From Ammonifex degensii KC4 (lineage in GTDB: Bacteria > Bacillota > Desulfotomaculia > Desulfotomaculales > Ammonificaceae): DNA of 64,000 nucleotides. Both the position numbers and the translations under genes were made by a program. Below the pieces are notes generated by a model that worked only from the letters and a program-made list of their open reading frames with translations, did not search any database and was not told the origin of the DNA. The stretch covers positions 987,501 to 1,051,500 of the forward strand of contig NC_013385.1 in the NCBI RefSeq assembly GCF_000024605.1, read 5' to 3'. Position 1 is the stretch's first letter; each line of letters begins with the position of its first letter. Shown in pieces: positions 1 to 64,000 of the stretch.

Positions 1-411
1 TATAAGCTGGCAAAGGAAAACCCGGCGGGAGCCTTAAGCTGTCGCGATTTAGAACTTCTCGATCAGGCCATGCTCAAGGCCATACCCCTCCTGGCCACCC
101 GCTCCAAGATCGGCCAGTACCCTCGCCTTTACCTGCGCTTTGAGTTTACCGATGCCGACACCTTCATGGGGGACATGCGAGAAGACCTGCGCCTGGAGCC
201 CGATACCGACCTACGTTCCATTCAAGACGTCAAGCTGGAAATCGGGGGACTCAAAGACCGGATTCTAGAGGTCAAGGATCGTATCAACCGGGTCTTCTGG
301 TGGCAGGATCGGGAGCTCACTACTCAGGTCAACGGCTCTCCCAAGAGCTGCGGGGAGTGGCTGGCAGAACTTCTGGGTTCGGAGCGGGTCATACCTCTAA
401 GAAGGGAGTAA
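1..411 (+). CDS. cas7: Cas7 backbone subunit, type I-B (C-terminal part)
   Basis: The frame is open from base 1 to a TAA at 409-411, giving the last 136 residues of a protein that starts upstream of the window. It lies 6 bp before cas5 and is followed by cas3 and cas4, the order cas7-cas5-cas3-cas4 of type I-B systems. Cas7 polymerises along the crRNA in Cascade. The visible part has no catalytic motif and none is expected. It ends in a basic tail after a Trp-rich stretch (VFWWQD). The subtype call (Csh2-like) rests mainly on the neighbouring Cas5h-like gene. cas6 and cas8 would be expected upstream and are not visible. Confidence 0.8.
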   Translation, partial: YKLAKENPAGALSCRDLELLDQAMLKAIPLLATRSKIGQYPRLYLRFEFTDADTFMGDMREDLRLEPDTDLRSIQDVKLEIGGLKDRILEVKDRINRVFWWQDRELTTQVNGSPKSCGEWLAELLGSERVIPLRRE

Positions 412-417
412 AAAGCC

Positions 418-1218
418 GTGGTCAATGTGGCCGTCTTTGATCTGGTCGGCCCCTTCGCCCACTTCCGCAAATACTACACCAACTCTTCTTCGCTTTCTTA
501 CGCCTTCCCACCCCGGACGGCGCTTATGGGAACGGTGGCGGCTGTCTTAGGCTGGGAGCGCGACAGCTATTACGAGAAGCTGGGGCTTAGTGAGGCCCGC
601 TTCGCGGTGGTAATCAAAGTCCCGGTCCGGCGCCTCATCCAGACCGTGAACTACATTCGCACCAAAGAAGAAGACCTCAACCGGTTAAGAAAGCTGGAGG
701 CCGTGAAGGGTACCCAGGTGCCTCTGGAGCTCCTTTTGCCCGGCGGCACGGCCTCCTCCCTTTGCTTCCGGGTGTACTTTGCTCACCGCGACGACCAAGT
801 GACCCGGGAGCTGGCGGAGAGGCTGGCCGCCGGCCGATCCTACTTTCCCCTTTACCTGGGGCTGACCGAATTTATCGCTCAAGCCCGCTTGGTTGACTTT
901 AAACCGCCGGACGAAATAATCCCTGCCGGTCAAGAAGTAGAACTCCATTCGGTGCTGGCAGCTGACTACCTCCGGCGGCCCGTGCTTAGAGGGGAAGTGG
1001 CCCTTAACCGGGAGCGGGCACCCCAGTCCTTTGGGGCAGGGCGGAAGCTCATGCCGCCTAGAAGCTACATCTACGAAATGCAGGCCCGCCCCTGGCGGGC
1101 GGAGCTTCTGATCCCCGCCTACTCTTTCTTTCTTCCTTCCGGGAAGGAAACGGTGGCCTTTATGGAGGGAGAGCTATGGCCTTCTTCGCCCACTGTGACC
1201 GCGAAGGAGAGCGCATAA
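418..1218 (+). CDS. cas5: Cas5 (Hmari/Cas5h-like) Cascade subunit
   Basis: 266-aa RAMP protein starting at GTG 418 with the AAGGGAG Shine-Dalgarno at 402-408. The N-terminal motif FDLVGPFAHFRKYYTNSS (residues 7-24) followed by FPPRTALMGT is the signature of the Cas5h family, which caps the 5' handle of the crRNA in type I-B Cascade. A glycine-rich stretch (FGAGRKLMPPRSY) lies in the C-terminal third. The 3' end overlaps the cas3 start by 43 nt, so the two are translationally coupled. Only the long-gene frame carries these motifs; the antisense frames here are shadows. Confidence 0.88.
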   Translation: MVNVAVFDLVGPFAHFRKYYTNSSSLSYAFPPRTALMGTVAAVLGWERDSYYEKLGLSEARFAVVIKVPVRRLIQTVNYIRTKEEDLNRLRKLEAVKGTQVPLELLLPGGTASSLCFRVYFAHRDDQVTRELAERLAAGRSYFPLYLGLTEFIAQARLVDFKPPDEIIPAGQEVELHSVLAADYLRRPVLRGEVALNRERAPQSFGAGRKLMPPRSYIYEMQARPWRAELLIPAYSFFLPSGKETVAFMEGELWPSSPTVTAKESA

Positions 1219-3641
1219 AGCGCCGTTATCGCCTAGACGCCCACCTGGCCCTGGTGGCGGCCGAAAGCTACACCTCTTTGGCCCGGCTTCCCCGCTATCA
1301 AAACCTCCTGCCTCTGGCCGCCACCGTGGGCCTAGCCCATGATTTCGGTAAATATACTTCTTATTTCCAGGACTACCTTTTGACTCAAAGGATCAATCCT
1401 TACAAAGAGCACGCTTTCATCTCCGGCCTCTGGGCTACCTACCTTGCTGCCCGGCAGGGGGCGGGGCCTCTGGAACAACTGGCGGCCTTCATGGCCGTGC
1501 TCTGGCACCACCGCGACCTGGACAATCTCGACCGCTACCTGGCGTCGCGCCGCGAAATGGAGGATATAACTTCTTTAGACCCCGACAAGTACCGGCGCCT
1601 GGAGGTAGTGGAGAAGCAGGTAGAAGATCTCCGGCAAAACATAGAAAAGGTGGGGGCTTCCCTTGCTTCTGCTGCCCGGCACCTCGCCCGTCTTCTTACG
1701 CGGCGCGGCCTTACTCCCCCTCCTTTTCTGACGCAGGACTGGTGCCAGTGCTTAGAAGAGTTTCTTGGCTCCTGGCAAGAGGTCTACATTTCCCTCTACC
1801 GGCACTGGCGCAAGTTTGAAAGGCAGGAACCTTCCCTTTCCCCTTATTTCAATGTGGTCCTCCTCTTCTCCGCCCTTATCGATGCCGACAAGCGGCACAG
1901 TGCCCGCGTGCGCGAAGTTAAGAGGCCGGAACTCCCCTCTAATCTGGTCTACATCTATAAAGAAAGGAAATTTGCCGGAGGCGTGCCTTTTGGGATCAAC
2001 GCTTTACGAGGAAAAATCTTTCGCCACGCCGCCGAAAGAATGGCCTGTGCCCCTCTTTCCCAGCGCTTTTTTACCCTGACGGCCCCCACCGGCAGCGGCA
2101 AAACTCTGACTGTAATCAATGCTGCCCTCATCCTTCGTCGGCGCCTGCAGGAAGCTTACGGCTTTTCTCCCCGGATTATATACGCCCTTCCCTTCACCAG
2201 CATCATCGACCAGACCTACCAGGTCCTCTACGAGCTTATGGAGGAGACCCTGCCCGGTTTTGCTTCCGCTCCTTCGGTTTACCTGCTCAAGCATCATCAC
2301 CTGGCGGAAATATCCTATAAGGATCCGGAGGACGAAGACCCCCGCCGCTTCGACGAAGCCATGCTCCTCATTGAGAGCTGGCAGAGCGAAGTGGTGGTTA
2401 CCACCTTCGTACAACTCCTTCACACCTTTATCGGCTACCGAAATCGGATGCTCAAAAAATTCTGCCACCTGGGTCGCTCCATCATCATTATGGACGAAGT
2501 GCAGAACATTCCTGTGGAATACTGGCCGCTGGTCACCGAAGTCTTGAAGCGGGCAGCGGAAGAGCTTGATCTGCGCCTCATCCTCATGACGGCTACACGC
2601 CCGGAGTGGTTCGAGCCGGGAGAAGCCCTGGAGCTGGCGGGAGAGCCGGAGGATATCGAGCGCTACTTCAAGATGCTCGACCGCGTCCGCCTGCTGGTCG
2701 AACCCGGACAGTACCGCGTGGCAGAAGCGGCCGAGCTTTTTGCCCGGCGCTATGATCCCAGCCGATCGCACCTGGTGGTACTGAACACCATCCGGAACTC
2801 CGTAGACTTCTACCACTACCTGAAAGATCTCTTGCCGGAGGGAACCCCTCTTTACTACCTTTCCACCAACATCGTGCCGGCCGAGCGAGAGAAGCGGATA
2901 GAAGCCCTGCGCACGGCCTTGCACCGGGGAGAGAAGCCGGTTCTCGTTTCTACCCAGGTGGTGGAAGCGGGAGTGGACCTAGACTTCGACGTAGCCTGGC
3001 GGGACATAGGGCCTGTAGATGCGGTAGTTCAGGTGGCGGGGCGCTGCAACCGCAACTTCAAGAGAGATAAGGGAGATGTTTACCTACTCAACTTGGTAGA
3101 CGAACAAGGCCACTTTCCGGCCGTCCGCGTCTACGGGGCCATTCACATAAAGGGCGCCCGGGAGTTTTTCTCCGGCCGTCCGGAGTTCCCAGAAGCGGAA
3201 TTCCACTCGCTGGTGGAGAACTTTTTCTCTTTTGTCAGGGCCCGGAAAGATCCGAGCGCAAGTGGCACAATTTTGAAAGCCATGAAGGAATTGCGGTTCA
3301 AGGGGGACGGGGAAGAGAAAGGCGTGGCGGGCTTTCAGCTCATAAAGGATCTACCCAACCACATTGAGGTTTTCGTGGCCCTTGACTCCAAAGCCGAGGA
3401 AGTATGGGAAGCCTACCAGCAGGAAGTGGTAAACGCGCCCGACCGCCGTTCGCGCTGGGAAGCCTTTTACCGGATCAAGCGTGACTTCAGCCGCTACATC
3501 ATCTCTGTTCCTGTTAGATCCCTGGCTGGCAAAGTAGACACTTCCAAAGCTCTGCCCTATATACCCCCCTACCTGGTGGAAGAGCTTTACGATCCAGAAA
3601 CGGGCTTCAAGCGGGTGGACGAAGGGGCGGTGATAATATGA
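1176..3641 (+). CDS. cas3: Cas3 HD nuclease-helicase
   Basis: 821-aa fusion of an HD nuclease and a superfamily 2 helicase, the ssDNA-degrading motor recruited by type I Cascade. HD residues: H23, H55-D56, H79, H111-H112. Helicase: Walker A TAPTGSGKT near 302-310, Walker B DEVQ at 440-443, motif III LMTATRP, VVEAGVDLDFD near 596 and QVAGRCNR near 620. All key residues appear present, so the enzyme should be active. The ATG start at 1176 follows GGAGGGAGAG inside the end of cas5, and the stop overlaps cas4 by 4 nt (ATGA). Length fits the type I-A/I-B HD-helicase fusion. Confidence 0.95.
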   Translation: MAFFAHCDREGERIKRRYRLDAHLALVAAESYTSLARLPRYQNLLPLAATVGLAHDFGKYTSYFQDYLLTQRINPYKEHAFISGLWATYLAARQGAGPLEQLAAFMAVLWHHRDLDNLDRYLASRREMEDITSLDPDKYRRLEVVEKQVEDLRQNIEKVGASLASAARHLARLLTRRGLTPPPFLTQDWCQCLEEFLGSWQEVYISLYRHWRKFERQEPSLSPYFNVVLLFSALIDADKRHSARVREVKRPELPSNLVYIYKERKFAGGVPFGINALRGKIFRHAAERMACAPLSQRFFTLTAPTGSGKTLTVINAALILRRRLQEAYGFSPRIIYALPFTSIIDQTYQVLYELMEETLPGFASAPSVYLLKHHHLAEISYKDPEDEDPRRFDEAMLLIESWQSEVVVTTFVQLLHTFIGYRNRMLKKFCHLGRSIIIMDEVQNIPVEYWPLVTEVLKRAAEELDLRLILMTATRPEWFEPGEALELAGEPEDIERYFKMLDRVRLLVEPGQYRVAEAAELFARRYDPSRSHLVVLNTIRNSVDFYHYLKDLLPEGTPLYYLSTNIVPAEREKRIEALRTALHRGEKPVLVSTQVVEAGVDLDFDVAWRDIGPVDAVVQVAGRCNRNFKRDKGDVYLLNLVDEQGHFPAVRVYGAIHIKGAREFFSGRPEFPEAEFHSLVENFFSFVRARKDPSASGTILKAMKELRFKGDGEEKGVAGFQLIKDLPNHIEVFVALDSKAEEVWEAYQQEVVNAPDRRSRWEAFYRIKRDFSRYIISVPVRSLAGKVDTSKALPYIPPYLVEELYDPETGFKRVDEGAVII

Positions 3642-4186
3642 TGGAGGAAATTTTGGCATTTGAAAGTAAACCCTCTCCCGATTACCCTTCCTCTCCGAAG
3701 GTCATTGGGAGCTACGTCCAGGCTTTCCTCATCTGTCCCCGGCAGGTCTGGCTCATGTCCCGCCAGATCTGCCCGGACGAAGACCACGAGCTTTTGCAGA
3801 TCGGGCGGCTCATTCAAAGCCAAAGCTACGCCCGCGAACGTAAAGAGGTGCACATTGAGCACCTGGCCCTGGATCTCGTTCGCCGCGCGGGCAAAAACTT
3901 CGTGGTGGCCGAGGTCAAAAAGAGCTCCCGCGCCGCCGAAGCGGCCCGGATGCAACTGGCCTTTTACCTTTACGAACTCAAGCAGATGGGCCTGGAGGCC
4001 GAAGGGGAGCTCCTTTTTCCGGAAGAGAGGAGGAAGGAGTATCTAGTGCTGACGCCGGAGCTGGAAGCAAAGATAGTCAAGATGAAGGAAGATATAGTCC
4101 AGATCATAGCTCGCCCGATTCCTCCTGCTCCGGCGCGCACTCGCTTCTGCGGTAAGTGCGCCTACGCCGAATTTTGCTGGGCATGA
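3638..4186 (+). CDS. cas4: Cas4 RecB-like Fe-S nuclease
   Basis: 182-aa Cas4, which trims prespacers and sets PAM and orientation during spacer acquisition. Four cysteines suited to a 4Fe-4S cluster are C33, C171, C174 and C180. The RecB-type nuclease core is D79 followed by E92-V-K94. The ATG overlaps the cas3 stop. cas1 and cas2 normally follow cas4 in type I-B operons. Here the gene is followed at once by a hairpin, a leader and the array, so the integrase must be encoded outside the window or the locus no longer adapts by itself. Confidence 0.9.
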   Translation: MMEEILAFESKPSPDYPSSPKVIGSYVQAFLICPRQVWLMSRQICPDEDHELLQIGRLIQSQSYARERKEVHIEHLALDLVRRAGKNFVVAEVKKSSRAAEAARMQLAFYLYELKQMGLEAEGELLFPEERRKEYLVLTPELEAKIVKMKEDIVQIIARPIPPAPARTRFCGKCAYAEFCWA

Positions 4187-4190
4187 AAAT

Positions 4191-4234
4191 GTCGTCGACC
4201 TCCGGTAGTGCAAAAACCCCTGGAGGTCGACGAC
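4191..4234. repeat. Perfect 13-bp inverted repeat between cas4 and leader
   Basis: GTCGTCGACCTCC at 4191-4203 is the exact reverse complement of 4222-4234, with an 18-nt loop. It begins 4 bp after the cas4 stop. There is no T-tract right after it, so it is not a textbook intrinsic terminator. It could stop or protect the cas mRNA, or insulate the cas operon from the CRISPR promoter. Confidence 0.7.
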
Positions 4235-4377
4235 ACTGCTTAAATCTTTTAACTATTGACAGGAATCTTGTGCTGTGCTAACTTAAAGACAACAGGAAAT
4301 TTAAGGCTTCCGGCGAATGGTCGTCTGCGCTCCAGGCACCATACACCCGGAAGCTAGATTTTATGCCCACAAAACGG
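4233..4377 (+). promoter_or_regulatory. CRISPR array 1 leader (145 nt)
   Basis: Non-coding stretch ending directly at the first repeat. It is collinear and of equal length with the leader of array 2 (55251-55395). Both start ACACTGCTTAA, share the promoter core and the block AAGGCTTCCGGCGAA, and end GCCCACAAAACGG against the first repeat. The most conserved parts are the promoter half and the 13 nt next to the repeat, where the acquisition machinery is expected to bind. Transcription is left to right. Confidence 0.88.
4256..4284 (+). promoter_or_regulatory. Promoter of CRISPR array 1
   Basis: TTGACA at 4256-4261, 17-nt spacer, TAACTT at 4279-4284. The -35 is a perfect consensus and both hexamers and the spacing are kept in the array 2 leader. 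It would produce pre-crRNA. Confidence 0.75.
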
Positions 4378-6335
4378 GTTTGTAGCCTACCTATGAGGGA
4401 TTGAAACCCGCCCATAGGGCCGGGGGTCTTCCCGGCGTTGATAGTTTGTAGCCTACCTATGAGGGATTGAAACAACATGCTACTTCTTCCCCCTTACCAC
4501 CTTTCCAATGTTTGTAGCCTACCTATGAGGGATTGAAACAAGTGCAACGCATTTCCCGCCGTCCAGGCCCCTGTAGTTTGTAGCCTACCTATGAGGGATT
4601 GAAACGCCATGAAGACGCGGTTCCTGTGCACCGCCACCAGGTTTGTAGCCTACCTATGAGGGATTGAAACGACATTCTGATGAGTCCTTCAGGGCGCGAG
4701 TAGACGGTTTGTAGCCTACCTATGAGGGATTGAAACCTCTTCCACTAGCCGCCATTCCATAGCGGCTAGTGCGTTTGTAGCCTACCTATGAGGGATTGAA
4801 ACCGGCACAGCAGCGCTCCCCGCTTGACCCTGCGCCGGTTTGTAGCCTACCTATGAGGGATTGAAACCCTTCCACCCGCCGAAGACGAAGAGCGGCAGGC
4901 GCAGTTTGTAGCCTACCTATGAGGGATTGAAACATAAGGTTGCCGTTCGCATCCCTAATGGTAAGCAACAGTTTGTAGCCTACCTATGAGGGATTGAAAC
5001 AGTATTCCGGCTATCGCCCCCGTACTGTCACCACCTCGTTTGTAGCCTACCTATGAGGGATTGAAACTTAGGCTAACGGAAAAGTTACCTTTCTTATCTA
5101 GTATGTTTGTAGCCTACCTATGAGGGATTGAAACCTCTCTGCGCCGAGTGCGGCGCGAAGGTTGCGGTATGGTTTGTAGCCTACCTATGAGGGATTGAAA
5201 CGCGGGGGAGGTCCCTTCCCCACCGCGGCGGCCAACCCGGTTTGTAGCCTACCTATGAGGGATTGAAACGCTCGGCCAGCTGCTCGACCAACTGGGGATC
5301 AAGTTGTTTGTAGCCTACCTATGAGGGATTGAAACACATCTGCACGGGCGGAGTTATGCGCGGCACCTTTGTCGTTTGTAGCCTACCTATGAGGGATTGA
5401 AACCCCGCAGCGACGACAGAGACGTGTCCCTCGAAGAGCGTTTGTAGCCTACCTATGAGGGATTGAAACCTTTTTTCGCTACCGTGCCGGCCTTTTGGCC
5501 ATCTCGTTTGTAGCCTACCTATGAGGGATTGAAACTTCCCCCAGCCCCGCAGGTTCCAGAAGTGGGTGCGCGTTTGTAGCCTACCTATGAGGGATTGAAA
5601 CCTGACCACGCTGATGGAAGTCTTCTGGGAGTGCTTCAGGTTTGTAGCCTACCTATGAGGGATTGAAACGCCACAGGAGCACAAGCCGTACTCTTTCGGA
5701 ACAGGTTTGTAGCCTACCTATGAGGGATTGAAACAACGGGCCGGTCTCTCCGAGGGGTGGTTGATCGCGGTTTGTAGCCTACCTATGAGGGATTGAAACT
5801 CTTCCCGGGCGCGGCGCACCGGGTGGACGCGCTCCTGTTTGTAGCCTACCTATGAGGGATTGAAACAGATAGGCGACGGCGTGTTCCTGCGCCTGATGAA
5901 GGTTTGTAGCCTACCTATGAGGGATTGAAACAAGGGAGAAGGAGTTCCCGTTGCGCAGACAGGAGTGGGGTTTGTAGCCTACCTATGAGGGATTGAAACC
6001 CCTACTATTCCCACCACACCCACGACGTGACAGGCGCGTTTGTAGCCTACCTATGAGGGATTGAAACGTGTTCCCGGCAGGCTGCAGAAAGTGACGGGGT
6101 ACGGTTTGTAGCCTACCTATGAGGGATTGAAACCGGGTGTAGTCCACGCCGTTGACCGTCTCGATCACGGGTTTGTAGCCTACCTATGAGGGATTGAAAC
6201 GTAATGCTGGCATAAAGGCAGAGCAGGCGGGTACGACTGTTTGTAGCCTACCTATGAGGGATTGAAACACATCTCCTGGAGCCCTGTCCAGGGCGCGAGC
6301 TACTAGTTTGTAGCCTACCTATGAGGGATTGAAAC
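4378..6335 (+). CRISPR. CRISPR array 1: 30 repeats, 29 spacers
   Basis: Thirty identical 30-nt repeats beginning GTTTGTAGCC and ending GGGATTGAAAC, the first at 4378-4407 and the last at 6306-6335. Spacers are 35-38 nt. The repeat end ATTGAAAC is the usual 8-nt 5' handle of Cas6-processed crRNA and fixes the direction as rightward. No decayed repeat occurs inside the array. The repeat differs at only 3 of 30 positions (1, 17, 23) from that of array 2. The reverse-strand reading frames through the array (FQSLIGRLQT repeats) are artefacts of the repeat. Confidence 0.99.
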
Positions 6336-6370
6336 GTTTTTCTGGAGGGGCGTAAGCTCAAACTGTTGCC

Positions 6371-6417
6371 CTACCTTCAGGTAGAAAGTAGGAAACTTAC
6401 CCGCCGTGTTCGGCGGG
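6371..6417 (+). other. Two hairpins in the 5' leader of the glycine-rich gene
   Basis: The 168 bp between the array and the next start codon hold CTACC-TTCA-GGTAG (6371-6384) and a perfect 7-bp stem CCCGCCG-TGTT-CGGCGGG (6400-6417), followed by ACGAAAGGAGG. This looks like a structured mRNA leader. It recalls the P2 part of the c-di-GMP-I riboswitch but lacks the second arm, so no class is assigned. No convincing -35/-10 pair was found, so the gene may be read from the array promoter. Confidence 0.4.
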
Positions 6418-6503
6418 ACGAAAGGAGGTGTCTGTGGCCACTTGATCAAAGCGTTGCCGCTGAGGTAAAACAATGGAAAAAGCTACAAACAGGAGGTGGA
6501 AGA

Positions 6504-7391
6504 GTGCGCTTCTCGCAGGGTAGAAGAGCTTTTGCTCTGAGGGTTCTGGTAGTGATGGCGTCAATCGCAGTAGTCCTGGGGGCCGTTCTTGCTCCTGCCT
6601 ACGCTTTTGGTTTCGGCGTGGAAGGCTTTGGGAGCTCCGGGTTCGGCTACAGCACCGGTTTCGGCGTTGGTTCCGGCTTCGGGGATTCCGGGTTCGGCTA
6701 CAGTCTCGGTTCTGGCACCAGCTTCGGCTTTTCCGGTTCTGGATCGAGCTACGGCTTCAGCACCGGTTTCGGTTCGTGGGACTCTGGGCTCGGCTACGGT
6801 CTTGGTCCCAGCCACGGTTCCGGCAGCTTCGGTTTGGGGAGTCTCGGGTATGGCTACGGCTTTGGCTCTGGTTCCAGCTTCTTCTCTTCTCTCTGCAGTC
6901 CTGCCGATCTCGGTTCCGGCTTCAGCTTTAGCTCTGGTTCTGATCTAGGCTCCGGCTACGGTTTCGGTTCTGGTTCCAGCTACAGTTCTGATTCCGGTTC
7001 GGGCTTCAGCCAGAGTTTTGGACTAGGCTCCAGCTACACCTATGGTTCTCTCTCCGGTTTTTCCACCAGCTCAGCCGACTCGAGTTTTGGCTCTGGTCTG
7101 GGTGCTGGACGGACCGACGGTGCGGGCTCCGGTCTTGGGACGGCTCCCAGCGACAGCCAGCTGGATACTCTCGTGTTGTCGCAGCCGTCTCTCAGTGGCT
7201 TCAGTTACAGCGGTCCTCTGGATTCGGCACCTGGGACCGTCAGAGCCCTGGCTGCGGGGGCTATAAAGCACATGGGAATAGCAGTGTACGGAGGCTACGA
7301 CCTCAGAACCGGGTGCAAATATGTATTCGTTAGTGTTTCCGAGTCTCCGAGTGGAGAAGTATGGGTCAAAGTTGCACCGCTCCTGGAGTAG
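6504..7391 (+). CDS. Secreted glycine/serine/phenylalanine-rich low-complexity protein
   Basis: 295-aa protein from GTG 6504 behind a strong AGGAGGTGG at 6491-6499; the frame is open further upstream, but only this start has a Shine-Dalgarno site and puts a signal peptide at the N-terminus. Basic residues, a hydrophobic core (LVVMASIAVVLGAVL) and a likely cut after AYA predict export. The mature part is about 190 residues of irregular FG, YG, SG and GSG units without lysine and with few charges. A more ordered C-terminal domain of about 70 residues follows (AVYGGYDLRTG, YVFVSVSESPSGEVWVKV). It sits between array 1 and a solitary CRISPR repeat, directly before the type III-D operon. No family was recognised; it may be a surface or biofilm protein inserted into the locus. 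Function unknown. Confidence 0.75.
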   Translation: MRFSQGRRAFALRVLVVMASIAVVLGAVLAPAYAFGFGVEGFGSSGFGYSTGFGVGSGFGDSGFGYSLGSGTSFGFSGSGSSYGFSTGFGSWDSGLGYGLGPSHGSGSFGLGSLGYGYGFGSGSSFFSSLCSPADLGSGFSFSSGSDLGSGYGFGSGSSYSSDSGSGFSQSFGLGSSYTYGSLSGFSTSSADSSFGSGLGAGRTDGAGSGLGTAPSDSQLDTLVLSQPSLSGFSYSGPLDSAPGTVRALAAGAIKHMGIAVYGGYDLRTGCKYVFVSVSESPSGEVWVKVAPLLE

Positions 7392-7407
7392 GCCGGTTGC
7401 CCGGCAA

Positions 7408-7437
7408 GTTTGTAGTCTACCTATGAGGGATTGAAGC
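7408..7437 (+). repeat. Solitary decayed CRISPR repeat
   Basis: A 30-nt copy of the array 1 repeat with two changes (T for C at position 9, G for A at position 29), lying 1072 bp beyond the last array repeat and 29 bp before the can2 start. Same orientation as the array. It is either the old leader-distal end of array 1, separated by insertion of the glycine-rich gene, or a retained Cas6 processing site in the 5' untranslated region of the type III-D operon. Confidence 0.95.
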
Positions 7438-7466
7438 ACAGGTCCTTTCTTTTCGGAGGGGTTCTT

Positions 7467-8594
7467 GTGTCGTACGCGATGGTCTGTTTGGTTAGCGAGG
7501 AAAGGATGCAGAACATTATTCCTGTGTTCCAGCGTGGTTTAGATATTAGCGAGGTTTACCTGATATGTTCTCGCGATGCCGAACAAGAAAATTCGCCCTT
7601 GCGGAGAGCTCTGCATGATCTCCAAGCTACCTTAGAGTCAGAAGCCAGCGTCAAGGTTAAAGTGTGGGATCAGTTCGTCGATGCTTACGACCCGGAAAGT
7701 GCTCGTCGAGTTGTATACGAGGCGATAAAGGACGCGCGGAAGAGAACTTCTGCTCAAGTGCTGGTTAATTTCACCGGAGGTACTAAGTGCATGTCTGTCG
7801 GAGCCTTCTTAGCCGCCCAGGATGTCGGCGTCCCCTGCCTTTACGTGGATACCGCCAATCTCCGCCTTATCCGGTATGATCCCGGAGCTTTATCTCTGGA
7901 ATCTCTTCCTTTTGATTTGGCGGGCCGTCTCACCGTTCCCATCTACCTCAGGTCTTACGGCAAGCTGGTGCACCTTCAGCCTCGCCAGCTATTACCTGCT
8001 GCTTTTGATTTTGCTCGAGATCTTTATACCCTCTGGCCTCAGCGGTTTTCCGTTATAGTCTCTTCCCTGGAAAAGTTCGCTAGAGCCATTAGCACCAAGC
8101 AAACTATGGTTGAGGCCGAGGGACTTAATGAGCAGCTGGTTAGTTTGCTTCTCAAATACGGGGCCATAAAACAAAGTGGAAACTATTGGGAAGTAGTCCC
8201 TGACTGGAAGCCGGTGCTCGGGGGGGGGAAGTGGCTTGAGGCCATGGTCTTTCTACTCCTGAAGGAGAGCGGTCACTTTGACGATATCGCCACCGGTATT
8301 TGTGTGGCCGGTCTGGAGAATGAACTCGACGTGGTGATGGTGCGGCACGGGCAACTGGCGGTCATTGAGTGTAAGATCGGAAGCCTAAAAGGGGCTCTTC
8401 CCAAAGTCAGGGCCGTGGCCACTGCGTTGGGCAGGTTCGCTCGGAGTTTCATAGTGACCAGCCAGCTTTCTGAGAAGATTCCTCCTGTTTACAAGGCGAG
8501 AGCCATTCATTATGGTGTGCGCGACATTGTTACTGCTGAAGACTTGCCTCGGGTAGCCGAAAAAGTCATCGCTGGCATGAGAGGTGGGAGATAA
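7467..8594 (+). CDS. can2: CARF-domain nuclease, Card1/Can2-like (DUF1887)
   Basis: 375-aa effector with an N-terminal CARF sensor (NFTGGTK, residues 101-107) and a C-terminal PD-(D/E)XK nuclease (E258 in KWLEAM, D288 in NELDVV, E301-C-K303). Card1/Can2 enzymes are switched on by cyclic tetra-adenylate and cut single-stranded nucleic acid or nick DNA; length matches the family (about 370). Start chosen at GTG 7467 behind GGAGGG; an upstream TTG at 7431 lies inside the decayed repeat and lacks a ribosome site. A run of nine G (8220-8228) lies just before catalytic E258 and could cause slippage frameshifts. It opens the type III-D operon. Confidence 0.85.
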   Translation: MSYAMVCLVSEERMQNIIPVFQRGLDISEVYLICSRDAEQENSPLRRALHDLQATLESEASVKVKVWDQFVDAYDPESARRVVYEAIKDARKRTSAQVLVNFTGGTKCMSVGAFLAAQDVGVPCLYVDTANLRLIRYDPGALSLESLPFDLAGRLTVPIYLRSYGKLVHLQPRQLLPAAFDFARDLYTLWPQRFSVIVSSLEKFARAISTKQTMVEAEGLNEQLVSLLLKYGAIKQSGNYWEVVPDWKPVLGGGKWLEAMVFLLLKESGHFDDIATGICVAGLENELDVVMVRHGQLAVIECKIGSLKGALPKVRAVATALGRFARSFIVTSQLSEKIPPVYKARAIHYGVRDIVTAEDLPRVAEKVIAGMRGGR

Positions 8595-8595
8595 G

Positions 8596-9891
8596 TTGCC
8601 GCCCAGAATTCTGGTCCTCTCGGTTGGAGGATCTTGTGCCCCCGTAGTTAATGCCTGTCGGGAGTACAGACCGGATTTCATTTACTTCTTTTGCTCCGGG
8701 GGTCCCAAAGGCAGTACGGTTGCGGTAGATGGAGAAGGAGATCCTTGCGGCGATTCCCGAACCATCAAGTGCCCGAAGTGCAAAACAGAAATACCTCTTG
8801 GCAACCCCAAAGGGGAATCTATCGTGCGGCAGTTACAGTTGCCGCCCGGATCGTACGAAAAAGTAGAAGTTGACGATCCGGATGACCTTGCCTCTTGCTA
8901 CCGCAAGCTGATTGAGCTGGAAAACCGGATAAGAGAACGTTTTGGTCCGGACGCAGAAGTAATTGCCAACTACACCGGTGGCACCAAGACTATGTCGGTA
9001 GCCCTAGCCTTGCTGGCAGCGTTGCGGGAGGGCTGGGACCTGTCCGTTAACATAGGGCCTCGGTTTGATCTGATCAAGGTGCGGGGCGGCGATCACGCCG
9101 TGTTTGCCGATAAGCAGGTGGTAGCTGCTGAGCTCTATCGGTCGCAGGCAGCCGAGTTTTTGCGCTCTTATGCCTACGATACGGCCGACAAAGTTCTGTC
9201 CCAGCTAACGACCAGATACCAGCTCTCTTCGGATTTAAGAGACCGCTTCCTCCGGATTCGCCGCCTGTGCCAAGCATTTTATGCCTGGGATGTTTTCGAC
9301 CACCGGAAGGCGCTCGAGCTCTTGCGCCTTGTAGGTGGGGAGAAGGTTGCTCCTTATATCGAAGCAGCTCTGGGGCTGGCCGGAGAAAAGAAAAAGGTTA
9401 CAGGCTATGAGCCGGTAATGGATCTTTTGCTCAATGCCGAGCGGCGGGCGGAGCAAGGCCGGTACGATGATGCGGTGGCCCGGCTTTACCGGGCCTTAGA
9501 GATGACCGCTCAGGTGCGCCTGCGGCAGGCGTGGAACTTGGATACCGGAAACCTCGCTCTAGATCGGCTGCCTCCGGAGTTACGGGATAAGTACCTTCCC
9601 TGGCAGGACGAAAAGGGGCGCATAAGGCTGGGGTTGGTGAAAAGCTTTGAGCTTTTGGCCGAACTCAACGATCCCGTCGGGCAGCTCTGGCGCCAGCAGG
9701 AGCCTAAGATGCGCAATGCTTTGGAGGCCAGAAATTCTTCTATTCTGGCTCACGGAACCGTCCCGCTAAGTGAGGCGAGCTACAGGCAGTATGGTTCGGT
9801 TATCGAAGGTTTCATCGAAGAAGTTTTTCAACTAACGGGCGTGAGATTGCCTCGCCGTCAGCTCCCACGCGAGGAACTGCTGGATATGTAA
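8596..9891 (+). CDS. CARF-HEPN ribonuclease, TIGR02710/Csm6-like
   Basis: 431-aa protein with a CARF domain (YTGGTKTMS at 126-134) and a C-terminal HEPN RNase motif R379-N-S-S-I-L-A-H386. A CxxC pair (C59, C62), with C51 nearby, forms a likely zinc-ribbon insertion in the CARF domain. Proteins of the TIGR02710 family are cyclic-oligoadenylate-activated RNases of type III systems. TTG 8596 follows GAGGTGGGAG; GTG 8584 is an alternative start overlapping can2. Together with can2 it gives the operon two different signal-activated effectors, one PD-(D/E)XK and one HEPN. Confidence 0.85.
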   Translation: MPPRILVLSVGGSCAPVVNACREYRPDFIYFFCSGGPKGSTVAVDGEGDPCGDSRTIKCPKCKTEIPLGNPKGESIVRQLQLPPGSYEKVEVDDPDDLASCYRKLIELENRIRERFGPDAEVIANYTGGTKTMSVALALLAALREGWDLSVNIGPRFDLIKVRGGDHAVFADKQVVAAELYRSQAAEFLRSYAYDTADKVLSQLTTRYQLSSDLRDRFLRIRRLCQAFYAWDVFDHRKALELLRLVGGEKVAPYIEAALGLAGEKKKVTGYEPVMDLLLNAERRAEQGRYDDAVARLYRALEMTAQVRLRQAWNLDTGNLALDRLPPELRDKYLPWQDEKGRIRLGLVKSFELLAELNDPVGQLWRQQEPKMRNALEARNSSILAHGTVPLSEASYRQYGSVIEGFIEEVFQLTGVRLPRRQLPREELLDM

Positions 9892-9904
9892 GGGGGTAAT
9901 CCTT

Positions 9905-12037
9905 TTGCTGGAATGGAAGGATATTTTTACTGGCCGCACGTACCATTTCACTGGAGAGGGCTTAAAGCGGGTTCGGAAGCACGTGGCCGGTTTGCTGGCC
10001 CAGAGGATTAAAGCTGGCTCCGGCTTGAAAGATGTGGCTGACAAAGCAGCTCGCTTCTGGGCTAAAGAGTATTATGAACTGGTTTTCCCCTTGCGTTTGG
10101 ATGCGCCGGAGGTAGAGAAGATAGACGGAAGCGTTAACTTCCGGAGCAGGAAACAAGACCCCGGTTTTCCTCCCATACTCCCGGCTCCCGGAAGCAGAGT
10201 TACGGAAACCCTTTTGGCCGATGCGGTGGTAATCCGGACGGCTCTCTTAAACCTTCTTCTGCGGCAGCGGAAGGTCGAGAAAGAACTCCTCAACGCGGTT
10301 CGGCTGGCTTCGCTCGTTTCCCCCCTGGCTGAAGAACTGGCGAAGCATCTTCTCTCTTGGCCGAAAGAGGTGGAGCTCCTCCTATCTGCTTTCCAGGGAA
10401 GAGCCCCCTTCCCCCGGGATGTCGACGGCGATCTGGTTCGGGCCGTGAGTGAGGCGGTCTTTTCTCCTCTTGAGGTCCAGAGCCTGCCGGATGAGTTAGG
10501 TGTAACTCTGGTTATAGGCGCGGTCCAGCGGGTTAAACAGTATGTTTTTGCCAGCCCGGGGCTCAACGAAATAAGGGGAGCATCCGCTTTGCTTGACGAG
10601 ATTACCGAAAGTCTGGAAAGGGATGTGGAGAGCGAGCTGGGTGTTGAGGTGCTTTTGCGTGCGGCGGGATCACGCTTAGAATTCTTGGTTCCCGACGAAG
10701 AAGAGGGCGAATACTGGCGGAAAAAAATCAAGCAGAGGTTCTTTGAGAGAACAGGAAGTAGCCTGGTGGCCACTGCCGCCAGCTCGGTGAAAATCAAAAA
10801 GCTCCTTACCGAGTTCCAGGAAGTGCTGCGTAGGGCGAACCGGGAATTAGAAAAAGAAAGAAATCTGGTTTTTCCGGTAGCGGGCGAAGCCCTTCCTTTT
10901 GAGGAGCGCTGTTCTATATGCAAAAAACGGGTGGCTGAGGGATGGTATCAGACACCAGAGAAGCAACTCGAGCCTGCTTGCCGTGTGTGTTACACCAAGC
11001 GGGAAAAAGGTAGAGAGTTAAGGTGTCGCATGGTGGAAAAGCTTGGGGAGGAAGTAGTGGACAGGGAGGTTTTTGTCCGCCTGGAACCGCCCGACTCCTT
11101 AAACGAACTTCCTCCCGAAAATCTGGCCCACAAGTGGGTAGCGGTGGTTTACGGGGACGGCAATAACTTTGGCGGGGTACTCCAGCAGAAGATCGATAAG
11201 CTAGCCTCTGCGTTACAGTGGACGCAGCGCATAAAGCGGGTTACCTGGAAAGCCGCAGCTCAGGCCTTAAGGGAAGCCATGAACAGTGAGGAGGCTTCTC
11301 GGGAGCTAAAACGTCTTCCCTTCCAGATGCTGCTTTTGGGAGGAGAAGATATCAGCCTTTTTGCCTGGGGACCGGTCGGGCTTCACTTTGCCCGTTATTT
11401 CGTGGAGCTTACCGATCGGGAGTTTGCTCCGGCTCAAGATGTCAAGGAACGCATCTCCTTTTCTCTGGGCGTGTTGGTGACCGACGAGAAAGCCCCCGTA
11501 TTCCGTACTCTTAACTTTACCGAAGAAGAGCTTCTCAAGTGGGCCAAGCGCGCGGCGCGCGAGCGAGGATACAAAAGAGGCGGGACAATTGCTTTCTTCC
11601 TGGCTCCTTCCGCCGATCAAATTCCCGGTGATCTGGAGAATTTCCTGCGTAGAGCCTTTTTGAAGCCGGGAAAGGTTATGAACCTCTGCCTTACCTTGCG
11701 TCCTCTGAGCGCAGAGGAACTGGGCTTCTTGATAGACAAGGCAAGGGAGCTCCGTTCTTACTCTGGTTCCCTCTTGCGCCTGGCAACGGCTTTTATCAAG
11801 GGAAGCCCGAAGGTAGCCACGCTCTTGTATCTTTACCAGAAAGGGCGCAAGAAAGAGAAGGAACTTTTTGATGAGCTCGAAAAAATAGAGAAAGTCCCGC
11901 CGACGCTTTGCGAGCTTATGTTCCCTACCTTCTTTAGCTCTGAGCGAAAGGTCTTTGGTACTGATGCGCAAAAGGAGGGTTCCTACCATTTTTCTGCGCT
12001 TGTTGATCTGGCGGAGTTGCTTAAGATCCTCGGTTAA
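9905..12037 (+). CDS. cas10: Cas10 large subunit, type III-D, HD-less, GGED palm
   Basis: 710-aa signature subunit of type III effector complexes. Palm 1 carries YVFASPGLNEIRGASAL (about 213-229), then a zinc finger (CSIC...CRVC, about 336-361). Palm 2 has VVYGDGNNFG (about 414) and the cyclase motif GGED at 479-482, where most Cas10 proteins have GGDD. The acidic pair is kept, so cyclic oligoadenylate synthesis is likely, as the two CARF neighbours imply. No HD nuclease motif is seen in the N-terminal 200 residues, so it should not cut DNA itself. TTG start behind AAGGGGG. Confidence 0.92.
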   Translation: MLEWKDIFTGRTYHFTGEGLKRVRKHVAGLLAQRIKAGSGLKDVADKAARFWAKEYYELVFPLRLDAPEVEKIDGSVNFRSRKQDPGFPPILPAPGSRVTETLLADAVVIRTALLNLLLRQRKVEKELLNAVRLASLVSPLAEELAKHLLSWPKEVELLLSAFQGRAPFPRDVDGDLVRAVSEAVFSPLEVQSLPDELGVTLVIGAVQRVKQYVFASPGLNEIRGASALLDEITESLERDVESELGVEVLLRAAGSRLEFLVPDEEEGEYWRKKIKQRFFERTGSSLVATAASSVKIKKLLTEFQEVLRRANRELEKERNLVFPVAGEALPFEERCSICKKRVAEGWYQTPEKQLEPACRVCYTKREKGRELRCRMVEKLGEEVVDREVFVRLEPPDSLNELPPENLAHKWVAVVYGDGNNFGGVLQQKIDKLASALQWTQRIKRVTWKAAAQALREAMNSEEASRELKRLPFQMLLLGGEDISLFAWGPVGLHFARYFVELTDREFAPAQDVKERISFSLGVLVTDEKAPVFRTLNFTEEELLKWAKRAARERGYKRGGTIAFFLAPSADQIPGDLENFLRRAFLKPGKVMNLCLTLRPLSAEELGFLIDKARELRSYSGSLLRLATAFIKGSPKVATLLYLYQKGRKKEKELFDELEKIEKVPPTLCELMFPTFFSSERKVFGTDAQKEGSYHFSALVDLAELLKILG

Positions 12038-12051
12038 AGGGGAGAGGTGCA

Positions 12052-12765
12052 TTGGGAAAGCTTTGGCTTCTGAAGCTGGAAATAGAATTTGAGGGCATGC
12101 TTCACATAGGCGGCACCGGTTCCCCGCAGCTTCTGGTAGACCGAACGGTGGTGCTAGATAAGGAAGGTTGGCCTTATCTTCCTGCTTCCACCGTGCGGGG
12201 GAGACTGCGGGCGTGCCTGGAAAGGCTCCTTAAAACTTTAAATCAGCCGGTTTGTTCTCCTCCTTATCCGGAGTTCATGTGCCCCCAGGGTTACCCGGAG
12301 GAGAATTACTGCCCGGCTTGCCGGCTCTTCGGCAGTCCCTGGCGCCAAGGAGCTTTGTATTTCAGGGATTTTGTGCTGGATCCAAAGCCTGGTGAGGCCG
12401 AGATTGCAGAACTTCGTTTAATCAGGACAGGTATAGGGATCGATCGCCGCCGGAACACGGTGGAAGAGGAGAGGCTCTTTTTCACGGAGGTAGTTTCTCC
12501 TTCTGCCGGGGAAAAGGAACTGCGTTTTGTCGGCGAGGTCGAGCTCAGGGAGGATGCCCCGGAACTCCTTGGCTGGCTCCTGGCTTCTTTGCGCCTTGTT
12601 ACCCACGTAGGCGGGCAGAAGAGCCGGGGTCTGGGGAGGGCGAGGATCGAGGTCAGCGAGATAAAGAGCTGGGATCCCGAAAGGGGCTGGGTCGCCGTAT
12701 CGGATGTGAAGCGGTTTGCTGAGGAGGTAATTGAGCATGCGCTGTCGGGTGCGGCTTTGCTTTGA
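12052..12765 (+). CDS. Cas7-like RAMP (Csm3-type) of the type III-D complex
   Basis: 237-aa RAMP backbone subunit. YLPASTVRGRLR near residue 43 is the conserved N-terminal RAMP motif. D30 (in LVDRTV) aligns by eye with the target-RNA-cleaving aspartate of Csm3. CPACRLFG (from C87) is the Cys-rich thumb/zinc site and GGQKSRGLGR the glycine-rich loop. TTG start behind GGGGAGAGG. The reading frame overlaps csx10 by 29 nt. The operon has four such Cas7 paralogues, as in III-D complexes with separate Cas7 subunits. Confidence 0.87.
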   Translation: MGKLWLLKLEIEFEGMLHIGGTGSPQLLVDRTVVLDKEGWPYLPASTVRGRLRACLERLLKTLNQPVCSPPYPEFMCPQGYPEENYCPACRLFGSPWRQGALYFRDFVLDPKPGEAEIAELRLIRTGIGIDRRRNTVEEERLFFTEVVSPSAGEKELRFVGEVELREDAPELLGWLLASLRLVTHVGGQKSRGLGRARIEVSEIKSWDPERGWVAVSDVKRFAEEVIEHALSGAALL

Positions 12766-13963
12766 AGGTTCCTGGCTTATTAGCAGGGGGGTGGCAGTAC
12801 AAAACGTAGTGCGGGGGCGCGATTACGTGCCCGGCAGTGCCTGGCGCGGCGCTCTGGCCGAGATGCTTCTCAGCGCCGGAAGGAGCGAAGCCGAACTGGC
12901 AGCGATTTTCAGCTCCGACGCGAGATTTGGCTTTCTTTATCCCGTACCGGCGGAGGAGGGGTGGGAGGGCTTCCCTCTTCCCTTGAGCGCCCGCAAATGT
13001 AAAGTCCAAGGGGGACTAGGTGACGGGAAGCACGGAGCCAGCGACTGGCTACTCCCCAACTTGCGCCGCTACCTGGACCTTAGGAGTGAAGCGCCCTTTG
13101 AATGTTCTGTATGCCGCGAGCGCTTAGAGCGCTACCGAGGGCTGGCCGCCCGCTCGCTTCGCGGGGAAGGGTACCGGGAGATAAAGATCGAGCGCTGTTG
13201 GCTTATGCGGGTGGGGTTGGACCGTCGTACGGAAACGGCAGCGGAAGGCATTCTTTACGCTCTGGATGCGGCCACGTGGCCCCACTTTTCTGGATGGTGG
13301 CAAGGAGCAGAGGAGGAGTTTTTGAAGCTTAGAGAAGCTCTTGCCGCCTGCCGTCCGCTTGTCGATGGGGGTTGGCCGGTATACCTGGGTACGGCAAAGG
13401 CCAGGGGGTTGGGAAAGGCTCTGTTAAGGCTGGACGAAGGAGAGAGTCCTTCCTTGCCTCCTCTGGAAGCGAGGCTGAATGACTTTCAGCGGCAACTCGG
13501 ACTCGGCAACGATCATCCCTATCTTTACTTCTCCCTCACCCTCCGCTCCCCCCTTTTGCTTCCGGGAGATGGAGGAAAACCTTGGGGGTGGGACGATGCC
13601 GGAGTGCTGACCAGGTATATAAGCACCGTGCCCTCAGGGCTTGAATATCTTCAAGAAGTTTCGGCGGTTGAATGGGAGACCTGGGAAGGCTGGTCGCAAG
13701 CTTGGGGCTTGCCTAAGCCGGTGGTGACGGCGGCGGTGCCGGGAAGCGTGCTGGTATACCAAGCGCCGCTGGCAGCAAAAGACGAGGTTCTGGCCTTTCT
13801 TCAGGAGATCGAGGAAAGGGGCTTGGGAGAGAAAACTGCTGAGGGTTGGGGAGAAGCGGTGGTGTGCGATCCTTTTCATCTCCATTTCGATGCAGACAAA
13901 ATTTCGGTGCGGACAGAGGAGGGGAAGGATGAGCTTCACGTATCGGCAGCTGGAGGAAATTAA
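12737..13963 (+). CDS. csx10: Csx10 (Cas5-like RAMP, type III-D marker)
   Basis: 408-aa protein with YVPGSAWRGALAEML near residue 33, a CxxC pair (CSVCRERL near 123), a GTAKARGLGKALLRL loop and a C-terminal GEKTAEGWGEAVV motif. This combination and the length fit Csx10, the Cas5-group subunit that defines subtype III-D and caps the crRNA 5' handle. ATG 12737 has AGGAGGT 8 nt upstream; an in-frame TTG six bases earlier is too close to that site. Overlaps both neighbours. Confidence 0.85.
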   Translation: MRCRVRLCFEGSWLISRGVAVQNVVRGRDYVPGSAWRGALAEMLLSAGRSEAELAAIFSSDARFGFLYPVPAEEGWEGFPLPLSARKCKVQGGLGDGKHGASDWLLPNLRRYLDLRSEAPFECSVCRERLERYRGLAARSLRGEGYREIKIERCWLMRVGLDRRTETAAEGILYALDAATWPHFSGWWQGAEEEFLKLREALAACRPLVDGGWPVYLGTAKARGLGKALLRLDEGESPSLPPLEARLNDFQRQLGLGNDHPYLYFSLTLRSPLLLPGDGGKPWGWDDAGVLTRYISTVPSGLEYLQEVSAVEWETWEGWSQAWGLPKPVVTAAVPGSVLVYQAPLAAKDEVLAFLQEIEERGLGEKTAEGWGEAVVCDPFHLHFDADKISVRTEEGKDELHVSAAGGN

Positions 13964-14315
13964 TGAAGAGCTGGTGGTCAAGGCGGAAGAGATTGTAAAG
14001 AAGATAAAAGGTCGGGTAGGGAAATCAGATGACACGGGGAGATCGCAGCTTTCGCGGGCCATCGAAGTGGCACGCAGCGCTAAATCTTTCAAAGTTTTTA
14101 ACAACTGGATGGCTTATCAGGCAAGCCGGCCGCAATCCAGCAAATTTTGGAAAGAGCTCGGACTTATCGATCACATCCGCGGAGTCATGCAGTCTCTGGA
14201 GAAGGATGAGCGGCTACCCGACAAGGCGGCAAAAGTAGAAGCATTGGTGCGCTTTTTAGGCTTTTTCCGGCGGGCCTTTATCGGGCGCGACTACTTAGGA
14301 GGGGATTGCAGTTGA
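13929..14315 (+). CDS. Csm2/Cas11-like small subunit
   Basis: 128-aa, mostly helical, charged protein placed between Csx10 and a Cas7 gene, where III-D operons carry the Csm2-like small subunit. ATG 13929 has GAGGGGAAGG upstream and lies inside the end of csx10. Helices around KVFNNWMAYQASR and KVEALVRFLGFFRRAF resemble the small-subunit bundle that lines the target RNA in the effector filament. Assignment is by position, size and helical character; sequence similarity in this family is weak. Confidence 0.7.
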   Translation: MSFTYRQLEEINEELVVKAEEIVKKIKGRVGKSDDTGRSQLSRAIEVARSAKSFKVFNNWMAYQASRPQSSKFWKELGLIDHIRGVMQSLEKDERLPDKAAKVEALVRFLGFFRRAFIGRDYLGGDCS

Positions 14316-15136
14316 ATTTAGAGGTCAGGCCTCCACTTTGGGATACCTTCACCAACAGGCTGATAATTCAAGGTAAATTGGTCTGCCAGACGGCCCTGCG
14401 CATAGGAGCGGGGAGCGACCCCCTCCTTCCCACGGCCAGTGACTTGCCCATACTACTTTTAAACGGCCAACCTTACATCCCCGGTTCCTCCCTGCGGGGG
14501 GTGCTCCGAAGCCACCTGGAGCGCCTGGTCCGGACCCTCGAGCCCAGCCCAGGGGGAGGGAAAGGAGCCTGCAACCCGGTGGACAAGAATGAGTGGTGCA
14601 TCAAGACCGAGGATATGAGAGAACTGCGCCAGAGCAAGAAGGATCTGGCTTTTAGGGTTTGGGATAAATCCTGCCGCATCTGCCGCCTTTTCGGCAGTCC
14701 TTGGCTGGCTTCCCGGGTGCGGGTAAGCGATCTCTTTTGCCTAGATGAAAATGTCAAGCCCCTGATAAGAGACGGGGTAGCCATAGACCGGGAAAAGGAA
14801 GCAGTGCGCAACAAGTTCGATTTCGAGGTCGTGCCTCCCGGTACCAGGTTCCGCCTGGAGCTGTTGGCCGAAAACCTTTCACCGGACGAGCTGGGACTCG
14901 TGTGGCTAGGTATCCGGGAGCTTCAGGAGGGCCGTATCCAGGTGGGGGGCTTTAAGGGGCGGGGTTTAGGTTTCGTGCGCCTGGAGAAGGTGCAGGTGCA
15001 CATGGTGGACGGAACCGATAGGGAGGCTTTGAAGAACTACATCACCCGAGGAGAAATGAGGCTCGTTGCTCCGGAGGAGCTTGAGCGGTGGCTTGAGAGC
15101 TTTTGGAACTCCTGCGGAGGTGGGAAGGGTGCATAG
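14306..15136 (+). CDS. Cas7-like RAMP of the type III-D complex (second copy)
   Basis: 276-aa RAMP with YIPGSSLRGVLRSHLERL near residue 57, CRICRLFGSPW (thumb Cys site) and GGFKGRGLGFVRLE. D46 (in TASDLPI) falls where Csm3-type enzymes keep the RNA-cleaving aspartate. Starts at TTG 14306 behind TAGGAGGGG, overlapping the small-subunit gene by 10 nt and the next Cas7 gene by 8 nt. It is closest to the next paralogue, with which it shares CRICRLFG/CYICRLFG and PGSS-RGVLRSH, so the two probably arose by tandem duplication. Confidence 0.87.
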   Translation: MQLNLEVRPPLWDTFTNRLIIQGKLVCQTALRIGAGSDPLLPTASDLPILLLNGQPYIPGSSLRGVLRSHLERLVRTLEPSPGGGKGACNPVDKNEWCIKTEDMRELRQSKKDLAFRVWDKSCRICRLFGSPWLASRVRVSDLFCLDENVKPLIRDGVAIDREKEAVRNKFDFEVVPPGTRFRLELLAENLSPDELGLVWLGIRELQEGRIQVGGFKGRGLGFVRLEKVQVHMVDGTDREALKNYITRGEMRLVAPEELERWLESFWNSCGGGKGA

Positions 15137-16025
15137 CCGCTTCTTCAACGAGGCCGTGTTCGAGCTCCTGCTTTACCCGGACACTCCCCTGCTGGTGAAG
15201 GCGGGAGGAGAAGGGGTGGAAGCACTGGACCCCACCTTACCGGACATGAGCTTTGTGCGTCTGAGGCAGGTTGGCGGCGAGGAAGTACCTTTTATCCCCG
15301 GTTCCTCTTTTCGCGGGGTTCTGCGCAGCCACGCCGAGCGCCTGGTGCGCTCGGTGAAAAAGGAAGAAGCCTGCGACCCTTTGAACCACAAGGAGAGGGA
15401 GAGTTGGAACTTAAAAACCGCCTGCCTGGTCAAGGACAAAGATAAGGGGCCCGAGGCCTACCGGAAAGTCTGCTACATCTGCCGTCTTTTCGGCACCACC
15501 GGTCTGGCCAGCCGGGTGCGGGTGGGCGACTTTTACCCGGAAAAGGAGCCGGTCTGCTCCACCCGCTACGGTGTGGCCATCGACCGGGTGACTGGAGCGG
15601 TGGCCAAGGGACCTTTTGAGATGGAAGTGGTCACCGACGGGAGTTTCCGGGGCACCATAACCCTGCGCAACTTCACTCTGGGCCAGTTCGGCCTTCTCTC
15701 GGCAGCCCTTCTGGATATAGGTGAAGGGCTGGTTCCCATAGGATTCGGCAAATCCCGGGGCCTCGGACGCGTCAGACTGGAAGTAAAGAGGCTTGCCATC
15801 TACACCCTTCGCTCCCCTGAAGGAGCTTTGTGGGGGGTGGGGGCTCTTTGTGAGGAAGAGGTCAGGAAGGAATTCAGGCTTCCTCCCGCCGAGAGAGAGC
15901 GGCTGGATCTGGGAGCAAAGGATGCGGCCAAGAAGGGTATCTATCATGTGTTGAGCGCTGCGGGCGAAGAAGCGGTAAGGTGGATGGAAAAAGCTGTCCC
16001 CCGCTGGTTGGAGGAGATAGCTTGA
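15129..16025 (+). CDS. Cas7-like RAMP of the type III-D complex (third copy)
   Basis: 298-aa RAMP starting at GTG 15129 behind GGAGGTGGGAAG; the open frame extends upstream without a ribosome site. Motifs: FIPGSSFRGVLRSHAERL near residue 58, CYICRLFGTTG and GFGKSRGLGRVRLE. D39 (LPDMSF) is the candidate target-RNA-cleaving residue. A C-terminal extension of about 60 residues (PPAERERLDLGAKDAAKKG) is not present in the second copy. The stop overlaps csx19 by 4 nt (TTGA). Confidence 0.87.
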   Translation: MHSRFFNEAVFELLLYPDTPLLVKAGGEGVEALDPTLPDMSFVRLRQVGGEEVPFIPGSSFRGVLRSHAERLVRSVKKEEACDPLNHKERESWNLKTACLVKDKDKGPEAYRKVCYICRLFGTTGLASRVRVGDFYPEKEPVCSTRYGVAIDRVTGAVAKGPFEMEVVTDGSFRGTITLRNFTLGQFGLLSAALLDIGEGLVPIGFGKSRGLGRVRLEVKRLAIYTLRSPEGALWGVGALCEEEVRKEFRLPPAERERLDLGAKDAAKKGIYHVLSAAGEEAVRWMEKAVPRWLEEIA

Positions 16026-16570
16026 AGGGCTGGTTGCTTCAGCTGCGAAAGGAACTGGTCAGCAGAGTTGCAGAAACCGACCTCTGGCCGGCGGGTGAAA
16101 CCTGGTGGTTTGGGTGGAACGAAGGAGAAGTTCGCCTGCCGACTCTTTTGAAGGATTGGAGGGAGGCGCTGGCCGAAAAGTGGGAAGTTTTCAGGATTTT
16201 CAGCCCCAGGGCCGAGCTGCGCCGGGAGCGCCGGGGGAAGCAGGTGGTTTTTTCCCTACTTGTGGAGGAAGAGGCCTATTCCGCCCTTCCTCCGGAGCTG
16301 AAAGGCAAGGGCGATTGGTTTCTGGTCGAGGAAGGATATCACCTCCTAGCGGGGGAACCTAGGGGAGGTCGGTGGGTTAAGACCCAGTATCCGCGGTATC
16401 TGGACTACGGAGTGGCGGGTGATGGTGACGCCTATGTGGTCGCCCGGGTGTACAAATACCGCGACCGGGGAAATCCTTCTTTTTCTTTGGTTCGCTACGC
16501 CGGCCTGGTTTTGGTGCCTAAAAAGGAGCGAAGTCAGGAGAAGTGGCAGCTGAAACCTTATGGAGGCTAA
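16022..16570 (+). CDS. csx19: Csx19-like subunit of the type III-D complex
   Basis: 182-aa protein starting at TTG 16022, coupled to the preceding Cas7 by a TTGA overlap and preceded by TTGGAGGAGATAG. It is rich in Trp and Tyr (ETWWFGWNEGEVRLPT near the N-terminus, KTQYPRYLDYGVAGDGDAYV in the second half). Position next to csx10/cas7 genes and the WFGW-type N-terminus fit Csx19 (TIGR03984), a III-D-specific subunit. The family call is from memory of its features and neighbourhood, not from a search. Confidence 0.6.
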   Translation: MKGWLLQLRKELVSRVAETDLWPAGETWWFGWNEGEVRLPTLLKDWREALAEKWEVFRIFSPRAELRRERRGKQVVFSLLVEEEAYSALPPELKGKGDWFLVEEGYHLLAGEPRGGRWVKTQYPRYLDYGVAGDGDAYVVARVYKYRDRGNPSFSLVRYAGLVLVPKKERSQEKWQLKPYGG

Positions 16571-16582
16571 GGAGGGAGAGAG

Positions 16583-17578
16583 GTGGAGCAGAAGCCTTAT
16601 GATTTCGTTCCCTTTCCCGACCACTGCGTCCGTGCCCTTTGTCCCGGACATCACCGGTTCGTTTCTTATACCGGAACTATGGAATGCGAGCTCTACTTAC
16701 TGCGCCCTTTGCAGGTAGGCTCAGGGTTTTCGGACTTTGTTAAGACCAGGCAAGGAGCAGAAGTATTGGCTGCCTGCCATGCGGGCGTGGAAAGGGAAGA
16801 TAAGCGGCTTTACGTGATACCTGGATCTTCGCTCAAAGGAGTTTTGCGCAACCTGGTAGAGGCCGTCTCCTATTCTTGTCTGAGTGTAATGGACAATAAG
16901 GTGCGGGCTTTTATCCCGGTTAAGCTTAACCGTTGTACCAGAGTGGACGAGCTTTGCCCTGCTTGCCGCATTTTCGGCATGACCGGCCCTAGGGGCGAAA
17001 GTTATCAGGGCAATGTGCAGATTCCCGACGTTATGATGCCGGAAGGGACCAAAGCGGTTCTTGCTCGCATCCCCATCTTGTGGACCCCGGCTCGGGCTAA
17101 AAACGGTTTGCCCCGGAGCTATCTGGGCGGAAAAGGAGAGGCCAGGGGCAGAAAGTTTTACTACCACGGGAAAAAGGCTTCGGGGCCGGATGCGCGGGTG
17201 GTCTTAAAAGAAGGGCAATCGTTCAAAGCTACGCTTCATTTTAATAATCTCGATGCCGCTTTGATGGGCGTGTTGCTCACGGCCATGGGGTTGCATCCGG
17301 TCCACCGGTTTCCGGTGAAAATGGGGGCGGGCAAGCCCGTGGGAATGGGAAGCGTAGAAATCAAGCTTTTATCTGTGACTCTTCGGAAGGCGGAGGCGGG
17401 GCGGCTGGGATCCGGAGTTTACCTTCTTGAGGGGCAGGAGCTGGAGAGATGGGTGGAAGAGTGCTGCCGCGAAGCGGAAAAGCAGGGTCTTCTTTTCTAC
17501 GAGGGGTTGGAGAGAGTGGCTGCCGTTCTTGCGCGGGAGGAGCTGGATCGGCGGGAGATGCCGGGAGGTCCTTATTGA
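16583..17578 (+). CDS. Cas7/Csm5-like RAMP of the type III-D complex (fourth copy)
   Basis: 331-aa RAMP starting at GTG 16583 behind GGAGGGAGAG. YVIPGSSLKGVLRNLVEA lies near residue 77, CPACRIFGMTG near 124, and GAGKPVGMGSVEIK in the C-terminal half. At the position of the Csm3 catalytic aspartate I see a cysteine-histidine stretch (AACHAGVE), so this copy probably does not cleave RNA and may cap the 3' end of the filament as Csm5 does. It carries an insertion with a basic loop (RAKNGLPRSYLGGKGEARG) not found in the other copies. Confidence 0.8.
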   Translation: MEQKPYDFVPFPDHCVRALCPGHHRFVSYTGTMECELYLLRPLQVGSGFSDFVKTRQGAEVLAACHAGVEREDKRLYVIPGSSLKGVLRNLVEAVSYSCLSVMDNKVRAFIPVKLNRCTRVDELCPACRIFGMTGPRGESYQGNVQIPDVMMPEGTKAVLARIPILWTPARAKNGLPRSYLGGKGEARGRKFYYHGKKASGPDARVVLKEGQSFKATLHFNNLDAALMGVLLTAMGLHPVHRFPVKMGAGKPVGMGSVEIKLLSVTLRKAEAGRLGSGVYLLEGQELERWVEECCREAEKQGLLFYEGLERVAAVLAREELDRREMPGGPY

Positions 17579-17591
17579 GGGGGAGGTTAAG

Positions 17592-17894
17592 GTGGACTGG
17601 GAAATTATCTTGCGCGAGGCGGAAGGGATGGCACGCTGCTTTAAGCAGAACGGCGTCGATCTCAACGAGGCGAAAAAAGTGCTGGACTACTACGTTTACA
17701 AACGCTTCGATGAGGAAGCCATGGCCTGTTATCTTCAAACCATGGCCTCCAACCCGCCTCTGCGAAGCAAAAAAACGCAAGGATATTATCAGAAGTTGCG
17801 CGATCTCTGGCTCAACTGGAACACCGGCTTGAAAGGGCGGGACAAGGCTCGTGCCTGGGGCTGGGCCATCCGCCTGGCCAAGGCGGGCGGCTAG
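17592..17894 (+). CDS. Small protein at the end of the type III-D operon, unknown
   Basis: 100-aa basic, helical protein from GTG 17592 behind GGGGGAGGTTAAG; the frame is open upstream but without a ribosome site. Sequence features: KQNGVDLNEAKKVLDYYV, four tryptophans in the last third (LWLNWN, ARAWGWAIRLAK). It is last in the operon and overlaps the opposite-strand kinase gene by 4 nt. It does not match a Cas family I know. A second small subunit, a crRNA or target-RNA binding accessory, or an antitoxin-like regulator are all possible. Confidence 0.7.
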   Translation: MDWEIILREAEGMARCFKQNGVDLNEAKKVLDYYVYKRFDEEAMACYLQTMASNPPLRSKKTQGYYQKLRDLWLNWNTGLKGRDKARAWGWAIRLAKAGG

Positions 17895-19006
17895 TCCCCA
17901 CAGGACTGGCTGCGCTCCGGTGGGCGGAAGGTTGCCCGCTGGAAGATGGGCTGGCCGTTTATGAGGGGGAAGCGGTAGGAGCCGAACTGGATTTCCGCAA
18001 TCTTTTCTCCAGCCGGAAGAGGGGAGAGGATGCTTATCTTTTCGCCTTCAAAGTCGAGCTCTTGCACTATCCCTAAAGCGCGTGCTTCTCCTCCCTTTAG
18101 CAAAGCCACCAGCAGACCCCGGAAGTAAAGGGGGCTTAGCTGGTGAAGATCTGCCTGTTCCGAACCCAAGCAGGTCTTGATCCACAGAAGCTCATCTTCG
18201 CTCAGTCTTTCTTCCACCACGAGAATGCCCTGCTCGGAGGAGCTTTCCGCCCACAGAATCTTTTTCCCCAAAGAAGAAGAGAGCTTTTCTCTTGCTTCTC
18301 TTTCCAGAGGCTGGCCTGCTCCCAGAATGCCCCGGGAAAAGGCCAGTTCTTTCAAAGGAAGCTCGTGTCTGGTACTTCCGGCAAAGTAAAGACGCCACTT
18401 TTCTTCCCGGCTGCGCGCCCGCTCCTCGAAGGTTTTGCGCTGCACTTCCGCCGCCACCCGCAGGCGGAAAACTCTGGCCCTTCTTTCCCAGACCCTCGCC
18501 AGGTCCTCAAGCTCCTTCCGACGCTGAAAGAAAACGATGACATCGGGTTCCAGAAGGTCGAGCTTATAAGCCTTGAGCGTCCTGCCCACTCTTCCGCGTA
18601 CCAGCCCGGTGGTGTCCACCACAATCCGGTCGGGATTCCTCTTTTTCCAGGCTTGTTCCACCATTTTCCTGGTACCCACCACGCAGGGGAGGAGGTGTCC
18701 TTGAGGGCTGATGGCACCCACGAAGTAGAAAGAGTCCATAGGGATATCGGAAAGCCTTTCCACCGGACTCTCCGGAAAGCCCAGGCTTATAACCGCCGGG
18801 GGCCCAATGCTTGCCTGCCCCACGTCGGCATCTACCACCGCGCAGGAAAGCCCCGCTTCTATAATCCGGTTCACCAGGTAGGAGGCGAATGTGGTCTTCC
18901 CGCTATCGATTCCTCCCACCAGTACAATTAAACGGCCACTCTCCAATATTCTCGGCGCTTTTTCCTGCCACTCTGCTGGGTAGCTTACCTCACCCATGCC
19001 AGGCAC
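17891..19006 (-). CDS. Clp1/Grc3-like polynucleotide 5'-kinase
   Basis: 371-aa P-loop kinase with Walker A GGIDSGKT (31-38), the Clp1/Grc3 signature DADVGQASIGPP (59-70) and DTTGLVRG near 150, followed by a C-terminal domain without recognised motifs. Relatives phosphorylate 5'-OH ends of RNA or DNA; bacterial members are little studied. Its stop codon overlaps that of the last type III-D gene, so the two operons converge without space for a terminator. It is last in a minus-strand operon after bioY and a DUF1284 gene. A role in repairing 5'-OH ends left by Cas6 or HEPN cleavage is possible but speculative. Confidence 0.82.
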   Translation of the reverse strand: MPGMGEVSYPAEWQEKAPRILESGRLIVLVGGIDSGKTTFASYLVNRIIEAGLSCAVVDADVGQASIGPPAVISLGFPESPVERLSDIPMDSFYFVGAISPQGHLLPCVVGTRKMVEQAWKKRNPDRIVVDTTGLVRGRVGRTLKAYKLDLLEPDVIVFFQRRKELEDLARVWERRARVFRLRVAAEVQRKTFEERARSREEKWRLYFAGSTRHELPLKELAFSRGILGAGQPLEREAREKLSSSLGKKILWAESSSEQGILVVEERLSEDELLWIKTCLGSEQADLHQLSPLYFRGLLVALLKGGEARALGIVQELDFEGEKISILSPLPAGEKIAEIQFGSYRFPLINGQPIFQRATFRPPERSQSCGD

Positions 19007-19031
19007 CCATACCTCCGCCGGGTCCTATCCT

Positions 19032-19424
19032 CTAATAGTCTTTGTTTTCTGAAGATCCAAGGCAAATCCTCTGCCACTCGCAACCCTGACAGAGCTCTCT
19101 CAGCCATCCCGACGACAAACGGCGAAACCTCCTTTTCACCTCCGGCCACTCTACCCGGTCACCCGACCGCAGGCCCAGTCCGGCCAAAGCGGATGCGTCT
19201 CTGGCTCTAACTTTTGCTTCGGCTTCCGGGCCGTTGGTGCACTTGCCTTCCCTAAGAAAAGGGCAGAGGGAGCAGACCTCATCTGCTCCCTCTGCTATTT
19301 CTACTTCTTCTCCCCTGGATAACCGGTACAGGATTTCTTCTAGGTTGCGCACGAATTCCCGGCTGTACCCTTCCCCCCGGAAAAACTGCAGGCAAATCAG
19401 GTGATGACCTCTTAAGCGCACCAT
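19032..19424 (-). CDS. DUF1284 cysteine-rich (probable Fe-S) protein
   Basis: 130-aa protein beginning VRLRGHHLICLQFFRG, the hallmark of DUF1284. Cysteine groups CSLCPFLREGKC and CQGCEWQRIC probably bind an iron-sulfur cluster. Function unknown; the family is common in anaerobic Firmicutes and methanogens. It lies 8 bp after bioY and 25 bp before the kinase gene in the same operon. Confidence 0.85.
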   Translation of the reverse strand: MVRLRGHHLICLQFFRGEGYSREFVRNLEEILYRLSRGEEVEIAEGADEVCSLCPFLREGKCTNGPEAEAKVRARDASALAGLGLRSGDRVEWPEVKRRFRRLSSGWLRELCQGCEWQRICLGSSENKDY

Positions 19425-19432
19425 GGTGTAGC

Positions 19433-20032
19433 TTATCTGGTGGGAAGGACGAGCCGCCCGAGGCTGGCGGCAAGGGCTATCTTCAGAAGGTCACCGGGCA
19501 CGAAGGGAAGGCTGCCTAAAAGTAAAAGCTTGGTTAAAGAATGGGTTCCGGTTACCGCTCCCAGCCAGAAGATCCCGAGGCCGTGTATGACCAGGAAGTT
19601 GGCCGCCAACAGGCCGGCTACGAGGCCGGGGAGCCGCCGGGCCCAGGTGAAGTGATCGCAAAGGTATCCCACCAGAAGGGCAGCCAGAATAAACCCTACG
19701 AGGTACCCGCCGGTAGGTCCGGCCAGAACGGCCCAGCCTCCTTTGGCTCCGGCAAACCAGGGAAGCCCCAGACCGCCGAAGAGAACGTAGAAGAGGGAGC
19801 TCAGGGTGCCGGCCCTGGTTCCCATCAGGATAGCTAGGAAGAGTACGGCGAAGGTTTGACCGGTGATAGGTACAGGGGTGAAGGGCAAGGGAATCCTTAT
19901 CTGCGCGGCAAGCCCGATGAAGGCAGCTCCAAAGAGGGCCAAGACGATCTGGGTGGAAAGTCCGGAGCTCCGGGTAAACTCAAAGATCCTCCCGCGAAAA
20001 ACTTCTACCCTCTCGGCGAGACTCAGAGCCAA
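19433..20032 (-). CDS. bioY: BioY biotin transporter S component
   Basis: 199-aa membrane protein with six likely helices and the BioY motifs IRIPLPFTPVPITGQTFAV and AGPTGGYLVGF. BioY binds biotin in the membrane and works alone or with the shared ECF A/A'/T module; no ECF genes are nearby. TTG start behind GGGAGGGGAAAG, under a good promoter. Biotin genes are absent from the window, so this points to biotin uptake. Confidence 0.93.
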   Translation of the reverse strand: MALSLAERVEVFRGRIFEFTRSSGLSTQIVLALFGAAFIGLAAQIRIPLPFTPVPITGQTFAVLFLAILMGTRAGTLSSLFYVLFGGLGLPWFAGAKGGWAVLAGPTGGYLVGFILAALLVGYLCDHFTWARRLPGLVAGLLAANFLVIHGLGIFWLGAVTGTHSLTKLLLLGSLPFVPGDLLKIALAASLGRLVLPTR

Positions 20033-20066
20033 GCTTTCCCCTCCCTTAGAATTTTTTGTCTAGAAG

Positions 20067-20095
20067 AGTATAGCAGTTCAGAGCGCCATCGTCAA
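20067..20095 (-). promoter_or_regulatory. Promoter of the bioY operon
   Basis: On the minus strand TTGACG (20090-20095), 17-nt spacer, TATACT (20067-20072). It is 35 bp upstream of the TTG start and separates bioY from the upstream permease gene. No BirA-type palindrome was recognised. Confidence 0.7.
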
Positions 20096-20115
20096 CTATC
20101 TGAACAACGCTAGGT

Positions 20116-21291
20116 TCACATTTCCAGCGTGTCTTCCGTTTCAGCTCCGAAGTACTTGCGCTTGACCACTACGAGCGCCGTCCCGAAGCAGAAGAGAGTC
20201 ATCAGAGTAAGAATCCCCAGGTCCTTGGCTATGTCTGTGAGTCCGGCGTTCATCAAGAAGATTTTACGCACGTTTTCGGCGTAATAGGTCAGGGGCATGA
20301 GGTGGCCCAGTATCTTGGCTGGGAGGGGCATGGCCATGAAAGGCCAGGTAAAGCCAGAAAAGAGGAAGGAGGGGACAGCAAAGAGCATGGCTATTTGGGT
20401 GGCCTCCAGTTCGTTGCGGCAGAGGGCCGAGACCATGACACCGAAGCTTAAGATACAGGCCAGGAAGCAGGCGGTAAGCAGAAGAAGGAGGGGATAGCTT
20501 CCCCGGAAGGGAATTCGGAAAAGGAACACAGCTTCGGCAAACAAGAGGTTCAGGGTCACAAGGTTGAAGACGAAGTAGGGGAGGATCTTGCCCAAGGTTA
20601 TGGCAAAGACGCTGGAGCAGTGGGCCTTGAGCTCGGCCAGGGTACCAAGTTCCTTTTCTCGCACAATGGCAATTGCCACGTAGAGCAGGGCCACCTGCTG
20701 GGTGATGGTGGCTATAAGCCCCAGGAGCAGGAAGTTGGAGTAGTTGAGGGTGGGGTTGTACCAGACGCGCACCTGGAAAGATATGGGCTGGGCCAGACGC
20801 AAGGCCATTTCGGGCAACATCCCGCCTTTTTCTAAATAGCGGACCAGGGTAGCGCCTGATAAAGTCTGCACGATTTCGCTGGCGGCCGTGAGGGATGTGT
20901 TGGCTATAATCAGGTTGGTGCCGTTGGTTATCAGTGTTACTTTGCTGCCTTTGCCCGTCTTTACTTCCTTGGAAAAGTTGGGTGGAATAAAGAGGGCGAC
21001 CATGATCTTGCCTTCGTGCATAGCCTGCTCCAGCTCTTTCTGGTCGGTAAAACTCATAACGTGCCGGAAGCGATCGGAGTCTTGAAAGGCACGGATTACG
21101 GCCCGGCTTAGAGAGGAGTTGTCCAGGTCCAGCACTCCTAGAGGAATTTGGTTTACCGTATTCTCGTAGTAGAGGATTCCGAAGAGAGTGCAGTAGAGAA
21201 GGGGTACCCCCAGAAGTATCCCCAACAGGCGGCGATTCCGGAAAATGTAGCGCCATTCCCTCTTCCAGACGTAGGCTATCTGCTTGAACAT
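20116..21291 (-). CDS. ABC-2 type transporter permease (YhhJ/YbhS-like)
   Basis: 391-aa membrane protein with one N-terminal helix, a large outside domain (residues 45-170) and five C-terminal helices, the layout of ABC-2 exporters of the YhhJ/YbhS/YbhR group. FSGFTWPFMAMPLPAKIL and LMPLTYYAENVRKIF are typical of the C-terminal ABC-2 part. These systems need an ATPase and usually two permeases plus an HlyD-like adaptor. Here only the adaptor and one permease are present, so the ATPase must be elsewhere or lost. Last gene of the TetR-controlled operon, 15 bp after hlyD. Confidence 0.88.
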   Translation of the reverse strand: MFKQIAYVWKREWRYIFRNRRLLGILLGVPLLYCTLFGILYYENTVNQIPLGVLDLDNSSLSRAVIRAFQDSDRFRHVMSFTDQKELEQAMHEGKIMVALFIPPNFSKEVKTGKGSKVTLITNGTNLIIANTSLTAASEIVQTLSGATLVRYLEKGGMLPEMALRLAQPISFQVRVWYNPTLNYSNFLLLGLIATITQQVALLYVAIAIVREKELGTLAELKAHCSSVFAITLGKILPYFVFNLVTLNLLFAEAVFLFRIPFRGSYPLLLLLTACFLACILSFGVMVSALCRNELEATQIAMLFAVPSFLFSGFTWPFMAMPLPAKILGHLMPLTYYAENVRKIFLMNAGLTDIAKDLGILTLMTLFCFGTALVVVKRKYFGAETEDTLEM

Positions 21292-21306
21292 GGCCCGGTC
21301 CCCTCT

Positions 21307-22459
21307 TTAAGGAAGGTGCAAGATGACGGTCATGCCCGCCCGCAGCTCGGGGTTGTCCAGCCGCACCTTTACGTTGTAGGCTACCAACTCCTTTTCTCCC
21401 CGCTCGTGGGTGGGACGCCGGGCAGCATAGTCTGGCTTGCGGTTGATAGACTCTACCTTACCGGTGAAGGTTTTCCCCGGCAGGTCAGGAGAGGAAATTT
21501 TTACTTCCTGTCCTTCTTTAAACTTGCTTACGAGCTTTTCGTTGACCTTAAAGTCGGCCCAGTTGCGGGAAGGCTGCTGTATAGTGACGATGAGGGCGCC
21601 GGTGGCCACCAGTTCTCCCTTCTGGACGTACTTGGTCACCACTATCCCGTCGCAGGGGGGCCTTGATGATGGTGTCCTCCAGGCTGTGCTTCACTTCGGC
21701 CAGGGCGGCTTCTGCCTGCTGGCGCTTGGCTTCGGCGGCCGCCAGGTCACTTTGTGCCAGTAGGGTCTGCATCCTTCCTGCCTCGGCCTTCAAGAGGGCT
21801 GCCTGAGCCTGGCTTACCGCTGCTCTGGCCGCACGCACGTCTTCTTCCTGCGCCACTCCTTTAAGAAACTCCAATCCCTCTTCAGCCTGGCGTACCTGCT
21901 GCCGGGCTGCTTCGTACTTGGCCTTCACTTCGTCCAGGGCCTGTTGCGGCACGGCCCCGGCGCTGTAAAGCTGCTGGTAACGCTGAAAGGTTTTCTCGGC
22001 CGGTGAAAGCTGAGCTTTAGCTTCTTCCAGCTTGGCCTGGGCCTGCTCTATCTGCGTTTGGGTTCCCTTGCTTACCTTGTTGTACTCAGCTAAGGCCCGG
22101 TCGAGTGCCGCCTGAGCGGCCTGATAATCGGCGTCGCTCAATTTTTGCTGAAGCAAGAGAGCGTCCTGGGCCTTCTGGCACTGAGCCTGGGCAACAGAGA
22201 GTTGGGCTTCGGCCTGCCGCTTCTTGTCCTCCAGTTCCTTAGCCTCTATCACTGCTATGACCTGACCTTTCTTGACCGTATCTCCTTCTTCTACTTTGAG
22301 TTCTACTACCCGGCCTGGGATCTTGGCGGCTACGTCTACTTCTTGGGCTTCTACCATGCCGGAAAGTTCGGCACTGGGGTTGTTAGAGCGGCAGCCGGAG
22401 GCCAGAAGCAAAAGGCTTAAGACGAGAGCCGTCCAGAGGCCAAACCTCCTGGAGATCAT
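21307..22459 (-). pseudogene. HlyD/YbhG-like membrane fusion protein, frameshifted
   Basis: Lipoprotein-type adaptor: LLLLASGC lipobox at the N-terminus, biotinyl-lipoyl half (GRVVELKVEEGDTVKKGQ), long coiled-coil hairpin (residues 75-250), then the second lipoyl and beta-barrel half. The reading frame breaks at a run of six C on the coding strand (plus-strand 21655-21660). The first frame ends in junk after DTIIKAP. Removing one C gives DTIIKAPCDGIVVTK and joins the second half, which runs to 21307. Without slippage the protein is truncated. Sequencing error, true mutation or slippage-based switching cannot be told apart here. It overlaps tetR by 4 nt. Confidence 0.88.
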
Positions 22460-23100
22460 GCATTTGCTCCCCCTTCCGGATGCGGAGTGACGTACTGGCG
22501 AAACAGGCGGAGAATGTGGTCAAGGCGCCTTTTTAGGTTTTCGGGGCTATGCGGGTCGCCGTGCCACAGGATGGCCAGCATGCTTTTGTGGGTGAAGTAG
22601 GCGATACAAAGGGTGTGAAGGGTGATGAGGAGCTGGTCCACGTCTATGTCCTGGCGGAAGTAGCCTTCTTTCATCCCTCTTTCCAGGATGGAGCGCAGGG
22701 AACTTAAGCCCCTTTCCCATATGGGCGGCAGTATCTGACGGGCATAATTTCCTCCTTCCAGCATCTCCCAGGTTACCAGCCGGGCGTAGCGGGGATGCTC
22801 GGCCAGGAAAAGGAAGTAGCGGGTAATGACCTGTTCTGCCTGCTCGGGTGGGGTGGAGTTTTCCTCCAAGGCTTGGTGGGTAAGCTTCAGGGCCCGGGCA
22901 AAGTTGTTTTCCAAGACGCTGAGGTAAAGCTTTTCCTTGTCTCCGAAGTAGTGGTAGAGCATGCGCTTGTTTATGCGGGCGCGGGCAGCTATCTCGTCCA
23001 CCCGGGCTCCGGCAAAGCCCTTGGCGGCAAAGACCTCTTCGGCCGCCTCCAGAATCCGGGTCTTAGCGGGTTGTTCCAGAAAATCGGTTTTGGCGGACAT
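22456..23100 (-). CDS. TetR-family repressor of the efflux operon
   Basis: 214-aa regulator: N-terminal HTH (ILEAAEEVFAAKGFAGARVDE to INKRMLYHYFGDKEKLY, residues 17-60) and a ligand-binding C-terminal domain with a TetR_C-like LFRQYV end. First gene of the operon tetR-hlyD-permease, with a perfect 20-bp palindrome 13 bp before its start codon. It most likely represses itself and the exporter until a toxic compound binds. Confidence 0.93.
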   Translation of the reverse strand: MSAKTDFLEQPAKTRILEAAEEVFAAKGFAGARVDEIAARARINKRMLYHYFGDKEKLYLSVLENNFARALKLTHQALEENSTPPEQAEQVITRYFLFLAEHPRYARLVTWEMLEGGNYARQILPPIWERGLSSLRSILERGMKEGYFRQDIDVDQLLITLHTLCIAYFTHKSMLAILWHGDPHSPENLKRRLDHILRLFRQYVTPHPEGGANA

Positions 23101-23112
23101 TTTTGCCTCCTG

Positions 23113-23132
23113 GTAACTAACCGGTTAGTTAC
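23113..23132. promoter_or_regulatory. TetR operator palindrome
   Basis: GTAACTAACCGGTTAGTTAC is a perfect 20-bp palindrome just upstream of tetR and downstream of its -10, a classic TetR-family operator position. The core AACTAACCGGTTAGTT resembles operators of other TetR/AcrR regulators. Confidence 0.85.
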
Positions 23133-23133
23133 T

Positions 23134-23155
23134 TGCTACCAGATAGATGGTAGCA
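23134..23155. repeat. Inverted repeat over the tetR -10
   Basis: TGCTACCA (23134-23141), 6-nt loop, TGGTAGCA (23148-23155). It overlaps the minus-strand -10 hexamer and lies 1 bp from the operator palindrome, so it may be a second regulator site. Confidence 0.55.
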
Positions 23156-23175
23156 CGACTTCTGGGGGGTGTCAA
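23147..23175 (-). promoter_or_regulatory. Promoter of tetR-hlyD-permease
   Basis: Minus strand TTGACA (23170-23175), 17-nt spacer, TACCAT (23147-23152). The operator lies between this -10 and the start codon. Confidence 0.75.
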
Positions 23176-23181
23176 TTCCTC

Positions 23182-23210
23182 TTGACAGAGGGTGGGACTT
23201 TAGTTAACAT
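23182..23210 (+). promoter_or_regulatory. Divergent promoter of a small transcription unit
   Basis: TTGACA (23182-23187), 17-nt spacer, TAACAT (23205-23210) on the plus strand, back to back with the tetR promoter. It would read into the 45-codon frame at 23303. Confidence 0.55.
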
Positions 23211-23228
23211 AATATTCCGGAAGGAGCG

Positions 23229-23260
23229 AAAGGCGCGTTGCCGGTAGCCCCTCTACCGGA
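23229..23260 (+). other. Possible structured 5' region of the small transcript
   Basis: The stretch between the promoter and the small frame contains the perfect stem CCGGTAG-CCCCT-CTACCGG (about 23240-23260), preceded by GAGCGAAAGG. It could be a folded leader. I could not match it to a known riboswitch class. Confidence 0.35.
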
Positions 23261-23302
23261 TTACCTGAGCAAGCAGAATGAAAACTCTCGGGAAGGGGGG
23301 TG

Positions 23303-23440
23303 ATGTCCATGGCCATCCGGAGGAGCTTGCTAACCTTCCTTGGGGAAGCGGTTAGGGGCTTGTCCGGGGGGTTCATAGGAAGCATCACCACCCTAGACCG
23401 GCTCGAGACGAGGCAGGTGGACGAATTCCCGCAACGGTAG
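23303..23440 (+). CDS. Putative 45-aa basic small protein
   Basis: ATG 23303 follows GGAAGGGGGGTG and the frame runs 45 codons to TAG. The peptide starts MSMAIRRSLLTFLGEAVRG, has a short hydrophobic glycine stretch (GLSGGFIGS) and a polar tail (LETRQVDEFPQR). It has its own promoter upstream and an intrinsic terminator downstream. Family unknown. The good ribosome site and self-contained unit favour a real gene or a regulatory RNA with a leader peptide. Confidence 0.45.
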   Translation: MSMAIRRSLLTFLGEAVRGLSGGFIGSITTLDRLETRQVDEFPQR

Positions 23441-23545
23441 CTGGACCGGACAGGTCCCTGCCGCTGACCACCTGTCTGATCTCGACGTGGGAGTTGGTTG
23501 AGCGGGTATCTCGGAAAGGACGTGATAAATTGTAGCCGTCTCTTA

Positions 23546-23571
23546 GGGGCGCCGGCGGGCGCCTTAATTTT
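23546..23571 (+). terminator. Intrinsic terminator
   Basis: Stem GGGGCGCC / GGCGCCTT (23546-23565, 4-nt loop, two G-U pairs) followed by AATTTTTT. Ends the small transcription unit and is followed within 10 bp by the dsrE-like promoter. Confidence 0.7.
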
Positions 23572-23576
23572 TTGGC

Positions 23577-23607
23577 TTGACACGGGGCGGGCGGGGTATG
23601 CTAAAAT
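23577..23607 (+). promoter_or_regulatory. Promoter of the DsrE-like gene
   Basis: TTGACA (23577-23582) and TAAAAT (23602-23607), spacer 19. The long spacer is offset by an extended -10 (TGC before TAAAAT). Confidence 0.6.
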
Positions 23608-23648
23608 CTGAATAGGGTATAGGGTATATTGCCAGAAGGAGTGACAGC

Positions 23649-24104
23649 ATGGCTGAAAGGACGAACGATAAGAAGAAGGCTACCTTCATCTGCGCCCGCA
23701 ATACACTGGAAGGAGTTTATCCTCCCCTCATCTTGGCCTTGCAGGCGGTGAGGGCAGGGGTAGATACCTCTGTCTTCTTCACCTTCGACGGAATCAATGC
23801 CGTGCGCAAAGAGGGCATAAAGAAGGCCAAGTATTTCCCGCCCGGTATCTTGGGAGTAATCCCGGGCATTCCCGCCCTGGCCACCAAGATGATGATCAAA
23901 ATGGCGGAGGAGAGGGCTGGCATTCCTCGCCCGGAGGATCTCTTGGAGATGTGCCAGCTGGAAGGAGTTAAGCTTTATGCCTGTAAGATGACGGTGGATA
24001 TGATGGGACTTAAAAAAGAGGACTTCATCCCGGGGGTGGAGATAATCGACGCTCCCGGCTACATGAAGCTTGCTCTGGCCTCCGACATTAACATTTTCGT
24101 TTAA
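23649..24104 (+). CDS. DsrE/DsrF-like peroxiredoxin-family protein
   Basis: 151-aa soluble protein of the DsrE/DsrF/DrsH superfamily: alpha/beta core with FICARNTLEGVYPPLILALQA at the N-terminus, MCQLEGVKLYACKMTVDMMG (candidate reactive cysteines C99 and C109 region) and a hydrophobic C-terminal strand. Relatives shuttle sulfur as persulfide in sulfur-metabolising microbes. Monocistronic, between its own promoter and a strong terminator. The exact substrate cannot be inferred. Confidence 0.82.
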   Translation: MAERTNDKKKATFICARNTLEGVYPPLILALQAVRAGVDTSVFFTFDGINAVRKEGIKKAKYFPPGILGVIPGIPALATKMMIKMAEERAGIPRPEDLLEMCQLEGVKLYACKMTVDMMGLKKEDFIPGVEIIDAPGYMKLALASDINIFV

Positions 24105-24133
24105 GCGAAGATAGCGCAAAAAGGACAAGCCTT

Positions 24134-24165
24134 AAGGGGGCTCGGCTGCCCCCTTTTCTTTTTTT
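24134..24165 (+). terminator. Intrinsic terminator after the DsrE-like gene
   Basis: AAGGGGGC (24134-24141), loop TCGGCT, GCCCCCTT (24148-24155), then TTCTTTTTTT. Confidence 0.92.
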
Positions 24166-24215
24166 GCAAGCATATGTTATCTTGGAAGTGTAAAAAGGTA
24201 GGCAGGTGATGCCCC

Positions 24216-25025
24216 ATGCAGGGTCTATCGGCCAAAGACCTTGATTTCGTGCTCCGGACGGTGGTGGATAAGCGCGACGACTACGGGTACTTGCAAGAGC
24301 TCCTGCACGACAAACCCGACCTGGTGGATCTTCTGCTGGAAGATCCTAAGCTCTTTCGGCGCATCATAAGCGAGGAGGATGTGCTGCTCAAAATTTCTCC
24401 CTACCTTTTCTTCGAGGTCTTGCTGCGCCAGGCGCGGAAGGAGCTTAGCCACCGCCGGTACACGGTGGAGAGGGTGGGTATTTACCGCCAGGTTCCGGTG
24501 CTTGACGGCACGCGGGTGGGGGAGCTTTTGGGACGCGAAGACATACGGGGTTACCTTGCCAACCTGCTGGCTTCTTTCACCAAGACCAACACTGCCGTCT
24601 TCTACTTCAAAGTGGGTAGCCGTCTTTACAAGCGGCGCTATTCCGATCTTGACGTGGATGATCTTTTGAGGCTGGTGCGTTTAGTCGAGGAGCCCTACCG
24701 CTACCCCCTTTACCGGCGGATAGGGGAGGTTTGCCTCTTTCTTTCCGCTGTTTTTCCTGATTATATTGAGGAGAAGGTCAAGGAACATTTTATGCGGGCT
24801 ACCAAGGTGGAGGAGCTTTTCCGTTGCCCGTGGGGAGTAGAAGAATATACTACCGAGGGAGAAAGGTACTATCGCCTGGCGGCTTCCTTGCGGGAGAAGT
24901 CCGATCCCGAGGAAGCAGCTTTACTGCGGACGGTAGCGGATAATTTCCTGCTCTTGCGCAAGTCGCTGAACCACATAGCGGAAAATTATCTTTGCTTTCG
25001 CAAGGCCTTTTCTCTGGGAAGCTAG
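24216..25025 (+). CDS. Conserved hypothetical protein, helical
   Basis: 269-aa soluble, charged, mostly helical protein. It starts at ATG 24216 about 10 nt after AGGCAGGTG. Features: KRDDYGYLQELLHDKPDLVDLL near the N-terminus, KRRYSDLDVDDLLRLVRLVEEP in the middle, no cysteine cluster, no membrane helix and no catalytic motif I recognise. First of three genes that run close together (next start 25 bp on). Function unknown. Confidence 0.75.
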   Translation: MQGLSAKDLDFVLRTVVDKRDDYGYLQELLHDKPDLVDLLLEDPKLFRRIISEEDVLLKISPYLFFEVLLRQARKELSHRRYTVERVGIYRQVPVLDGTRVGELLGREDIRGYLANLLASFTKTNTAVFYFKVGSRLYKRRYSDLDVDDLLRLVRLVEEPYRYPLYRRIGEVCLFLSAVFPDYIEEKVKEHFMRATKVEELFRCPWGVEEYTTEGERYYRLAASLREKSDPEEAALLRTVADNFLLLRKSLNHIAENYLCFRKAFSLGS

Positions 25026-25050
25026 GCGCGGGGGTGCAAGGTTTAAAGCG

Positions 25051-25404
25051 GTGGAGGCTCTGGTTTTCGCTTACGGTTTCTTCATGCAGAACCGGAGTAA
25101 CCACGGCGCTTTGCGGGGGTCACGCTTCCTGGGGCGGGGAAAGGTTAAAGGTTTGGGCCTTTGGGCGGTTACTCCACGGCTGGTAGGAGCGGTGCGGGAG
25201 CCGGAGGGGGAACTCTACGGCGAAGTTTACGCCGTTGACCGATTGACCCTTGATTTTCTCGACCGCGTGCAAGGAAACGGAAAGCTTTTCCGGCGAGAAC
25301 TCTTCCCGGTAGAGATGGAGAACGGAGAGGAACTCCAGGCGTGGGTCTACCTCTGGCTGCACCGGCGCGACACCTGCAAGACCACGGGAGAGGGAAGCAC
25401 TTGA
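25051..25404 (+). CDS. Gamma-glutamylcyclotransferase-like (AIG2/GGCT) protein
   Basis: 117-aa protein with the GGCT-like fold signature at the N-terminus (LVFAYGFFMQNRSNHGAL, where the family has VYGTL). GELYGEVYAVDRLTLDFLDRVQG is the second conserved block, with the typical LD..EG region read here as LDRVQG. Members open or cyclise gamma-glutamyl amines. The glutamate usually placed after LD.L is not obvious, so activity is uncertain. Its stop overlaps the ATG of the next gene by 1 nt, and that neighbour is a 5-oxoprolinase/hydantoinase relative. A link to pyroglutamate or gamma-glutamyl metabolism is therefore plausible. Confidence 0.75.
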   Translation: MEALVFAYGFFMQNRSNHGALRGSRFLGRGKVKGLGLWAVTPRLVGAVREPEGELYGEVYAVDRLTLDFLDRVQGNGKLFRRELFPVEMENGEELQAWVYLWLHRRDTCKTTGEGST

Positions 25405-27098
25405 TGGCGATTGTAGGCATCGATGTCGGAGGGACGCATACCGACGGGGTTTTGCTGGTAGGCCGGACTTTAAAGGCTTGGACGAAGTTGCCGACGCGCG
25501 AAGACCTGGGGGCCGTATTGACCGAGGTCTGGCACCGCCTGCTGGAAGAGGGAAGAGTGAAGCCTGAGGAAGTTTCGCGTATCACCTTTAGCACCACTCT
25601 TATCACCAATCTGGTAGCCAAAAAAGAGCTTCCGCCAGTGGGACTGGTGCTCATTCCCGGGGGAGGGGTTGATCCCTCCCTGTTTTATTACGGTGCCGCT
25701 TCCACCTTGGAAATCCGGGGTATGGTCGATTTCCGAGGACGGGAATTGGTACCCATTGACGAAAAAGAGGTAGAAGAGGCAGCGTGCCTTTTGCGCCAAC
25801 AGGGGCTAAGGCGGGTGGCGGTGGTGGGCAAGTTCAGCCACCGGTATCCGGCTCAGGAAGAGCGGGTGGCAGAGTGGCTACACCGAATCGCTCCGGAGTT
25901 GGAGATCACTCTGGGGAGCAAAGTGGCCGGAGGGCTGGGTTTCCCTCGGCGGGCAGCCACCGCCGTGCTTACCGCCGCTATAAAAGAGCACTTTGACGCT
26001 TTCTACCGCGGGCTCCAGGAAGGGATCAGTCGCGCCAGTTGCCCGGCTTCCCTTTTTCTCCTGCGGGCCGACGGGGGCACCATGCCCCTTGCCTACGCTC
26101 TCCAGCGCCCTGTGGAGACGGCCTTTTCTGGTCCCGCCGCCAGCGCCATGGGAGCCCTGGCTTTGTCCCAACCGGACTTAAGCGCAGTGGTACTGGACGT
26201 GGGGGGAACCACCACCGACATAGCTCTTCTTTTGGAAGGCCATCCCCTAACTTACTCCCGGGGGGCGGTTTTGGAGGGTAGACTCCTGCAGCTTTCCTCA
26301 CTGGCGGTACATTCCGTTCCCTTGGGCGGCGACAGCTGGGTGCGGGTGGAGAGAGGAGAGCTGCGGGTAGGGCCGGAGAGGAAAGGCGGGCCCTATGCCT
26401 GTGGTGGGCCGGTACCCACCTTGACCGATGCCCTGCGAGTGTTAAATCTTTCCTCTTTCGGGGACGAAAAGAGAGCCTGGGAAGCGATGCGGCAGGTAGG
26501 GGAGGAGCTGGGCGGAAAGGATCCCCAGGCCACTGCGCGGGTCGTTCTGGACCAGGCCGTTCGGGAGCTGGCGGAGGCCGTTAGAGTTACCCTCGAGCGC
26601 TGGGCGCAGGAGCCAGCCTACCGCCTCTGGCAGGTCAAACACCAACTCCCTCGTCCCCAGAAACTTATCGGAGTGGGAGCAGCTGCTTCTGGGCTGGTTC
26701 CGGAGGTGGCCCGCTGGTTGGGTTTAGAACCCTTTGTACCTCCTCTGGCCCCGGTGGCCAATGCTTTAGGAGCGGCTCTAGCTCGGGTTACACTCAGCCG
26801 CACCTACGTGCTCGATACCCAGCAGGGGCGGATAAGCGTTTTGGAAACGGGGAAACAAGAAAGACTGAACCGGAGAGGAGACCTTCTCCCCCCGGAGGCG
26901 GAGGAACTGGCCCTGGAGCTTTTTCGACGCGAGGCCTTATCGCTGGGTATCGACCCCGAAGGGGCAAGGGTTACCTCTTCGGAGGTTTTTAACGTGGTGC
27001 GCCACTGGCGCCGGGTAGGCAGAATATATGAGATAGAAGTTCGTTTGCCACCAGGAGTACTTTTCTTCATGATGGAGGAAGGAACGGTTGTGCTTTAA
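25404..27098 (+). CDS. Hydantoinase/oxoprolinase family ATPase (HyuA-like)
   Basis: 564-aa member of the HyuA family: phosphate-1 loop GIDVGGTHTDGVLL at the N-terminus, FSGPAASAMGA and VVLDVGGTTTDIALL in the middle, LIGVGAAASGL in the adenosine region. These ATP-dependent enzymes open hydantoin, oxoproline or acetone-type substrates, often with a HyuB partner that is absent here. A similar stand-alone protein with the GTHTDG loop is common in Moorella-type genomes and methanogens. Start set at ATG 25404; an upstream in-frame start inside the preceding gene lacks a ribosome site. Converges with the HTH gene 3 bp downstream. Confidence 0.85.
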   Translation: MAIVGIDVGGTHTDGVLLVGRTLKAWTKLPTREDLGAVLTEVWHRLLEEGRVKPEEVSRITFSTTLITNLVAKKELPPVGLVLIPGGGVDPSLFYYGAASTLEIRGMVDFRGRELVPIDEKEVEEAACLLRQQGLRRVAVVGKFSHRYPAQEERVAEWLHRIAPELEITLGSKVAGGLGFPRRAATAVLTAAIKEHFDAFYRGLQEGISRASCPASLFLLRADGGTMPLAYALQRPVETAFSGPAASAMGALALSQPDLSAVVLDVGGTTTDIALLLEGHPLTYSRGAVLEGRLLQLSSLAVHSVPLGGDSWVRVERGELRVGPERKGGPYACGGPVPTLTDALRVLNLSSFGDEKRAWEAMRQVGEELGGKDPQATARVVLDQAVRELAEAVRVTLERWAQEPAYRLWQVKHQLPRPQKLIGVGAAASGLVPEVARWLGLEPFVPPLAPVANALGAALARVTLSRTYVLDTQQGRISVLETGKQERLNRRGDLLPPEAEELALELFRREALSLGIDPEGARVTSSEVFNVVRHWRRVGRIYEIEVRLPPGVLFFMMEEGTVVL

Positions 27099-27101
27099 AA
27101 C

Positions 27102-27410
27102 TCATGATCCCCCCTTTCTTACCCCTACTAGGGCGTAAGTGTAATAGTCTCCCTTGGTGAACTCTTCCTTGACCTTGCCGTACTTGCGCAGAGAAGCCAA
27201 GTGCCGCATGACTTTAACGGTAGAAAGTCCTGTCTTTTCCGCTATCTCCGGCACAGTTAAGGAAGTTCCTGCTTCTTTAATTGCAGTCAAAATTTTATTC
27301 TCTTCCCTGATCAACTCGCGCAAAGCCTCCTGCTTTGCTTCTGGCACTGGACGCCGGGCACGCATAGCTGCTACCGTGCTCTTCTGCTCGTTGCGCCTTT
27401 CTTCAGCCAT
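27102..27410 (-). CDS. Winged-helix regulator next to hdr genes
   Basis: 102-aa protein with an HTH (ILTAIKEAGTSLTVPEIAEK to LSTVKVMRHLASLRKYGKV, about residues 38-80). It is followed by a short beta wing (KEEFTKGDYYTYALV) and preceded by a basic N-terminal tail. It starts 1 bp after the hdrA stop codon and is last of the mvhD-hdrA-hdrA-HTH operon, so it probably regulates that operon. The repeated AGTATC motifs upstream of mvhD are its possible target. Confidence 0.8.
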   Translation of the reverse strand: MAEERRNEQKSTVAAMRARRPVPEAKQEALRELIREENKILTAIKEAGTSLTVPEIAEKTGLSTVKVMRHLASLRKYGKVKEEFTKGDYYTYALVGVRKGGS

Positions 27411-27411
27411 C

Positions 27412-29382
27412 TCAACGCACCCCCTCCGCTATTGCCGCATCGATCATGGCCGCAAACTGATCTATCGTGTATCCCCGTACCCCTAGAGCCATCTGAGGAC
27501 ACATGGCAGCACAGGCCCCACAGCCCTGGCAAACCGCTTCGTTTACCTCCACCTTACCGTCCTTCAGCTTAAGCGCTCCGTAACTACACTCCTCCAAACA
27601 GATCCCGCAGCCGTTGCAGCGCTCCGGATAAACCTCAGCCACAAAAGGTTCGAGCTCCACGTGGCCTCGTGCCAACAAAACAGAAGCCTTGGCCGCTGCT
27701 GCTCCTGCTGAAAGCGCCGTCTCAGTGATATCTTTCGGCCCCTGAGCTGTACCAGCAACAAAGAGACCCTCCACTCCCACCTCCACCGGTCGCAACTTGG
27801 GATGAACCTCCAGGAGGAACCCGTCTTCCCCCACTGGTAAACGAAGCTTTGCTGCTATTTCTTTTGTTCCTTCGCTCGGTTCCATCCCTACCACCAGCAC
27901 CACCAAGTCGGCAGGCACTATTACTGTCTCCCCAAAGGTCAACAAGTCCTTGACCTCCACCGTGAGGTCACTATCTTCCCGTTTTACCGTCGGCGGCTCT
28001 TCGGGCCGGTAGCGGAGAAAGATTACACCGTCGCTTGAAGCTCCTTCGTAGTAGTCCTCGCAGTCCCGACAGTAAGTACGGATATCCTGGTAGATCACGA
28101 AAACTTCGCTTTCAGGGTAGCGTCGCTTGATCTCTCGTGCAGCCTGTAGGGTGGCAGTACAGCAATAGCGAGAACAGTACTTATTCACCTTCTCTCCTTC
28201 TTTAGGAAGTTGCCGACTCCCCACGCAGTTGATAAAAACCACGTTCTTTATCTTGCGGGCATTTGTGGTCTGGGGTATCCTGAGTTCCCCTTTGGTGGGA
28301 CCGGAGGGAGAAAGCAAGCGTACTAGCTGGGGAAGGGTGATGACCTCCGGGAATACTTTGTATCCGTACTCCCCCTTCTTTGGCTCGTAAGGGGTAAAAC
28401 CCGTGGCTAAGATGATAGCTCCCACGGAAAGAGAGTAGATCTTTTCCTTTTGTTCGAGGTTAATAAGCCCTCGGGGACAGACCTTTACGCACTCACCGCA
28501 CTTGGTGCAGTGATCCAGATCGACGGCATATCGGGAAGGAAAAGCATCAGGGTGAGGGAAATAAATGGCCTTGCGCAAGGAAAGCCCGTAGTTAAAGGAG
28601 TCGGGAACTTCTACAGGACAAACTTCCTCGCAGCGTCCACAGCGGTCGCACTTCTCGTCCACCAGCAAGGGACGCTGCTTCACTTTTACCTTCCAGTTAC
28701 CGACAAAACCCTCTACCTCTTCCAGAGTGGTGGCTGGATAGAGTCTGATTTTGGGGTGTTGCGCCACCTTTTTCAGCAGTTGTTTGAGCAGGGCTGGTGC
28801 TTCTTCCTCCGTGGGATAAACTTTTTCTAGTTGCGCCATCCTACCTCCGAAGAAGGGGGAGCGTTCGATGAGATGTACCTGGAAACCGCGTTCAGCTAAA
28901 TCCAGCCCGGCCCTTAGGCCCGCTACTCCTCCTCCCACTACCAGGACTTCGGGGCGTGCAGCCACACGGATGTTCTCCAGGGGTTTGGCCAGCTTCACCT
29001 TGGCTACCGCCATGCGGACCAGATCCTTAGCTTTCTCTGTAGCCCGGTAAGGATTGTCGGGATGAGCCCGGCTGCACTGCTCGCGGATGTTGGCAATTTC
29101 CAAAAGATAAGGGTTAAGCCCGGCCCGGCTTAGAGCCTTGCGGAAGGTAGCCTCATGAAGTCTGGGCGAGCAGCAAGCCACTACCACTCGGTTGATCCTG
29201 CCCTCACGGATGTCCTTCTCTATCAAACCCTGGCCGGGGTTGGAGCACATAAAGATGTAGTCACGCGCTACCGCCACTCCTTCTAGGGTAGCAGCATAAG
29301 CAGCCACTTCGTCAACCTTTACCACATCGGATACGTTGCCGCCACAGTGACATACATAGACCCCTACTTTCGTCTCCGACAA
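27412..29382 (-). CDS. hdrA: HdrA-type FAD/Fe-S electron-bifurcation subunit
   Basis: 656-aa HdrA. Order: N-terminal CHCGGN cysteine motif, FAD loop VLVVGGGVAGLRAG (about 146), ferredoxin-type sites CDRCGRCEEVCP and CTKCGECVKVCP in the middle, and two C-terminal clusters CNGCGICLEECS and CQGCGACAAMCP. HdrA binds FAD and splits electrons between ferredoxin and a low- or high-potential acceptor in heterodisulfide-reductase-like complexes. No hdrB or hdrC is in the window, so the physiological acceptor is open. Partners here are the MvhD-like protein and a second, broken HdrA. Confidence 0.92.
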   Translation of the reverse strand: MSETKVGVYVCHCGGNVSDVVKVDEVAAYAATLEGVAVARDYIFMCSNPGQGLIEKDIREGRINRVVVACCSPRLHEATFRKALSRAGLNPYLLEIANIREQCSRAHPDNPYRATEKAKDLVRMAVAKVKLAKPLENIRVAARPEVLVVGGGVAGLRAGLDLAERGFQVHLIERSPFFGGRMAQLEKVYPTEEEAPALLKQLLKKVAQHPKIRLYPATTLEEVEGFVGNWKVKVKQRPLLVDEKCDRCGRCEEVCPVEVPDSFNYGLSLRKAIYFPHPDAFPSRYAVDLDHCTKCGECVKVCPRGLINLEQKEKIYSLSVGAIILATGFTPYEPKKGEYGYKVFPEVITLPQLVRLLSPSGPTKGELRIPQTTNARKIKNVVFINCVGSRQLPKEGEKVNKYCSRYCCTATLQAAREIKRRYPESEVFVIYQDIRTYCRDCEDYYEGASSDGVIFLRYRPEEPPTVKREDSDLTVEVKDLLTFGETVIVPADLVVLVVGMEPSEGTKEIAAKLRLPVGEDGFLLEVHPKLRPVEVGVEGLFVAGTAQGPKDITETALSAGAAAAKASVLLARGHVELEPFVAEVYPERCNGCGICLEECSYGALKLKDGKVEVNEAVCQGCGACAAMCPQMALGVRGYTIDQFAAMIDAAIAEGVR

Positions 29383-29408
29383 TTCTCCCCACCTCTCTTA
29401 AGCAATTT

Positions 29409-30705
29409 TTAGAGTTCGGTTAGATAAGCCGAAGCCCGCATAGCAGCAGCGCCAGCTTGCATCACGGTATCTACTATGTCTTTGGGCCCCTCCGCCACTC
29501 CGGCCACGAAAACCCCGGGGATATTGGTGGCGGTGGGATCAAGTTTGGGCGAAACGGTTCTTATAAAGCCGTAATCGTCTATATCGAGGTCGGAAAGGAG
29601 CCGCGCAATGGCCTTGTGCTGGGGCCGGATACCCAGAGCAAGAACCACCATCTCGTATTCCTCATCCACAATTCGGGAATCTTCCCCTATGATTTTTGCT
29701 CGCAGAAGGAGGTTGCCGTTTTCCTTCTGGGTGATCCGAGCAACTCTTCCCTTGAGAAAGCGGACCCCTACTCCTTCTGCCCGCCGGTAAAACTCCTCAA
29801 AACCCTTGCCGTAGGCGCGGATGTCCATGTAGTAAACGTCCACTTCAACTTTACGCAGGTTTAGGATGGTGGACTGGGCTTGCCTGATGGTATACATGCA
29901 GCAGACCCGGGAACAGTAAGGATAACCCACCCGCGGGTTACGGGCGCGCGACCCGACACAGAGAATAAAGGCTATCCGCCTGGGTATCTTGCCATCGGAG
30001 GGCCGCACCACCGCTCCATAGGGGCTGTTGGCAACTAGGAGCCGGTCCATGGTCAGCGAAGATATGACATTGGGGTACTTCCCCGCACCGTATTGCCCCA
30101 GGCGGCTAGGGTCGAAGAACTTGAAGCCAGTAGCGATAATAACCGCTCCTACTTCAATCCTTATGGTCCGGGGTTCCTGACTGAAATCTATGGCTTTGGC
30201 GGGGCAAACCCGTTCGCAGGTTCCGCAGAGCACGCAGTTGTCTAAATCCACCACCGCTACTTTGGGCACCGCTTGGGCAAAAGGGATATAGACGGCCTTG
30301 CGTGCCCCTAGGTAGTTGTCGAACTCACTGGGAACGTCTACCGGGCAATTGTTCTCGCAAACTCCACAGCCCACGCAGCGGGTCTCATCTACATAGCGGG
30401 GCTTTTTGCAAAGAGTTACACGAAAGAGTTACACGGAAGAGCTTGCCTTCTCGCTTTATCTCCTCCACCTCGGTATAAGTCATTAGCTCTATTTGCGGGT
30501 GATTGGATACAGACGCCATCTTAGGGGTAAAAATACAACTTGGACAATCCATGGTGGGAAACACTTTCTGCAGCTGGATCATTCGGCCGCCGATGCTTGG
30601 CTCTTTTTCCACCAGGTATACTTTAAACCCTTGGTCGGCCAAGTCTAGGGCTGCCTGTACCCCAGCGATACCTCCGCCAATTACCAAAACCTCTTTTGCG
30701 CCCAA
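29409..30705 (-). pseudogene. Second HdrA-like (QmoA-type) gene, broken by a 13-bp duplication
   Basis: The N-terminal frame has the FAD loop [14 protein letters not shown] and the [12 protein letters not shown] motif. The C-terminal frame has CVGCGVCENNCPVDVP and CVLCGTCERVCPAKA and ends in a FAD-binding half (GVFVAGVAEGPKDIVDT). The break is an exact tandem duplication of 13 bp: AAAGAGTTACACG at 30410-30422 is repeated at 30423-30435. Removing one copy restores [17 protein letters not shown] and gives one protein of about 428 aa, the size of QmoA-like HdrA without the N-terminal Fe-S domain. As it stands translation stops after about 106 residues. Confidence 0.9.
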
Positions 30706-30706
30706 A

Positions 30707-31159
30707 TTACCCTACCTCCTTTTCCTTGTGCAATTTGGCTCGTGCCTCTGCGTAGGGTGTGGGACCGAGAAGCTTAAGGATTTCCGTCATCTCTTCCGTC
30801 ACCTGCTTGAAAACATTGGTACAGACACTGCAGATGGCCTCCACGCGCAAACGATCTGCCTCTATACCCATCTCTCTGAGTTTTGGTGCGAGCTTTTTCA
30901 TGCGCTCGCGTGTGCGCTCCACCCCTCTCTTAAAGGCACAGTCCTGAGGGTAGCAGGTGCCGATGATTATTCCGTCCACTCCCTTGCGAAACGCCTCCAG
31001 CACTAGGTTGGGAGGGACCATGGAACAGCACCGTACCCGAATAAGGCGGACGTTCGGGGGATAAGTTATCTTGCTGAGCCCTGCTACATCAGCACAGGGA
31101 TAGGCACAGCGCTCAGTGGCAAACATCAGGATCAAGGGTTCATATTCTTCTTCCGTCAT
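30707..31159 (-). CDS. mvhD: MvhD-like electron-transfer subunit
   Basis: 150-aa MvhD family protein carrying a 2Fe-2S type centre that links hydrogenase or dehydrogenase to HdrA. Cysteines: CAYPC near the N-terminus, [18 protein letters not shown] and CSVCTN. The start at ATG 31159 has GAGAGGAAGAG just upstream; an in-frame ATG at 31207 has no ribosome site but cannot be excluded. The stop lies 2 bp before the second hdrA start. First gene of the operon. Confidence 0.88.
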
Positions 31160-31207
31160 CTCTTCCTCTCGAACCAGCTCGTCTACCAAGTTCTCTCTTC
31201 CTTGCAT

Positions 31208-31586
31208 TTAGTATTTAAAAGATTCGAAGAACAGCGGGGCCTCTTCACGAGGAACTTCCCGGCTTTAGCTACCTTCAATGTGTATTTAAGTATCCTTTGG
31301 CGCATGTTCGAGTATCACTAATTAAGTATCACTAAATGCACATCATAACTTTAATATCTAAGTATCGCTAAACAAGCACTTTAGCCTTAATTTCAAACCT
31401 GCTTAACGTTTTAAACTCTCAATTTTCAATTAAATCCTTCCACCGATACCTTGTCAAGAGGTAAGGTCAAGTAGGTTAGGTAAAGTTGCCACGAAAACCC
31501 TTAAAGGATAGAAGGGACTAGAAGAAGAGAGACTTTAGCATTTCTTTTGAAGGACAAAAGATTAACTAAAAACGGCCACCTCAAGC
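31208..31586. other. AT-rich intergenic region with AGTATC direct repeats
   Basis: About 380 bp of unusually AT-rich sequence between divergent mvhD and terC. AGTATC occurs in the same orientation at 31289-31294, 31311-31316, 31325-31330 and 31361-31366. Three copies are extended as AGTATC(A/G)CTAA. A probable regulator-binding array for the hdr operon. No convincing minus-strand -35/-10 pair could be fixed and no gene is seen. Confidence 0.6.
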
Positions 31587-31616
31587 TTGACAGGTACTGT
31601 TGGCGGTGGATATAAT
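31587..31616 (+). promoter_or_regulatory. Promoter of terC
   Basis: TTGACA (31587-31592), 18-nt spacer, TATAAT (31611-31616): near-perfect vegetative promoter. It leaves an untranslated leader of about 145 nt before the terC ATG. I looked for a yybP-ykoY manganese riboswitch there and did not find its conserved parts. Confidence 0.85.
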
Positions 31617-31768
31617 CGAGCCAGCTGTCAAACCAAGGAGGGAGCTATCTTTTTCGCTTATTTAAGAGAGCAGGGGTAACCGGCGGATTTGTAGCAAGCT
31701 AGTGGAATTTCAAGACTTTTGGGGTTCTGCGGGAAGCTAAACTTCAATCAGTGAGGAGAGGAAAGTCT

Positions 31769-32707
31769 ATGCCCTGGTGGGCATGGGTCGCTTTTACCGC
31801 CTTTATCGTTGGCATTCTCATGCTGGACCTCTTTATCATTCACGGGAAACCTCATGCTGTTTCCTTTAAAAAGACAATCGGTTTTGTTGTTACCTGTGTA
31901 ATTCTGGCGCTGCTCTTCTGTCTATTAATCCTCTTCTGGCAGGGCCCAACCAGAATGATGGAATTTCTGACGGTTTACGTGATTGAATTCTCCTTGAGCG
32001 TCGACAATCTCTTTGTTTTCCTCATGATCTTCACTTACTTTAATGTACCCGCCCCCTACCAGCACCGGGTACTATTCTGGGGGATCTTGGGGGCGTTGGC
32101 CTTGCGCGGCATCTTCATTGCTGCCGGGACTGCCCTTCTCGCCAAATTTCACTGGATGCTCTATGTCTTCGGCGCCTTTCTCGTTTTTACCGGCGTCAAG
32201 ATGGCTACCGTCAAAAATGAAGGGATTGAACCGGCGAAAAACCCAGCAGTGCGGTTCGTCAGGCGCTGGATGCCAGTGACGGATTACTTTGATGGCCAGC
32301 GTTTTTTCACCCGCCAGGCAGGCAAGCTTATGGCCACTCCCTTGTTTCTGGTTCTGCTAGCGGTGGAAACCACGGACGTTATCTTTGCCTTTGATTCCGT
32401 CCCGGCTGCTTTGGCAGTGTCCCGCGAGCCTTTCATCGTTTGGACCTCAAATGCATTTGCCATCCTTGGTCTACGCTCGCTCTACTTTGTCTTGGCACAC
32501 ATTATGGGCCTGTTCCGCTACCTGAAGTACGGCCTATCCGTCATCCTGGTTTTCATCGGGACAAAAATGCTCCTAAACTCTCTCTATCACATTCCCATTC
32601 ACATCTCCCTGGGGGTGGTCATCGCCATCGTGGGCCTCTCGGTGATGGCCTCTCTATTGATTCCGGCTTCCGGGGAGGAAAAGGAAAAGGATGCCCCAGA
32701 GCTGTGA
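31769..32707 (+). CDS. TerC/Alx family membrane protein
   Basis: 312-aa integral membrane protein with about nine helices. EFSLSVDNLFVFLMIF and VETTDVIFAFDSVPAALAV are the two acidic motifs of the TerC/Alx family, which exports manganese or helps metallate secreted proteins. ATG 31769 follows GAGGAGAGGAAAG; the in-frame GTG at 31751 is part of that ribosome site. The C-terminus is charged (SGEEKEKDAPEL). Single gene with its own promoter. Confidence 0.93.
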   Translation: MPWWAWVAFTAFIVGILMLDLFIIHGKPHAVSFKKTIGFVVTCVILALLFCLLILFWQGPTRMMEFLTVYVIEFSLSVDNLFVFLMIFTYFNVPAPYQHRVLFWGILGALALRGIFIAAGTALLAKFHWMLYVFGAFLVFTGVKMATVKNEGIEPAKNPAVRFVRRWMPVTDYFDGQRFFTRQAGKLMATPLFLVLLAVETTDVIFAFDSVPAALAVSREPFIVWTSNAFAILGLRSLYFVLAHIMGLFRYLKYGLSVILVFIGTKMLLNSLYHIPIHISLGVVIAIVGLSVMASLLIPASGEEKEKDAPEL

Positions 32708-32837
32708 AGTATGCGTCGCGGGAATCAAGCCGGCCTGGCCTGAGTAGTTTGATCCTTTGGTGAAGTGGTTGCCGAAGGTTGCTCTAGGGGAGCGAGGTCT
32801 CAGCGGCGAAAGAACCTTCTCAAGTTCACCAAAAACT

Positions 32838-32860
32838 AGCCGCCGGAGGCCCCGGCTTTT
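32838..32860 (+). terminator. Candidate terC terminator, interrupted by an IS
   Basis: AGCCG (32838-32842) pairs with CGGCT (32853-32857), followed by TTT. The T-tract continues into TTTAA, the duplicated target of the adjacent IS1182-like element, so the IS appears to have landed in the terminator tail. Confidence 0.5.
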
Positions 32861-32862
32861 AA

Positions 32863-34696
32863 GGGGCTGTTGAAAAAGGCCTTCTTTCTACCTTGGACTA
32901 AGCTATGGCCCGCTGAAAAACAATCGGGCCGGAGCACAAAGCTGTTAAGTTTGACTGAATCAAAGAAAAACTCGACCTGGTTTGAACCTGGTTGGCTTTT
33001 AGGGTTCTAGCAGGCATAGCAGCCTCCCTTACTTTGGGAGGTTTTCTCCTTGTTAATGCCTTGACCATACGCTTTATGTTCTGGGCCGTAGCAGTTAGCA
33101 GGCACTGTTCTTTAACATGTTCAAGACCTCTAAACTTAGCCCTCCTAAGCCCGTGGTATTCCTTAGCTTCCCCAAATACAGTCTCGGGTCCAGTACGCCG
33201 CCAGATTGCAGCCTCCCGGGCTTCAGGGCGCTTGAGTAGCCGATCAACGTATTCAAACACCCGTGCGTCTACATGCCGTTTGATAGTCCGACCTACCTTC
33301 TCAGAAGTGGTACGCTGAGATTTATACGGGCAATCCTTACAGTCTCTGGGCCTTGTCCGGTACACCTTCATAATCCCGCGGTCTATACACCCTTGATACC
33401 GGAGAACTTTGCCGTTAGGGCAAATATAGCAGTCTTCCTTGGCATCATACCGGAACTTTTCCTGGGGCCAGATGTTTCGGTTGGTTTCATGAAAGTTTTG
33501 ATGGGGAATGAAAGGTTTGATGCCCAGCGCCAGAAGTTCTTTGTAGACGCGTGATTCACCGTGGGCCTTGTCACCCGATACGGAGTCCACCCGAAAGCCA
33601 AACTTGAACATCTGGGAAGTTATCATGGGAACCAGTACTCGGGCCTCATCAGCGTTGCCGGGAATTACTTCAACCCCAGTGATAATGTTGTACAGGCTAT
33701 CTACTGTAACACACTCGATGTAGCCCAGCTTTTTCGGTTGCCCGGGACGGGCAAATATCCTGGCGTCCGGGTCAGTGCGGCTTATGTGAGTAGCGTTGGT
33801 CTTCTTCTCTGACCTTCTTGACTTGCCCGACATCTTTTTGCCGCCACCGGCTTTGGAAGCAAAACTCAAGCCCTCTTGCGGGGTATCCGCAGTGTCGTCT
33901 GTTACCAAGGCATCCTCTGGCCCGGACGCAACAGAACAGAAGTTTCCATTCGAGCCGGGAGGTGTTCCAGAATCATCTAGTGTAGTTCCCTCTTCCATGG
34001 ACATTTGCTGCTCTTCTTCCACCTCTGGTGTCACAGGATTTTCCTGTTCTACTTTTTGGATGTACTCCGCAGGGGACATCTCAACTACCCGCCTGGGTAC
34101 CATGGAATCGTAGGAAGCGTTGGCCTGAATAGTAGTACCGTCAAAAGAAAGGTGCTTGCCGGCTACTAGACCCGCTGCCATGCACTGCCGAACAATCTCA
34201 TCAAAAATCTCCTGAAAGACAGAAGTACCCTTGAAACGGCCGTGGCGGTTCTTCGACAGGGTGGAATGGTCGGGAATCTCCTCGTCCAGCTCGTACCCTA
34301 TGAATTCCCGGAAAGCCAGGTTGACCCGAATCTGCTCCATTAGTTCGCGTTCGGAAGTAATGCCGTAAAAATAGCCTATGAGCAGTATCCGGATAAGCAC
34401 TTCGGGGTCAATGGAAGGCCGGCCGGTGTGGGAATACAGATGAGCCACCTTTTTCCGGATGAAGGAGAAGTCGACTACCCTTTCTACCTGGCGCAGAAAG
34501 TGGTTTTCTGGGATAAGGCTGTGCCAGCAACCAAAGAACATAGAACACTGACGCACTTTTTGACCCATCATCTACTCTCATCCCTTCAAAACAACCTACA
34601 ACACTAATGTACCACAACACGACCGTAACTACAACATAAATGCCTCATGGTTTAATCAACTTTCTTGTTTGTCGCAATTTGTTTTTCAACAACCCC
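32863..34696 (-). mobile_element. IS1182-like insertion sequence, 1834 bp
   Basis: Ends GGGGCTGTTGAAAAA (32863-32877) and its inverted partner at 34682-34696 with one mismatch. Both sides carry TTTAA (32858-32862 and 34697-34701), a target duplication. One intact transposase on the minus strand. Both ends and the gene are whole, so the copy may be active. Confidence 0.92.
32898..34571 (-). CDS. IS1182-family transposase
   Basis: 557-aa DDE transposase. The N-terminal DUF772-like part (TGRPSIDPEVLIRILLIGYFYGI) is followed by LSFDGTTIQANASYDS (first D), VSGDKAHGESRVYKEL (second D) and the C-terminal ETVFGEAKEYHGLRRAKFRG (E) block. An acidic, low-complexity linker (about 190-260) is typical of this family. 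Complete and in frame. It has no link to the neighbouring terC and aldehyde oxidoreductase genes beyond insertion. Confidence 0.93.
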   Translation of the reverse strand: MMGQKVRQCSMFFGCWHSLIPENHFLRQVERVVDFSFIRKKVAHLYSHTGRPSIDPEVLIRILLIGYFYGITSERELMEQIRVNLAFREFIGYELDEEIPDHSTLSKNRHGRFKGTSVFQEIFDEIVRQCMAAGLVAGKHLSFDGTTIQANASYDSMVPRRVVEMSPAEYIQKVEQENPVTPEVEEEQQMSMEEGTTLDDSGTPPGSNGNFCSVASGPEDALVTDDTADTPQEGLSFASKAGGGKKMSGKSRRSEKKTNATHISRTDPDARIFARPGQPKKLGYIECVTVDSLYNIITGVEVIPGNADEARVLVPMITSQMFKFGFRVDSVSGDKAHGESRVYKELLALGIKPFIPHQNFHETNRNIWPQEKFRYDAKEDCYICPNGKVLRYQGCIDRGIMKVYRTRPRDCKDCPYKSQRTTSEKVGRTIKRHVDARVFEYVDRLLKRPEAREAAIWRRTGPETVFGEAKEYHGLRRAKFRGLEHVKEQCLLTATAQNIKRMVKALTRRKPPKVREAAMPARTLKANQVQTRSSFSLIQSNLTALCSGPIVFQRAIA

Positions 34697-34757
34697 TTTA
34701 ACCCTGGGGAGGGAGTCAACTACTGGATCTTGACGCAATCTCCTAGAAGAAGGCTAA

Positions 34758-34786
34758 TTGACACTCCTACCGGGGTGGTCTATAAT
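34758..34786 (+). promoter_or_regulatory. Promoter of the aldehyde oxidoreductase operon
   Basis: TTGACA (34758-34763), 17-nt spacer, TATAAT (34781-34786): perfect consensus, 34 bp before the ATG at 34821, with GAGGGGGGAGAAG as ribosome site. Confidence 0.92.
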
Positions 34787-34820
34787 GGAAAAAAATTTCA
34801 TTCTGTGAGGGGGGAGAAGT

Positions 34821-36548
34821 ATGGGAAAGATTGTCCGCGTAGACATGACAGCGAAGAAGGTAATCGTAGAAGAGGTGCCGGAAAAGTACCAGCTTCTGGG
34901 CGGACGCGCTCTCACCTCCCAGATCGTGCACGACGAAGTTCCCCCCACCTGTCATCCCCTAGGTCCCTACAACAAGCTGGTAATTGCTCCTGGGCTTCTT
35001 TCCGGCACTCCGGCTCCTTCTTCGGGGCGCCTTTCCGTGGGCGGTAAAAGCCCGCTGACGGGAGGGATTAAGGAAGCCAACGCCGGCGGTATTTCCTCGC
35101 AGGAGCTGGCCAACCTGGGGATCAAGGCGATAGTGGTGGAGGGGCGCCCTCGAGAGGAGGGCTGGTATCTTCTGTGGCTGTCGCCTGAAGGGGCGGAGCT
35201 CCTTCCTGCCGACGACCTGGCGGGGAAGGGCACCTATGAGGTGACCAAAATCTGCCGCCAGCGCTTCGGGGACAAGGTAGGGGTGATCACCATAGGGCCC
35301 GCCGGTGAGATGATGCTGGCTGCTGCCGGGGTCACCAACAACGACCCCGAGGGCAACAGCAGTCGCTACGCCGGGCGCGGCGGGTTAGGAGCGGTCATGG
35401 GTTCCAAGCGGCTTAAGGCCATTGTGGTGGACAGCCCCTCCATCTTCGATGCGCCGCTTAAGGATCCGGACCGTTTCAAGGCAGCAGCTCGGCGTTTCGC
35501 CGATATCCTCCACCAGCACCCGGTTACCGGCCAGGGTTTGCCCGCCTACGGCACCAACGTTCTGATGAATATCATCAACGAAGCTGGGACCCTTCCCACC
35601 CGCAACTTCCGCTTTGGACGGTTCGATAAGGCTGCTGAGGTGAGCGGGGAAAAGCTGGCCGAGGTGGCAGTGGCACGTGGAGGCTTAGCCACGCATGCCT
35701 GCCATCCGGGGTGCGTGATGCGCTGCTCCAACGTCTACCCCTTGCCCGACGGTAAGGTGTGCGCCCCTATAGAGTACGAGACCGCCTGGGCTTTCGGTCC
35801 CAACTTGGAAATAGGAAGTCTCGATATCATCGGCGAACTCAATTACCTTTGCAACGATCTGGGGCTCGACACCATCGAGACGGGAGTAACGCTGGGGGTG
35901 CTGATGGAGGCGGGGGTGATCCCCTTCGGCGACGGCGAAGCGGCGATCCGGCTCCTCAAGGAAGTCTATCAGGGCACTCCCATGGGCCGGATAGTGAGCA
36001 GCGGGGCGGCGGCCGCGGGCCGGATTTTCGGTGTTACGCGGGTGCCGGCGGTCAAAGGGCAGGGCCTGCCCGCCTACGATCCCCGGGCCTGCAAGGGTAA
36101 CGGGGTTACCTACGCTACCTCTCCCATGGGAGCCGACCACACCGCCGGTTACGCCGTGACGGCTAACATCCTGAAAGTGGGCGGCTACGTCGATCCCTTG
36201 AAGCCGGAGGGCCAGGTGGATCTCTCCCGCAATCTGCAGATAGCCACCGCCTTTATCGACAGCACCGGCCTCTGCCTCTTCGTGGCCTTCGCCGTGCTGG
36301 ACAACCCCGAAGGGTTGCCTACCATCCTGGAGATGATCAACGCCCAGTACGGCACCTCCCTCACCGCGGAAGACGCCATGGAGATGGGTAAAAACATACT
36401 CAGGGCGGAGCGGGAGTTCAACCTGCGGGCTGGCTTCACCCGCGCTGACGACCGGCTGCCGGAGTTCTTCACCTACGAGCCGCTGCCTCCTCACAACACG
36501 GTGTTCGACGTACCGGGGGAGGAGCTCGACCAGGTGTTCAACTTCTAG
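34821..36548 (+). CDS. aor: Tungsten aldehyde:ferredoxin oxidoreductase
   Basis: 575-aa AOR family enzyme that interconverts aldehydes and carboxylic acids with ferredoxin, using a bis-pterin tungsten (or molybdenum) cofactor and one 4Fe-4S cluster. N-terminal cofactor region GGRALTSQIVHDEVPP, AGGISSQELANLGIKAIVVEG; cluster cysteines CHPGCVMRCSN (about 293-303) plus the late cysteine in DSTGLCLFVAF. Length is near the family norm (about 600). First gene of an operon with moaD- and moeB-like genes that supply sulfur for the pterin. Confidence 0.93.
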   Translation: MGKIVRVDMTAKKVIVEEVPEKYQLLGGRALTSQIVHDEVPPTCHPLGPYNKLVIAPGLLSGTPAPSSGRLSVGGKSPLTGGIKEANAGGISSQELANLGIKAIVVEGRPREEGWYLLWLSPEGAELLPADDLAGKGTYEVTKICRQRFGDKVGVITIGPAGEMMLAAAGVTNNDPEGNSSRYAGRGGLGAVMGSKRLKAIVVDSPSIFDAPLKDPDRFKAAARRFADILHQHPVTGQGLPAYGTNVLMNIINEAGTLPTRNFRFGRFDKAAEVSGEKLAEVAVARGGLATHACHPGCVMRCSNVYPLPDGKVCAPIEYETAWAFGPNLEIGSLDIIGELNYLCNDLGLDTIETGVTLGVLMEAGVIPFGDGEAAIRLLKEVYQGTPMGRIVSSGAAAAGRIFGVTRVPAVKGQGLPAYDPRACKGNGVTYATSPMGADHTAGYAVTANILKVGGYVDPLKPEGQVDLSRNLQIATAFIDSTGLCLFVAFAVLDNPEGLPTILEMINAQYGTSLTAEDAMEMGKNILRAEREFNLRAGFTRADDRLPEFFTYEPLPPHNTVFDVPGEELDQVFNF

Positions 36549-36554
36549 AGGGGG

Positions 36555-36800
36555 ATGGCCTTGCGCGTGGAGGTACGCCTTTTCGGCGGACTAGAGAAAT
36601 ATAAAGGCGGCGTTCGCTTTGGCGAAAGCTTTCCGGTGGACCTGCCGGAGGGGGGTCGGGTGGCCGAGTTGCTGGCCCACCTGGGAATTCCCCCCTCCCA
36701 GGTCTTTTCGGTCCTCGTGAATGGGCGTCACGTTTTCTTGGAGACCCCTCTGCGGGAAGGGGATCGGGTAGCTCTTTTCCCGCCGCTGGGAGGAGGATAG
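36555..36800 (+). CDS. moaD: MoaD/ThiS-like sulfur carrier
   Basis: 81-aa ubiquitin-fold protein ending in the required Gly-Gly (PPLGGG). The conserved VLVNGRHV and REGDRVALFPP blocks of MoaD are present. Its C-terminus is adenylated and thiocarboxylated by a MoeB-like enzyme, the next gene. Located 6 bp after aor, it probably serves the tungstopterin of that enzyme. Start: TTG/ATG region just after GGGGGATGG; ATG 36555 used. Confidence 0.88.
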   Translation: MALRVEVRLFGGLEKYKGGVRFGESFPVDLPEGGRVAELLAHLGIPPSQVFSVLVNGRHVFLETPLREGDRVALFPPLGGG

Positions 36801-36804
36801 TGTT

Positions 36805-37539
36805 TTGGAAAAGGAACGTTATATCCGGCAGATAACCCTCCCCGGCGTAGGCATCGAGGGACAAGAAAAGCTTTCCCGGGCTCGCGTCCTCGTAGTAGGA
36901 GCTGGAGGGTTGGCTGCGCCGGTAGCTTATTACTTGGCGGCGGCCGGGGTAGGTACCTTGGGACTGGTAGACGACGATGTGGTAAAGCTTTCCAACCTGC
37001 ACCGTCAGATTCTCTACCGCACGGAAGATCTAGGGCAACCGAAGGTAGAAGTGGCGCGTCGGACCCTCGAAGCCTTGAATCCAGAAGTGAAAGTAAAGGT
37101 CTGGCGCGAGCGCCTCACGGAGGAAAATGCCTTTTCCTTGGTGGAGGAGTTCGACGCGGTGGTGGACGCTACCGACAATTTCCCCACGCGAGCCCTTTTG
37201 AACCGGGCCTGTGTGGCCCGGCGCCGGCTCTTGGTACACGGTGGCGTGCGGAACTTCGCCGGGGAAGTCATGACTATCCTTCCCGGCGCCGGACCCTGTT
37301 TAGCTTGCCTTTTTCCTTTGGACCGGGAACCGGTTCCCGGCCAGACGGAGGGTAGTAGCATATTGGGCCCGGTGCCCGGGGTGATAGGGACCTTGCAGGC
37401 GGTGGAGGTACTTAAGTACCTGCTGAATCTGGGCGAGCTCCTGGTGGGGCGCCTCGTGGTTTACGATGCCCTCTCGGCCACCTTCCATGAAGTGCAGGTA
37501 ACCCGTAACCCTTCCTGTCCCGTCTGTTCCAAGCTTTAA
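36805..37539 (+). CDS. moeB: MoeB/ThiF-like adenylyltransferase
   Basis: 244-aa E1-like enzyme: nucleotide loop VLVVGAGGLAAPVAYYLAAAG, LSNLHRQILY and DATDNFPTR motifs of the ThiF/MoeB family, zinc cysteines CLACLF and CPVC. It activates the C-terminus of MoaD for sulfur transfer. No rhodanese domain. Start TTG 36805 follows GGGAGGAGGATAG. It converges with the deacetylase-like gene, overlapping it by 4 nt. Confidence 0.9.
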   Translation: MEKERYIRQITLPGVGIEGQEKLSRARVLVVGAGGLAAPVAYYLAAAGVGTLGLVDDDVVKLSNLHRQILYRTEDLGQPKVEVARRTLEALNPEVKVKVWRERLTEENAFSLVEEFDAVVDATDNFPTRALLNRACVARRRLLVHGGVRNFAGEVMTILPGAGPCLACLFPLDREPVPGQTEGSSILGPVPGVIGTLQAVEVLKYLLNLGELLVGRLVVYDALSATFHEVQVTRNPSCPVCSKL

Positions 37540-38888
37540 AGTACTTCCTCTCGGTCAGTAGCCGGGTAGTAGTGGTAGTAGCGGTCGGCGGGCCTGTCCT
37601 GGAGGTAGATTACTGCGTATTTAGAGGTGCGCTTTTCCTTGTGGTGAGAGTAGGCCTCCCTGGCCTCCCGCTGGCATTCCTCGCAGGCCTGCAAGGGGAG
37701 GCTTAAGGCCAGCACCTCCAGGCGGCGGCCGTCGGGGTAAAGCCCGTAGGAGCTTATCTCCTGATAGCCGGGGCAGCGAGGGCAGAGGCGTACTTTTTCT
37801 TCCTGGAACTCTTCGATCCCGTCCGTGTCGTAGAAGACTCGGCGACGAAACTCGGCAAAATCTCCCGTAGGCCGGTTCTGCCAGGCCAACTCTTCCCGGT
37901 TTTGCCAGATACGCTTCAGTTCCCGTACCAAGGAGCGGATATACTCGCGGTGAGCCGGAGTGAGGGGAAAGGCCGAAGGATCGTAGTCGGGCTCCCTTAC
38001 CCGGCTGTAGTCGTACCCTGCTAGGGCAAGTATTATGGCCAGGTTGACGTAGGGCAGGGCTCCTTCGATGGAGTAGCCCCCTTCGAGCACGCAAAGGTCG
38101 GGCTTTAAAAGGGCGTTGAGCTGCGCGTACCCCTGGGCAGTGAAGCACATGTCGGCTAGAGGATCGGAGTAGTGGTTGTCCTGTCCGGCGGAGTTCACTA
38201 TAAGCTCGGGCTGGAAGTCAGCCAGCACGGGTAATACCAGCTCTTCCATGACATAGAGGATACCCTCATCGTTGGTGCGGGGCGGCAGGGGAACGTTTAA
38301 GGTGTAGCCGAAGGCCCCCGGCCCGCCCAGTTCGTTCACGCTGCCTGTTCCCGGGTAGAGGGTTCGCCCGTCCTGGTGTAGGGAGATAAAGAGTACTTCC
38401 GGGTCGTGATAATAAATGTCCTGGGTGCCGTCGCCGTGGTGCACGTCGGTGTCCACGATGGCTATTCTCCTAACTCCGTAGTGGCGGCGCAGATACTCTA
38501 TCATAATGGCCTCGTTGTTGATGTTGCAGAAGCCTCGGTTGCCGTGCACTACCCTCCGGGCATGGTGTCCCGGCGGGCGAACCAGGGCAAAACCCCGCTT
38601 TATTTCTCCTCGCCGCCAGGCTTCTGCCAAGTGAATCGCGCTACCCGCCGCCACCAGGTGTGCTTCTCCTGCCAGGCTCTTTACTTGGGGCACACAGAAG
38701 TGTACGCGGGCCACGTCCTTAAAAGAAGCCGGGCGAGCGCGATACTCCACCACCCCGGGAAGGTCCAGTACTCCCTCTTCGAAGAGCTGGTCCTTGGTGT
38801 AAAGGAGCCTTTCTTCCCTCTCCGGGTGGGTAGGGGAGATGGCCCAGTCGAAAGCGGGAAAGAAGACCAGTCCCAAACGTGCCGCCAT
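37536..38888 (-). CDS. Histone-deacetylase-fold amidohydrolase (AcuC-like) with zinc-ribbon tail
   Basis: 450-aa enzyme. Catalytic core residues 1-310: RPPGHHARR, the zinc site DTDVHHGDGTQDIYY and QDNHYSDPL, LCVLEGGYS. Bacterial relatives deacetylate acetyl-CoA synthetase, acetylpolyamines or acetoin-pathway substrates. The C-terminal 110 residues carry CPRCPGYQ and CEECQRE, two CxxC pairs likely to bind zinc. That extension is not found in AcuC or HDAC-like amidohydrolases and may recruit a partner. Single gene, minus strand; substrate unknown. Confidence 0.87.
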   Translation of the reverse strand: MAARLGLVFFPAFDWAISPTHPEREERLLYTKDQLFEEGVLDLPGVVEYRARPASFKDVARVHFCVPQVKSLAGEAHLVAAGSAIHLAEAWRRGEIKRGFALVRPPGHHARRVVHGNRGFCNINNEAIMIEYLRRHYGVRRIAIVDTDVHHGDGTQDIYYHDPEVLFISLHQDGRTLYPGTGSVNELGGPGAFGYTLNVPLPPRTNDEGILYVMEELVLPVLADFQPELIVNSAGQDNHYSDPLADMCFTAQGYAQLNALLKPDLCVLEGGYSIEGALPYVNLAIILALAGYDYSRVREPDYDPSAFPLTPAHREYIRSLVRELKRIWQNREELAWQNRPTGDFAEFRRRVFYDTDGIEEFQEEKVRLCPRCPGYQEISSYGLYPDGRRLEVLALSLPLQACEECQREAREAYSHHKEKRTSKYAVIYLQDRPADRYYHYYPATDREEVL

Positions 38889-38962
38889 CTTTCATCACCT
38901 TCCTGGGATTTTGGCGGAGGAAGCCCAATTTCCTGCTTTTAACCGTGGCTTAACTCAGGGCG

Positions 38963-38971
38963 TGATATAAT
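38963..38971 (+). promoter_or_regulatory. Extended -10 promoter before pgeF
   Basis: TGATATAAT: extended -10 (TG, one base, TATAAT) 52 bp before the pgeF start. No clear -35 at the expected distance. Confidence 0.5.
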
Positions 38972-39022
38972 TTTAGTGTAGCTTTTCGCCTAAGGCGGGG
39001 TGTCTTCGCCGTTAACAGGTTT

Positions 39023-39784
39023 TTGCACAGCCACGGGGAGATCATAACAGTAAAATCTCCCAGGCTTCACTTTCCCTGGCTTCTGCACGCCTTTACCACC
39101 CGTCAGGGTGGGGTAAGTGAAGGTCCTTTTACTTCGCTCAATTTGAGCCTAAGCACGGGAGACAATCCCGAGAAGGTCAGGTGCAACTGGGAGAGGCTGG
39201 CCCAAGCTTTAGGTTTCTCCCGGGAAGAAGCAGCGCGGGGAGAGCAGGTTCACGGTACGAAAGTCGCCGTGGTGAACTTTCCCGGTGAAGTCTTTCCGGC
39301 CACCGACGGCCTCTTGACGGCGGTACCAGGGATCCCGCTGGTGGCTCTCTTTGCCGACTGCGTTCCCATTTTCCTGTTGGACAAGGCGAGAAGGGTAGCA
39401 GGTATCGTGCATGCGGGGTGGCGGGGCACGGCTCGAAAGATAGTGCTCGAGGCGTTGGCCCTCATGCAGAGAAGCTTCTCCTCCAATTTAAACGACTGCC
39501 TGGTAGTGCTGGGACCGGCCATAGGCCCCTGTTGCTATCTAGTCGGGGAAGAGGTGGCGGAGCAGTTCGCTTCTTGGAAAGGGAAAGTGCTTGTGCGGGA
39601 AGGAGATAAGTGGCGGCTTGACCTGCGGGAGGCCAACCGCCAACTCGTACTGGAAGCGGGAGTACCCCAGGCCAACGTAGAGGTCCTGCCCTTCTGTACC
39701 TCCTGCCATCCTGAGCTTTTCTTCTCCCACCGTCGCGATAGAGGCAAGACCGGGCGTATGGCAGGGATAGTCATGCTCAGGTAA
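39023..39784 (+). CDS. pgeF: PgeF/YlmD (YfiH) peptidoglycan editing factor
   Basis: 253-aa multicopper-oxidase-like (DUF152) protein: HAFTTRQGGVSEGPF, ADCVPIFLLD, GIVHAGWRGT and GPAIGPCCYLVGEEV hold the zinc-binding His and Cys residues. PgeF removes wrong L-Ser from peptidoglycan precursors. Start TTG 39023 is weakly supported by a ribosome site. In Firmicutes it sits just before yggS and sepF; here a phosphate-signalling cassette has moved in between. Confidence 0.87.
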   Translation: MHSHGEIITVKSPRLHFPWLLHAFTTRQGGVSEGPFTSLNLSLSTGDNPEKVRCNWERLAQALGFSREEAARGEQVHGTKVAVVNFPGEVFPATDGLLTAVPGIPLVALFADCVPIFLLDKARRVAGIVHAGWRGTARKIVLEALALMQRSFSSNLNDCLVVLGPAIGPCCYLVGEEVAEQFASWKGKVLVREGDKWRLDLREANRQLVLEAGVPQANVEVLPFCTSCHPELFFSHRRDRGKTGRMAGIVMLR

Positions 39785-39798
39785 AGGGGGGAGCATCT

Positions 39799-40494
39799 TT
39801 GCCGCTGGTGCTGGTAGTTGACGACGAGGAGCACATCCAAAAACTTTTGCACTTCACCCTATCCAAGGAGGGCTTTCAAGTTCTGGTAGCCGCTGACGGT
39901 CCGCAGGCTTTGGAGATGGCCAGGCAGCACCGGCCGGACGTCATCATCCTCGATCTCATGCTGCCGGCCCTCGACGGGTTTACAGTTTGCGAACTTTTGC
40001 GCCGAGATCCCAGCTTGAAAGAGATACCCGTAATTGTACTTAGTGCGCGGGGAACGGAGGAGGACAAGGTGCGGGGCTTGGATATCGGCGCTGACGATTA
40101 TGTCACCAAGCCGTTTAGTCCCCGCGAACTGGCGGCGCGGGTGAAGGCCCAGCTGAGAAGACGTCAGAGCCAAGCTGAGCGGGAAAAGCTGGTGTACGGC
40201 CCGCTGGTGATCGACCGGGAGCGCTACGCCGTGGCCTGGAAAGAACACTGGCAGTACCTCGCCCCGAAAGAGTTTGAGCTCTTGTACTTCTTGGCCACCC
40301 ATCCTGGAAGGGTTTTCAGCCGGGAACAATTGCTAGATCAGATTTGGGGTTACGATTACCTGGGAGGACCTCGCACCGTGGACGTACACGTGCGCTATAT
40401 CCGGCAGAAACTGGAGCAGATGCCGGGCGCACCGCAGCTCATAGAAACCGTCCGAGGAGTCGGATACCGCTTCCGGGAGCCAGCCCAATGGTAG
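39799..40494 (+). CDS. phoB: PhoB/PhoP-like OmpR-family response regulator
   Basis: 231-aa two-domain regulator: receiver with DDEE, phospho-acceptor D in ILDLMLP (D52) and LSARGTEEDK, K at the TKPFSPRE loop; C-terminal winged helix ending VRGVGYRF. Followed by phoR (7-nt overlap), pstB and phoU, which identifies it as the phosphate-starvation regulator. Confidence 0.92.
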   Translation: MPLVLVVDDEEHIQKLLHFTLSKEGFQVLVAADGPQALEMARQHRPDVIILDLMLPALDGFTVCELLRRDPSLKEIPVIVLSARGTEEDKVRGLDIGADDYVTKPFSPRELAARVKAQLRRRQSQAEREKLVYGPLVIDRERYAVAWKEHWQYLAPKEFELLYFLATHPGRVFSREQLLDQIWGYDYLGGPRTVDVHVRYIRQKLEQMPGAPQLIETVRGVGYRFREPAQW

Positions 40495-41744
40495 CCAAGC
40501 GCTTTTACTGGTGGACAACCTTTTTTCTCTTTTTAGCCCTGGCTGGTTACCTAGGGGCGGTAGGGGCGGGGAATGGATTTTCTTCGGCTTCTTTCTTCTG
40601 GGGCGTGGGGCTGGTAGGACTCTTTGTCCTCATCCTGGCTATCTCCCGCCGGCCGACTCCTCCCGCGGCCTTGGATACAAACCTTTCCTCCCACCAGTTG
40701 CGCTTGCAGTTAGCCGAACTGATCCGCGAAAAGGAGCAACTGGAGGCCATCTTGTCCGGCCTTGACGAGGCGGTTCTGGCTCTTGATCAGGAGGGGAGGG
40801 TTTTGCTGGCCAACCGGGCGGTCAAGGAACTCTTCGACATAGCACCGGAGGAAGCCCGAGGAAAGGCGGTTCTGGAAGTGGTGCGAGACCACCGTCTGGA
40901 AGAATTGGTGGGCAGGGTGAGGGACACGGGAACGCCGACCGAGCAAGAACTTACCTTCCTTTCCCCGCAGCCCCGCATCTTTGTGGTCAGGGCCTCCCCC
41001 TTACCGCCAGACAAAGTGGTAGTGGTTTTGCGCGAGGTTACCCGTGAGCGGCGCTTAGAGCGGATGCGGCGCGAGTTTGTGGCCAACGTCTCGCACGAAC
41101 TAAGAACCCCGCTTACGGCCATAAAAGGCTTCGTGGAGGCCTTAGAGGATGGCGCTTTAGAAGATCGAGAGACGGCGCAAGAATTTTTACAAATCATCGC
41201 CTCCGAAACCGAGAGACTCATCCACCTGGTGGAGGATCTGCTCAAGCTCTCTCGCCTGGAGAACCGGCAAACCTTTCTACGGCGGCAGGAGGTAAACCTG
41301 AACGAGCTTATACACAATATCGCTCTGGTCTGGCGCAGGCGGGCGGAGGAAAAGGGGTTGGCCTTCGAAGTCGATCTTCCTCCTGGCTTGCCGCTGGTGT
41401 TGGGAGACCCGGAGCTTTTGACCCAGGTCTTTGTCAATCTCATAGACAATGCGCTAAAATATACTCCGGTGGGCAGGGTACGGATACGGGGAGAATACCA
41501 GTCCGGCTGGGTGCGCATCGAAGTGGAGGATACAGGTATAGGGATCCCGCAGGACTGCCTGCCGCGGGTGTTCGAACGTTTTTTCCGGGTTGACCGAGCC
41601 CGTTCACGGGCTTCCGGAGGGACGGGGTTGGGGCTTTCTATTGTCAAGCATATCGTGGAACTACACGGAGGGAAAGTGGGAGTAGAAAGCGAACTCGGCA
41701 AGGGGAGCCGTTTCTGGGTTTACCTACCATCACCTCAACCCTGA
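40488..41744 (+). CDS. phoR: PhoR-like phosphate sensor kinase
   Basis: 418-aa histidine kinase: two N-terminal membrane helices with a very short loop (residues 5-55), PAS domain (LSGLDEAVLALDQEGRVLLAN, about 88-190), HisKA with NVSHELRTPLTAIKGF (His near 202), HATPase with DNALKYTP and DTGIGIP. Like E. coli PhoR it has no large sensing domain outside, so input probably comes through PstB-PhoU. ATG 40488 overlaps the phoB stop. Confidence 0.9.
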   Translation: MVAKRFYWWTTFFLFLALAGYLGAVGAGNGFSSASFFWGVGLVGLFVLILAISRRPTPPAALDTNLSSHQLRLQLAELIREKEQLEAILSGLDEAVLALDQEGRVLLANRAVKELFDIAPEEARGKAVLEVVRDHRLEELVGRVRDTGTPTEQELTFLSPQPRIFVVRASPLPPDKVVVVLREVTRERRLERMRREFVANVSHELRTPLTAIKGFVEALEDGALEDRETAQEFLQIIASETERLIHLVEDLLKLSRLENRQTFLRRQEVNLNELIHNIALVWRRRAEEKGLAFEVDLPPGLPLVLGDPELLTQVFVNLIDNALKYTPVGRVRIRGEYQSGWVRIEVEDTGIGIPQDCLPRVFERFFRVDRARSRASGGTGLGLSIVKHIVELHGGKVGVESELGKGSRFWVYLPSPQP

Positions 41745-41779
41745 GGTGGTTAAACTAGAAAGTAGCGAGGTATCGGCGG

Positions 41780-42535
41780 ATGACGGTAAAGATCAAGGTG
41801 GAAAACCTCAACTTCTACTACGGAGATGTCCAGGCTTTAAAAAACATAAACATAGACATAGAGGCTAACAAGATAACCGCTCTCATCGGTCCTTCTGGCT
41901 GCGGCAAGACCACCTTTCTGCGTGTCCTCAACCGGCTCTGCGATCTGGTAGAAGGGGCACGGGTGGAAGGCAAGGTCCTGCTCGACGGCCAGGACATCTT
42001 CGCCCCCGATGTTGACGTGGTAGCCTTGCGTAAAAGGGTGGGCATGGTCTTCCAGCGGCCTAATCCCTTTCCTATGTCCATCTACGATAACGTGGCTTTT
42101 GGCCCCCGCATTCACGGGATAAAAGACAAGCGGCGCCTGGATGAAATAGTGGAGGCAAGCCTCAGGGGAGCGGCTTTGTGGGACGAGGTATGTGACCGTC
42201 TTCACCGTTCAGCCTTGAGCCTCTCGGGTGGTCAGCAGCAGCGACTGTGCATTGCCCGGCTGCTAGCGGTGGAGCCGGAAGTCCTGCTAATGGATGAGCC
42301 CACTTCGGCCTTGGACCCCATCTCCACCATGAAGATAGAGGAGCTGCTCCAGCAGCTGAAGAAACGTTATACCATCGTCATAGTCACGCATAACATGCAA
42401 CAGGCGGCGCGGGTATCCGACGTTACGGCCTTCTTCCTCTCCGGGGAACTCATCGAGTACAACGAGACGGGCATAATCTTCACCCGCCCCCGCGATCGCC
42501 GCACAGAGGACTATATCACCGGTCGGTTTGGTTAA
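41780..42535 (+). CDS. pstB: PstB phosphate ABC transporter ATPase
   Basis: 251-aa ATPase with GPSGCGKTT (Walker A), [13 protein letters not shown] (signature), [13 protein letters not shown] (Walker B) and the PstB-typical [20 protein letters not shown]. Powers high-affinity phosphate uptake and helps PhoU-PhoR signalling. pstS, pstC and pstA are not beside it. Confidence 0.95.
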
Positions 42536-42557
42536 ATATCCGGTGAAAGAGCAACCG

Positions 42558-42587
42558 TTGCACGTGGTGGTTCGCCGGGGATAAACT
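42558..42587 (+). promoter_or_regulatory. Possible promoter before phoU
   Basis: TTGCAC (42558-42563), 18-nt spacer, TAAACT (42582-42587) in the 89-bp pstB-phoU gap. Weak match; phoU may simply be read with pstB. Confidence 0.3.
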
Positions 42588-42624
42588 GGAAGAAAGTTCT
42601 TAGGCGAGAAAGGGGTGACGCCGG

Positions 42625-43287
42625 TTGACCACCCAGAGATTTTTTGAGAAAGAACTAACGGCCTTGGTAAACGACATTCTGCGCTTGGGCAGCTTGGTAG
42701 AAGAGGCCGTTTTTAACGCCACACAATCCTTTATTAACCAGGACGAGGCGCTGGCCAAGCAGGTAATCGCCAACGACGATCGCATAGACGCCTTGACCGA
42801 CGAGATCGAAAACCACTGCATCCGCCTTATAGCCACCCTGCAGCCTACTGCTCGTGACCTGCGGGTGATCGTCACAGGACTTAAGATTATTCTTAACCTG
42901 GAAAGGATGGGCGACCACGCCTCGGACATTGCCCGGGCGGCTTTAAACGTTTGCGAAGTGCCCCGGCTTTCTCCCAGCATCTCGGAGGCCATTGTGCGGA
43001 TAGCTCAACTCGTTCAGCAGATGTTGAAGGATAGCCTGGATGCCTACGCCCGGGGTGACGTGAGCCGAGCTCGTTCCCTCTCCTCGGCGGACGACGAAGT
43101 GGACCACCTGTACAACCGGATCTTCCGGACCATCGTCGAGAACATGGAAGAGAACCCGGCCAACATTCGCTGCGGCGTTTATTTTTTGCTGGTGGCCTTG
43201 CGTCTGGAGCGCATAGCTGACCGCGCCACCAACATCGGCGAAGATGTGATCTACCTGGTTACGGGGGAATGGGAGGCCCTAAATTAA
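42625..43287 (+). CDS. phoU: PhoU phosphate signalling regulator
   Basis: 220-aa two-repeat helical bundle. Each repeat has the metal-binding signature: LERMGDHASDIAR in the first and LERIADRATNIGEDV in the second. PhoU damps PhoR kinase activity when phosphate is plentiful. Start TTG 42625 behind AAAGGGGTG. Confidence 0.94.
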   Translation: MTTQRFFEKELTALVNDILRLGSLVEEAVFNATQSFINQDEALAKQVIANDDRIDALTDEIENHCIRLIATLQPTARDLRVIVTGLKIILNLERMGDHASDIARAALNVCEVPRLSPSISEAIVRIAQLVQQMLKDSLDAYARGDVSRARSLSSADDEVDHLYNRIFRTIVENMEENPANIRCGVYFLLVALRLERIADRATNIGEDVIYLVTGEWEALN

Positions 43288-43306
43288 CTCGGGAGGTTTT
43301 GCGTTT

Positions 43307-44050
43307 TTGGTGTCGAAGATAAGAGAAAACCTCCGGCAGGTCCGGGAAGCCATAACCAGGGCTGCCCTGCGGGCAGGGCGGGATCCGACGGAAGTACAGC
43401 TGGTGGCCGTGACCAAAGGGGTGCCCGTGGAGGTTATCGAGCAAGTGCTGGCCGAGGGCGTGGTCGACCTGGGGGAAAACCGCGTTCAGGAGCTGGTGGC
43501 CAAGTACAAGTTACTAGGTGATAAAGCAAAGTGGCATTTCATCGGTTACCTGCAGCGGAATAAGGTAAAGTACTTGGTAAGAAGGATTGCTCTCCTGCAC
43601 AGCCTGGACCGGTGGTCCCTGGCCCAGGAACTTGACCGGTGGGGGCAGCGAGAAGGATTCGTCTTTCCGGCTTTGGTACAGGTGAACGTGGCCCGTGAGC
43701 CCCAGAAGCATGGCCTCTTGGAAGAAGAGGTAGAAGATTTTCTTCTGGCGGTCCGATCTTTAAAAGGGGTAAAAGTACTGGGTTTCATGACCGTAGCCCC
43801 CTGGGTAGCGGAGGCGGAAGAGGTTCGCCCCGTATTCAGGCGCCTGGCGGAAATAGCCCAGAGGTACACTTGCCTGCCGGGGGTGGAGATCCGCTACCTC
43901 TCTATGGGCATGACCCAGGATTTCGAGGTGGCGGTGGAAGAAGGCGCCAATATCGTGCGGGTGGGAAGAGCCATCTTTCAAGGTCTAGGGGAGGGAGAGG
44001 GAGATGAGCAAGCGTCTGGTGGACAAGGTGCTGGGCTTCATCGGTTTTGA
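43307..44050 (+). CDS. yggS: YggS/PLPBP pyridoxal-phosphate homeostasis protein
   Basis: 247-aa PLP-binding TIM-barrel protein: LVAVTKGVPVEVIEQVL with the PLP lysine (K36), GENRVQEL, WHFIGYLQRNKVK, LSMGMTQDFEVAVEEGANIVRVG. Keeps PLP and amino-acid pools in balance. TTG 43307 or GTG 43310 after GGGAGG. It overlaps sepF by 47 nt. Confidence 0.93.
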   Translation: MVSKIRENLRQVREAITRAALRAGRDPTEVQLVAVTKGVPVEVIEQVLAEGVVDLGENRVQELVAKYKLLGDKAKWHFIGYLQRNKVKYLVRRIALLHSLDRWSLAQELDRWGQREGFVFPALVQVNVAREPQKHGLLEEEVEDFLLAVRSLKGVKVLGFMTVAPWVAEAEEVRPVFRRLAEIAQRYTCLPGVEIRYLSMGMTQDFEVAVEEGANIVRVGRAIFQGLGEGEGDEQASGGQGAGLHRF

Positions 44051-44438
44051 GGAAGAGCCGGAAGAGACCGAACCGCAAGAGGAACTGCAGGAGCAGGTAG
44101 TGCGGACGCGCAAAGGGCCAGCGGTGGTAAGCCTTCACACTCAGCGCCAGATAAGGGTGGTGGTAGCCGAGCCGCGCTCTTTCTCCGAGGCGCAGGAGAT
44201 AGCCGATCACCTCAAGAACCGGAGGCCGGTGGTAGTTAACCTGGAGCGAGTGGAGACTGAGCTGGCGCAGCGTATAATAGACTTTGTCAGCGGGGCCGTC
44301 TACGCCTTAGGCGGAAGCCTGCAGCGGGTGAGCTCCAACATACTCCTTTTTGCTCCCAGCAACGTGGACATAGCGGCGGAAGGTAGGGAAGGAGGAGAAA
44401 GGGGACTCTTCCCCTGGCAGAAGTTCCGAGAGGGATAA
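44004..44438 (+). CDS. sepF: SepF cell-division protein
   Basis: 144-aa SepF: N-terminal helix (RLVDKVLGFIGFEEE) that binds membrane, acidic linker, C-terminal DUF552 domain (VVNLERVETELAQRIIDFVSGAVYALGG) that forms rings on FtsZ. Position between yggS and proC is the normal ylmE-ylmF order. Confidence 0.92.
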   Translation: MSKRLVDKVLGFIGFEEEPEETEPQEELQEQVVRTRKGPAVVSLHTQRQIRVVVAEPRSFSEAQEIADHLKNRRPVVVNLERVETELAQRIIDFVSGAVYALGGSLQRVSSNILLFAPSNVDIAAEGREGGERGLFPWQKFREG

Positions 44439-44462
44439 AACTTGGTGGAGGGTTAAAGTTAA

Positions 44463-45311
44463 ATGCAGGCATTGGCGGGGCTCAAGGTGGGTTTTATCGG
44501 CGGCGGGGCCATGGGGGGAGCCCTGGCTACCGGGCTGGTGCGTAGCGGTCGGGTGGCGCCGGAGCAAGTGCTGGTGAGCGACGTGAGTGCGGAACGCCTG
44601 GCCGAACTTTCCCGGACGCTGGGGATTAAAACCCTGTCCGATAACCGCTCTTTGGCCCAGGAAGCTGATATAATTGTGCTGGCAGTCAAACCCGACCAGG
44701 TAAGGCCGGTGCTGGAGGAGATTTCCGACCTGGTCCGCCCGGAGCAAACCCTTATCTCCATAGCGGCGGGCGTTTCCCTGGCCGAACTCCAGAGTTGGGC
44801 AGGGAAGGCGGTGCCGGTGGTTCGCGTTATGCCCAATACGCCGGCGCTGGTAGGAGAGGGGGCCAGTGCTTACGCCCTGGGCAGTCACGCGGGAAGCCGG
44901 GACGCCGAACGGACAGAAGCGTTGATGTCGGCGGTGGGCCGGGTAGTGAGGGTACCGAAAGAAGAACTCCTGGATGCGGTCACGGGACTTTCGGGCAGCG
45001 GTCCGGCCTATGTTTACCTGGTGATCGAGGCTTTGGCCGAAGGCGGAGTACGCATGGGCCTTTCCTGGAAGGAAGCTCTTTTGCTTGCGGCTCAGACGGT
45101 CTTGGGAGCGGCCAAGATGGTGCTGGCCTCGGAGGAACACCCTTCCGTGTTGAAGGGCCGGGTGATGACCCCGGCCGGAACTACGGTAGAAGGGCTCTTT
45201 GTGCTGGAGGATCGGGGAGTACGGGCGGCGTTCATCGAAGCGGTGAAGGCGGCCGCCCTCCGGTCAAAAGAGATGAGACTCGGGAAGAACGAGAAAGGCG
45301 GAAAGAACTAG
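44463..45311 (+). CDS. proC: Pyrroline-5-carboxylate reductase
   Basis: 282-aa NAD(P)H enzyme for the last step of proline synthesis. N-terminal GFIGGGAMGGALATGLV; VVRVMPNTPALVGEG and TGLSGSGPAYVYLVIEAL of the ProC family; C-terminal TPAGTTVEGL. Full length. Confidence 0.95.
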   Translation: MQALAGLKVGFIGGGAMGGALATGLVRSGRVAPEQVLVSDVSAERLAELSRTLGIKTLSDNRSLAQEADIIVLAVKPDQVRPVLEEISDLVRPEQTLISIAAGVSLAELQSWAGKAVPVVRVMPNTPALVGEGASAYALGSHAGSRDAERTEALMSAVGRVVRVPKEELLDAVTGLSGSGPAYVYLVIEALAEGGVRMGLSWKEALLLAAQTVLGAAKMVLASEEHPSVLKGRVMTPAGTTVEGLFVLEDRGVRAAFIEAVKAAALRSKEMRLGKNEKGGKN

Positions 45312-45312
45312 A

Positions 45313-45570
45313 ATGGGCTGGCTGGCGTACATTTTACGGGTAGCATTCGACATCTATTTCTGGATTATCATTGTCCGGGTATTGCTTTCTTGGATTCCGC
45401 ACAATCCTCGCAACCCCGTGATTAGGTTCATTTACGACTTAACCGAACCCTATCTTTCCCTCTTTAGGCGCTTAATCCCGCCCATAGGCATGTTTGACCT
45501 TTCTCCCATCGTGGCCCTTTTTGTTTTACACCTGCTGAAAGTATTCCTCTTGCGCCTTATAGGAGGTTAA
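45313..45570 (+). CDS. YggT-family membrane protein
   Basis: 85-aa protein with two membrane helices around a PYLSLFRRLIPPIGMFDLSP loop, the YggT/YlmG signature. Family members affect cell-envelope and division-site organisation. One bp after proC and 3 bp before the DUF167 gene. Confidence 0.9.
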   Translation: MGWLAYILRVAFDIYFWIIIVRVLLSWIPHNPRNPVIRFIYDLTEPYLSLFRRLIPPIGMFDLSPIVALFVLHLLKVFLLRLIGG

Positions 45571-45573
45571 GCC

Positions 45574-45885
45574 ATGAGTAATGCGGTCTGGCAGGAGGCT
45601 TTGCGGGAAGGTGCGGGAGGGAAGACCTTTATCCATCTGCGGGTTACTCCCCGCTCCTCTACCTTGGCGCTGGAGGCAGGGGAGGGTTTCCTGCGCGTGC
45701 GCCTGACGGCTCCTCCCGTGGAGGGCAAGGCCAACGAACTTTTGCTGGAATTTTTGAGCCGGGTGCTTGATATCCCGGCGCGGCGGCTGCAGCTGGTCAA
45801 AGGGCTTAAAGGGCGGGAAAAGGTGGTTCTGGTCGATATGCCGCTACCCCTGGTGGCGGAAAAAATAGAAAAAGCTCTGTCGTGA
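45574..45885 (+). CDS. DUF167 (YggU) family protein
   Basis: 103-aa small alpha/beta protein: LRVTPRSSTLALEAGEGFLRVRL, APPVEGKANELLLEFLS, KGLKGREKVVLV. DUF167 proteins are widespread and of unknown function, usually beside yggT as here. Confidence 0.9.
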   Translation: MSNAVWQEALREGAGGKTFIHLRVTPRSSTLALEAGEGFLRVRLTAPPVEGKANELLLEFLSRVLDIPARRLQLVKGLKGREKVVLVDMPLPLVAEKIEKALS

Positions 45886-45912
45886 GAGGAGAGGTGACGG
45901 TACAAAGGGCCT

Positions 45913-48663
45913 ATGGACTGGAGCAAGACGCTGAACCTGCCGAAGACCGATTTTCCCATGCGGGCCAATTTGCCCCAGCGAGAACCGGAAATATTGCGTT
46001 TCTGGGAGGAAATTGATCTTTACCGCCTGGTCCAGCAGAAGACAGCAGGAAGGCCTAAATTTATTCTTCACGACGGCCCCCCCTATGCCAACGGCCACAT
46101 CCACCTGGGTCACGTGCTCAACAAGGTGCTGAAAGACATCATCATTAAGTACCGCTCCATGAGCGGCTATGATGCCCCTTACATCCCTGGTTGGGATACC
46201 CACGGCTTGCCAATAGAGCAGCAGGTGATAAAGAGTCTGGGACTGGACCGGCGTAAGGTGGGGCCGGTGGAGTTCCGCCGCCGGTGTAAGGAGTACGCCT
46301 TGCGCTTCGTGGAGATACAGCGTCAGGAGTTCAAGCGTCTAGGGGTGCGGGCCGACTGGGAGCACCCTTATCTTACTTTGATGCCCTTCTACGAGGCGCG
46401 GCAGATAGAGGTTTTCGGGGAAATGGCCAAGCGGGGGTACATCTACCGGGGGCTGAGGCCAGTTTACTGGTGCCCTACCTGCGAGACCGCCTTGGCCGAG
46501 GCGGAGATCGAGTACGCCCCCAAAGAGTCTCCCTCCATCTACGTGCGCTTCCGAGTTAAGGACGGCAAGGGGCTCCTTCCTTCCGATGCCGCCTTCGTCA
46601 TCTGGACCACCACTCCTTGGACCCTGCCCGCCAATGTGGCGGTCTGCCTGCATCCCGACCTAGACTACGTGCTCGTGCGGGTAGGAAAAGAGCGCCTGGT
46701 GGTGGCGGAGGCCCTCCTTCCCTCCTTCCTAGAGGTGCTGGGGGTGGAGAAGGGAGAGATAGAAGCCCGGTTCAAAGGAAAGGAACTCGAAGGCGTGGTT
46801 CTGGAGCATCCCTTCTTCGAGCGCGACTCGCTGGTGGTAGTAGATACTTACGTCTCGGCCGAGCAGGGCACGGGCTGCGTGCACAACGCCCCCGGCCACG
46901 GCGAGGAAGACTTTATCACCTGCCGCCGTTACAATTTGCCGGTGATTTCTCCGGTGGACGGGCGTGGTTACTTCACCGAGGAAGGGGGACCTTTCGCCGG
47001 GAAGTTTTACTTGGAGGCCAACGAAGATATTATGGCTGAGCTGCGGCGACGGGGGGCCTTACTGGCAGCCGGCCGTATAACCCACCAGTACCCCCACTGC
47101 TGGCGCTGCAAGAATCCTGTCTTCTTCCGGGCCACCGAGCAGTGGTTTGCCTCCATCGACGGCTTCCGGGAGCAGGCGCTCAAGGCCATAAGGTCGGTGC
47201 GCTGGATCCCTGCCTGGGGCGAGGAGCGGATCTACAACATGGTGGCCAGCCGAGGGGACTGGTGCATTTCCCGGCAGCGCTGGTGGGGAGTGCCCTTACC
47301 CGTATTTTACTGCGCCCGTTGCGGCAAGGAGATCATCAACGAAACCACCATCGAGCACATAAAGAACCTATTTGCGGAGCACGGCTCGGACATCTGGTAC
47401 AGCGCTCCACTGGAGGTGCTCGTGCCTCCGGGGTTGACCTGCCCGGCCTGCGGTTCCGAGGAGTTCACCAAGGAAGAAGACATCATGGACGTATGGTTCG
47501 ACTCGGGCTCCAGCCACTGGGCGGTGCTACGTCAGCCTTCCCCCTGGCCGGATCAGCACTGGCCGGCCGATCTTTACTTGGAAGGTAGCGATCAGCACCG
47601 CGGCTGGTTCAATTCCTCCCTTTCCACGGCGGTGGCCATTACTGGCCAGCCTCCCTACCGGGCGGTTCTAACCCACGGGTTCGTGGTGGACGAGGAAGGG
47701 AGGAAGATGTCCAAGTCCCTGGGCAACGTAGTTGACCCCCAAGAGGTCATGACCAAACTGGGGGCAGACATCTTGCGCCTCTGGGTTTGCTCGGCCGATT
47801 ACCGAGGGGATCTGGCTGCCTCGGACAACATCCTGCGGCAGGTGGCGGAGGCCTACCGCAAGATCCGCAACACCTTCCGCTTCCTTCTGGCCAACCTTTA
47901 TGACTTCGACCCGGCCGAGGCCCTGCCCTACGAGCAGCTTTTGGAGCTCGACCGCTACCTTCTCATGCGCCTGGAGGAGGTCAAGCGCCGGGTCTTAAAG
48001 GCTTACGAGGAGTACGAATTCCATCTGGTCTATCACAGCATATACTCCTTCTGCGTGGTCGATCTCAGCGCCTTTTACCTCAATGTCATCAAAGACCGGC
48101 TCTACTGCTCGCTACCTTACGCCCGCGAGCGAAGGGCGGCGCAGACGGTCCAGTATCGGGTCCTTTTGGACCTTTTGCGCCTGCTCGTCCCCGTCTTGGC
48201 CTTCACCACCGAGGAGATATGGCGCTACGTGAAGGTGGTGGGGGAAAAGCCGGTAAGCGTGCAGCTTTTGGATCTCCCGGAGCCCGACGATTCTTTGCTG
48301 GATCCGGATTTGGCCTCCCGCTGGGAAAAGCTTTTGCGGGTGCGCGAGGAAGTCCTGGTGGCTCTGGAAAAGGCCCGGAAGGAAAAGCTCATCGGCGACT
48401 CGCTGGAGGCCAAGGTGAGGCTTTTCGTGAAGGCCGAGGAGTTGGAGTGGTGGAATTCGGCGCGGGAAGATTTGCGCACTATCTGCCTGGTCTCGCAGCT
48501 GGAGCTCCTGCCGGGTGAGGGTATAAAGGTGGAGGTGGAGCCGGCGGAGGGGCAGAAGTGCGCCCGCTGCTGGATGTACAGCCCGGAGGTAGGAAAAGAC
48601 GAAAATTACCCTGAACTTTGCCCGCGTTGCGCGGCGGTGGTGCGGGAGCTTTCCTCCCGGTAG
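45913..48663 (+). CDS. ileS: Isoleucyl-tRNA synthetase
   Basis: 916-aa class I synthetase: HIGH-type motif in PPYANGHIHLGHVLNK, editing domain with the WTTTPWTLPAN block, KMSKS in GRKMSKSLGNVV, C-terminal zinc site CARCWMYSP and CPRCAAVV. No T-box leader fits in the 27-bp gap upstream. Its last 58 nt overlap the 3' end of the transglycosylase gene on the other strand. divIVA, usual between yggT and ileS, is missing. Confidence 0.97.
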   Translation: MDWSKTLNLPKTDFPMRANLPQREPEILRFWEEIDLYRLVQQKTAGRPKFILHDGPPYANGHIHLGHVLNKVLKDIIIKYRSMSGYDAPYIPGWDTHGLPIEQQVIKSLGLDRRKVGPVEFRRRCKEYALRFVEIQRQEFKRLGVRADWEHPYLTLMPFYEARQIEVFGEMAKRGYIYRGLRPVYWCPTCETALAEAEIEYAPKESPSIYVRFRVKDGKGLLPSDAAFVIWTTTPWTLPANVAVCLHPDLDYVLVRVGKERLVVAEALLPSFLEVLGVEKGEIEARFKGKELEGVVLEHPFFERDSLVVVDTYVSAEQGTGCVHNAPGHGEEDFITCRRYNLPVISPVDGRGYFTEEGGPFAGKFYLEANEDIMAELRRRGALLAAGRITHQYPHCWRCKNPVFFRATEQWFASIDGFREQALKAIRSVRWIPAWGEERIYNMVASRGDWCISRQRWWGVPLPVFYCARCGKEIINETTIEHIKNLFAEHGSDIWYSAPLEVLVPPGLTCPACGSEEFTKEEDIMDVWFDSGSSHWAVLRQPSPWPDQHWPADLYLEGSDQHRGWFNSSLSTAVAITGQPPYRAVLTHGFVVDEEGRKMSKSLGNVVDPQEVMTKLGADILRLWVCSADYRGDLAASDNILRQVAEAYRKIRNTFRFLLANLYDFDPAEALPYEQLLELDRYLLMRLEEVKRRVLKAYEEYEFHLVYHSIYSFCVVDLSAFYLNVIKDRLYCSLPYARERRAAQTVQYRVLLDLLRLLVPVLAFTTEEIWRYVKVVGEKPVSVQLLDLPEPDDSLLDPDLASRWEKLLRVREEVLVALEKARKEKLIGDSLEAKVRLFVKAEELEWWNSAREDLRTICLVSQLELLPGEGIKVEVEPAEGQKCARCWMYSPEVGKDENYPELCPRCAAVVRELSSR

Positions 48664-49199
48664 AGGAGCCGGTAAACCCGGTAGTTCCACAGGGTCTTGC
48701 GGACGAACTGCCTGGTTTCGGGAAAGGGGATCTGGTCGAGGTCCAGCTCCTTTCCCGACCAGGTAGCGCTTTTTAACCACTTTTCCACATTGCCCCTTCC
48801 CCCGTTGTAGGCGGCCAGCACCAGAACCGGGTCGCGAAATTCTTTGAAAAGCAAGGCTAGGTACTCAGTTCCCAGGGCAATGTTGGTTTCCGGGTCGTAA
48901 AGGCTCTGGAGATCGAAGGGTTTGCCTTTTAGCTCGGCCACTTCCTGAGCGGTGGAGGGCAGGAGCTGCATGAGTCCTATTGCTCCCCGATGAGAAACAG
49001 CTTCTGGGCAGAAGTTGCTTTCCGTCTTGATGATGGCGGCCACCAAGAGGGGATCGATCCCGTGGGCCTGGGCGTGGCGGAAAATCGTCTCGCGGTACTT
49101 GAGGGGATAGTAGTGTTGCCCTATTTCACGCCAGTTGAGCAGTAAAAGACCGCACAAGGCCACCAGAAAGAGAAGCAGCCCGAACCTTGCCTTTCCCAT
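48606..49199 (-). CDS. Membrane-anchored lytic transglycosylase (SLT)
   Basis: 197-aa protein with one N-terminal signal or anchor helix and an SLT domain: IKTESNFCPEAVSHRGAIGL (catalytic Glu in TES), MQLLPSTAQEVA, NIALGTEYL, AAYNGG. Cuts glycan strands of peptidoglycan; relatives are often tied to sporulation or secretion. Last gene of polA-mutM-coaE-slt. Overlaps ileS tail to tail by 58 nt. Confidence 0.92.
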   Translation of the reverse strand: MGKARFGLLLFLVALCGLLLLNWREIGQHYYPLKYRETIFRHAQAHGIDPLLVAAIIKTESNFCPEAVSHRGAIGLMQLLPSTAQEVAELKGKPFDLQSLYDPETNIALGTEYLALLFKEFRDPVLVLAAYNGGRGNVEKWLKSATWSGKELDLDQIPFPETRQFVRKTLWNYRVYRLLYREESSRTTAAQRGQSSG

Positions 49200-49202
49200 C
49201 TT

Positions 49203-49817
49203 TTACTCTTCTTCGTCCTCCGCCAGCAGTTTGTGGTAAAAGTAAGCCACCTGTTCGCGCGTGTGGTTGAAATCTCCGGTGTTATCTATTACGCGGTGGG
49301 CGCGGCGAACTTTCTCCTCCTGGGGCATCTGGGCGGCCAGCATGGCCTGGGCCTGCTCGGGTGGGATCCGGTCGCGAGCCATAAGGCGGCGTACCGCCGC
49401 CTCCTGAGAGGCGATCACCACCCAGACCTCGTCCACCAGGCGGTCGAGCCCGGTCTCCAAAAGAAGGGGTGCTTCTATCACCACCACGCGGGGCGGATTA
49501 GGCGACTCCCTTAGCCTCTGGATTTTCTCCTCTACGGTCGCCAGCACGGGAGGGTGGACTATTTCTTCCAGGCGTCGCCGGGCGGCGGCGTCAGCGAAAA
49601 TGAGCCGCCGTAGCTTGGCCCGGTCGAGCGAACCGTCGGAAAGAAAATACTCTTCCCCGAAAACTTCCTTTATTTTGTCGAGCAACGGCTGGCCGGGGGC
49701 GGTGAGCTCTTTTACTATGAGGTCGGCCTCAATCACCTCTGCTCCCAGCGTTTTGAGATAACGGGCCACGCTGGTCTTGCCAGTGCCGGCGCTGCCGGTA
49801 AGTCCGATTATTTTCAT
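49203..49817 (-). CDS. coaE: Dephospho-CoA kinase
   Basis: 204-aa P-loop kinase: GLTGSAGTGKTSVARYL, VVIEAPLLLETGLD, RLMARDRIPPEQAQAM lid. Final step of coenzyme A synthesis. The canonical motif is GxxGSGKS; here the loop reads GSAGTGKTS. In the DNA-repair operon between mutM and slt, a common Firmicute order. Confidence 0.95.
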   Translation of the reverse strand: MKIIGLTGSAGTGKTSVARYLKTLGAEVIEADLIVKELTAPGQPLLDKIKEVFGEEYFLSDGSLDRAKLRRLIFADAAARRRLEEIVHPPVLATVEEKIQRLRESPNPPRVVVIEAPLLLETGLDRLVDEVWVVIASQEAAVRRLMARDRIPPEQAQAMLAAQMPQEEKVRRAHRVIDNTGDFNHTREQVAYFYHKLLAEDEEE

Positions 49818-49854
49818 GGCGCTGGTCGGCTACCCCCTTTCTTTTCCCAATATA

Positions 49855-50667
49855 TCAGTGCTGACAGTGAGGGCAAAAGTGGGTTCCTCGCCCGGAAAGT
49901 TTAATTTTCTTTATAGGAGTGCCGCAGCGGGGACAGGGCTGGCCTTCCCGACCGTAAACGCGCAGGAAAAGGCTGTGTTCCCCCGGCGTCCCCTCGGCAT
50001 CAACATAGTTGCGTATACTGGTTCCCCGGTGCCTTATGCCTTCTGCCAGCACTCCTTTTATGGCTTCGTGCAGTCTCTTTACCTCGTCTTCGGTGAGGGT
50101 GCAGGCAGGACGCCGGGGATCGATACCAGCCAGGAAAAGAGCCTCGTCGGTGTAAATGTTTCCTAGCCCGGCTACCGCCTTCTGTTCTAGCAACAGGGCC
50201 TTTATCGGGCGCCGGCTTCTTGCCAAGGCGTTTTTCAAGTAACTAACGGAGAAAGCGGGGGATAAAGGTTCGGGGCCGAGCTTTTCCTCCAGGTAGTCCC
50301 GAATTTCCTCGCTCTTTCCCAGCCTTACCCGGCCAAATCGCCGGAAGTCGGTGAAGCGCAGCCTTCCTCGGTCAAGCTCGATCAAAAGGTGGGTGTGTGG
50401 GGGAAGCTCCCCTTCTTCTTCCCAAACTAGCTGCCCTGTCATTCCCAGATGGAAAAGCAAGGCCAAATCTCCCTCTAAAGAGAGCCAGAGCCACTTTCCC
50501 CGCCGGGAAACCCCGGTTATTGTTTTTCCCGACAGAAGATCTAGGCCAGGTATAGGGTTCGTCATCACCGCGGCCCGCCGGACTTCCACCCTCTTGATGC
50601 GTGCCCCAATCACCTTCTCCGCCAGCTGACGGCGTATGGTTTCCACTTCCGGCAGCTCAGGCATCAT
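49855..50667 (-). CDS. mutM: Formamidopyrimidine-DNA glycosylase
   Basis: 270-aa Fpg: N-terminal PELPEVETIRRQL with catalytic Pro and Glu, HLGMTGQLVW, and the C-terminal zinc finger CPRCGTPIKK ... CPHCQ. Removes 8-oxoguanine. An extra Met precedes the usual MPELPE. It overlaps polA by 4 nt. Confidence 0.95.
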   Translation of the reverse strand: MMPELPEVETIRRQLAEKVIGARIKRVEVRRAAVMTNPIPGLDLLSGKTITGVSRRGKWLWLSLEGDLALLFHLGMTGQLVWEEEGELPPHTHLLIELDRGRLRFTDFRRFGRVRLGKSEEIRDYLEEKLGPEPLSPAFSVSYLKNALARSRRPIKALLLEQKAVAGLGNIYTDEALFLAGIDPRRPACTLTEDEVKRLHEAIKGVLAEGIRHRGTSIRNYVDAEGTPGEHSLFLRVYGREGQPCPRCGTPIKKIKLSGRGTHFCPHCQH

Positions 50668-53270
50668 TCCACCTCGTACTCTTCCATGTCTTGCCAGTTA
50701 GGCCCTACCTTGAGGTTGGCCTTTATGGGAACCTTAAAAGGTAAGGCTTGCTCCATGGTGCTTTTTATTATAGGTGCCACCTTTTCCAGTTCTTCTTTAG
50801 GCACCTCGAAGAGGAGTTCGTCGTGCACCTGGAGGATCATCCGGCATTTAAATCCTTGCCCTTTCAGTTGCCGGTGGATGTCCACCATGGCCTTTTTTAT
50901 AAGATCGGCCGCACTTCCTTGAATGGTGGTGTTGATGGCCAGGCGCTCCCCCAGCTGACGCTGGTTGCGGTTGCTGCTCAGTATTTCAGGGATGTAGCGG
51001 CGGCGGTTGAGAATAGTGGTCACGTAGCCCTTCTCTCGGGCCTGGGCGATCACCCGCTCGATGAACTGCTTCACGCGCGGATAGCGCCGGAAGTACCGTT
51101 CTATATACTCGTGCGCCTCGCCGGGCTCGATCTTGAGCTCCTGGGAAAGGCCGTAATCGCTCATGCCGTAAACGATCCCGAAGTTTACCACCTTGGCCTT
51201 GGCCCGCATCTCCGGCGTCACTTCCTGAGGAGAAACGCCGAAGATCTCGGCCGCCGTGCGGGCGTGAATGTCTTCTCCTTTAACAAAGGCCTCACACAGC
51301 CCCGGATCTTCGGAAAGGTGGGCCAAGACCCGAAGCTCTATCTGGGAGTAGTCGGCGCTTAGTAGCACGTAGTCGGGGCCCTCAGCCACGAAGGCCTGCC
51401 GGATGCGCCTTCCCAGAGAATCGCGTACGGGAATGTTCTGCAGGTTGGGCTCGGCGGAGGCCAGTCTTCCCGTTGCCGTCCCTGCCTGCAAGAAGGTGGT
51501 GTGCAGGCGCCCGGTGGCCGGGTCGATGAGCTCTGGAAGTGCGTCGGTGTAAGTGCTCTTTAGTTTGGCCAGCTGCCGGTAGACGAGCACCTTAGCCACG
51601 ATCTCGTGCTCGGCTAGCTTTTCTAGGACCGAAGCGTCGGTGGAGTAGCCGGTTTTGGTCTTCTTGACCGGTTTGAGTCCCAACTTCTCGAACAGGATGT
51701 AGCCGAGCTGGCGGGGGGAATTCAGGTTGAAGCGCTCGCCGGCGAGCTTATAGATTTCCTCGGAAAGCTGAGCCAGCTGCTCTCCCAGCTCCTTGGAGAG
51801 AGAACGCAGCCTTTCCTCCGAAACTTTCACCCCGACTTTCTCCATGTCGGCCAAGACGGCGGCTAAGGGAAGCTCCACGGAGTAATAAAGGTACTCCTGT
51901 TCCTGAAGCTTAATCTTACTTTTTAGGATGGGGGTGAGCTGGTAGATCGCCTGGGCTTTTTCCGGGAGCTCTGCTCCCGGGGAGAGCATAAAGCCCGCGT
52001 GCTCGAAGGCGATCGCCCCCAGTTCGTTGTTGGCGGCGGGGTTCACCAGGTAGGCTGCCAGCAGGACGTCAAACCCGATCATTTCGGGCTTGAAGCCGTA
52101 AGGTTCCAGGGCGTGAAGGCAGGATTTAGCGTCGTAGGTACTGACAAGACCTCCCTTTTCTTCGAGCAGCCGGAAGAAGCTCTTGAGCACCTCCGGCCCT
52201 TCCAGCAGGAAGACCTTTTCCCCTCCCAGACAGAGAGCCAAGAAAGAAGAAGTGGCTTTGCGCCGAAGAACGGGGGGGTAAGCCAGGGCCGCAAATTCTT
52301 GCCTTCCGAGCTCTTCCCCCAGTCTTTCTAGTTCTTCGGGTCTTTCTACCTTTACGCGGACAGCGGAGGGGGTAAGGCCACTGGCGGACAGGAGGCGTGC
52401 CTCGGGGAAAAGCTCGAGGAATCTCTTGGCCAAGGTGCGGAATTCCAGGCGCGAGAAGACCTCCAGCGTGGCTAAGATGTTGGGTCCCGGCCAGGGCCGG
52501 ATGATCTCCTCTTCCAGCGGCACATCGCGGCGGATGAGGGCCAGTTTCTTGGCCAAAACCGCTTCTTCCTTGTGCCTTTCTAAGGTTTCGCGCAGCTTGG
52601 CCGGAAGAGATTCCTTGCTCTCCAGCAATTTCTCCAGGCTCTGGTGGGACTGTAGCAGACGGGAGGCAGTTTTGGGCCCTATGCCCGGAAGCCCGGGGAT
52701 GTTGTCCGAGGCATCTCCGGCCAAGGCTTTGAAGTCGGGGAGTTGGCGGGGTGTGACGCCGAAGCGGCGTTTCACCTCCGCCTCGTTAAAGACCGCTATT
52801 TCGCTTATCCCCTTGCGCATGAGGACGACGGTGGTGAGGGGGGAAACCAGCTGCAGGGCGTCGAGGTCGCCGGTGACGATAAGGCACTGCCAACCCTCTT
52901 TTTCCGCCCGGTCTACCAGAGTGCCGATGAGGTCGTCGGCCTCAAAACCCTCCTTTTCCACTACCGGAACGTTGAGGGCAGTCAGCACTTCCTTGATGAG
53001 GTTGAACTGCTGGCGCAGTTCATCCGGAGTGGCGGGGCGGTGGGCCTTGTAGGTCTCCGCCAGGGCGTGCCGGAAGGTGGTCTTGCTTTTATCGAAAGCC
53101 GCCACTATGGCCGTGGGACGCCTTTCTTCCAGCACTTTGAAGAGCATGGAGGTAAAGCCGTACACGGCACCGGTGGGCAGGCCGGTACGGGTGCGGAGGG
53201 AGGGAAGGGCGAAAAAGGCCCGGTAGGCTATGCTCGAGCCGTCCAAAAGGAGCAAGGTTTTTCCCTTCAC
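50664..53270 (-). CDS. polA: DNA polymerase I
   Basis: 868-aa Pol I: N-terminal 5'-3' exonuclease (LLLDGSSIAYRAFFAL, ALAGDASDNIPGLPGIGPKTA), central 3'-5' exonuclease fold, C-terminal polymerase with DYSQIELRVLAHLSEDP, RAKAKVVNFGIVYGMSDYGL and LQVHDELLFEVP. The DxE motif of the proofreading site is not visible (residues ALAYPPVL stand there), so like Taq and Bst polymerases it probably lacks proofreading. First gene of the four-gene operon. Confidence 0.97.
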   Translation of the reverse strand: MKGKTLLLLDGSSIAYRAFFALPSLRTRTGLPTGAVYGFTSMLFKVLEERRPTAIVAAFDKSKTTFRHALAETYKAHRPATPDELRQQFNLIKEVLTALNVPVVEKEGFEADDLIGTLVDRAEKEGWQCLIVTGDLDALQLVSPLTTVVLMRKGISEIAVFNEAEVKRRFGVTPRQLPDFKALAGDASDNIPGLPGIGPKTASRLLQSHQSLEKLLESKESLPAKLRETLERHKEEAVLAKKLALIRRDVPLEEEIIRPWPGPNILATLEVFSRLEFRTLAKRFLELFPEARLLSASGLTPSAVRVKVERPEELERLGEELGRQEFAALAYPPVLRRKATSSFLALCLGGEKVFLLEGPEVLKSFFRLLEEKGGLVSTYDAKSCLHALEPYGFKPEMIGFDVLLAAYLVNPAANNELGAIAFEHAGFMLSPGAELPEKAQAIYQLTPILKSKIKLQEQEYLYYSVELPLAAVLADMEKVGVKVSEERLRSLSKELGEQLAQLSEEIYKLAGERFNLNSPRQLGYILFEKLGLKPVKKTKTGYSTDASVLEKLAEHEIVAKVLVYRQLAKLKSTYTDALPELIDPATGRLHTTFLQAGTATGRLASAEPNLQNIPVRDSLGRRIRQAFVAEGPDYVLLSADYSQIELRVLAHLSEDPGLCEAFVKGEDIHARTAAEIFGVSPQEVTPEMRAKAKVVNFGIVYGMSDYGLSQELKIEPGEAHEYIERYFRRYPRVKQFIERVIAQAREKGYVTTILNRRRYIPEILSSNRNQRQLGERLAINTTIQGSAADLIKKAMVDIHRQLKGQGFKCRMILQVHDELLFEVPKEELEKVAPIIKSTMEQALPFKVPIKANLKVGPNWQDMEEYEVE

Positions 53271-53312
53271 GCCCGGTCTTACCCGCCTTTCCTTGTGCTT
53301 CTGAAGGCTAGT

Positions 53313-53359
53313 ATACCAGCCGGGAGTCTCGATACGAAAGTTTTACATTATGCTGGTAT
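53313..53359. repeat. Inverted repeat upstream of polA
   Basis: ATACCAGC (53313-53320) and GCTGGTAT (53352-53359), separated by 31 bp, lie in the polA promoter area. Could be an operator or chance; the second half is inside the MacB remnant. Confidence 0.3.
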
Positions 53360-53469
53360 CGGTTACGGAGCGGATTAAAGAAATCGGCATTCACATGGCC
53401 GTGGGAGCAACCGAGCGGTGCCTTATGGACCTCCGGATGCCGAACAGTATGTACGATGGTGAGAGTTGA
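53350..53469 (+). pseudogene. Remnant of a MacB-type ABC permease
   Basis: The 39-codon frame starts MLVSVTERIKEIGIHMAVGA, which is the conserved block of MacB/FtsX-like permeases just after the large outside domain (family: MLVSVTERTREIGIRKAVGA). After about 28 residues the similarity stops and a TGA follows. No ATPase or other part of the permease is nearby. A decayed fragment upstream of the Spy-like gene. Confidence 0.75.
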
Positions 53470-53486
53470 GGAATTTTAACCCTCTT

Positions 53487-53503
53487 GTCACAATTTCGTC
53501 ACA
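53487..53503 (+). promoter_or_regulatory. Direct repeat, OmpR-family regulator site
   Basis: GTCACA-ATTTC-GTCACA: two hexamers with an 11-bp period, the form used by OmpR/PhoB-type regulators, 40 bp before the Spy-like start. Confidence 0.5.
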
Positions 53504-53542
53504 GGTCCGGGTTAGACTAGACCTTGGAAAGGGGGTGAGAGA

Positions 53543-54055
53543 ATGTGGCGTAGCAAGAAGCTCCTGGTCGCGCTGGTGCTGGTGCTGACTTTGGCCTTTG
53601 CGATCCCGGTTTTTGCCCAGACGGCGGCCGGCAGGAAGCAAGGCATCCCGGCGAACAGGCCGAACCTGGTGCAAGAGCTGGGTTTGACTTCCGAGCAGTT
53701 GGCCCAGATCCGCGATATCCAGCAGCAGATGTACAACCAGACGCGGGATCTGCGCATCAAGCTCATGGACGCCATGTTCGAGTTGCGGCAGCTGCGCTGG
53801 CAGGAAAACCCGGATCGGGCGGCCATTGACGCCAAGATCAAGGAGATCAAAAACCTGCGCGACCAGCTCCGCCAGGCCGCTCGGGAATACCGCCAGAAGA
53901 TGGATTCGATCCTGACACCTGAGCAGAAGGAGAAGCTCCAGTCCCTGCGCGGTTCCCGGGGGTGGCACGGCCGCGGGGGTATGATGTGTATTGAGCCAGG
54001 GTTTCGTTCACAGCGAGGCTTTCATTTTTGGGTGGGTAATCCCACGGGAGAGTAG
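53543..54055 (+). pseudogene. Spy/CpxP-like periplasmic protein, 3' end cut by an IS
   Basis: Signal peptide (LLVALVLVLTLAFAIPVFA), then the Spy/CpxP LTxxQ-type repeats: LGLTSEQLAQIRDIQQQM and DSILTPEQKEKLQSLRG. About 147 residues are native; the last 23 (from CIEPGF on) are encoded by the IS481-like element. Spy proteins are small chaperones of the envelope induced by two-component systems. The helical core is intact, so the product may still work. GGAAAGGGGGTGAGAG is the ribosome site. Confidence 0.8.
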
Positions 54056-55127
54056 AGAGTTTGTAGGCATCGAAGATGTGCGGAGCCAGGTGATCCAGGA
54101 CTACCACCGGCATAGCCCCTATAGCCGGATGGTAGTGGGAAAGCGAGGTCGCTATTTCCATAGGAGTTTTCCCGTTCAGTTCCCGGCCCAGATGTGGACG
54201 CTGGTAGTTGTAGTAAAGGATCCACCTCTGGGCAGAGATAAGGAAATCCTTCTGGCTTCTGATACCTGCCAGGTAGGGGATGTAGAACTCTTCATCGTCG
54301 GTGCGGTGTGATCTTTCTACATAGCCGTTGGCTTCTTTTCTGCCTGCGGGTATGTTAAGCAGCTGGCAGTCAAGGCGAGAGAAGATAAGGGACATGAGTT
54401 TACGCTTTCTCGAGTTAGGAGGGCCACCGAACTCCGAGCCATTATCGGTCTGGATAAAGATTGTTTGATTAAGGCCGAAGGTTTTAAGCCAGTTTGCCAG
54501 GAGCACAAGGAAAGCGATTCCGTTGGCGAAAGAGAGGGAGTAGGCGAAGGCTATGAACCGGACCCTTGTTCGGACATCGATAGCGGTGAACTGGTAACGG
54601 GGCAGGCGGTTTTTCAGAATAGAGGAGTAGGCTGCGGCTGGGAGGGTTGTCTTATCGGCTATGTGCTTTACATCGACCTGCCAGAAGGAGAAGGGGGCGA
54701 AGGCCTGCACGTCGGTCCAGTATTTTCGGGAGCCTGTTTTGCTTTGGCGTTTGCGGCAGCGGATGTGGTGGCGTTTGAGGATATTTCGTATGGTGTAGGG
54801 GGAGAGCTTAATTTTAAGGCTTTGGTACAGGAGGGAGGCGAGGCGTTTAGGGCCCAGGTTAGTTTCCTGAGCGAGTTTTACGACTAGGGCTTCGAGTTCT
54901 TGAGGGGTACGGTTGGGCATTCTTTTTTTGGGGCCGCGAGGGAGGATACAACCGGACAAGTTTCCGCCGGATTCGTTTAGGCGTTTGCGCAGTTTATAGA
55001 TCCAGCGGACGGAGCAGCCCATTATGCGGGCTACCTCTTTAGGGCTACAGGTGGTGAGGAGGGAGGCCACGGTTTGGGCGATTGCCTGGGGGTTTCCGCT
55101 CCTCTTAAGTTGCTGGTATAATGTCAT
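53847..55127 (-). CDS. IS481-like transposase (integrase core)
   Basis: 426-aa frame: N-terminal HTH (SPKEVARIMGCSVRWIYKLR), then the DDE core with WQVDVKH (D), FIQTDNGSEFGG (D) and NGYVERSHRTDDEEFY (E). The frame runs through the left terminal repeat and about 46 codons into the Spy-like gene before a stop, so the real protein is about 380 aa plus a host-encoded tail. The IS481 family call rests on layout and on ends starting TGT. Confidence 0.87.
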   Translation of the reverse strand: MTLYQQLKRSGNPQAIAQTVASLLTTCSPKEVARIMGCSVRWIYKLRKRLNESGGNLSGCILPRGPKKRMPNRTPQELEALVVKLAQETNLGPKRLASLLYQSLKIKLSPYTIRNILKRHHIRCRKRQSKTGSRKYWTDVQAFAPFSFWQVDVKHIADKTTLPAAAYSSILKNRLPRYQFTAIDVRTRVRFIAFAYSLSFANGIAFLVLLANWLKTFGLNQTIFIQTDNGSEFGGPPNSRKRKLMSLIFSRLDCQLLNIPAGRKEANGYVERSHRTDDEEFYIPYLAGIRSQKDFLISAQRWILYYNYQRPHLGRELNGKTPMEIATSLSHYHPAIGAMPVVVLDHLAPHIFDAYKLSTLPWDYPPKNESLAVNETLAQYTSYPRGRATPGNRAGTGASPSAQVSGSNPSSGGIPERPGGAGRAGF

Positions 55128-55253
55128 CGGGTGGGGTTCCTCCTTTCTTTAAGGTACACTTGCCAGAAGTGTAGAAGGGAGGGGATCCCCACCCTCTTTA
55201 ATACGCTCTTCAACTTCAAAAACCTCTGTGAACGAAACTCTGGCCCTTCTACA
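53987..55253 (-). mobile_element. IS481-like insertion sequence, about 1267 bp
   Basis: Ends TGTA...TACA. Inverted copies of GCCAGRGTTTCGTTCACAG lie at 53995-54013 and 55226-55244, 4 and 5 nt inside the ends. No target duplication is visible: left flank ATGATG, right flank CTGCTT. The right end abuts the leader of array 2 and the left end cuts the Spy-like gene. A rearrangement through the IS is likely. Confidence 0.8.
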
Positions 55254-55255
55254 CT
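55168..55255. repeat. Inverted repeat near the right IS end
   Basis: AGTGTAGAAGGG (55168-55179) is the exact inverse of 55244-55255. One arm is inside the IS, the other spans its right tip. It may be part of the transposase-binding end. Confidence 0.5.
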
Positions 55256-55395
55256 GCTTAAGTCTTTTAACTATTGACAGGAGCCTTGCGCTGTGCTAAC
55301 TTAGAGACAGCGAGAAATTCAAGGCTTCCGGCGAACGGTCGTTTGCGGCGAAGGCGCCATTACGCCGGGGGCCGGATCTCAAGCCCACAAAACGG
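55251..55395 (+). promoter_or_regulatory. CRISPR array 2 leader (145 nt)
   Basis: Same length and layout as the array 1 leader, with scattered substitutions, most in the 50 nt before the final GCCCACAAAACGG. Its start is shared with the IS tip (ACA). Confidence 0.88.
55274..55302 (+). promoter_or_regulatory. Promoter of CRISPR array 2
   Basis: TTGACA (55274-55279), 17-nt spacer, TAACTT (55297-55302), identical hexamers and spacing to array 1. Confidence 0.75.
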
Positions 55396-56487
55396 ATTTG
55401 TAGCCTACCTACGAGGGGTTGAAACATGAACTCTCCTAGCGTCATGGCTTCCACTACCTTCGGATTTGTAGCCTACCTACGAGGGGTTGAAACAGTACTG
55501 AAGAAGGCGGCGCAAGCCCCTTCTCTCCAGATTTGTAGCCTACCTACGAGGGGTTGAAACTACCTACTGCACCCCAGGCTGGGAAGCCCGGGTGCATTTG
55601 TAGCCTACCTACGAGGGGTTGAAACGGTCGTGGACCCCTTTGCGGGCAGCGGAGCTTTCGGCATTTGTAGCCTACCTACGAGGGGTTGAAACCCGATGTA
55701 CCCCCAACGGAGGAAGTCCTGAGGTTCTTATTTGTAGCCTACCTACGAGGGGTTGAAACGGAAAGCGTATGTCTAACGCCCCCCGGATGGTGGAGATTTG
55801 TAGCCTACCTACGAGGGGTTGAAACAGGATATCCCCCGGCTGCACCGGTTCCAGGCAGAAAATTTGTAGCCTACCTACGAGGGGTTGAAACCTGTATACT
55901 TGAGCCACCGCAAGAGGGACTATGTAAAATTTGTAGCCTACCTACGAGGGGTTGAAATGTGGAACGGAGCACCAGCGCCAGGAAGTTCAGTTCCATTTGT
56001 AGCCTACCTACGAGGGGTTGAAACCTTATACCACCCCTTTCGTAAAACGCCTGCAGATCCGATTTGTAGCCTACCTACGAGGGGTTGAAACTGGGCCTGC
56101 CGTGCTTTAGCTCCGCCACCGCCTCCCATTTGTAGCCTACCTACGAGGGGTTGAAACTGCCGCGTCGCCAAGCATGCCGTGAATCGCCACCCACATTTGT
56201 AGCCTACCTACGAGGGGTTGAAACAACTGCACGAGGATGTTGTTGATAAGACTGAAGGGAATTTGTAGCCTACCTACGAGGGGTTGAAACTCAAGGTCTT
56301 CTACTCGGACGGCAATTCTCCCTCTCATTTGTAGCCTACCTACGAGGGGTTGAAACGGGAAGCGCACGTCCAGCGCCCCCCGGACGGTGACGATTTGTAG
56401 CCTACCTACGAGGGGTTGAAACTCCGCCCATGCCGGTCTTCGTCCCCGCCAACACGGATTTATAGCCTGCCGGCAGTCGAGTTGCAC
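55396..56487 (+). CRISPR. CRISPR array 2: 16 repeats plus one decayed terminal repeat
   Basis: Repeats of 30 nt beginning ATTTGTAGCC and ending GGGGTTGAAAC, first at 55396-55425, sixteenth at 56393-56422. The ninth has T for the last C (55958). A strongly decayed terminal copy lies at 56458-56487 (ATTTATAGCCTGCC...). Sixteen spacers of 35-38 nt. No cas gene is adjacent; processing must use the Cas6 serving array 1, whose repeat differs at 3 positions. Spacer 4 encodes a methyltransferase motif, and spacers 6 and 15 are related to each other. Confidence 0.99.
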
Positions 56488-56512
56488 AGGATCAGGAAGC
56501 GAGGGAGCGGGG

Positions 56513-56539
56513 GAGGGAGCCGTTGGAGCCGGCTCCCTC
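56513..56539 (+). other. Hairpin after array 2
   Basis: GAGGGAGCC (56513-56521), 9-nt loop, GGCTCCCTC (56531-56539); perfect stem without a T-tract. It lies between the array and the next gene and may limit read-through from the array. Confidence 0.55.
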
Positions 56540-56593
56540 GCCTCCGAATGGTTAACAGTGCGGATGTTGCGCTTCGCCGGAGGAGGGGGAGGA

Positions 56594-58024
56594 GTGCTTG
56601 GAGAGCTCCTTATCGGTTCAGGAGTCGTGATAGGGTGGTTGTGGCTGCGAAATTACCGGTGGAGGCGGCTTCACGAAGAACTCAGTCGTCCGGTGGCTAC
56701 AGAGCTCGAGGATAATTCCTGGTACCGGATCGTGGAGCCTGCTGTGATCGGCGGGATTGCTGCTTATGACGCGGTCCACGCCTTAGCCATGATAGACGAT
56801 CGAGTGCTGGAGGCTATGGACTTTTCCAGCAAGCTCGACCTCGGCACGTTCAACCAGCTCAGCGAGTATGTCCGCCAGCAGTTCTTTACTGGTAGCGAGG
56901 CTTCCGTAGCTGGTGCTGTGGAAAGACTGCAGGGGTACACGGCGGAGCAGGTGGTAGCGGCGCACCTGGCTGCCCAAGGGCACGTGGTGGAGTTTCCCGA
57001 CACGCCAAACCAGGAAGGTTGGGATTTGCTGGTGGACGGGCATCCGGTGCAGGTCAAGTGCGTGATGGATTCGGAGCTCGTCCGAGAACACCTGGAGAGA
57101 TTTCCCGATATCCCTGTCATCGTCAATGCCGAGATAGGATCGTACTTTGCTGACAACAGTCACGTGGTGGTAGATAAAGATCTCCTGCACTCGCAGGTGG
57201 CCGAGCAAGTGCACCAAACTATCGACGGGGTTCATGCTCTGGACGTGGCACCTTTTCACGTGCCCCTCGTTACTCTTTTTCTGGCTACTGTGAAAGAAGG
57301 AGCTTTGGTGCTGGACAGACGCATTGCTCCTTCCGAAGCTTTTAAGAACGTGGTCAGGGATGTGGCGTGCGTGGGTGGTGGCGGTTTTGTCGGTAGCAAA
57401 GTGGGCATGGCGCTTGCCGGTATGCTGTTCGGTCCCGGCGGGGCAGCCGTGGGTGTGATAGTAGGCGCGATGATGGGCGCTGTCGTGGGGCGTGTAGTGG
57501 CTAGCAGAATGAGACATTCTCCTTTGGAGAAGGCCAAAGAAGAGCTCAATCAAGCGGTTTACGAAGCAGTGAAGTTTATTCCTGCGGCCGTGGCGGACAA
57601 GCTGGAAGCGCTGGGAAGGAAGGTTAGCGCTGTCAGGCGTCGTCTGAAGATAAGGCCGTGGGACTGGCTGTGGCCTTCCCGCCGGTACCTCATCTACCGA
57701 GAAATAAGGAGCCGGATAGAGAAGAGAATGGAGGAGTTGCGGACAAAGATGGCTGAAGCGCGCAAGGTCGAAGAGATGTATCGCACTCGTGTGGGGTGGG
57801 AAGGCGGGGTGTACAAGCCCGGGCTTGAATTTTGTCGGTGGGCCCTTGAAGAGAAGTTTAACCATCCTGACCTGGTAAAAGCCATGGAAAGAGTGGTTGC
57901 CTGTGTGGAACGGGTGAACGAGGAGGCACGTAAGCTGGGGGCAGGTTGCCCGCCTCCGTGGGAGCGTCTGCGGTCCTGGCTTGAGCGTTTGCGCGTCTGG
58001 CCCCGGCAGGGAGTTGAAGTTTGA
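56594..58024 (+). CDS. Membrane-anchored PD-(D/E)XK-like protein downstream of array 2
   Basis: 476-aa protein from GTG 56594 behind GGAGGAGGGGGAGGA; an in-frame ATG at 56564 lacks a ribosome site. Order: N-terminal membrane helix (LLIGSGVVIGWLWL, 4-17); helical region; a restriction-endonuclease-like core E118-x25-D144 (GWDLLVDG)-x8-Q153-V-K155; a glycine-zipper membrane segment (GGGGFVGSKVGMALAGMLFG onward, about 258-300); a basic, coiled-coil-rich C-terminus of 170 residues with several Trp. The D...QxK core is the form used by several PD-(D/E)XK nucleases. No CARF domain. No named family was recognised. It follows array 2 with no other gene between and ends 1 bp before the opposite-strand kinase, so it belongs to the inserted CRISPR segment. 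A defence or membrane-targeted nuclease is inferred. Confidence 0.72.
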   Translation: MLGELLIGSGVVIGWLWLRNYRWRRLHEELSRPVATELEDNSWYRIVEPAVIGGIAAYDAVHALAMIDDRVLEAMDFSSKLDLGTFNQLSEYVRQQFFTGSEASVAGAVERLQGYTAEQVVAAHLAAQGHVVEFPDTPNQEGWDLLVDGHPVQVKCVMDSELVREHLERFPDIPVIVNAEIGSYFADNSHVVVDKDLLHSQVAEQVHQTIDGVHALDVAPFHVPLVTLFLATVKEGALVLDRRIAPSEAFKNVVRDVACVGGGGFVGSKVGMALAGMLFGPGGAAVGVIVGAMMGAVVGRVVASRMRHSPLEKAKEELNQAVYEAVKFIPAAVADKLEALGRKVSAVRRRLKIRPWDWLWPSRRYLIYREIRSRIEKRMEELRTKMAEARKVEEMYRTRVGWEGGVYKPGLEFCRWALEEKFNHPDLVKAMERVVACVERVNEEARKLGAGCPPPWERLRSWLERLRVWPRQGVEV

Positions 58025-58025
58025 G

Positions 58026-59447
58026 TCACTTTGCTGCCGGAAGCGTCACTTTGAAGGTGCTCCCTTCGCCGGGTCGGCTTTGGACCTCGACCCGTCCCCC
58101 GTGCAGTTCCACGATCTGTTTCACTATGGCCAGGCCAAGGCCGCTGCCGCCGGTGGTACGGGCGCGGGCCTTGTCGCTCCGGTAGAATTTTTCCCAAATG
58201 TAAGGCAGCTCTTCCGGCGGAATGCCGGGACCGGTATCCTGGACGGTGAGAACTACCTCTTCCGGCGCGGATTCTACTCTGAGGGTAACGCTTCCGCCGG
58301 CGGGAGTAAACCGGAAGGCGTTATCGAGCAGGTTAATGATGACCTGCTCCAGCCGGTCTTTGTCGCCTAAAACGAGGGAACGGGGGGATACCTCGACGTG
58401 GAAGTGAAGCTTGGAAGCTTCCGGCGCTGCCTGGAATCGGGCGGCCACCTGGCTGGCGATTTCTCCTAGGTCCAGCTTCTCTTGCCGGATTTTGATCGCT
58501 CCCGTTTCCAGGCGGCGGAGGTCAAGAAGCTCGTCGGTCAACCGCTTCAGCCGCTCCACTTCTTCCCGGATGGTGTCGAGGTAGAGCTTCATTTCCTCGG
58601 GTGTCACCATACCGTCGAGGATGGCCTCCGTGTAGCCCTGGATGATGCTGAGCGGGGTGCGCAGCTCGTGGGAGACGGCGGCCACAAAGTCCCGTCGCGC
58701 GGCGTCCATGCGTTTAAGCTCGGCGATCCGCTTTTCCAGCTCCGCCGCCAACTTGTTGAGCGATACGGCCAGACGGGCTACCTCGTCCTGGCCCGTCACT
58801 ACCGCCCGGGCCGCATAGTCGCCGGCGGCCATTGCCTCGGCTACTTTCTCCATCGCCACCAGGCGCTGGCTGAAGTGGCGGGCGACAAATAAACTCAAGA
58901 GGCCGGCGAGCGCTGCGCCGCCCAGAAGGGCTGCCACCAGAGTTACCTCCAGGCCCCTTACCCTGGCTTCCAGGGGAGCAAGAGGGGCGTAAATGAAAAC
59001 GCCACCTGTGACTGCGTTGCCGGAACGGATGGGAACTCCGACCCAGAGGAGGCGCACCCCCTGGAAAAGGGGGAGCTCGCCTTCCCGGCAAATCGTTTTG
59101 CCGGCCAGCACGGCCGCCACATCTTCTCCGCTTATAACCGCTCCTTCCCAGAAACGGCGCCGTGGACCCATTCCACGGCAGTGTTGCACCCGTCCGGAAG
59201 CATCGACAACCAGAACTGTAGCCCGAAAGACCCGGCTTAAGAAGGCGACTCGCTCGCCCACTGCTTGAGGTGATGCTCCGGACGCCAGAAGCCCTGCGAG
59301 CTCTTCCGTCTCCGCCACCATCCGGTGGGCTTCAAGGCGGTAATAGGTCCACTTGATTGCCTTGGCTTGTGTCAGCCCTAGAAGACCCAGGACTAAGGCG
59401 ACCAGGAGCACCATGGTCAGCCAGAGCTTAGCTGCTATGCTCCGCAT
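58026..59447 (-). CDS. Sensor histidine kinase (HAMP type)
   Basis: 473-aa kinase: membrane helices near 10-32 and 165-190, an outside sensor domain between them, HAMP (RLVAMEKVAEAMAAGDYAAR), HisKA with AAVSHELRTPLSIIQGYTEA, HATPase with NLLDNAFRFTP, DTGPGIPPEE and GSGLGLAIVKQIVELHGG. Its start overlaps the response-regulator gene by 20 nt. Being next to the disrupted Spy locus, it may have sensed envelope stress (CpxA-like role); that is an inference. Confidence 0.93.
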   Translation of the reverse strand: MRSIAAKLWLTMVLLVALVLGLLGLTQAKAIKWTYYRLEAHRMVAETEELAGLLASGASPQAVGERVAFLSRVFRATVLVVDASGRVQHCRGMGPRRRFWEGAVISGEDVAAVLAGKTICREGELPLFQGVRLLWVGVPIRSGNAVTGGVFIYAPLAPLEARVRGLEVTLVAALLGGAALAGLLSLFVARHFSQRLVAMEKVAEAMAAGDYAARAVVTGQDEVARLAVSLNKLAAELEKRIAELKRMDAARRDFVAAVSHELRTPLSIIQGYTEAILDGMVTPEEMKLYLDTIREEVERLKRLTDELLDLRRLETGAIKIRQEKLDLGEIASQVAARFQAAPEASKLHFHVEVSPRSLVLGDKDRLEQVIINLLDNAFRFTPAGGSVTLRVESAPEEVVLTVQDTGPGIPPEELPYIWEKFYRSDKARARTTGGSGLGLAIVKQIVELHGGRVEVQSRPGEGSTFKVTLPAAK

Positions 59448-60141
59448 TCCGCACCTCTAGCTTGTAGCCCACGCCCCAGACAGTGGCGATGAGCGGGGGC
59501 GCCCCTGCCTGATTGAGTTTCTCCCGGAGGCGGGCGACGTGGGTGTCTACTGTGCGGGAATCCCCGTAAAAATCGTACCCCCAGACCAGATCCAGAAGCT
59601 CCTCTCGGCGGAAGACCTTCCCGGGTGACCTGGCGAGGGTGAGAAGAAGGTCGAACTCCTTCGGAGTGAGAGCTAGGGTTTTTCCGCCTACCGTTACCGT
59701 GCGCGCTTCCGGTTCGATTACTACGTTGCCCAAAACGATTTGCTTCCCCGGTGTGGAGCTTTTTCTGGCCCGGCGCAGCACCGCCTTCACCCGCGCCACG
59801 ACCTCCCGGGGGCTGAACGGCTTTACGATGTAGTCGTCGGCCCCGAGCTCCAAACCGAGCACGCGGTCGATTTCATCACCCCGGGCGGTGAGCATGAGTA
59901 TCGGCACATCGGAAATTTTCCGGATCTCCCGGCAGACCTCCCAGCCGTCGATTTTAGGCAACATTATGTCCAGGATGACGAGGTCCCAGTGGCCCGAGCG
60001 GATCTCTGCCAGTGCTGCTTCACCATCGGCCGCCTCGCCGACTCCGAAGCCTTCCGCCACGAGGTACTTCCGCAGTACCTCTCTTATCCGGTGCTCGTCG
60101 TCGACTATCAATATGCGGGCGGGTTCGGTCTTGGCTTGCAC
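59428..60141 (-). CDS. OmpR-family response regulator
   Basis: 237-aa receiver plus winged-helix regulator: ILIVDDEHRIREVL, phospho-acceptor in LVILDIMLPKIDG, KPFSPREVVARV, C-terminal TVWGVGYKLEV. First gene of the two-gene operon with the kinase. A candidate binder of the GTCACA direct repeat at 53487-53503. Confidence 0.94.
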   Translation of the reverse strand: MQAKTEPARILIVDDEHRIREVLRKYLVAEGFGVGEAADGEAALAEIRSGHWDLVILDIMLPKIDGWEVCREIRKISDVPILMLTARGDEIDRVLGLELGADDYIVKPFSPREVVARVKAVLRRARKSSTPGKQIVLGNVVIEPEARTVTVGGKTLALTPKEFDLLLTLARSPGKVFRREELLDLVWGYDFYGDSRTVDTHVARLREKLNQAGAPPLIATVWGVGYKLEVRNAEHSS

Positions 60142-60251
60142 CGAGGTCTCCTCCTCTTGCGCGCCTTCTTCGCCGAACTTTCCTCGTTAATTTTAACGTA
60201 TTTCCTGCCGGTTGACATTTGCGCTTTTGTAACCGAAGCAGGAAAAGCCAA

Positions 60252-61484
60252 ATGAAGGGGGAATATATTAGGGTGAGGCAAGGGCAAGGAGGTCAAGCGG
60301 CCATTATCAGCAGAGAGGAAAGGCTTTTTCTACCCTGTCCCTGCGGCAGCCGGCTTCCCTACATCGATTGCTGCGGTAGCAGGGTGGTAAAACTGGAGTC
60401 TTTGAGGCTTTCCCGGCTGGCGCGGGGACTCAAACGCAAGCTAAGCCACTTCGCCCAGCACCCTGCCTTTACCGAAGCGGCGGTCTGGGCGCAGCACCTT
60501 TACCTCAGCGAGATAGCCGGCTCGCTCCTCTCTCTGGACGAGGAGTTTGTAGGCGAGCGCTGCTTCGAGTGGTTCATTTTTGATTTCCCGGTGGCGGGAG
60601 AGCACACGGTACTCGATCTTTTCCTACGCCTTTACTGGGAAGAGCTGAGCGAAGAGGAGCGCAAGCTGCTCAAGTCCTGGCGCCGGGCCCCCAACTCTTT
60701 CTACGAAGTTAAGGCGGTGGGCAGGGAAAGGATCCTTTTGCAGGACCTTTTCAACCGGGGGAAGTTCATCGCCCGGGGGTTTGCCCGGGGAGCGGAGTTA
60801 AGCCGGGGACTGATTCTTTACCTGCGCCTCTTGCGGGTGGGCGAAGAGTACGAGTTTTCCACCGCTGCCCTCTCGCTGGCCCCGGAGACCAAGCCGGTGA
60901 TAAAGGCCTGGCTCAGCCAGGACTACGAAGCTTACAAGGAAGCGCGCGGGAAGAAGCGCCTCCCCTGGTCTACCTACCTGCGGGAGAGGTCGCACCGCAT
61001 AATGGCCTGGGCCTCTTTCCTAAGCTCCGGGCGGGACGAGAAGCGGGCCGAGCAAGAAGGAGTATGGGGGGAGAAGCTCGACCGCCTGCTGGTCCAGCTC
61101 GAGGAGCAGCTGCTGCAAAAGGCCACTCTTGGCTTGGGCGCCTGGGGGGAGGAAGAGGAGCGGGAGGAAAGGCTGGAAGAGGAGCAGGCCTGGGCGCGAC
61201 CGGAGTACGCTGAGGTGGCCCGTCTGGTAGCCCGGGATCTGCGGGCGCGGGGCTCCGGCCCCCAGGTGGGCAGGGCGCTGGCCCTATGGCACCGCTTCTG
61301 CGCCGTAGCCCGCCCGACGATCCGCAAGGCGGCGGCCTGGGTGGCAGCCCTGGTGTACGCTGTCAACCGCCTGGAGGGCAACCGGGCCGTGAACCAGCAG
61401 CGGCTGGCGGATGAATACGGTGTGTCCGTCTCCTCTGTTTCGGTGAAATACCGCCTGCTCTGCCGCTCTTTGGGTCTGGAATAG
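60252..61484 (+). CDS. SEC-C zinc-motif protein with C-terminal HTH-like region
   Basis: 410-aa soluble protein. The N-terminus holds the SEC-C zinc motif PCPCGSRLPYIDCCG (about 26-40). A long charged helical middle includes acidic run EEEEREERLEEEQ. The last 60 residues (RKAAAWVAALVYAVNRLEGN then QQRLADEYGVSVSSVSVKYR) look like a cyclin/TFIIB-like or HTH fold. SEC-C motifs bind ribosomal or SecA-type partners. ATG 60252 is used; GTG 60273 after GAAGGGGG is an alternative. Function unknown. Confidence 0.7.
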   Translation: MKGEYIRVRQGQGGQAAIISREERLFLPCPCGSRLPYIDCCGSRVVKLESLRLSRLARGLKRKLSHFAQHPAFTEAAVWAQHLYLSEIAGSLLSLDEEFVGERCFEWFIFDFPVAGEHTVLDLFLRLYWEELSEEERKLLKSWRRAPNSFYEVKAVGRERILLQDLFNRGKFIARGFARGAELSRGLILYLRLLRVGEEYEFSTAALSLAPETKPVIKAWLSQDYEAYKEARGKKRLPWSTYLRERSHRIMAWASFLSSGRDEKRAEQEGVWGEKLDRLLVQLEEQLLQKATLGLGAWGEEEEREERLEEEQAWARPEYAEVARLVARDLRARGSGPQVGRALALWHRFCAVARPTIRKAAAWVAALVYAVNRLEGNRAVNQQRLADEYGVSVSSVSVKYRLLCRSLGLE

Positions 61485-61491
61485 GAAGGAT

Positions 61492-62103
61492 ATGCTGGAG
61501 AAGCTGGTAAGCCTGCTGGTCTACTATCTATCCCTCACCGGCTACTGGGGAATAGCGGTGGGGATGGCCATAGAGAGCTGCAATATTCCCCTTCCCAGCG
61601 AGATCATCCTGCCCTTCGGCGGGTTCCTGGCCTACCAGGGGAAGGTCACTTTCTGGGGGGCGGTTCTGGCGGGGACCGTGGGAGGGACGGTAGGCTCGGT
61701 TATCTCCTATTACCTGGGGCTGAAGGGTGGGCGCCCTTTTCTGGAGCGCTACGGGCGCTACTTCTGGATTTCCCCCCGAGAGCTGGCACTGGCGGAGGCT
61801 TGGTTTGCCCGTTACGGTGAAGCCACGGTCTTCTTTACCCGGCTAATGCCGGTCATCCGCACCTTTATCTCCTTCCCGGCGGGGATTGCCCGCATGAACC
61901 TAATACGCTTTACCGTTTACACTTTCCTGGGTTCTCTTCCTTGGAGCATATTCTTAACCTATCTGGGTTTCCGGTTGGGAGAGCACTGGGAGGAGGTGAA
62001 AGTCTGGCTACACAAGTATGATATAGCGGTACTGGTGCTGACGGTTTTGGTTTTAGGGTGGTACTGGAGTCATAAAAGGAGGGGTAAGAGTTGGCGCGGA
62101 TAG
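61492..62103 (+). CDS. DedA-family membrane protein
   Basis: 203-aa protein with about five membrane helices; IESCNIPLPSEIILPFGGFLA and GGTVGSVISYYLGLKGGRPF plus FFTRLMPVIRTFISFPAGIARM are DedA (SNARE-associated) motifs. Recent work places this family in lipid-carrier recycling such as undecaprenyl phosphate. Overlaps the next gene by 13 nt. Confidence 0.93.
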   Translation: MLEKLVSLLVYYLSLTGYWGIAVGMAIESCNIPLPSEIILPFGGFLAYQGKVTFWGAVLAGTVGGTVGSVISYYLGLKGGRPFLERYGRYFWISPRELALAEAWFARYGEATVFFTRLMPVIRTFISFPAGIARMNLIRFTVYTFLGSLPWSIFLTYLGFRLGEHWEEVKVWLHKYDIAVLVLTVLVLGWYWSHKRRGKSWRG

Positions 62104-62450
62104 TCATTATCGCCTGTAAAAAAGTTCGGGATGTTACCTGTATAAGCTGCATGAAGTGTTTCAAAGGTATAAGAGAAAGGGCTGGGGAGTTTTCCCGCTA
62201 CCAGAACGAGCCTCTAGAGCTGGTGGCCTTGGGCGATTGCGGCGATTGTCCCGGCCTTGTCATGCCCAAGCTTGCGCTCATTAAAGACTTGGCCAAGGTG
62301 CTCGATTCTGACTTCGACGTAGTCCACCTGGGAACCTGTGTAGTCAAGGCTACCAAGACAGCCCAGTGTCCCATTGACCTAGAAGCTACCGCCCGCCGGA
62401 TAAAAGAGATTTTGGGCAAAGAGGTGGTAATTGGCACCCACCCCTGGTAA
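62091..62450 (+). CDS. CGGC-domain cysteine-rich protein
   Basis: 119-aa protein with CISCMKCFKGIRE and GDCGDCPGLV, the CGGC-domain pattern (PF08821), and a late LGTCVVKATKTAQCPID. Probably binds metal or Fe-S. Start TTG 62091 after GGGGTAAGAG inside the dedA end. Role unknown. Confidence 0.85.
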   Translation: MARIVIIACKKVRDVTCISCMKCFKGIRERAGEFSRYQNEPLELVALGDCGDCPGLVMPKLALIKDLAKVLDSDFDVVHLGTCVVKATKTAQCPIDLEATARRIKEILGKEVVIGTHPW

Positions 62451-62470
62451 AGCTAAAAAGGGGTGGAGGA

Positions 62471-63649
62471 TTGGGCTTGCGGGTAGGAATTTTTGCCGAC
62501 AGTTATCTTCCGTACGTAAGCGGGGTAGTCCGGTCTATCGAGACCTTTCGCGAGGAACTGGAAAAGCGGGGGGTTATCTTTTTTCTTTTTGTTCCCTGGT
62601 ACCCTGGCTGCCAAAAAGAGCCCAATATTTACCGCTTCTGGGCCTTACCTGCCCCCACCAACCCCGATTTTACCCTCCCTTTACCCTTTTCTCCCCGTCT
62701 TGGTTCTACACTCCGCAGCCTGAAGCTTGACCTCATACATGTTCACGGTCCCTTCCTCATGGGAAGCTTGGGAGCCCGCTGGGCCCGTCGGCTCAACCTT
62801 CCCCTGGTCTTCACCTACCACACCCTTTACGAGGCTTATGTCCATTACTTTCCTTTTCTCCGTTCTTGGGCGCGCACCCTTACCCGCCGCTACACCGTGG
62901 GCTTCTGCAACCGTTGCGATCTGGTGCTGGCTCCTTCCCTGGCCATAAAGAAGTACCTCGAGCAAAACGGAGTAAAAGCGCCGGTGGAAGTCTTGCCCAC
63001 CGGAATAAAGCTCTCCTCCTTCCGAGGAGGGGATAGAGAAGCTTTCCGGCTGAACTTCAACCTTTCCCTCGAGGAGAAGGTGCTCGTCTATGTGGGGCGC
63101 CTGGGAGAAGAGAAAAACCTGCGCTTTCTTTTGCGTAGCTTCGCCCTGGTTAAAAAAGAGCTCGAAGCGACCCGGCTCGTCCTGGTAGGAGGAGGGCCGC
63201 AAAAAGAAGAGCTGGAAAAGCTGGCCAGATCCTTGGGAGTGGGCCAGGAGGTGATCTTTACTGGTCCCCTCCCGCCCGATAAGGTAAAAGACGCCTACGC
63301 GGCGGCCGATCTCTTCGTCATAGCTTCCCTTACCGAGACCCAGGGTTTGGTAGTAGGGGAGGCCAAGGCCGCCGGGCTTCCCGTGGTGGGAGTGGAGGCT
63401 AACGGTGTGAAAGAAATGGTACGGCACGGGCTAGACGGCTTTCTCACCCCTCCCGACGAAAAGGCTTTTGCCGCTGCCGTTATCCGCCTATTAAGCGACG
63501 AGGAGTTGTACCGAAAGTTCAAACAGGAGGCGCTCAAAGGTGCGGAGGAGCTTTCCTCCGAGCGCCAGGCTGAGCGGCTGCTGCAACTTTACCGGCAACT
63601 AGTAGCTGGAAGGGACAAGATGCATGAAAAGGACGGAAGTAAAGCCTAA
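62471..63649 (+). CDS. GT4-family glycosyltransferase
   Basis: 392-aa GT-B enzyme: N-terminal GIFADSYLPYVSGVVRSIE, HVHGPFLMGSLGARWARRL, VYVGRLGEEKNLRFLLRSF and the C-terminal acceptor-phosphate motif ASLTETQGLVVGEAKAAGLP. This form resembles diacylglycerol glucosyl- or mannosyltransferases that build glycolipid anchors. TTG 62471 behind GGGGTGGAGGA. Overlaps degS by 26 nt. Confidence 0.9.
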   Translation: MGLRVGIFADSYLPYVSGVVRSIETFREELEKRGVIFFLFVPWYPGCQKEPNIYRFWALPAPTNPDFTLPLPFSPRLGSTLRSLKLDLIHVHGPFLMGSLGARWARRLNLPLVFTYHTLYEAYVHYFPFLRSWARTLTRRYTVGFCNRCDLVLAPSLAIKKYLEQNGVKAPVEVLPTGIKLSSFRGGDREAFRLNFNLSLEEKVLVYVGRLGEEKNLRFLLRSFALVKKELEATRLVLVGGGPQKEELEKLARSLGVGQEVIFTGPLPPDKVKDAYAAADLFVIASLTETQGLVVGEAKAAGLPVVGVEANGVKEMVRHGLDGFLTPPDEKAFAAAVIRLLSDEELYRKFKQEALKGAEELSSERQAERLLQLYRQLVAGRDKMHEKDGSKA

Positions 63650-64000
63650 GCTTCTGGAAGAGATCCGGCAAAAACTGGTGCGGCTAATTGAGGAAAACCA
63701 GAAGGAGATCATCGGGATTGCGGAGGCAGCTGAGGAAGAAATAAGTGTTCTTAGGAGAGAACTGGAGCAACTGCACGAAGAAGTAAAAAAGGTGATAGAT
63801 AAAGTAGATGCCCTGGCGGTGGAGGAACGCCGGGCGCGTCGGCGGCTGGCCGAGGTGAGCGCTGACTTCAGCCGCTACTCCGAGGCAGACATCAAGGAAG
63901 CCTATGAGCATGCGCAGCGGTTGCAGGTGGAGCTTTTAAACCTGCGGGCCAAAGAAGAACTCTTACGGACCCGCCGTGACGAACTGGAGCGAACTTTGAA
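63624..64000 (+). CDS. degS: DegS-like sensor kinase, N-terminal part
   Basis: ATG 63624 opens a frame that runs off the window end. The 125 visible residues are the coiled-coil sensor domain of DegS: LLEEIRQKLVRLIEENQKEI, EERRARRRLAEVSADFSRYS, EADIKEAYEHAQRLQVELL, TRRDELERTL. DegS is a cytoplasmic kinase without membrane helices, partner of DegU. The kinase domain lies beyond the window. Confidence 0.87.
   Translation, partial: MKRTEVKPKLLEEIRQKLVRLIEENQKEIIGIAEAAEEEISVLRRELEQLHEEVKKVIDKVDALAVEERRARRRLAEVSADFSRYSEADIKEAYEHAQRLQVELLNLRAKEELLRTRRDELERTL

Follow-up and report, generated by a model that had tools for sequence, protein, structure and literature searches.

Introduction

Repeated sampling of one site by CRISPR spacers is described for Legionella pneumophila, in which two spacer pairs are directed at overlapping sites of the element LME-1; the newer spacer matches perfectly, and the older one has a mismatched PAM or seed (PMC5071653). 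That report describes spacers of the same or overlapping sequence within single arrays as well. In the type I-B system of Clostridioides difficile, nearly all new spacers have a length of 34–40 bp, and most come from sites with a CCN PAM (PMC8406132). Furthermore, a strand bias towards crRNAs complementary to mRNA is reported for types I-B and III (PMC8482600).

Repeated sampling of one site in diverging invaders is a known and fairly common pattern, and a new instance of it, which points to recurrent attack by related invaders, is presented here. The DNA analyzed is a stretch of 64 kb (hereafter the window; G000:C1:987501-1051500) from a genome of 2.16 Mb in two contigs. Spacers 6 and 15 of the second CRISPR array in the window are interpreted, with a probability of roughly 0.83, as two captures of the same site of one foreign protein-coding gene, made from two related mobile elements.

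CRISPR Arrays and cas Genes

The genome contains five arrays of one repeat family, two in the window and three elsewhere. The array that carries the pair and its presumed leader are as follows.

55336..55395, plus strand: presumed leader end, with terminal bases ...CCCACAAAACGG, like those before the other four arrays
55396..56487, plus strand: CRISPR array 2, 16 repeats of 30 nt (ATTTGTAGCCTACCTACGAGGGGTTGAAAC) and 16 spacers

Fifteen of the 16 repeats of array 2 are identical, and the remaining copy has a terminal T. The repeats span 55396-56422 and are followed by the final spacer and a degenerate terminal repeat at 56458-56487, in which 17 of the 30 positions are kept. With near-identical 30-nt repeats and unique spacers of one length class (35–38 nt), array 2 has the properties that define a CRISPR. 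When the 60 bases preceding each array were compared by eye, a similar upstream stretch ending in AAACGG was found in five of five arrays. Because this common stretch lies on the left of array 2 and the degenerate repeat at its right end, the leader is placed on the left; spacers were therefore acquired from the left, and spacer 15 is older than spacer 6. An IS481-like transposase (below the NCBIfam cut-off) is encoded on the minus strand at 53847-55127 of the window, just upstream of this leader.

The window also contains cas genes, but these do not adjoin array 2; two cas1 genes are located elsewhere in the genome, outside the window. The other features of the window are listed below.

418..4186, plus strand: type I-B-like cas genes, namely Cas5 (418-1218), Cas3 (1176-3641) and Cas4 (3638-4186)
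4378..6335, plus strand: CRISPR array 1, 30 repeats (GTTTGTAGCCTACCTATGAGGGATTGAAAC) of the same family as those of array 2, and 29 spacers
7431..17578, plus strand: type III-D-like set, comprising CARF proteins (TIGR02710 type), Cas10/Csm1, and Csx10 and Csx7 RAMP proteins

The match to Cas10/Csm1 in the type III-D-like set is weak, and several of the scores in this set are under NCBIfam's own cut-offs. A lone repeat-like copy (GTTTGTAGTCTACCTATGAGGGATTGAAGC) is located at 7408-7437 of the window, 1.1 kb past array 1 and just before the type III-D-like genes. The largest array of the genome (L036), which is not in the window, contains two overlong spacers of roughly fourfold the usual length, one of 137 nt at L036:1641-1777 and one of 139 nt at L036:3005-3143 (G000:C1:927040-927176 and 928404-928542, respectively). 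Both are open throughout in at least one frame, and the reverse frame of the 137-nt spacer, RKWAEVEDEIARILDKFTLQYDIGRWCRSIPGLGPVLTAGLMALI, appears transposase-like by eye; a second full copy of either was not found in the genome itself.

A further spacer of array 2 has a recognizable peptide reading.

55626..55662, plus strand: spacer 4 of array 2, forward frame 2 reading VVDPFAGSGAFG, with similar stretches in ORFs of relatives

We take VVDPFAGSGAFG to be a DNA-methylase-like motif, and the loci of relatives that were retrieved with spacer 4 by BLAST contain DPFAG[SG]G stretches that are DNA-methylase-like. A spacer of L036 at G000:C1:927338 reads FAGGGVRR, which is also DNA-methylase-like; when shifted by 11 bases, the two spacers agree at 19 of 26 positions, a likeness no greater than background.

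Likeness of Spacers 6 and 15

The two spacers under consideration are as follows.

55760..55795, plus strand: spacer 6, the more recent member, reading STIRGALDIRF in reverse frame 2
56357..56392, plus strand: spacer 15, the earlier member, reading VTVRGALDVRF in reverse frame 2

Both spacers are 36 nt long and are separated by eight others. Aligned on one strand with an offset of 0 at both ends, they agree at 28 of 36 positions, the changes being at spacer positions 3, 9, 11, 15, 17, 29, 34 and 35. Re-parsing of the array and alignment confirmed the coordinates, the spacer numbering and the 28/36 match given in a preliminary description of this DNA, and the peptides that it read on the reverse strand are as stated there. 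For comparison with the other spacers of the five arrays, 143 of the 145 were aligned all against all on both strands with shifts allowed (the two overlong ones were left out), and each pair was scored as matches minus mismatches. The pair of spacers 6 and 15 ranks first among the 143 with a score of 20, and the next pair has a score of 13. In 259 sets simulated by a first-order Markov model with the same lengths and dinucleotide make-up and shifts of up to 8 bases, the best score was 16. Array 2 thus contains two non-identical spacers that are alike beyond chance on one strand, which is the sign of repeated sampling.

Two trivial origins of the likeness, coincidence and the duplication of one spacer followed by mutation of the copy, are together very improbable. 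No simulated set reached the score of the pair, which speaks against chance. Duplicate spacers do occur in relatives, but a duplicated copy would have accumulated 8 changes in 36 spacer positions against only 1 in 480 in the 16 surrounding repeats (Fisher p 2e-9).

The distribution of the differences also bears on the nature of the site. Both spacers are open in three of the six frames, of which that of STIRGALDIRF and VTVRGALDVRF shows the fewest and mildest changes, with two silent, two conservative and one radical codon change. When the positions of these same eight changes in spacer 6 were randomized and the best of the open frames among the six was scored each time, an equally or more conservative frame was obtained in 0.47% of 20,000 trials, a test whose basis is eight changes only. 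The differences between the spacers therefore resemble, moderately well, the kind found between homologous coding sequences. Taken together, the score above simulation, the conservative frame and the improbability of a drifted copy make the likeness an indication of same-site capture. Since the frame lies on the opposite strand, the strand of both spacers would be complementary to the presumed mRNA, and the crRNAs of spacers 6 and 15 could consequently serve not only a type I system but also the type III-like genes of the window, such complementarity being a requirement of type III effectors.

Search for the Source

The preliminary description had proposed that one spot of a conserved gene was sampled on the same strand and in the same register from two related, diverged invaders, which it took to be drifting viruses, with primed acquisition from an imperfect match as an alternative. 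The single coding site, the two diverged sources and the common strand and register are upheld by the score against simulation and by the frame test; the viral origin and priming gained no support. The search of spacers and peptides that it called for yielded no convincing source in phages, plasmids or IMG/VR, nor was a convincing natural source found in the genome itself, GTDB contigs or relatives.

At the peptide level, degenerate patterns matched only spacers 6 and 15 themselves in the genome, and only this genome among 398 genomes of the phylum. With two mismatches allowed, five of 113 genomes of the class had a match, namely this genome and four others, and the matches in the latter were set aside, their frames being weak or unrelated. 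The core peptide pattern had no match in 112 genomes of the order. In the GTDB contigs, a single match was found, in antisense orientation close to the beginning of a 568-aa ORF that presumably encodes a CoA-disulfide-reductase-like protein by our own reading, and was dropped as chance. The peptide patterns gave no match in IMG/VR, and a looser pattern gave two, TLRGALDMRF (L037) and TLSGALDVRF (L038), both in frame in long ORFs. Judged by eye, these ORFs could encode tail or structural proteins, and they serve as leads only; by an uncomputed estimate, several chance matches are expected for the looser pattern.

At the nucleotide level, BLAST of the spacers and of the whole of array 2 against phages and plasmids gave weak partial matches only, as did BLAST of L036 against phages. 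The search of the whole array against the 113 genomes was swamped by repeats of other arrays; when the 16 spacers alone were searched against relatives, short matches were obtained, of which 11 loci were inspected, and those retrieved with spacer 15 were ORFs without a common identity.

Recurrence in Related Genomes

A comparable pair is present in a genome of the same genus (G322), which has 102 spacers in two arrays. Its spacers L067:1320 and L067:2715, 36 and 37 nt long, have the same start, are equal at 26 of 36 positions, and read GKSYHALRRAL and GKSYHALRKAL in a frame opposite to the spacer strand. When the spacers of both genomes were pooled (246 before and 241 after removal of duplicates) and ranked as peptide pairs, the two pairs described, one from each genome, came first and second with scores of 53 and 47; the next three real pairs scored 44, 43 and 42, and one shuffled set reached 39.

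Another spacer of G322, L066:585, reads VFTGGVGSGKSY on its own strand, and this peptide could be the preceding part of what looks like a P-loop in the G322 pair. The degenerate pattern of this P-loop had no match in IMG/VR; in the 113 genomes it was found in the G322 array itself and at six other loci, five of which were inspected and comprised one ATPase-like ORF, one CRISPR spacer of genome G276 (GKSYHAL) and three chance-like matches. For a 19-residue composite of the P-loop, the sole Pfam match was a weak one to CobU (E 0.15). Spacers L066:585, L067:1320 and L067:2715 of G322 and a spacer of L089 in G276 cover parts of (VFTGGVGS)GKSYHAL(RKAL), the two genomes belonging to different families. 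From these peptides, a P-loop ATPase of some foreign element seems to be a recurrent target.

For a wider comparison, the arrays of twelve relatives were split into 943 spacers, which with 144 from this genome and 102 from G322 gave 1189 spacers from 14 genomes. Eleven of these relatives have a similar repeat and were chosen for their many repeat matches, and G276, whose repeat differs, was added by way of the P-loop pattern, so that the sample is not random; 16 of the 18 stretches fetched were split, and two short ones (L090 and L092) were left out. The search was limited to shifts of up to 15 bases, and two G300 pairs distinguished solely by a spacer duplication entered the count as one. Above the simulated background, 13 diverged same-strand pairs and four opposite-strand pairs were found in the 14 genomes. 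The handle-side end is exactly common in five of the 13 (this genome, G322, G300, G428 and G468), for which evenly distributed shifts would predict 0.4–0.8. In the remaining eight, offsets of 1 to 15 bases are present. Exact register is accordingly not the rule, as shifted and opposite-strand pairs exist, and the shared handle-side ends agree with a capture anchored there, as by a PAM.

Identical pairs were also observed. In G322 (L066:1313 and L067:522) and G431 (L081:3950 and L082:94), the handle-side end is common and the lengths differ by one base, a difference for which two captures are a simpler explanation than copying. Many other identical pairs in the relatives look like duplications within arrays. 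In L076 of G402, a run of eight spacers at 3766-4228 is repeated exactly at 4294-4756, which is a segmental duplication.

Proposed Course of the Two Captures

On the interpretation of spacers 6 and 15 as two captures of one site, a possible course of events can be proposed. Spacer 15 was captured first and spacer 6 later, after the eight spacers between them, the sources being two related elements about 78% identical at the sampled site and probably viral or plasmid-borne. On both occasions, the capture machinery would have placed the handle-side end at an identical base of the site, most likely because a PAM beside this end was conserved in both elements. Spacer 6 may then have refreshed an immunity that drift had weakened: the older and the newer spacer differ from each other by 8 mismatches, and that at spacer position 3 would presumably fall within the seed of a type I system.

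The two sources could alternatively have been paralogues within one element, or members of one mixed infection, instead of elements met in separate attacks. Nothing in the sequence contradicts such an origin, but it is rather improbable, as the eight intervening spacers imply captures separate in time. In addition, spacer 15 has G or C where spacer 6 has A or T at seven of the eight differing positions (two-sided p 0.07), which hints at, but does not prove, sources with differing base composition.

Primed acquisition would be one form of repeated capture, distinguished only by the cause of the second event: the crRNA of spacer 15 would have bound the drifted invader imperfectly and so triggered the uptake of spacer 6 from it. 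The type I-B-like cas genes would allow it, and the Legionella authors name priming as a possible interpretation of their overlapping pairs, in which a perfect newer spacer accompanies a mismatched older one (PMC5071653). It nevertheless appears unlikely here: priming would be expected to add further spacers around the site, and the array has a single spacer known to match there. Priming is also unneeded: with assumed numbers of 5,000 or 12,500 usable sites, 144 spacers would give 2.1 or 0.8 same-site pairs, respectively, so that repeat sampling is likely where the set of usable sites is limited.

It is a tentative and rather doubtful further step to regard the array as the record of an update, in which the machinery returned to the exact site whose older spacer drift had outrun. 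If this were true, the paired spacers of the clade would record how an invader gene changed between two attacks, and the common end of such pairs would reveal the anchor of capture without a known protospacer. Diverged spacer pairs in any case hint, without a sequenced invader, at a conserved peptide stretch of an element and at the order of attacks, and when pooled across related arrays they suggest that one spacer end tends to be fixed at capture. For the window itself, the pair mainly confirms ordinary adaptive immunity.

Comparison with Known Systems

As in C. difficile, type I-B-like genes with Cas4 are present, spacer lengths are similar (mostly 35–38 nt, against 34–40 bp), and PAM-directed capture by type I-B would produce a fixed handle-side end (PMC8406132). 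In contrast to that system, the two cas1 genes lie outside the window, and a PAM is suggested only indirectly, by the shared spacer end. The co-occurrence of type I-B-like and type III-like genes, with both crRNAs predicted to be complementary to mRNA, recalls the strand bias described in PMC8482600; unlike in that report, a single site is concerned here, and the methylase reading of spacer 4 is on its own strand, in the opposite orientation. The Legionella system is of type I-C, and its newer spacers perfectly match a known element (PMC5071653), whereas the present pair diverges at 8 of 36 positions and is aligned at both ends. Like the LME-1 pairs of that report, it would nonetheless consist of an older and a newer spacer from a single strain that are directed at overlapping sites in one type of invader.

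Follow-up and report, generated by a model that had tools for sequence, protein, structure and literature searches.

The first, and recent, demonstration that a nuclease anchored in the membrane can catch phage DNA as it enters came from SNIPE. SNIPE (PD-lambda-1) is a single protein with an N-terminal membrane anchor, a cytoplasmic nuclease and a basic DNA-binding part; its domains are DUF4041 and a GIY-YIG nuclease, and the membrane keeps the nuclease from the chromosome (PMC13190303). PDC-M72B, a candidate phage-defence system of PADLOC with a putative function, comprises short forms of about 190-290 amino acids, some with a DUF697-like partner gene. Literature searches on PDC-M72 and on a glycine-zipper anti-phage nuclease returned nothing. 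Among the ancillary nucleases of type III CRISPR systems, Can1, Can2/Card1 and NucC are of the PD-(D/E)XK class.

In a 64,000-nucleotide stretch of the Ammonifex degensii KC4 chromosome (the window), we examined a gene that resembles each of these systems in part. Its predicted layout is like that of SNIPE, but it belongs to a different family, having a PD-(D/E)XK domain, a glycine zipper and a predicted anchor, and no Pfam match to DUF4041 or GIY-YIG. With PDC-M72B it shares the domain and the conserved E, D and (Q)xK residues, but it is a longer, single-gene form with a predicted N-terminal anchor, a glycine zipper and a basic tail; the second PDC-M72 gene (DUF697-like in cousins) is absent, the flanks being CRISPR array 2 upstream and a convergent histidine kinase downstream. 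The PDC-M72B profile matched the protein weakly (5.8e-7) and its short-form cousins at 1e-22 to 1e-26, and we place the gene in a new subfamily of long forms, a distant relation of PDC-M72B. Can1, Can2/Card1 and NucC have the broad nuclease fold in common with it, whereas in the protein described here neither a CARF nor a SAVED domain was recognised; it carries a predicted membrane anchor and is encoded outside a cas operon. The dynamin-like defence proteins LeoBC overlap weakly, by profile, with its zipper segment, and two dynamin genes lie beside one relative, but it is without a GTPase domain. The gene and the features of its product are as follows.

56594..58024, + strand: long-form PD-(D/E)XK nuclease-like gene, product predicted to be membrane-anchored, 476 aa (open frame, ribosome-binding-site-like sequence, orthologue starts)
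56600..56647, + strand: N-terminal hydrophobic helix, predicted single-pass anchor (hydropathy, low-confidence model)
56900..57193, + strand: PD-(D/E)XK (restriction-endonuclease-like) domain, residues 103-200 (domain-only model, PDB matches)
56945..56947, + strand: E118, putative metal-site residue on helix 1 (invariant in 20 relatives)
57023..57025, + strand: D144, putative metal-binding aspartate (invariant in 20 relatives)
57050..57058, + strand: Q153-V-K155, putative (E/Q)xK element (K invariant in 20 relatives)
57371..57511, + strand: glycine-zipper hydrophobic segment, residues 260-306 (Pfam near-match in orthologues, hydropathy)
57512..58021, + strand: basic tail of helices, residues 307-476, bearing the conserved WLWPSRR motif (model, net charge)

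The reading frame is open from GTG 56558 to 58024, and a start at this upstream, in-frame GTG would yield 488 aa. GTG 56594, the start given in the initial annotation, is the better one, since orthologues begin there and a strong ribosome-binding-site-like sequence, GGAGGAGGGGGAGGA, lies immediately 5' of it at 56579-56593; GTG 56558 is possible but less likely.

Residues E118, D144 and K155 are unchanged across 20 relatives, some of them cousins near 25% identity, and the motif is therefore not a product of chance. Position 153 is more permissive (Q in 16/20, N in 3/20, S in 1/20). The protein has the acidic residue, aspartate and (D/E/Q)xK element of PD-(D/E)XK enzymes, correctly spaced. A Pfam scan of the 488-aa frame returned only a sub-threshold match to PDDEXK_5 at residues 124-169, and searches of the PDB by sequence gave no match with the single protein and low-complexity matches only with a profile. 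The full-length model was usable only for residues 113-200 and the helical tail, and helical bundles dominated its PDB matches, so the nuclease domain was folded alone. Residues 86-221, modelled from a three-sequence alignment (the protein and two relatives), formed an alpha/beta domain (pLDDT 82.4, pTM 0.75) whose elements (H17-42, E60-62, E65-70, H75-84, E90-93, E106-109) follow the helix-strand-strand-helix-strand-strand order expected for a PD-(D/E)XK fold. Foldseek matches of this model include MspJI, Bax1, Ecl18kI, I-Ssp6803I, Hjc, CdiA-CT and DdmD, and the VIA rows include CdiA-CT, influenza PA-N, the XisH-like 2okf and BsaWI. The structural assignment is supported by agreement among the matches, which are mostly PD-(D/E)XK proteins, none individually significant (the best E value from Foldseek is 0.037 and the best Z is 6.3). 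Conserved residues and model together support placing the protein, as a predicted member, in the PD-(D/E)XK superfamily.

The sequence gives good support for attachment to the membrane, and the topology is a prediction from it. The protein opens with 18 hydrophobic residues, after which comes a basic RNYRWRR stretch; N-terminal hydropathy is 1.5 in this protein and lies at 1.9-2.7 in four orthologues, and the full-length model places a helix at residues 2-30 with low confidence. The bulk of the protein is predicted to be cytoplasmic, behind an N-terminal single-pass anchor. The glycine-zipper segment is poorly modelled, with a hydropathy of 2.0, and its counterparts in orthologues narrowly miss the cutoff for Pfam Gly-zipper_Omp. 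The tail is modelled as long helices at pLDDT 80-90, and the last 150 residues carry a net charge of +13. The initial annotation had described an N-terminal helix, a restriction-endonuclease-like core built on E118, D144 and Q153-V-K155, a glycine zipper and a basic coiled-coil tail, and each of these parts, the tail as basic helices, was recovered by residue conservation, hydropathy, Pfam near-match or model.

Relatives of the nuclease are patchily distributed. A phylum scan found a match in 17/398 genomes, the weakest spanning the zipper only; such zipper-only matches (G034, G025 and similar genomes) were left out of the relatives. The long form occurs in 5/113 genomes of the class and is absent from the sister species G001. 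Scanning genome contigs yielded a single relative, in Halomonas, and viral contigs, when scanned with further relatives as queries, gave nothing or only one UViG; none was found in the phage records searched, and one plasmid record carries a relative. As a raw tally of neighbours, defence genes adjoin several of these long forms. The Halomonas copy has DISARM-like neighbours, with a DrmD-like helicase on one side and a type IIG/DrmMI-like methylase on the other. Elsewhere, long forms adjoin a GajB/RTasHel-like UvrD helicase (G178), lie two genes from a UvrD-like helicase (G094), or lie about 1.6 kb from a restriction-methylase (the UViG). One genome holds two copies, the first near a type II methylase and a HEC-01A-like ATPase (G268a) and the second adjoining the two dynamin genes (G268b). 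Counted against a defence reading are the ordinary or insertion-element neighbours of the copies in G029, G345, G471, G419, G395 and Paracoccus.

We consider the gene most probably to encode a membrane-tethered, stand-alone PD-(D/E)XK defence nuclease, carried as a mobile-island gene and independent of array 2, a reading to which we assign a probability of roughly 0.5. The N-terminal helix, and probably also the glycine zipper, would hold the nuclease at the inner membrane with the basic helical tail on the cytoplasmic side, and the tether would separate the nuclease from the chromosome. Its most likely role would be a one-gene antiviral defence, cutting foreign DNA as it enters or while it is at the membrane, as the unrelated SNIPE does. 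The gene would have arrived with a mobile island, array 2 being its neighbour at an insertion hotspot and not its partner. Of the two roles offered by the initial annotation, a separate defence gene or an ancillary CRISPR effector, the former is favoured, several relatives lying beside restriction, DISARM-like, helicase and dynamin genes. If this is true, the occurrence of the SNIPE layout in a second, unrelated family would suggest that membrane tethering is a general means of discriminating self from non-self DNA.

A rather unlikely alternative makes it a membrane protein with an inter-bacterial or stress-related role, or else a self-targeting (abortive) nuclease that breaks down the host's own nucleic acid once infection disturbs the membrane. 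The structural likeness to the CdiA-CT nuclease points this way, glycine zippers and dynamin neighbours would suit a sensor of membrane damage, and the LeoBC profile overlaps the zipper region. However, that overlap is confined to the low-complexity zipper, the N-terminus looks like an anchor, and neither a secretion signature nor an adjoining immunity gene was seen. It is unlikely, too, that this member of the fold is catalytically inactive or has a housekeeping role, for example as a membrane DNA-binding or repair factor. Three orthologues from one genus do share a radical-SAM neighbour, and the PDC-M72B-like cousins in G346 and G129 sit among housekeeping genes, which was likewise counted against a defence reading; but the catalytic triad is retained unchanged even in highly diverged relatives, and the patchy distribution, with absence from the sister species, argues against a core function.

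The third alternative, and a distinctly improbable one, assigns the protein to the genome's CRISPR systems as an ancillary effector, co-expressed with array 2 and active at the membrane in type III (or type I) immunity. The features that bear on it lie immediately upstream of the gene.

53985..55247, - strand: insertion element between a CpxP-like gene and array 2 (ends inferred from inverted repeats)
55248..55395, + strand: leader of array 2, common to four sister arrays
55396..56422, + strand: CRISPR array 2, 16 near-identical repeats ATTTGTAGCCTACCTACGAGGGGTTGAAAC, 65-68 bp apart (repeat positions)

The array ends in a decayed terminal repeat at about 56458-56487, some 110 bp from the nuclease-like gene. 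As had been claimed, located repeats and open reading frames confirm that the gene runs in the direction of the array with no cas gene between them. No recognised promoter or terminator was found in this interval, so that array and gene may be co-transcribed; its predicted structure does not exceed that of shuffled sequences (z -0.19). The genome also has Cas10-type loci, one of them directly behind a sister array. The attachment of the gene to array 2 is real as adjacency, but it is weak as evidence: the chromosome holds five arrays of this repeat type, all in one direction and each with some gene behind it (behind three others, a menaquinone-synthesis-like gene, an unnamed gene and a cmr1-like gene, named by reading), so that adjacency says little alone and some gene is expected near one of them.

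The history of the site bears on the same question. The insertion element, to which an rve-type transposase at 53847-55127 belongs, interrupts both the CpxP-like gene and the array 2 leader. It has removed from that leader the inverted repeat GTCGTCGACC...GGTCGACGAC that precedes the sister arrays, and uptake of new spacers by array 2 may be impaired. The sister species G001 has a histidine kinase with 95% identity, and there the interval from the CpxP-like gene to this kinase holds a TnpB-type element, with neither array nor nuclease; in G002 the two flanking genes are 187 bp apart. Because the site is transposon-filled in one genome and empty in the other, we regard it as a mobile-element hotspot for array 2 and the nuclease gene.

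The relatives differ in CRISPR association. None of the 13 other distinct long forms has an array near it within the DNA read, some contigs ending within a few kilobases; the script used did pick up the window's two arrays and another in L040. The short forms of this class are found in four genomes of four different families, and 4/4 copies lie inside type III loci, at the following positions.

L040:9219-10608, L058:9124-9690, L093:9713-10282 and L094:9540-11009: short-form PDC-M72B nucleases in type III loci

Three of them lie beside cmr genes (G031, which also has a small array, G481 and G449) and the fourth beside Cas10, WYL-regulator and Cas1 genes (G466, where a further weak fragment match occurs on another contig). 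The tree unites these four (94/94) and sets the clade of long forms apart from them (100/99). The short forms in G346, G129 and G637 have no CRISPR link, and the link is for this reason assigned to the four-member clade. A DUF697-like partner gene adjoins the nuclease in G031 (sub-threshold Pfam match) and lies beside it in G466 and G637 (by reading), so that 2/4 of the type III-located short forms have one.

The short-form clade favours a CRISPR effector, yet the separation of the long forms from it in the tree, the lack of arrays in the DNA read beside long-form relatives and the lack of a recognised CARF or SAVED sensor in Pfam and PADLOC scans all argue against that role here. Recurrent location in type III loci was seen for the short-form clade and not for the long forms read. 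The proposal of an ancillary CRISPR effector is accordingly not supported for this gene, with no arrays in the DNA read beside its long-form relatives and neither array nor nuclease at the G001 site, and stands in part for the wider superfamily; CRISPR association fits the distant short-form cousins better than the gene at 56594-58024. Occurring in type III loci of four bacterial families, the short-form clade points to a possible undescribed and directly testable accessory module, which may possibly already stand in published lists of type III accessory genes. It is very doubtful that the membrane-attached PD-(D/E)XK superfamily is one module that serves on its own as well as in the role of a type III effector, with the short forms as a new ancillary module, a DUF697-like membrane partner at some loci, and the long form recruited to that immunity by virtue of its position behind array 2.

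Several minor observations concern the arrays and the type III locus of the window. Spacers 6 (55760-55795) and 15 (56357-56392) of array 2 resemble each other, which suggests two acquisitions from related targets, and spacer 4 reads as a DNA methyltransferase motif (VVDPFAGSGAFG). Ahead of the CARF genes, at 6500-7437, a repetitive protein rich in Gly, Ser and Phe, whose N-terminus is signal-like, is flanked by array 1 and by a single decayed repeat (about 7408-7437). At 7431-8594, within the type III locus of the window itself, lies a gene that we read as a CARF and PD-(D/E)XK fusion resembling Can2/Card1, containing ELDVVMVRHGQLAVIECKIG.
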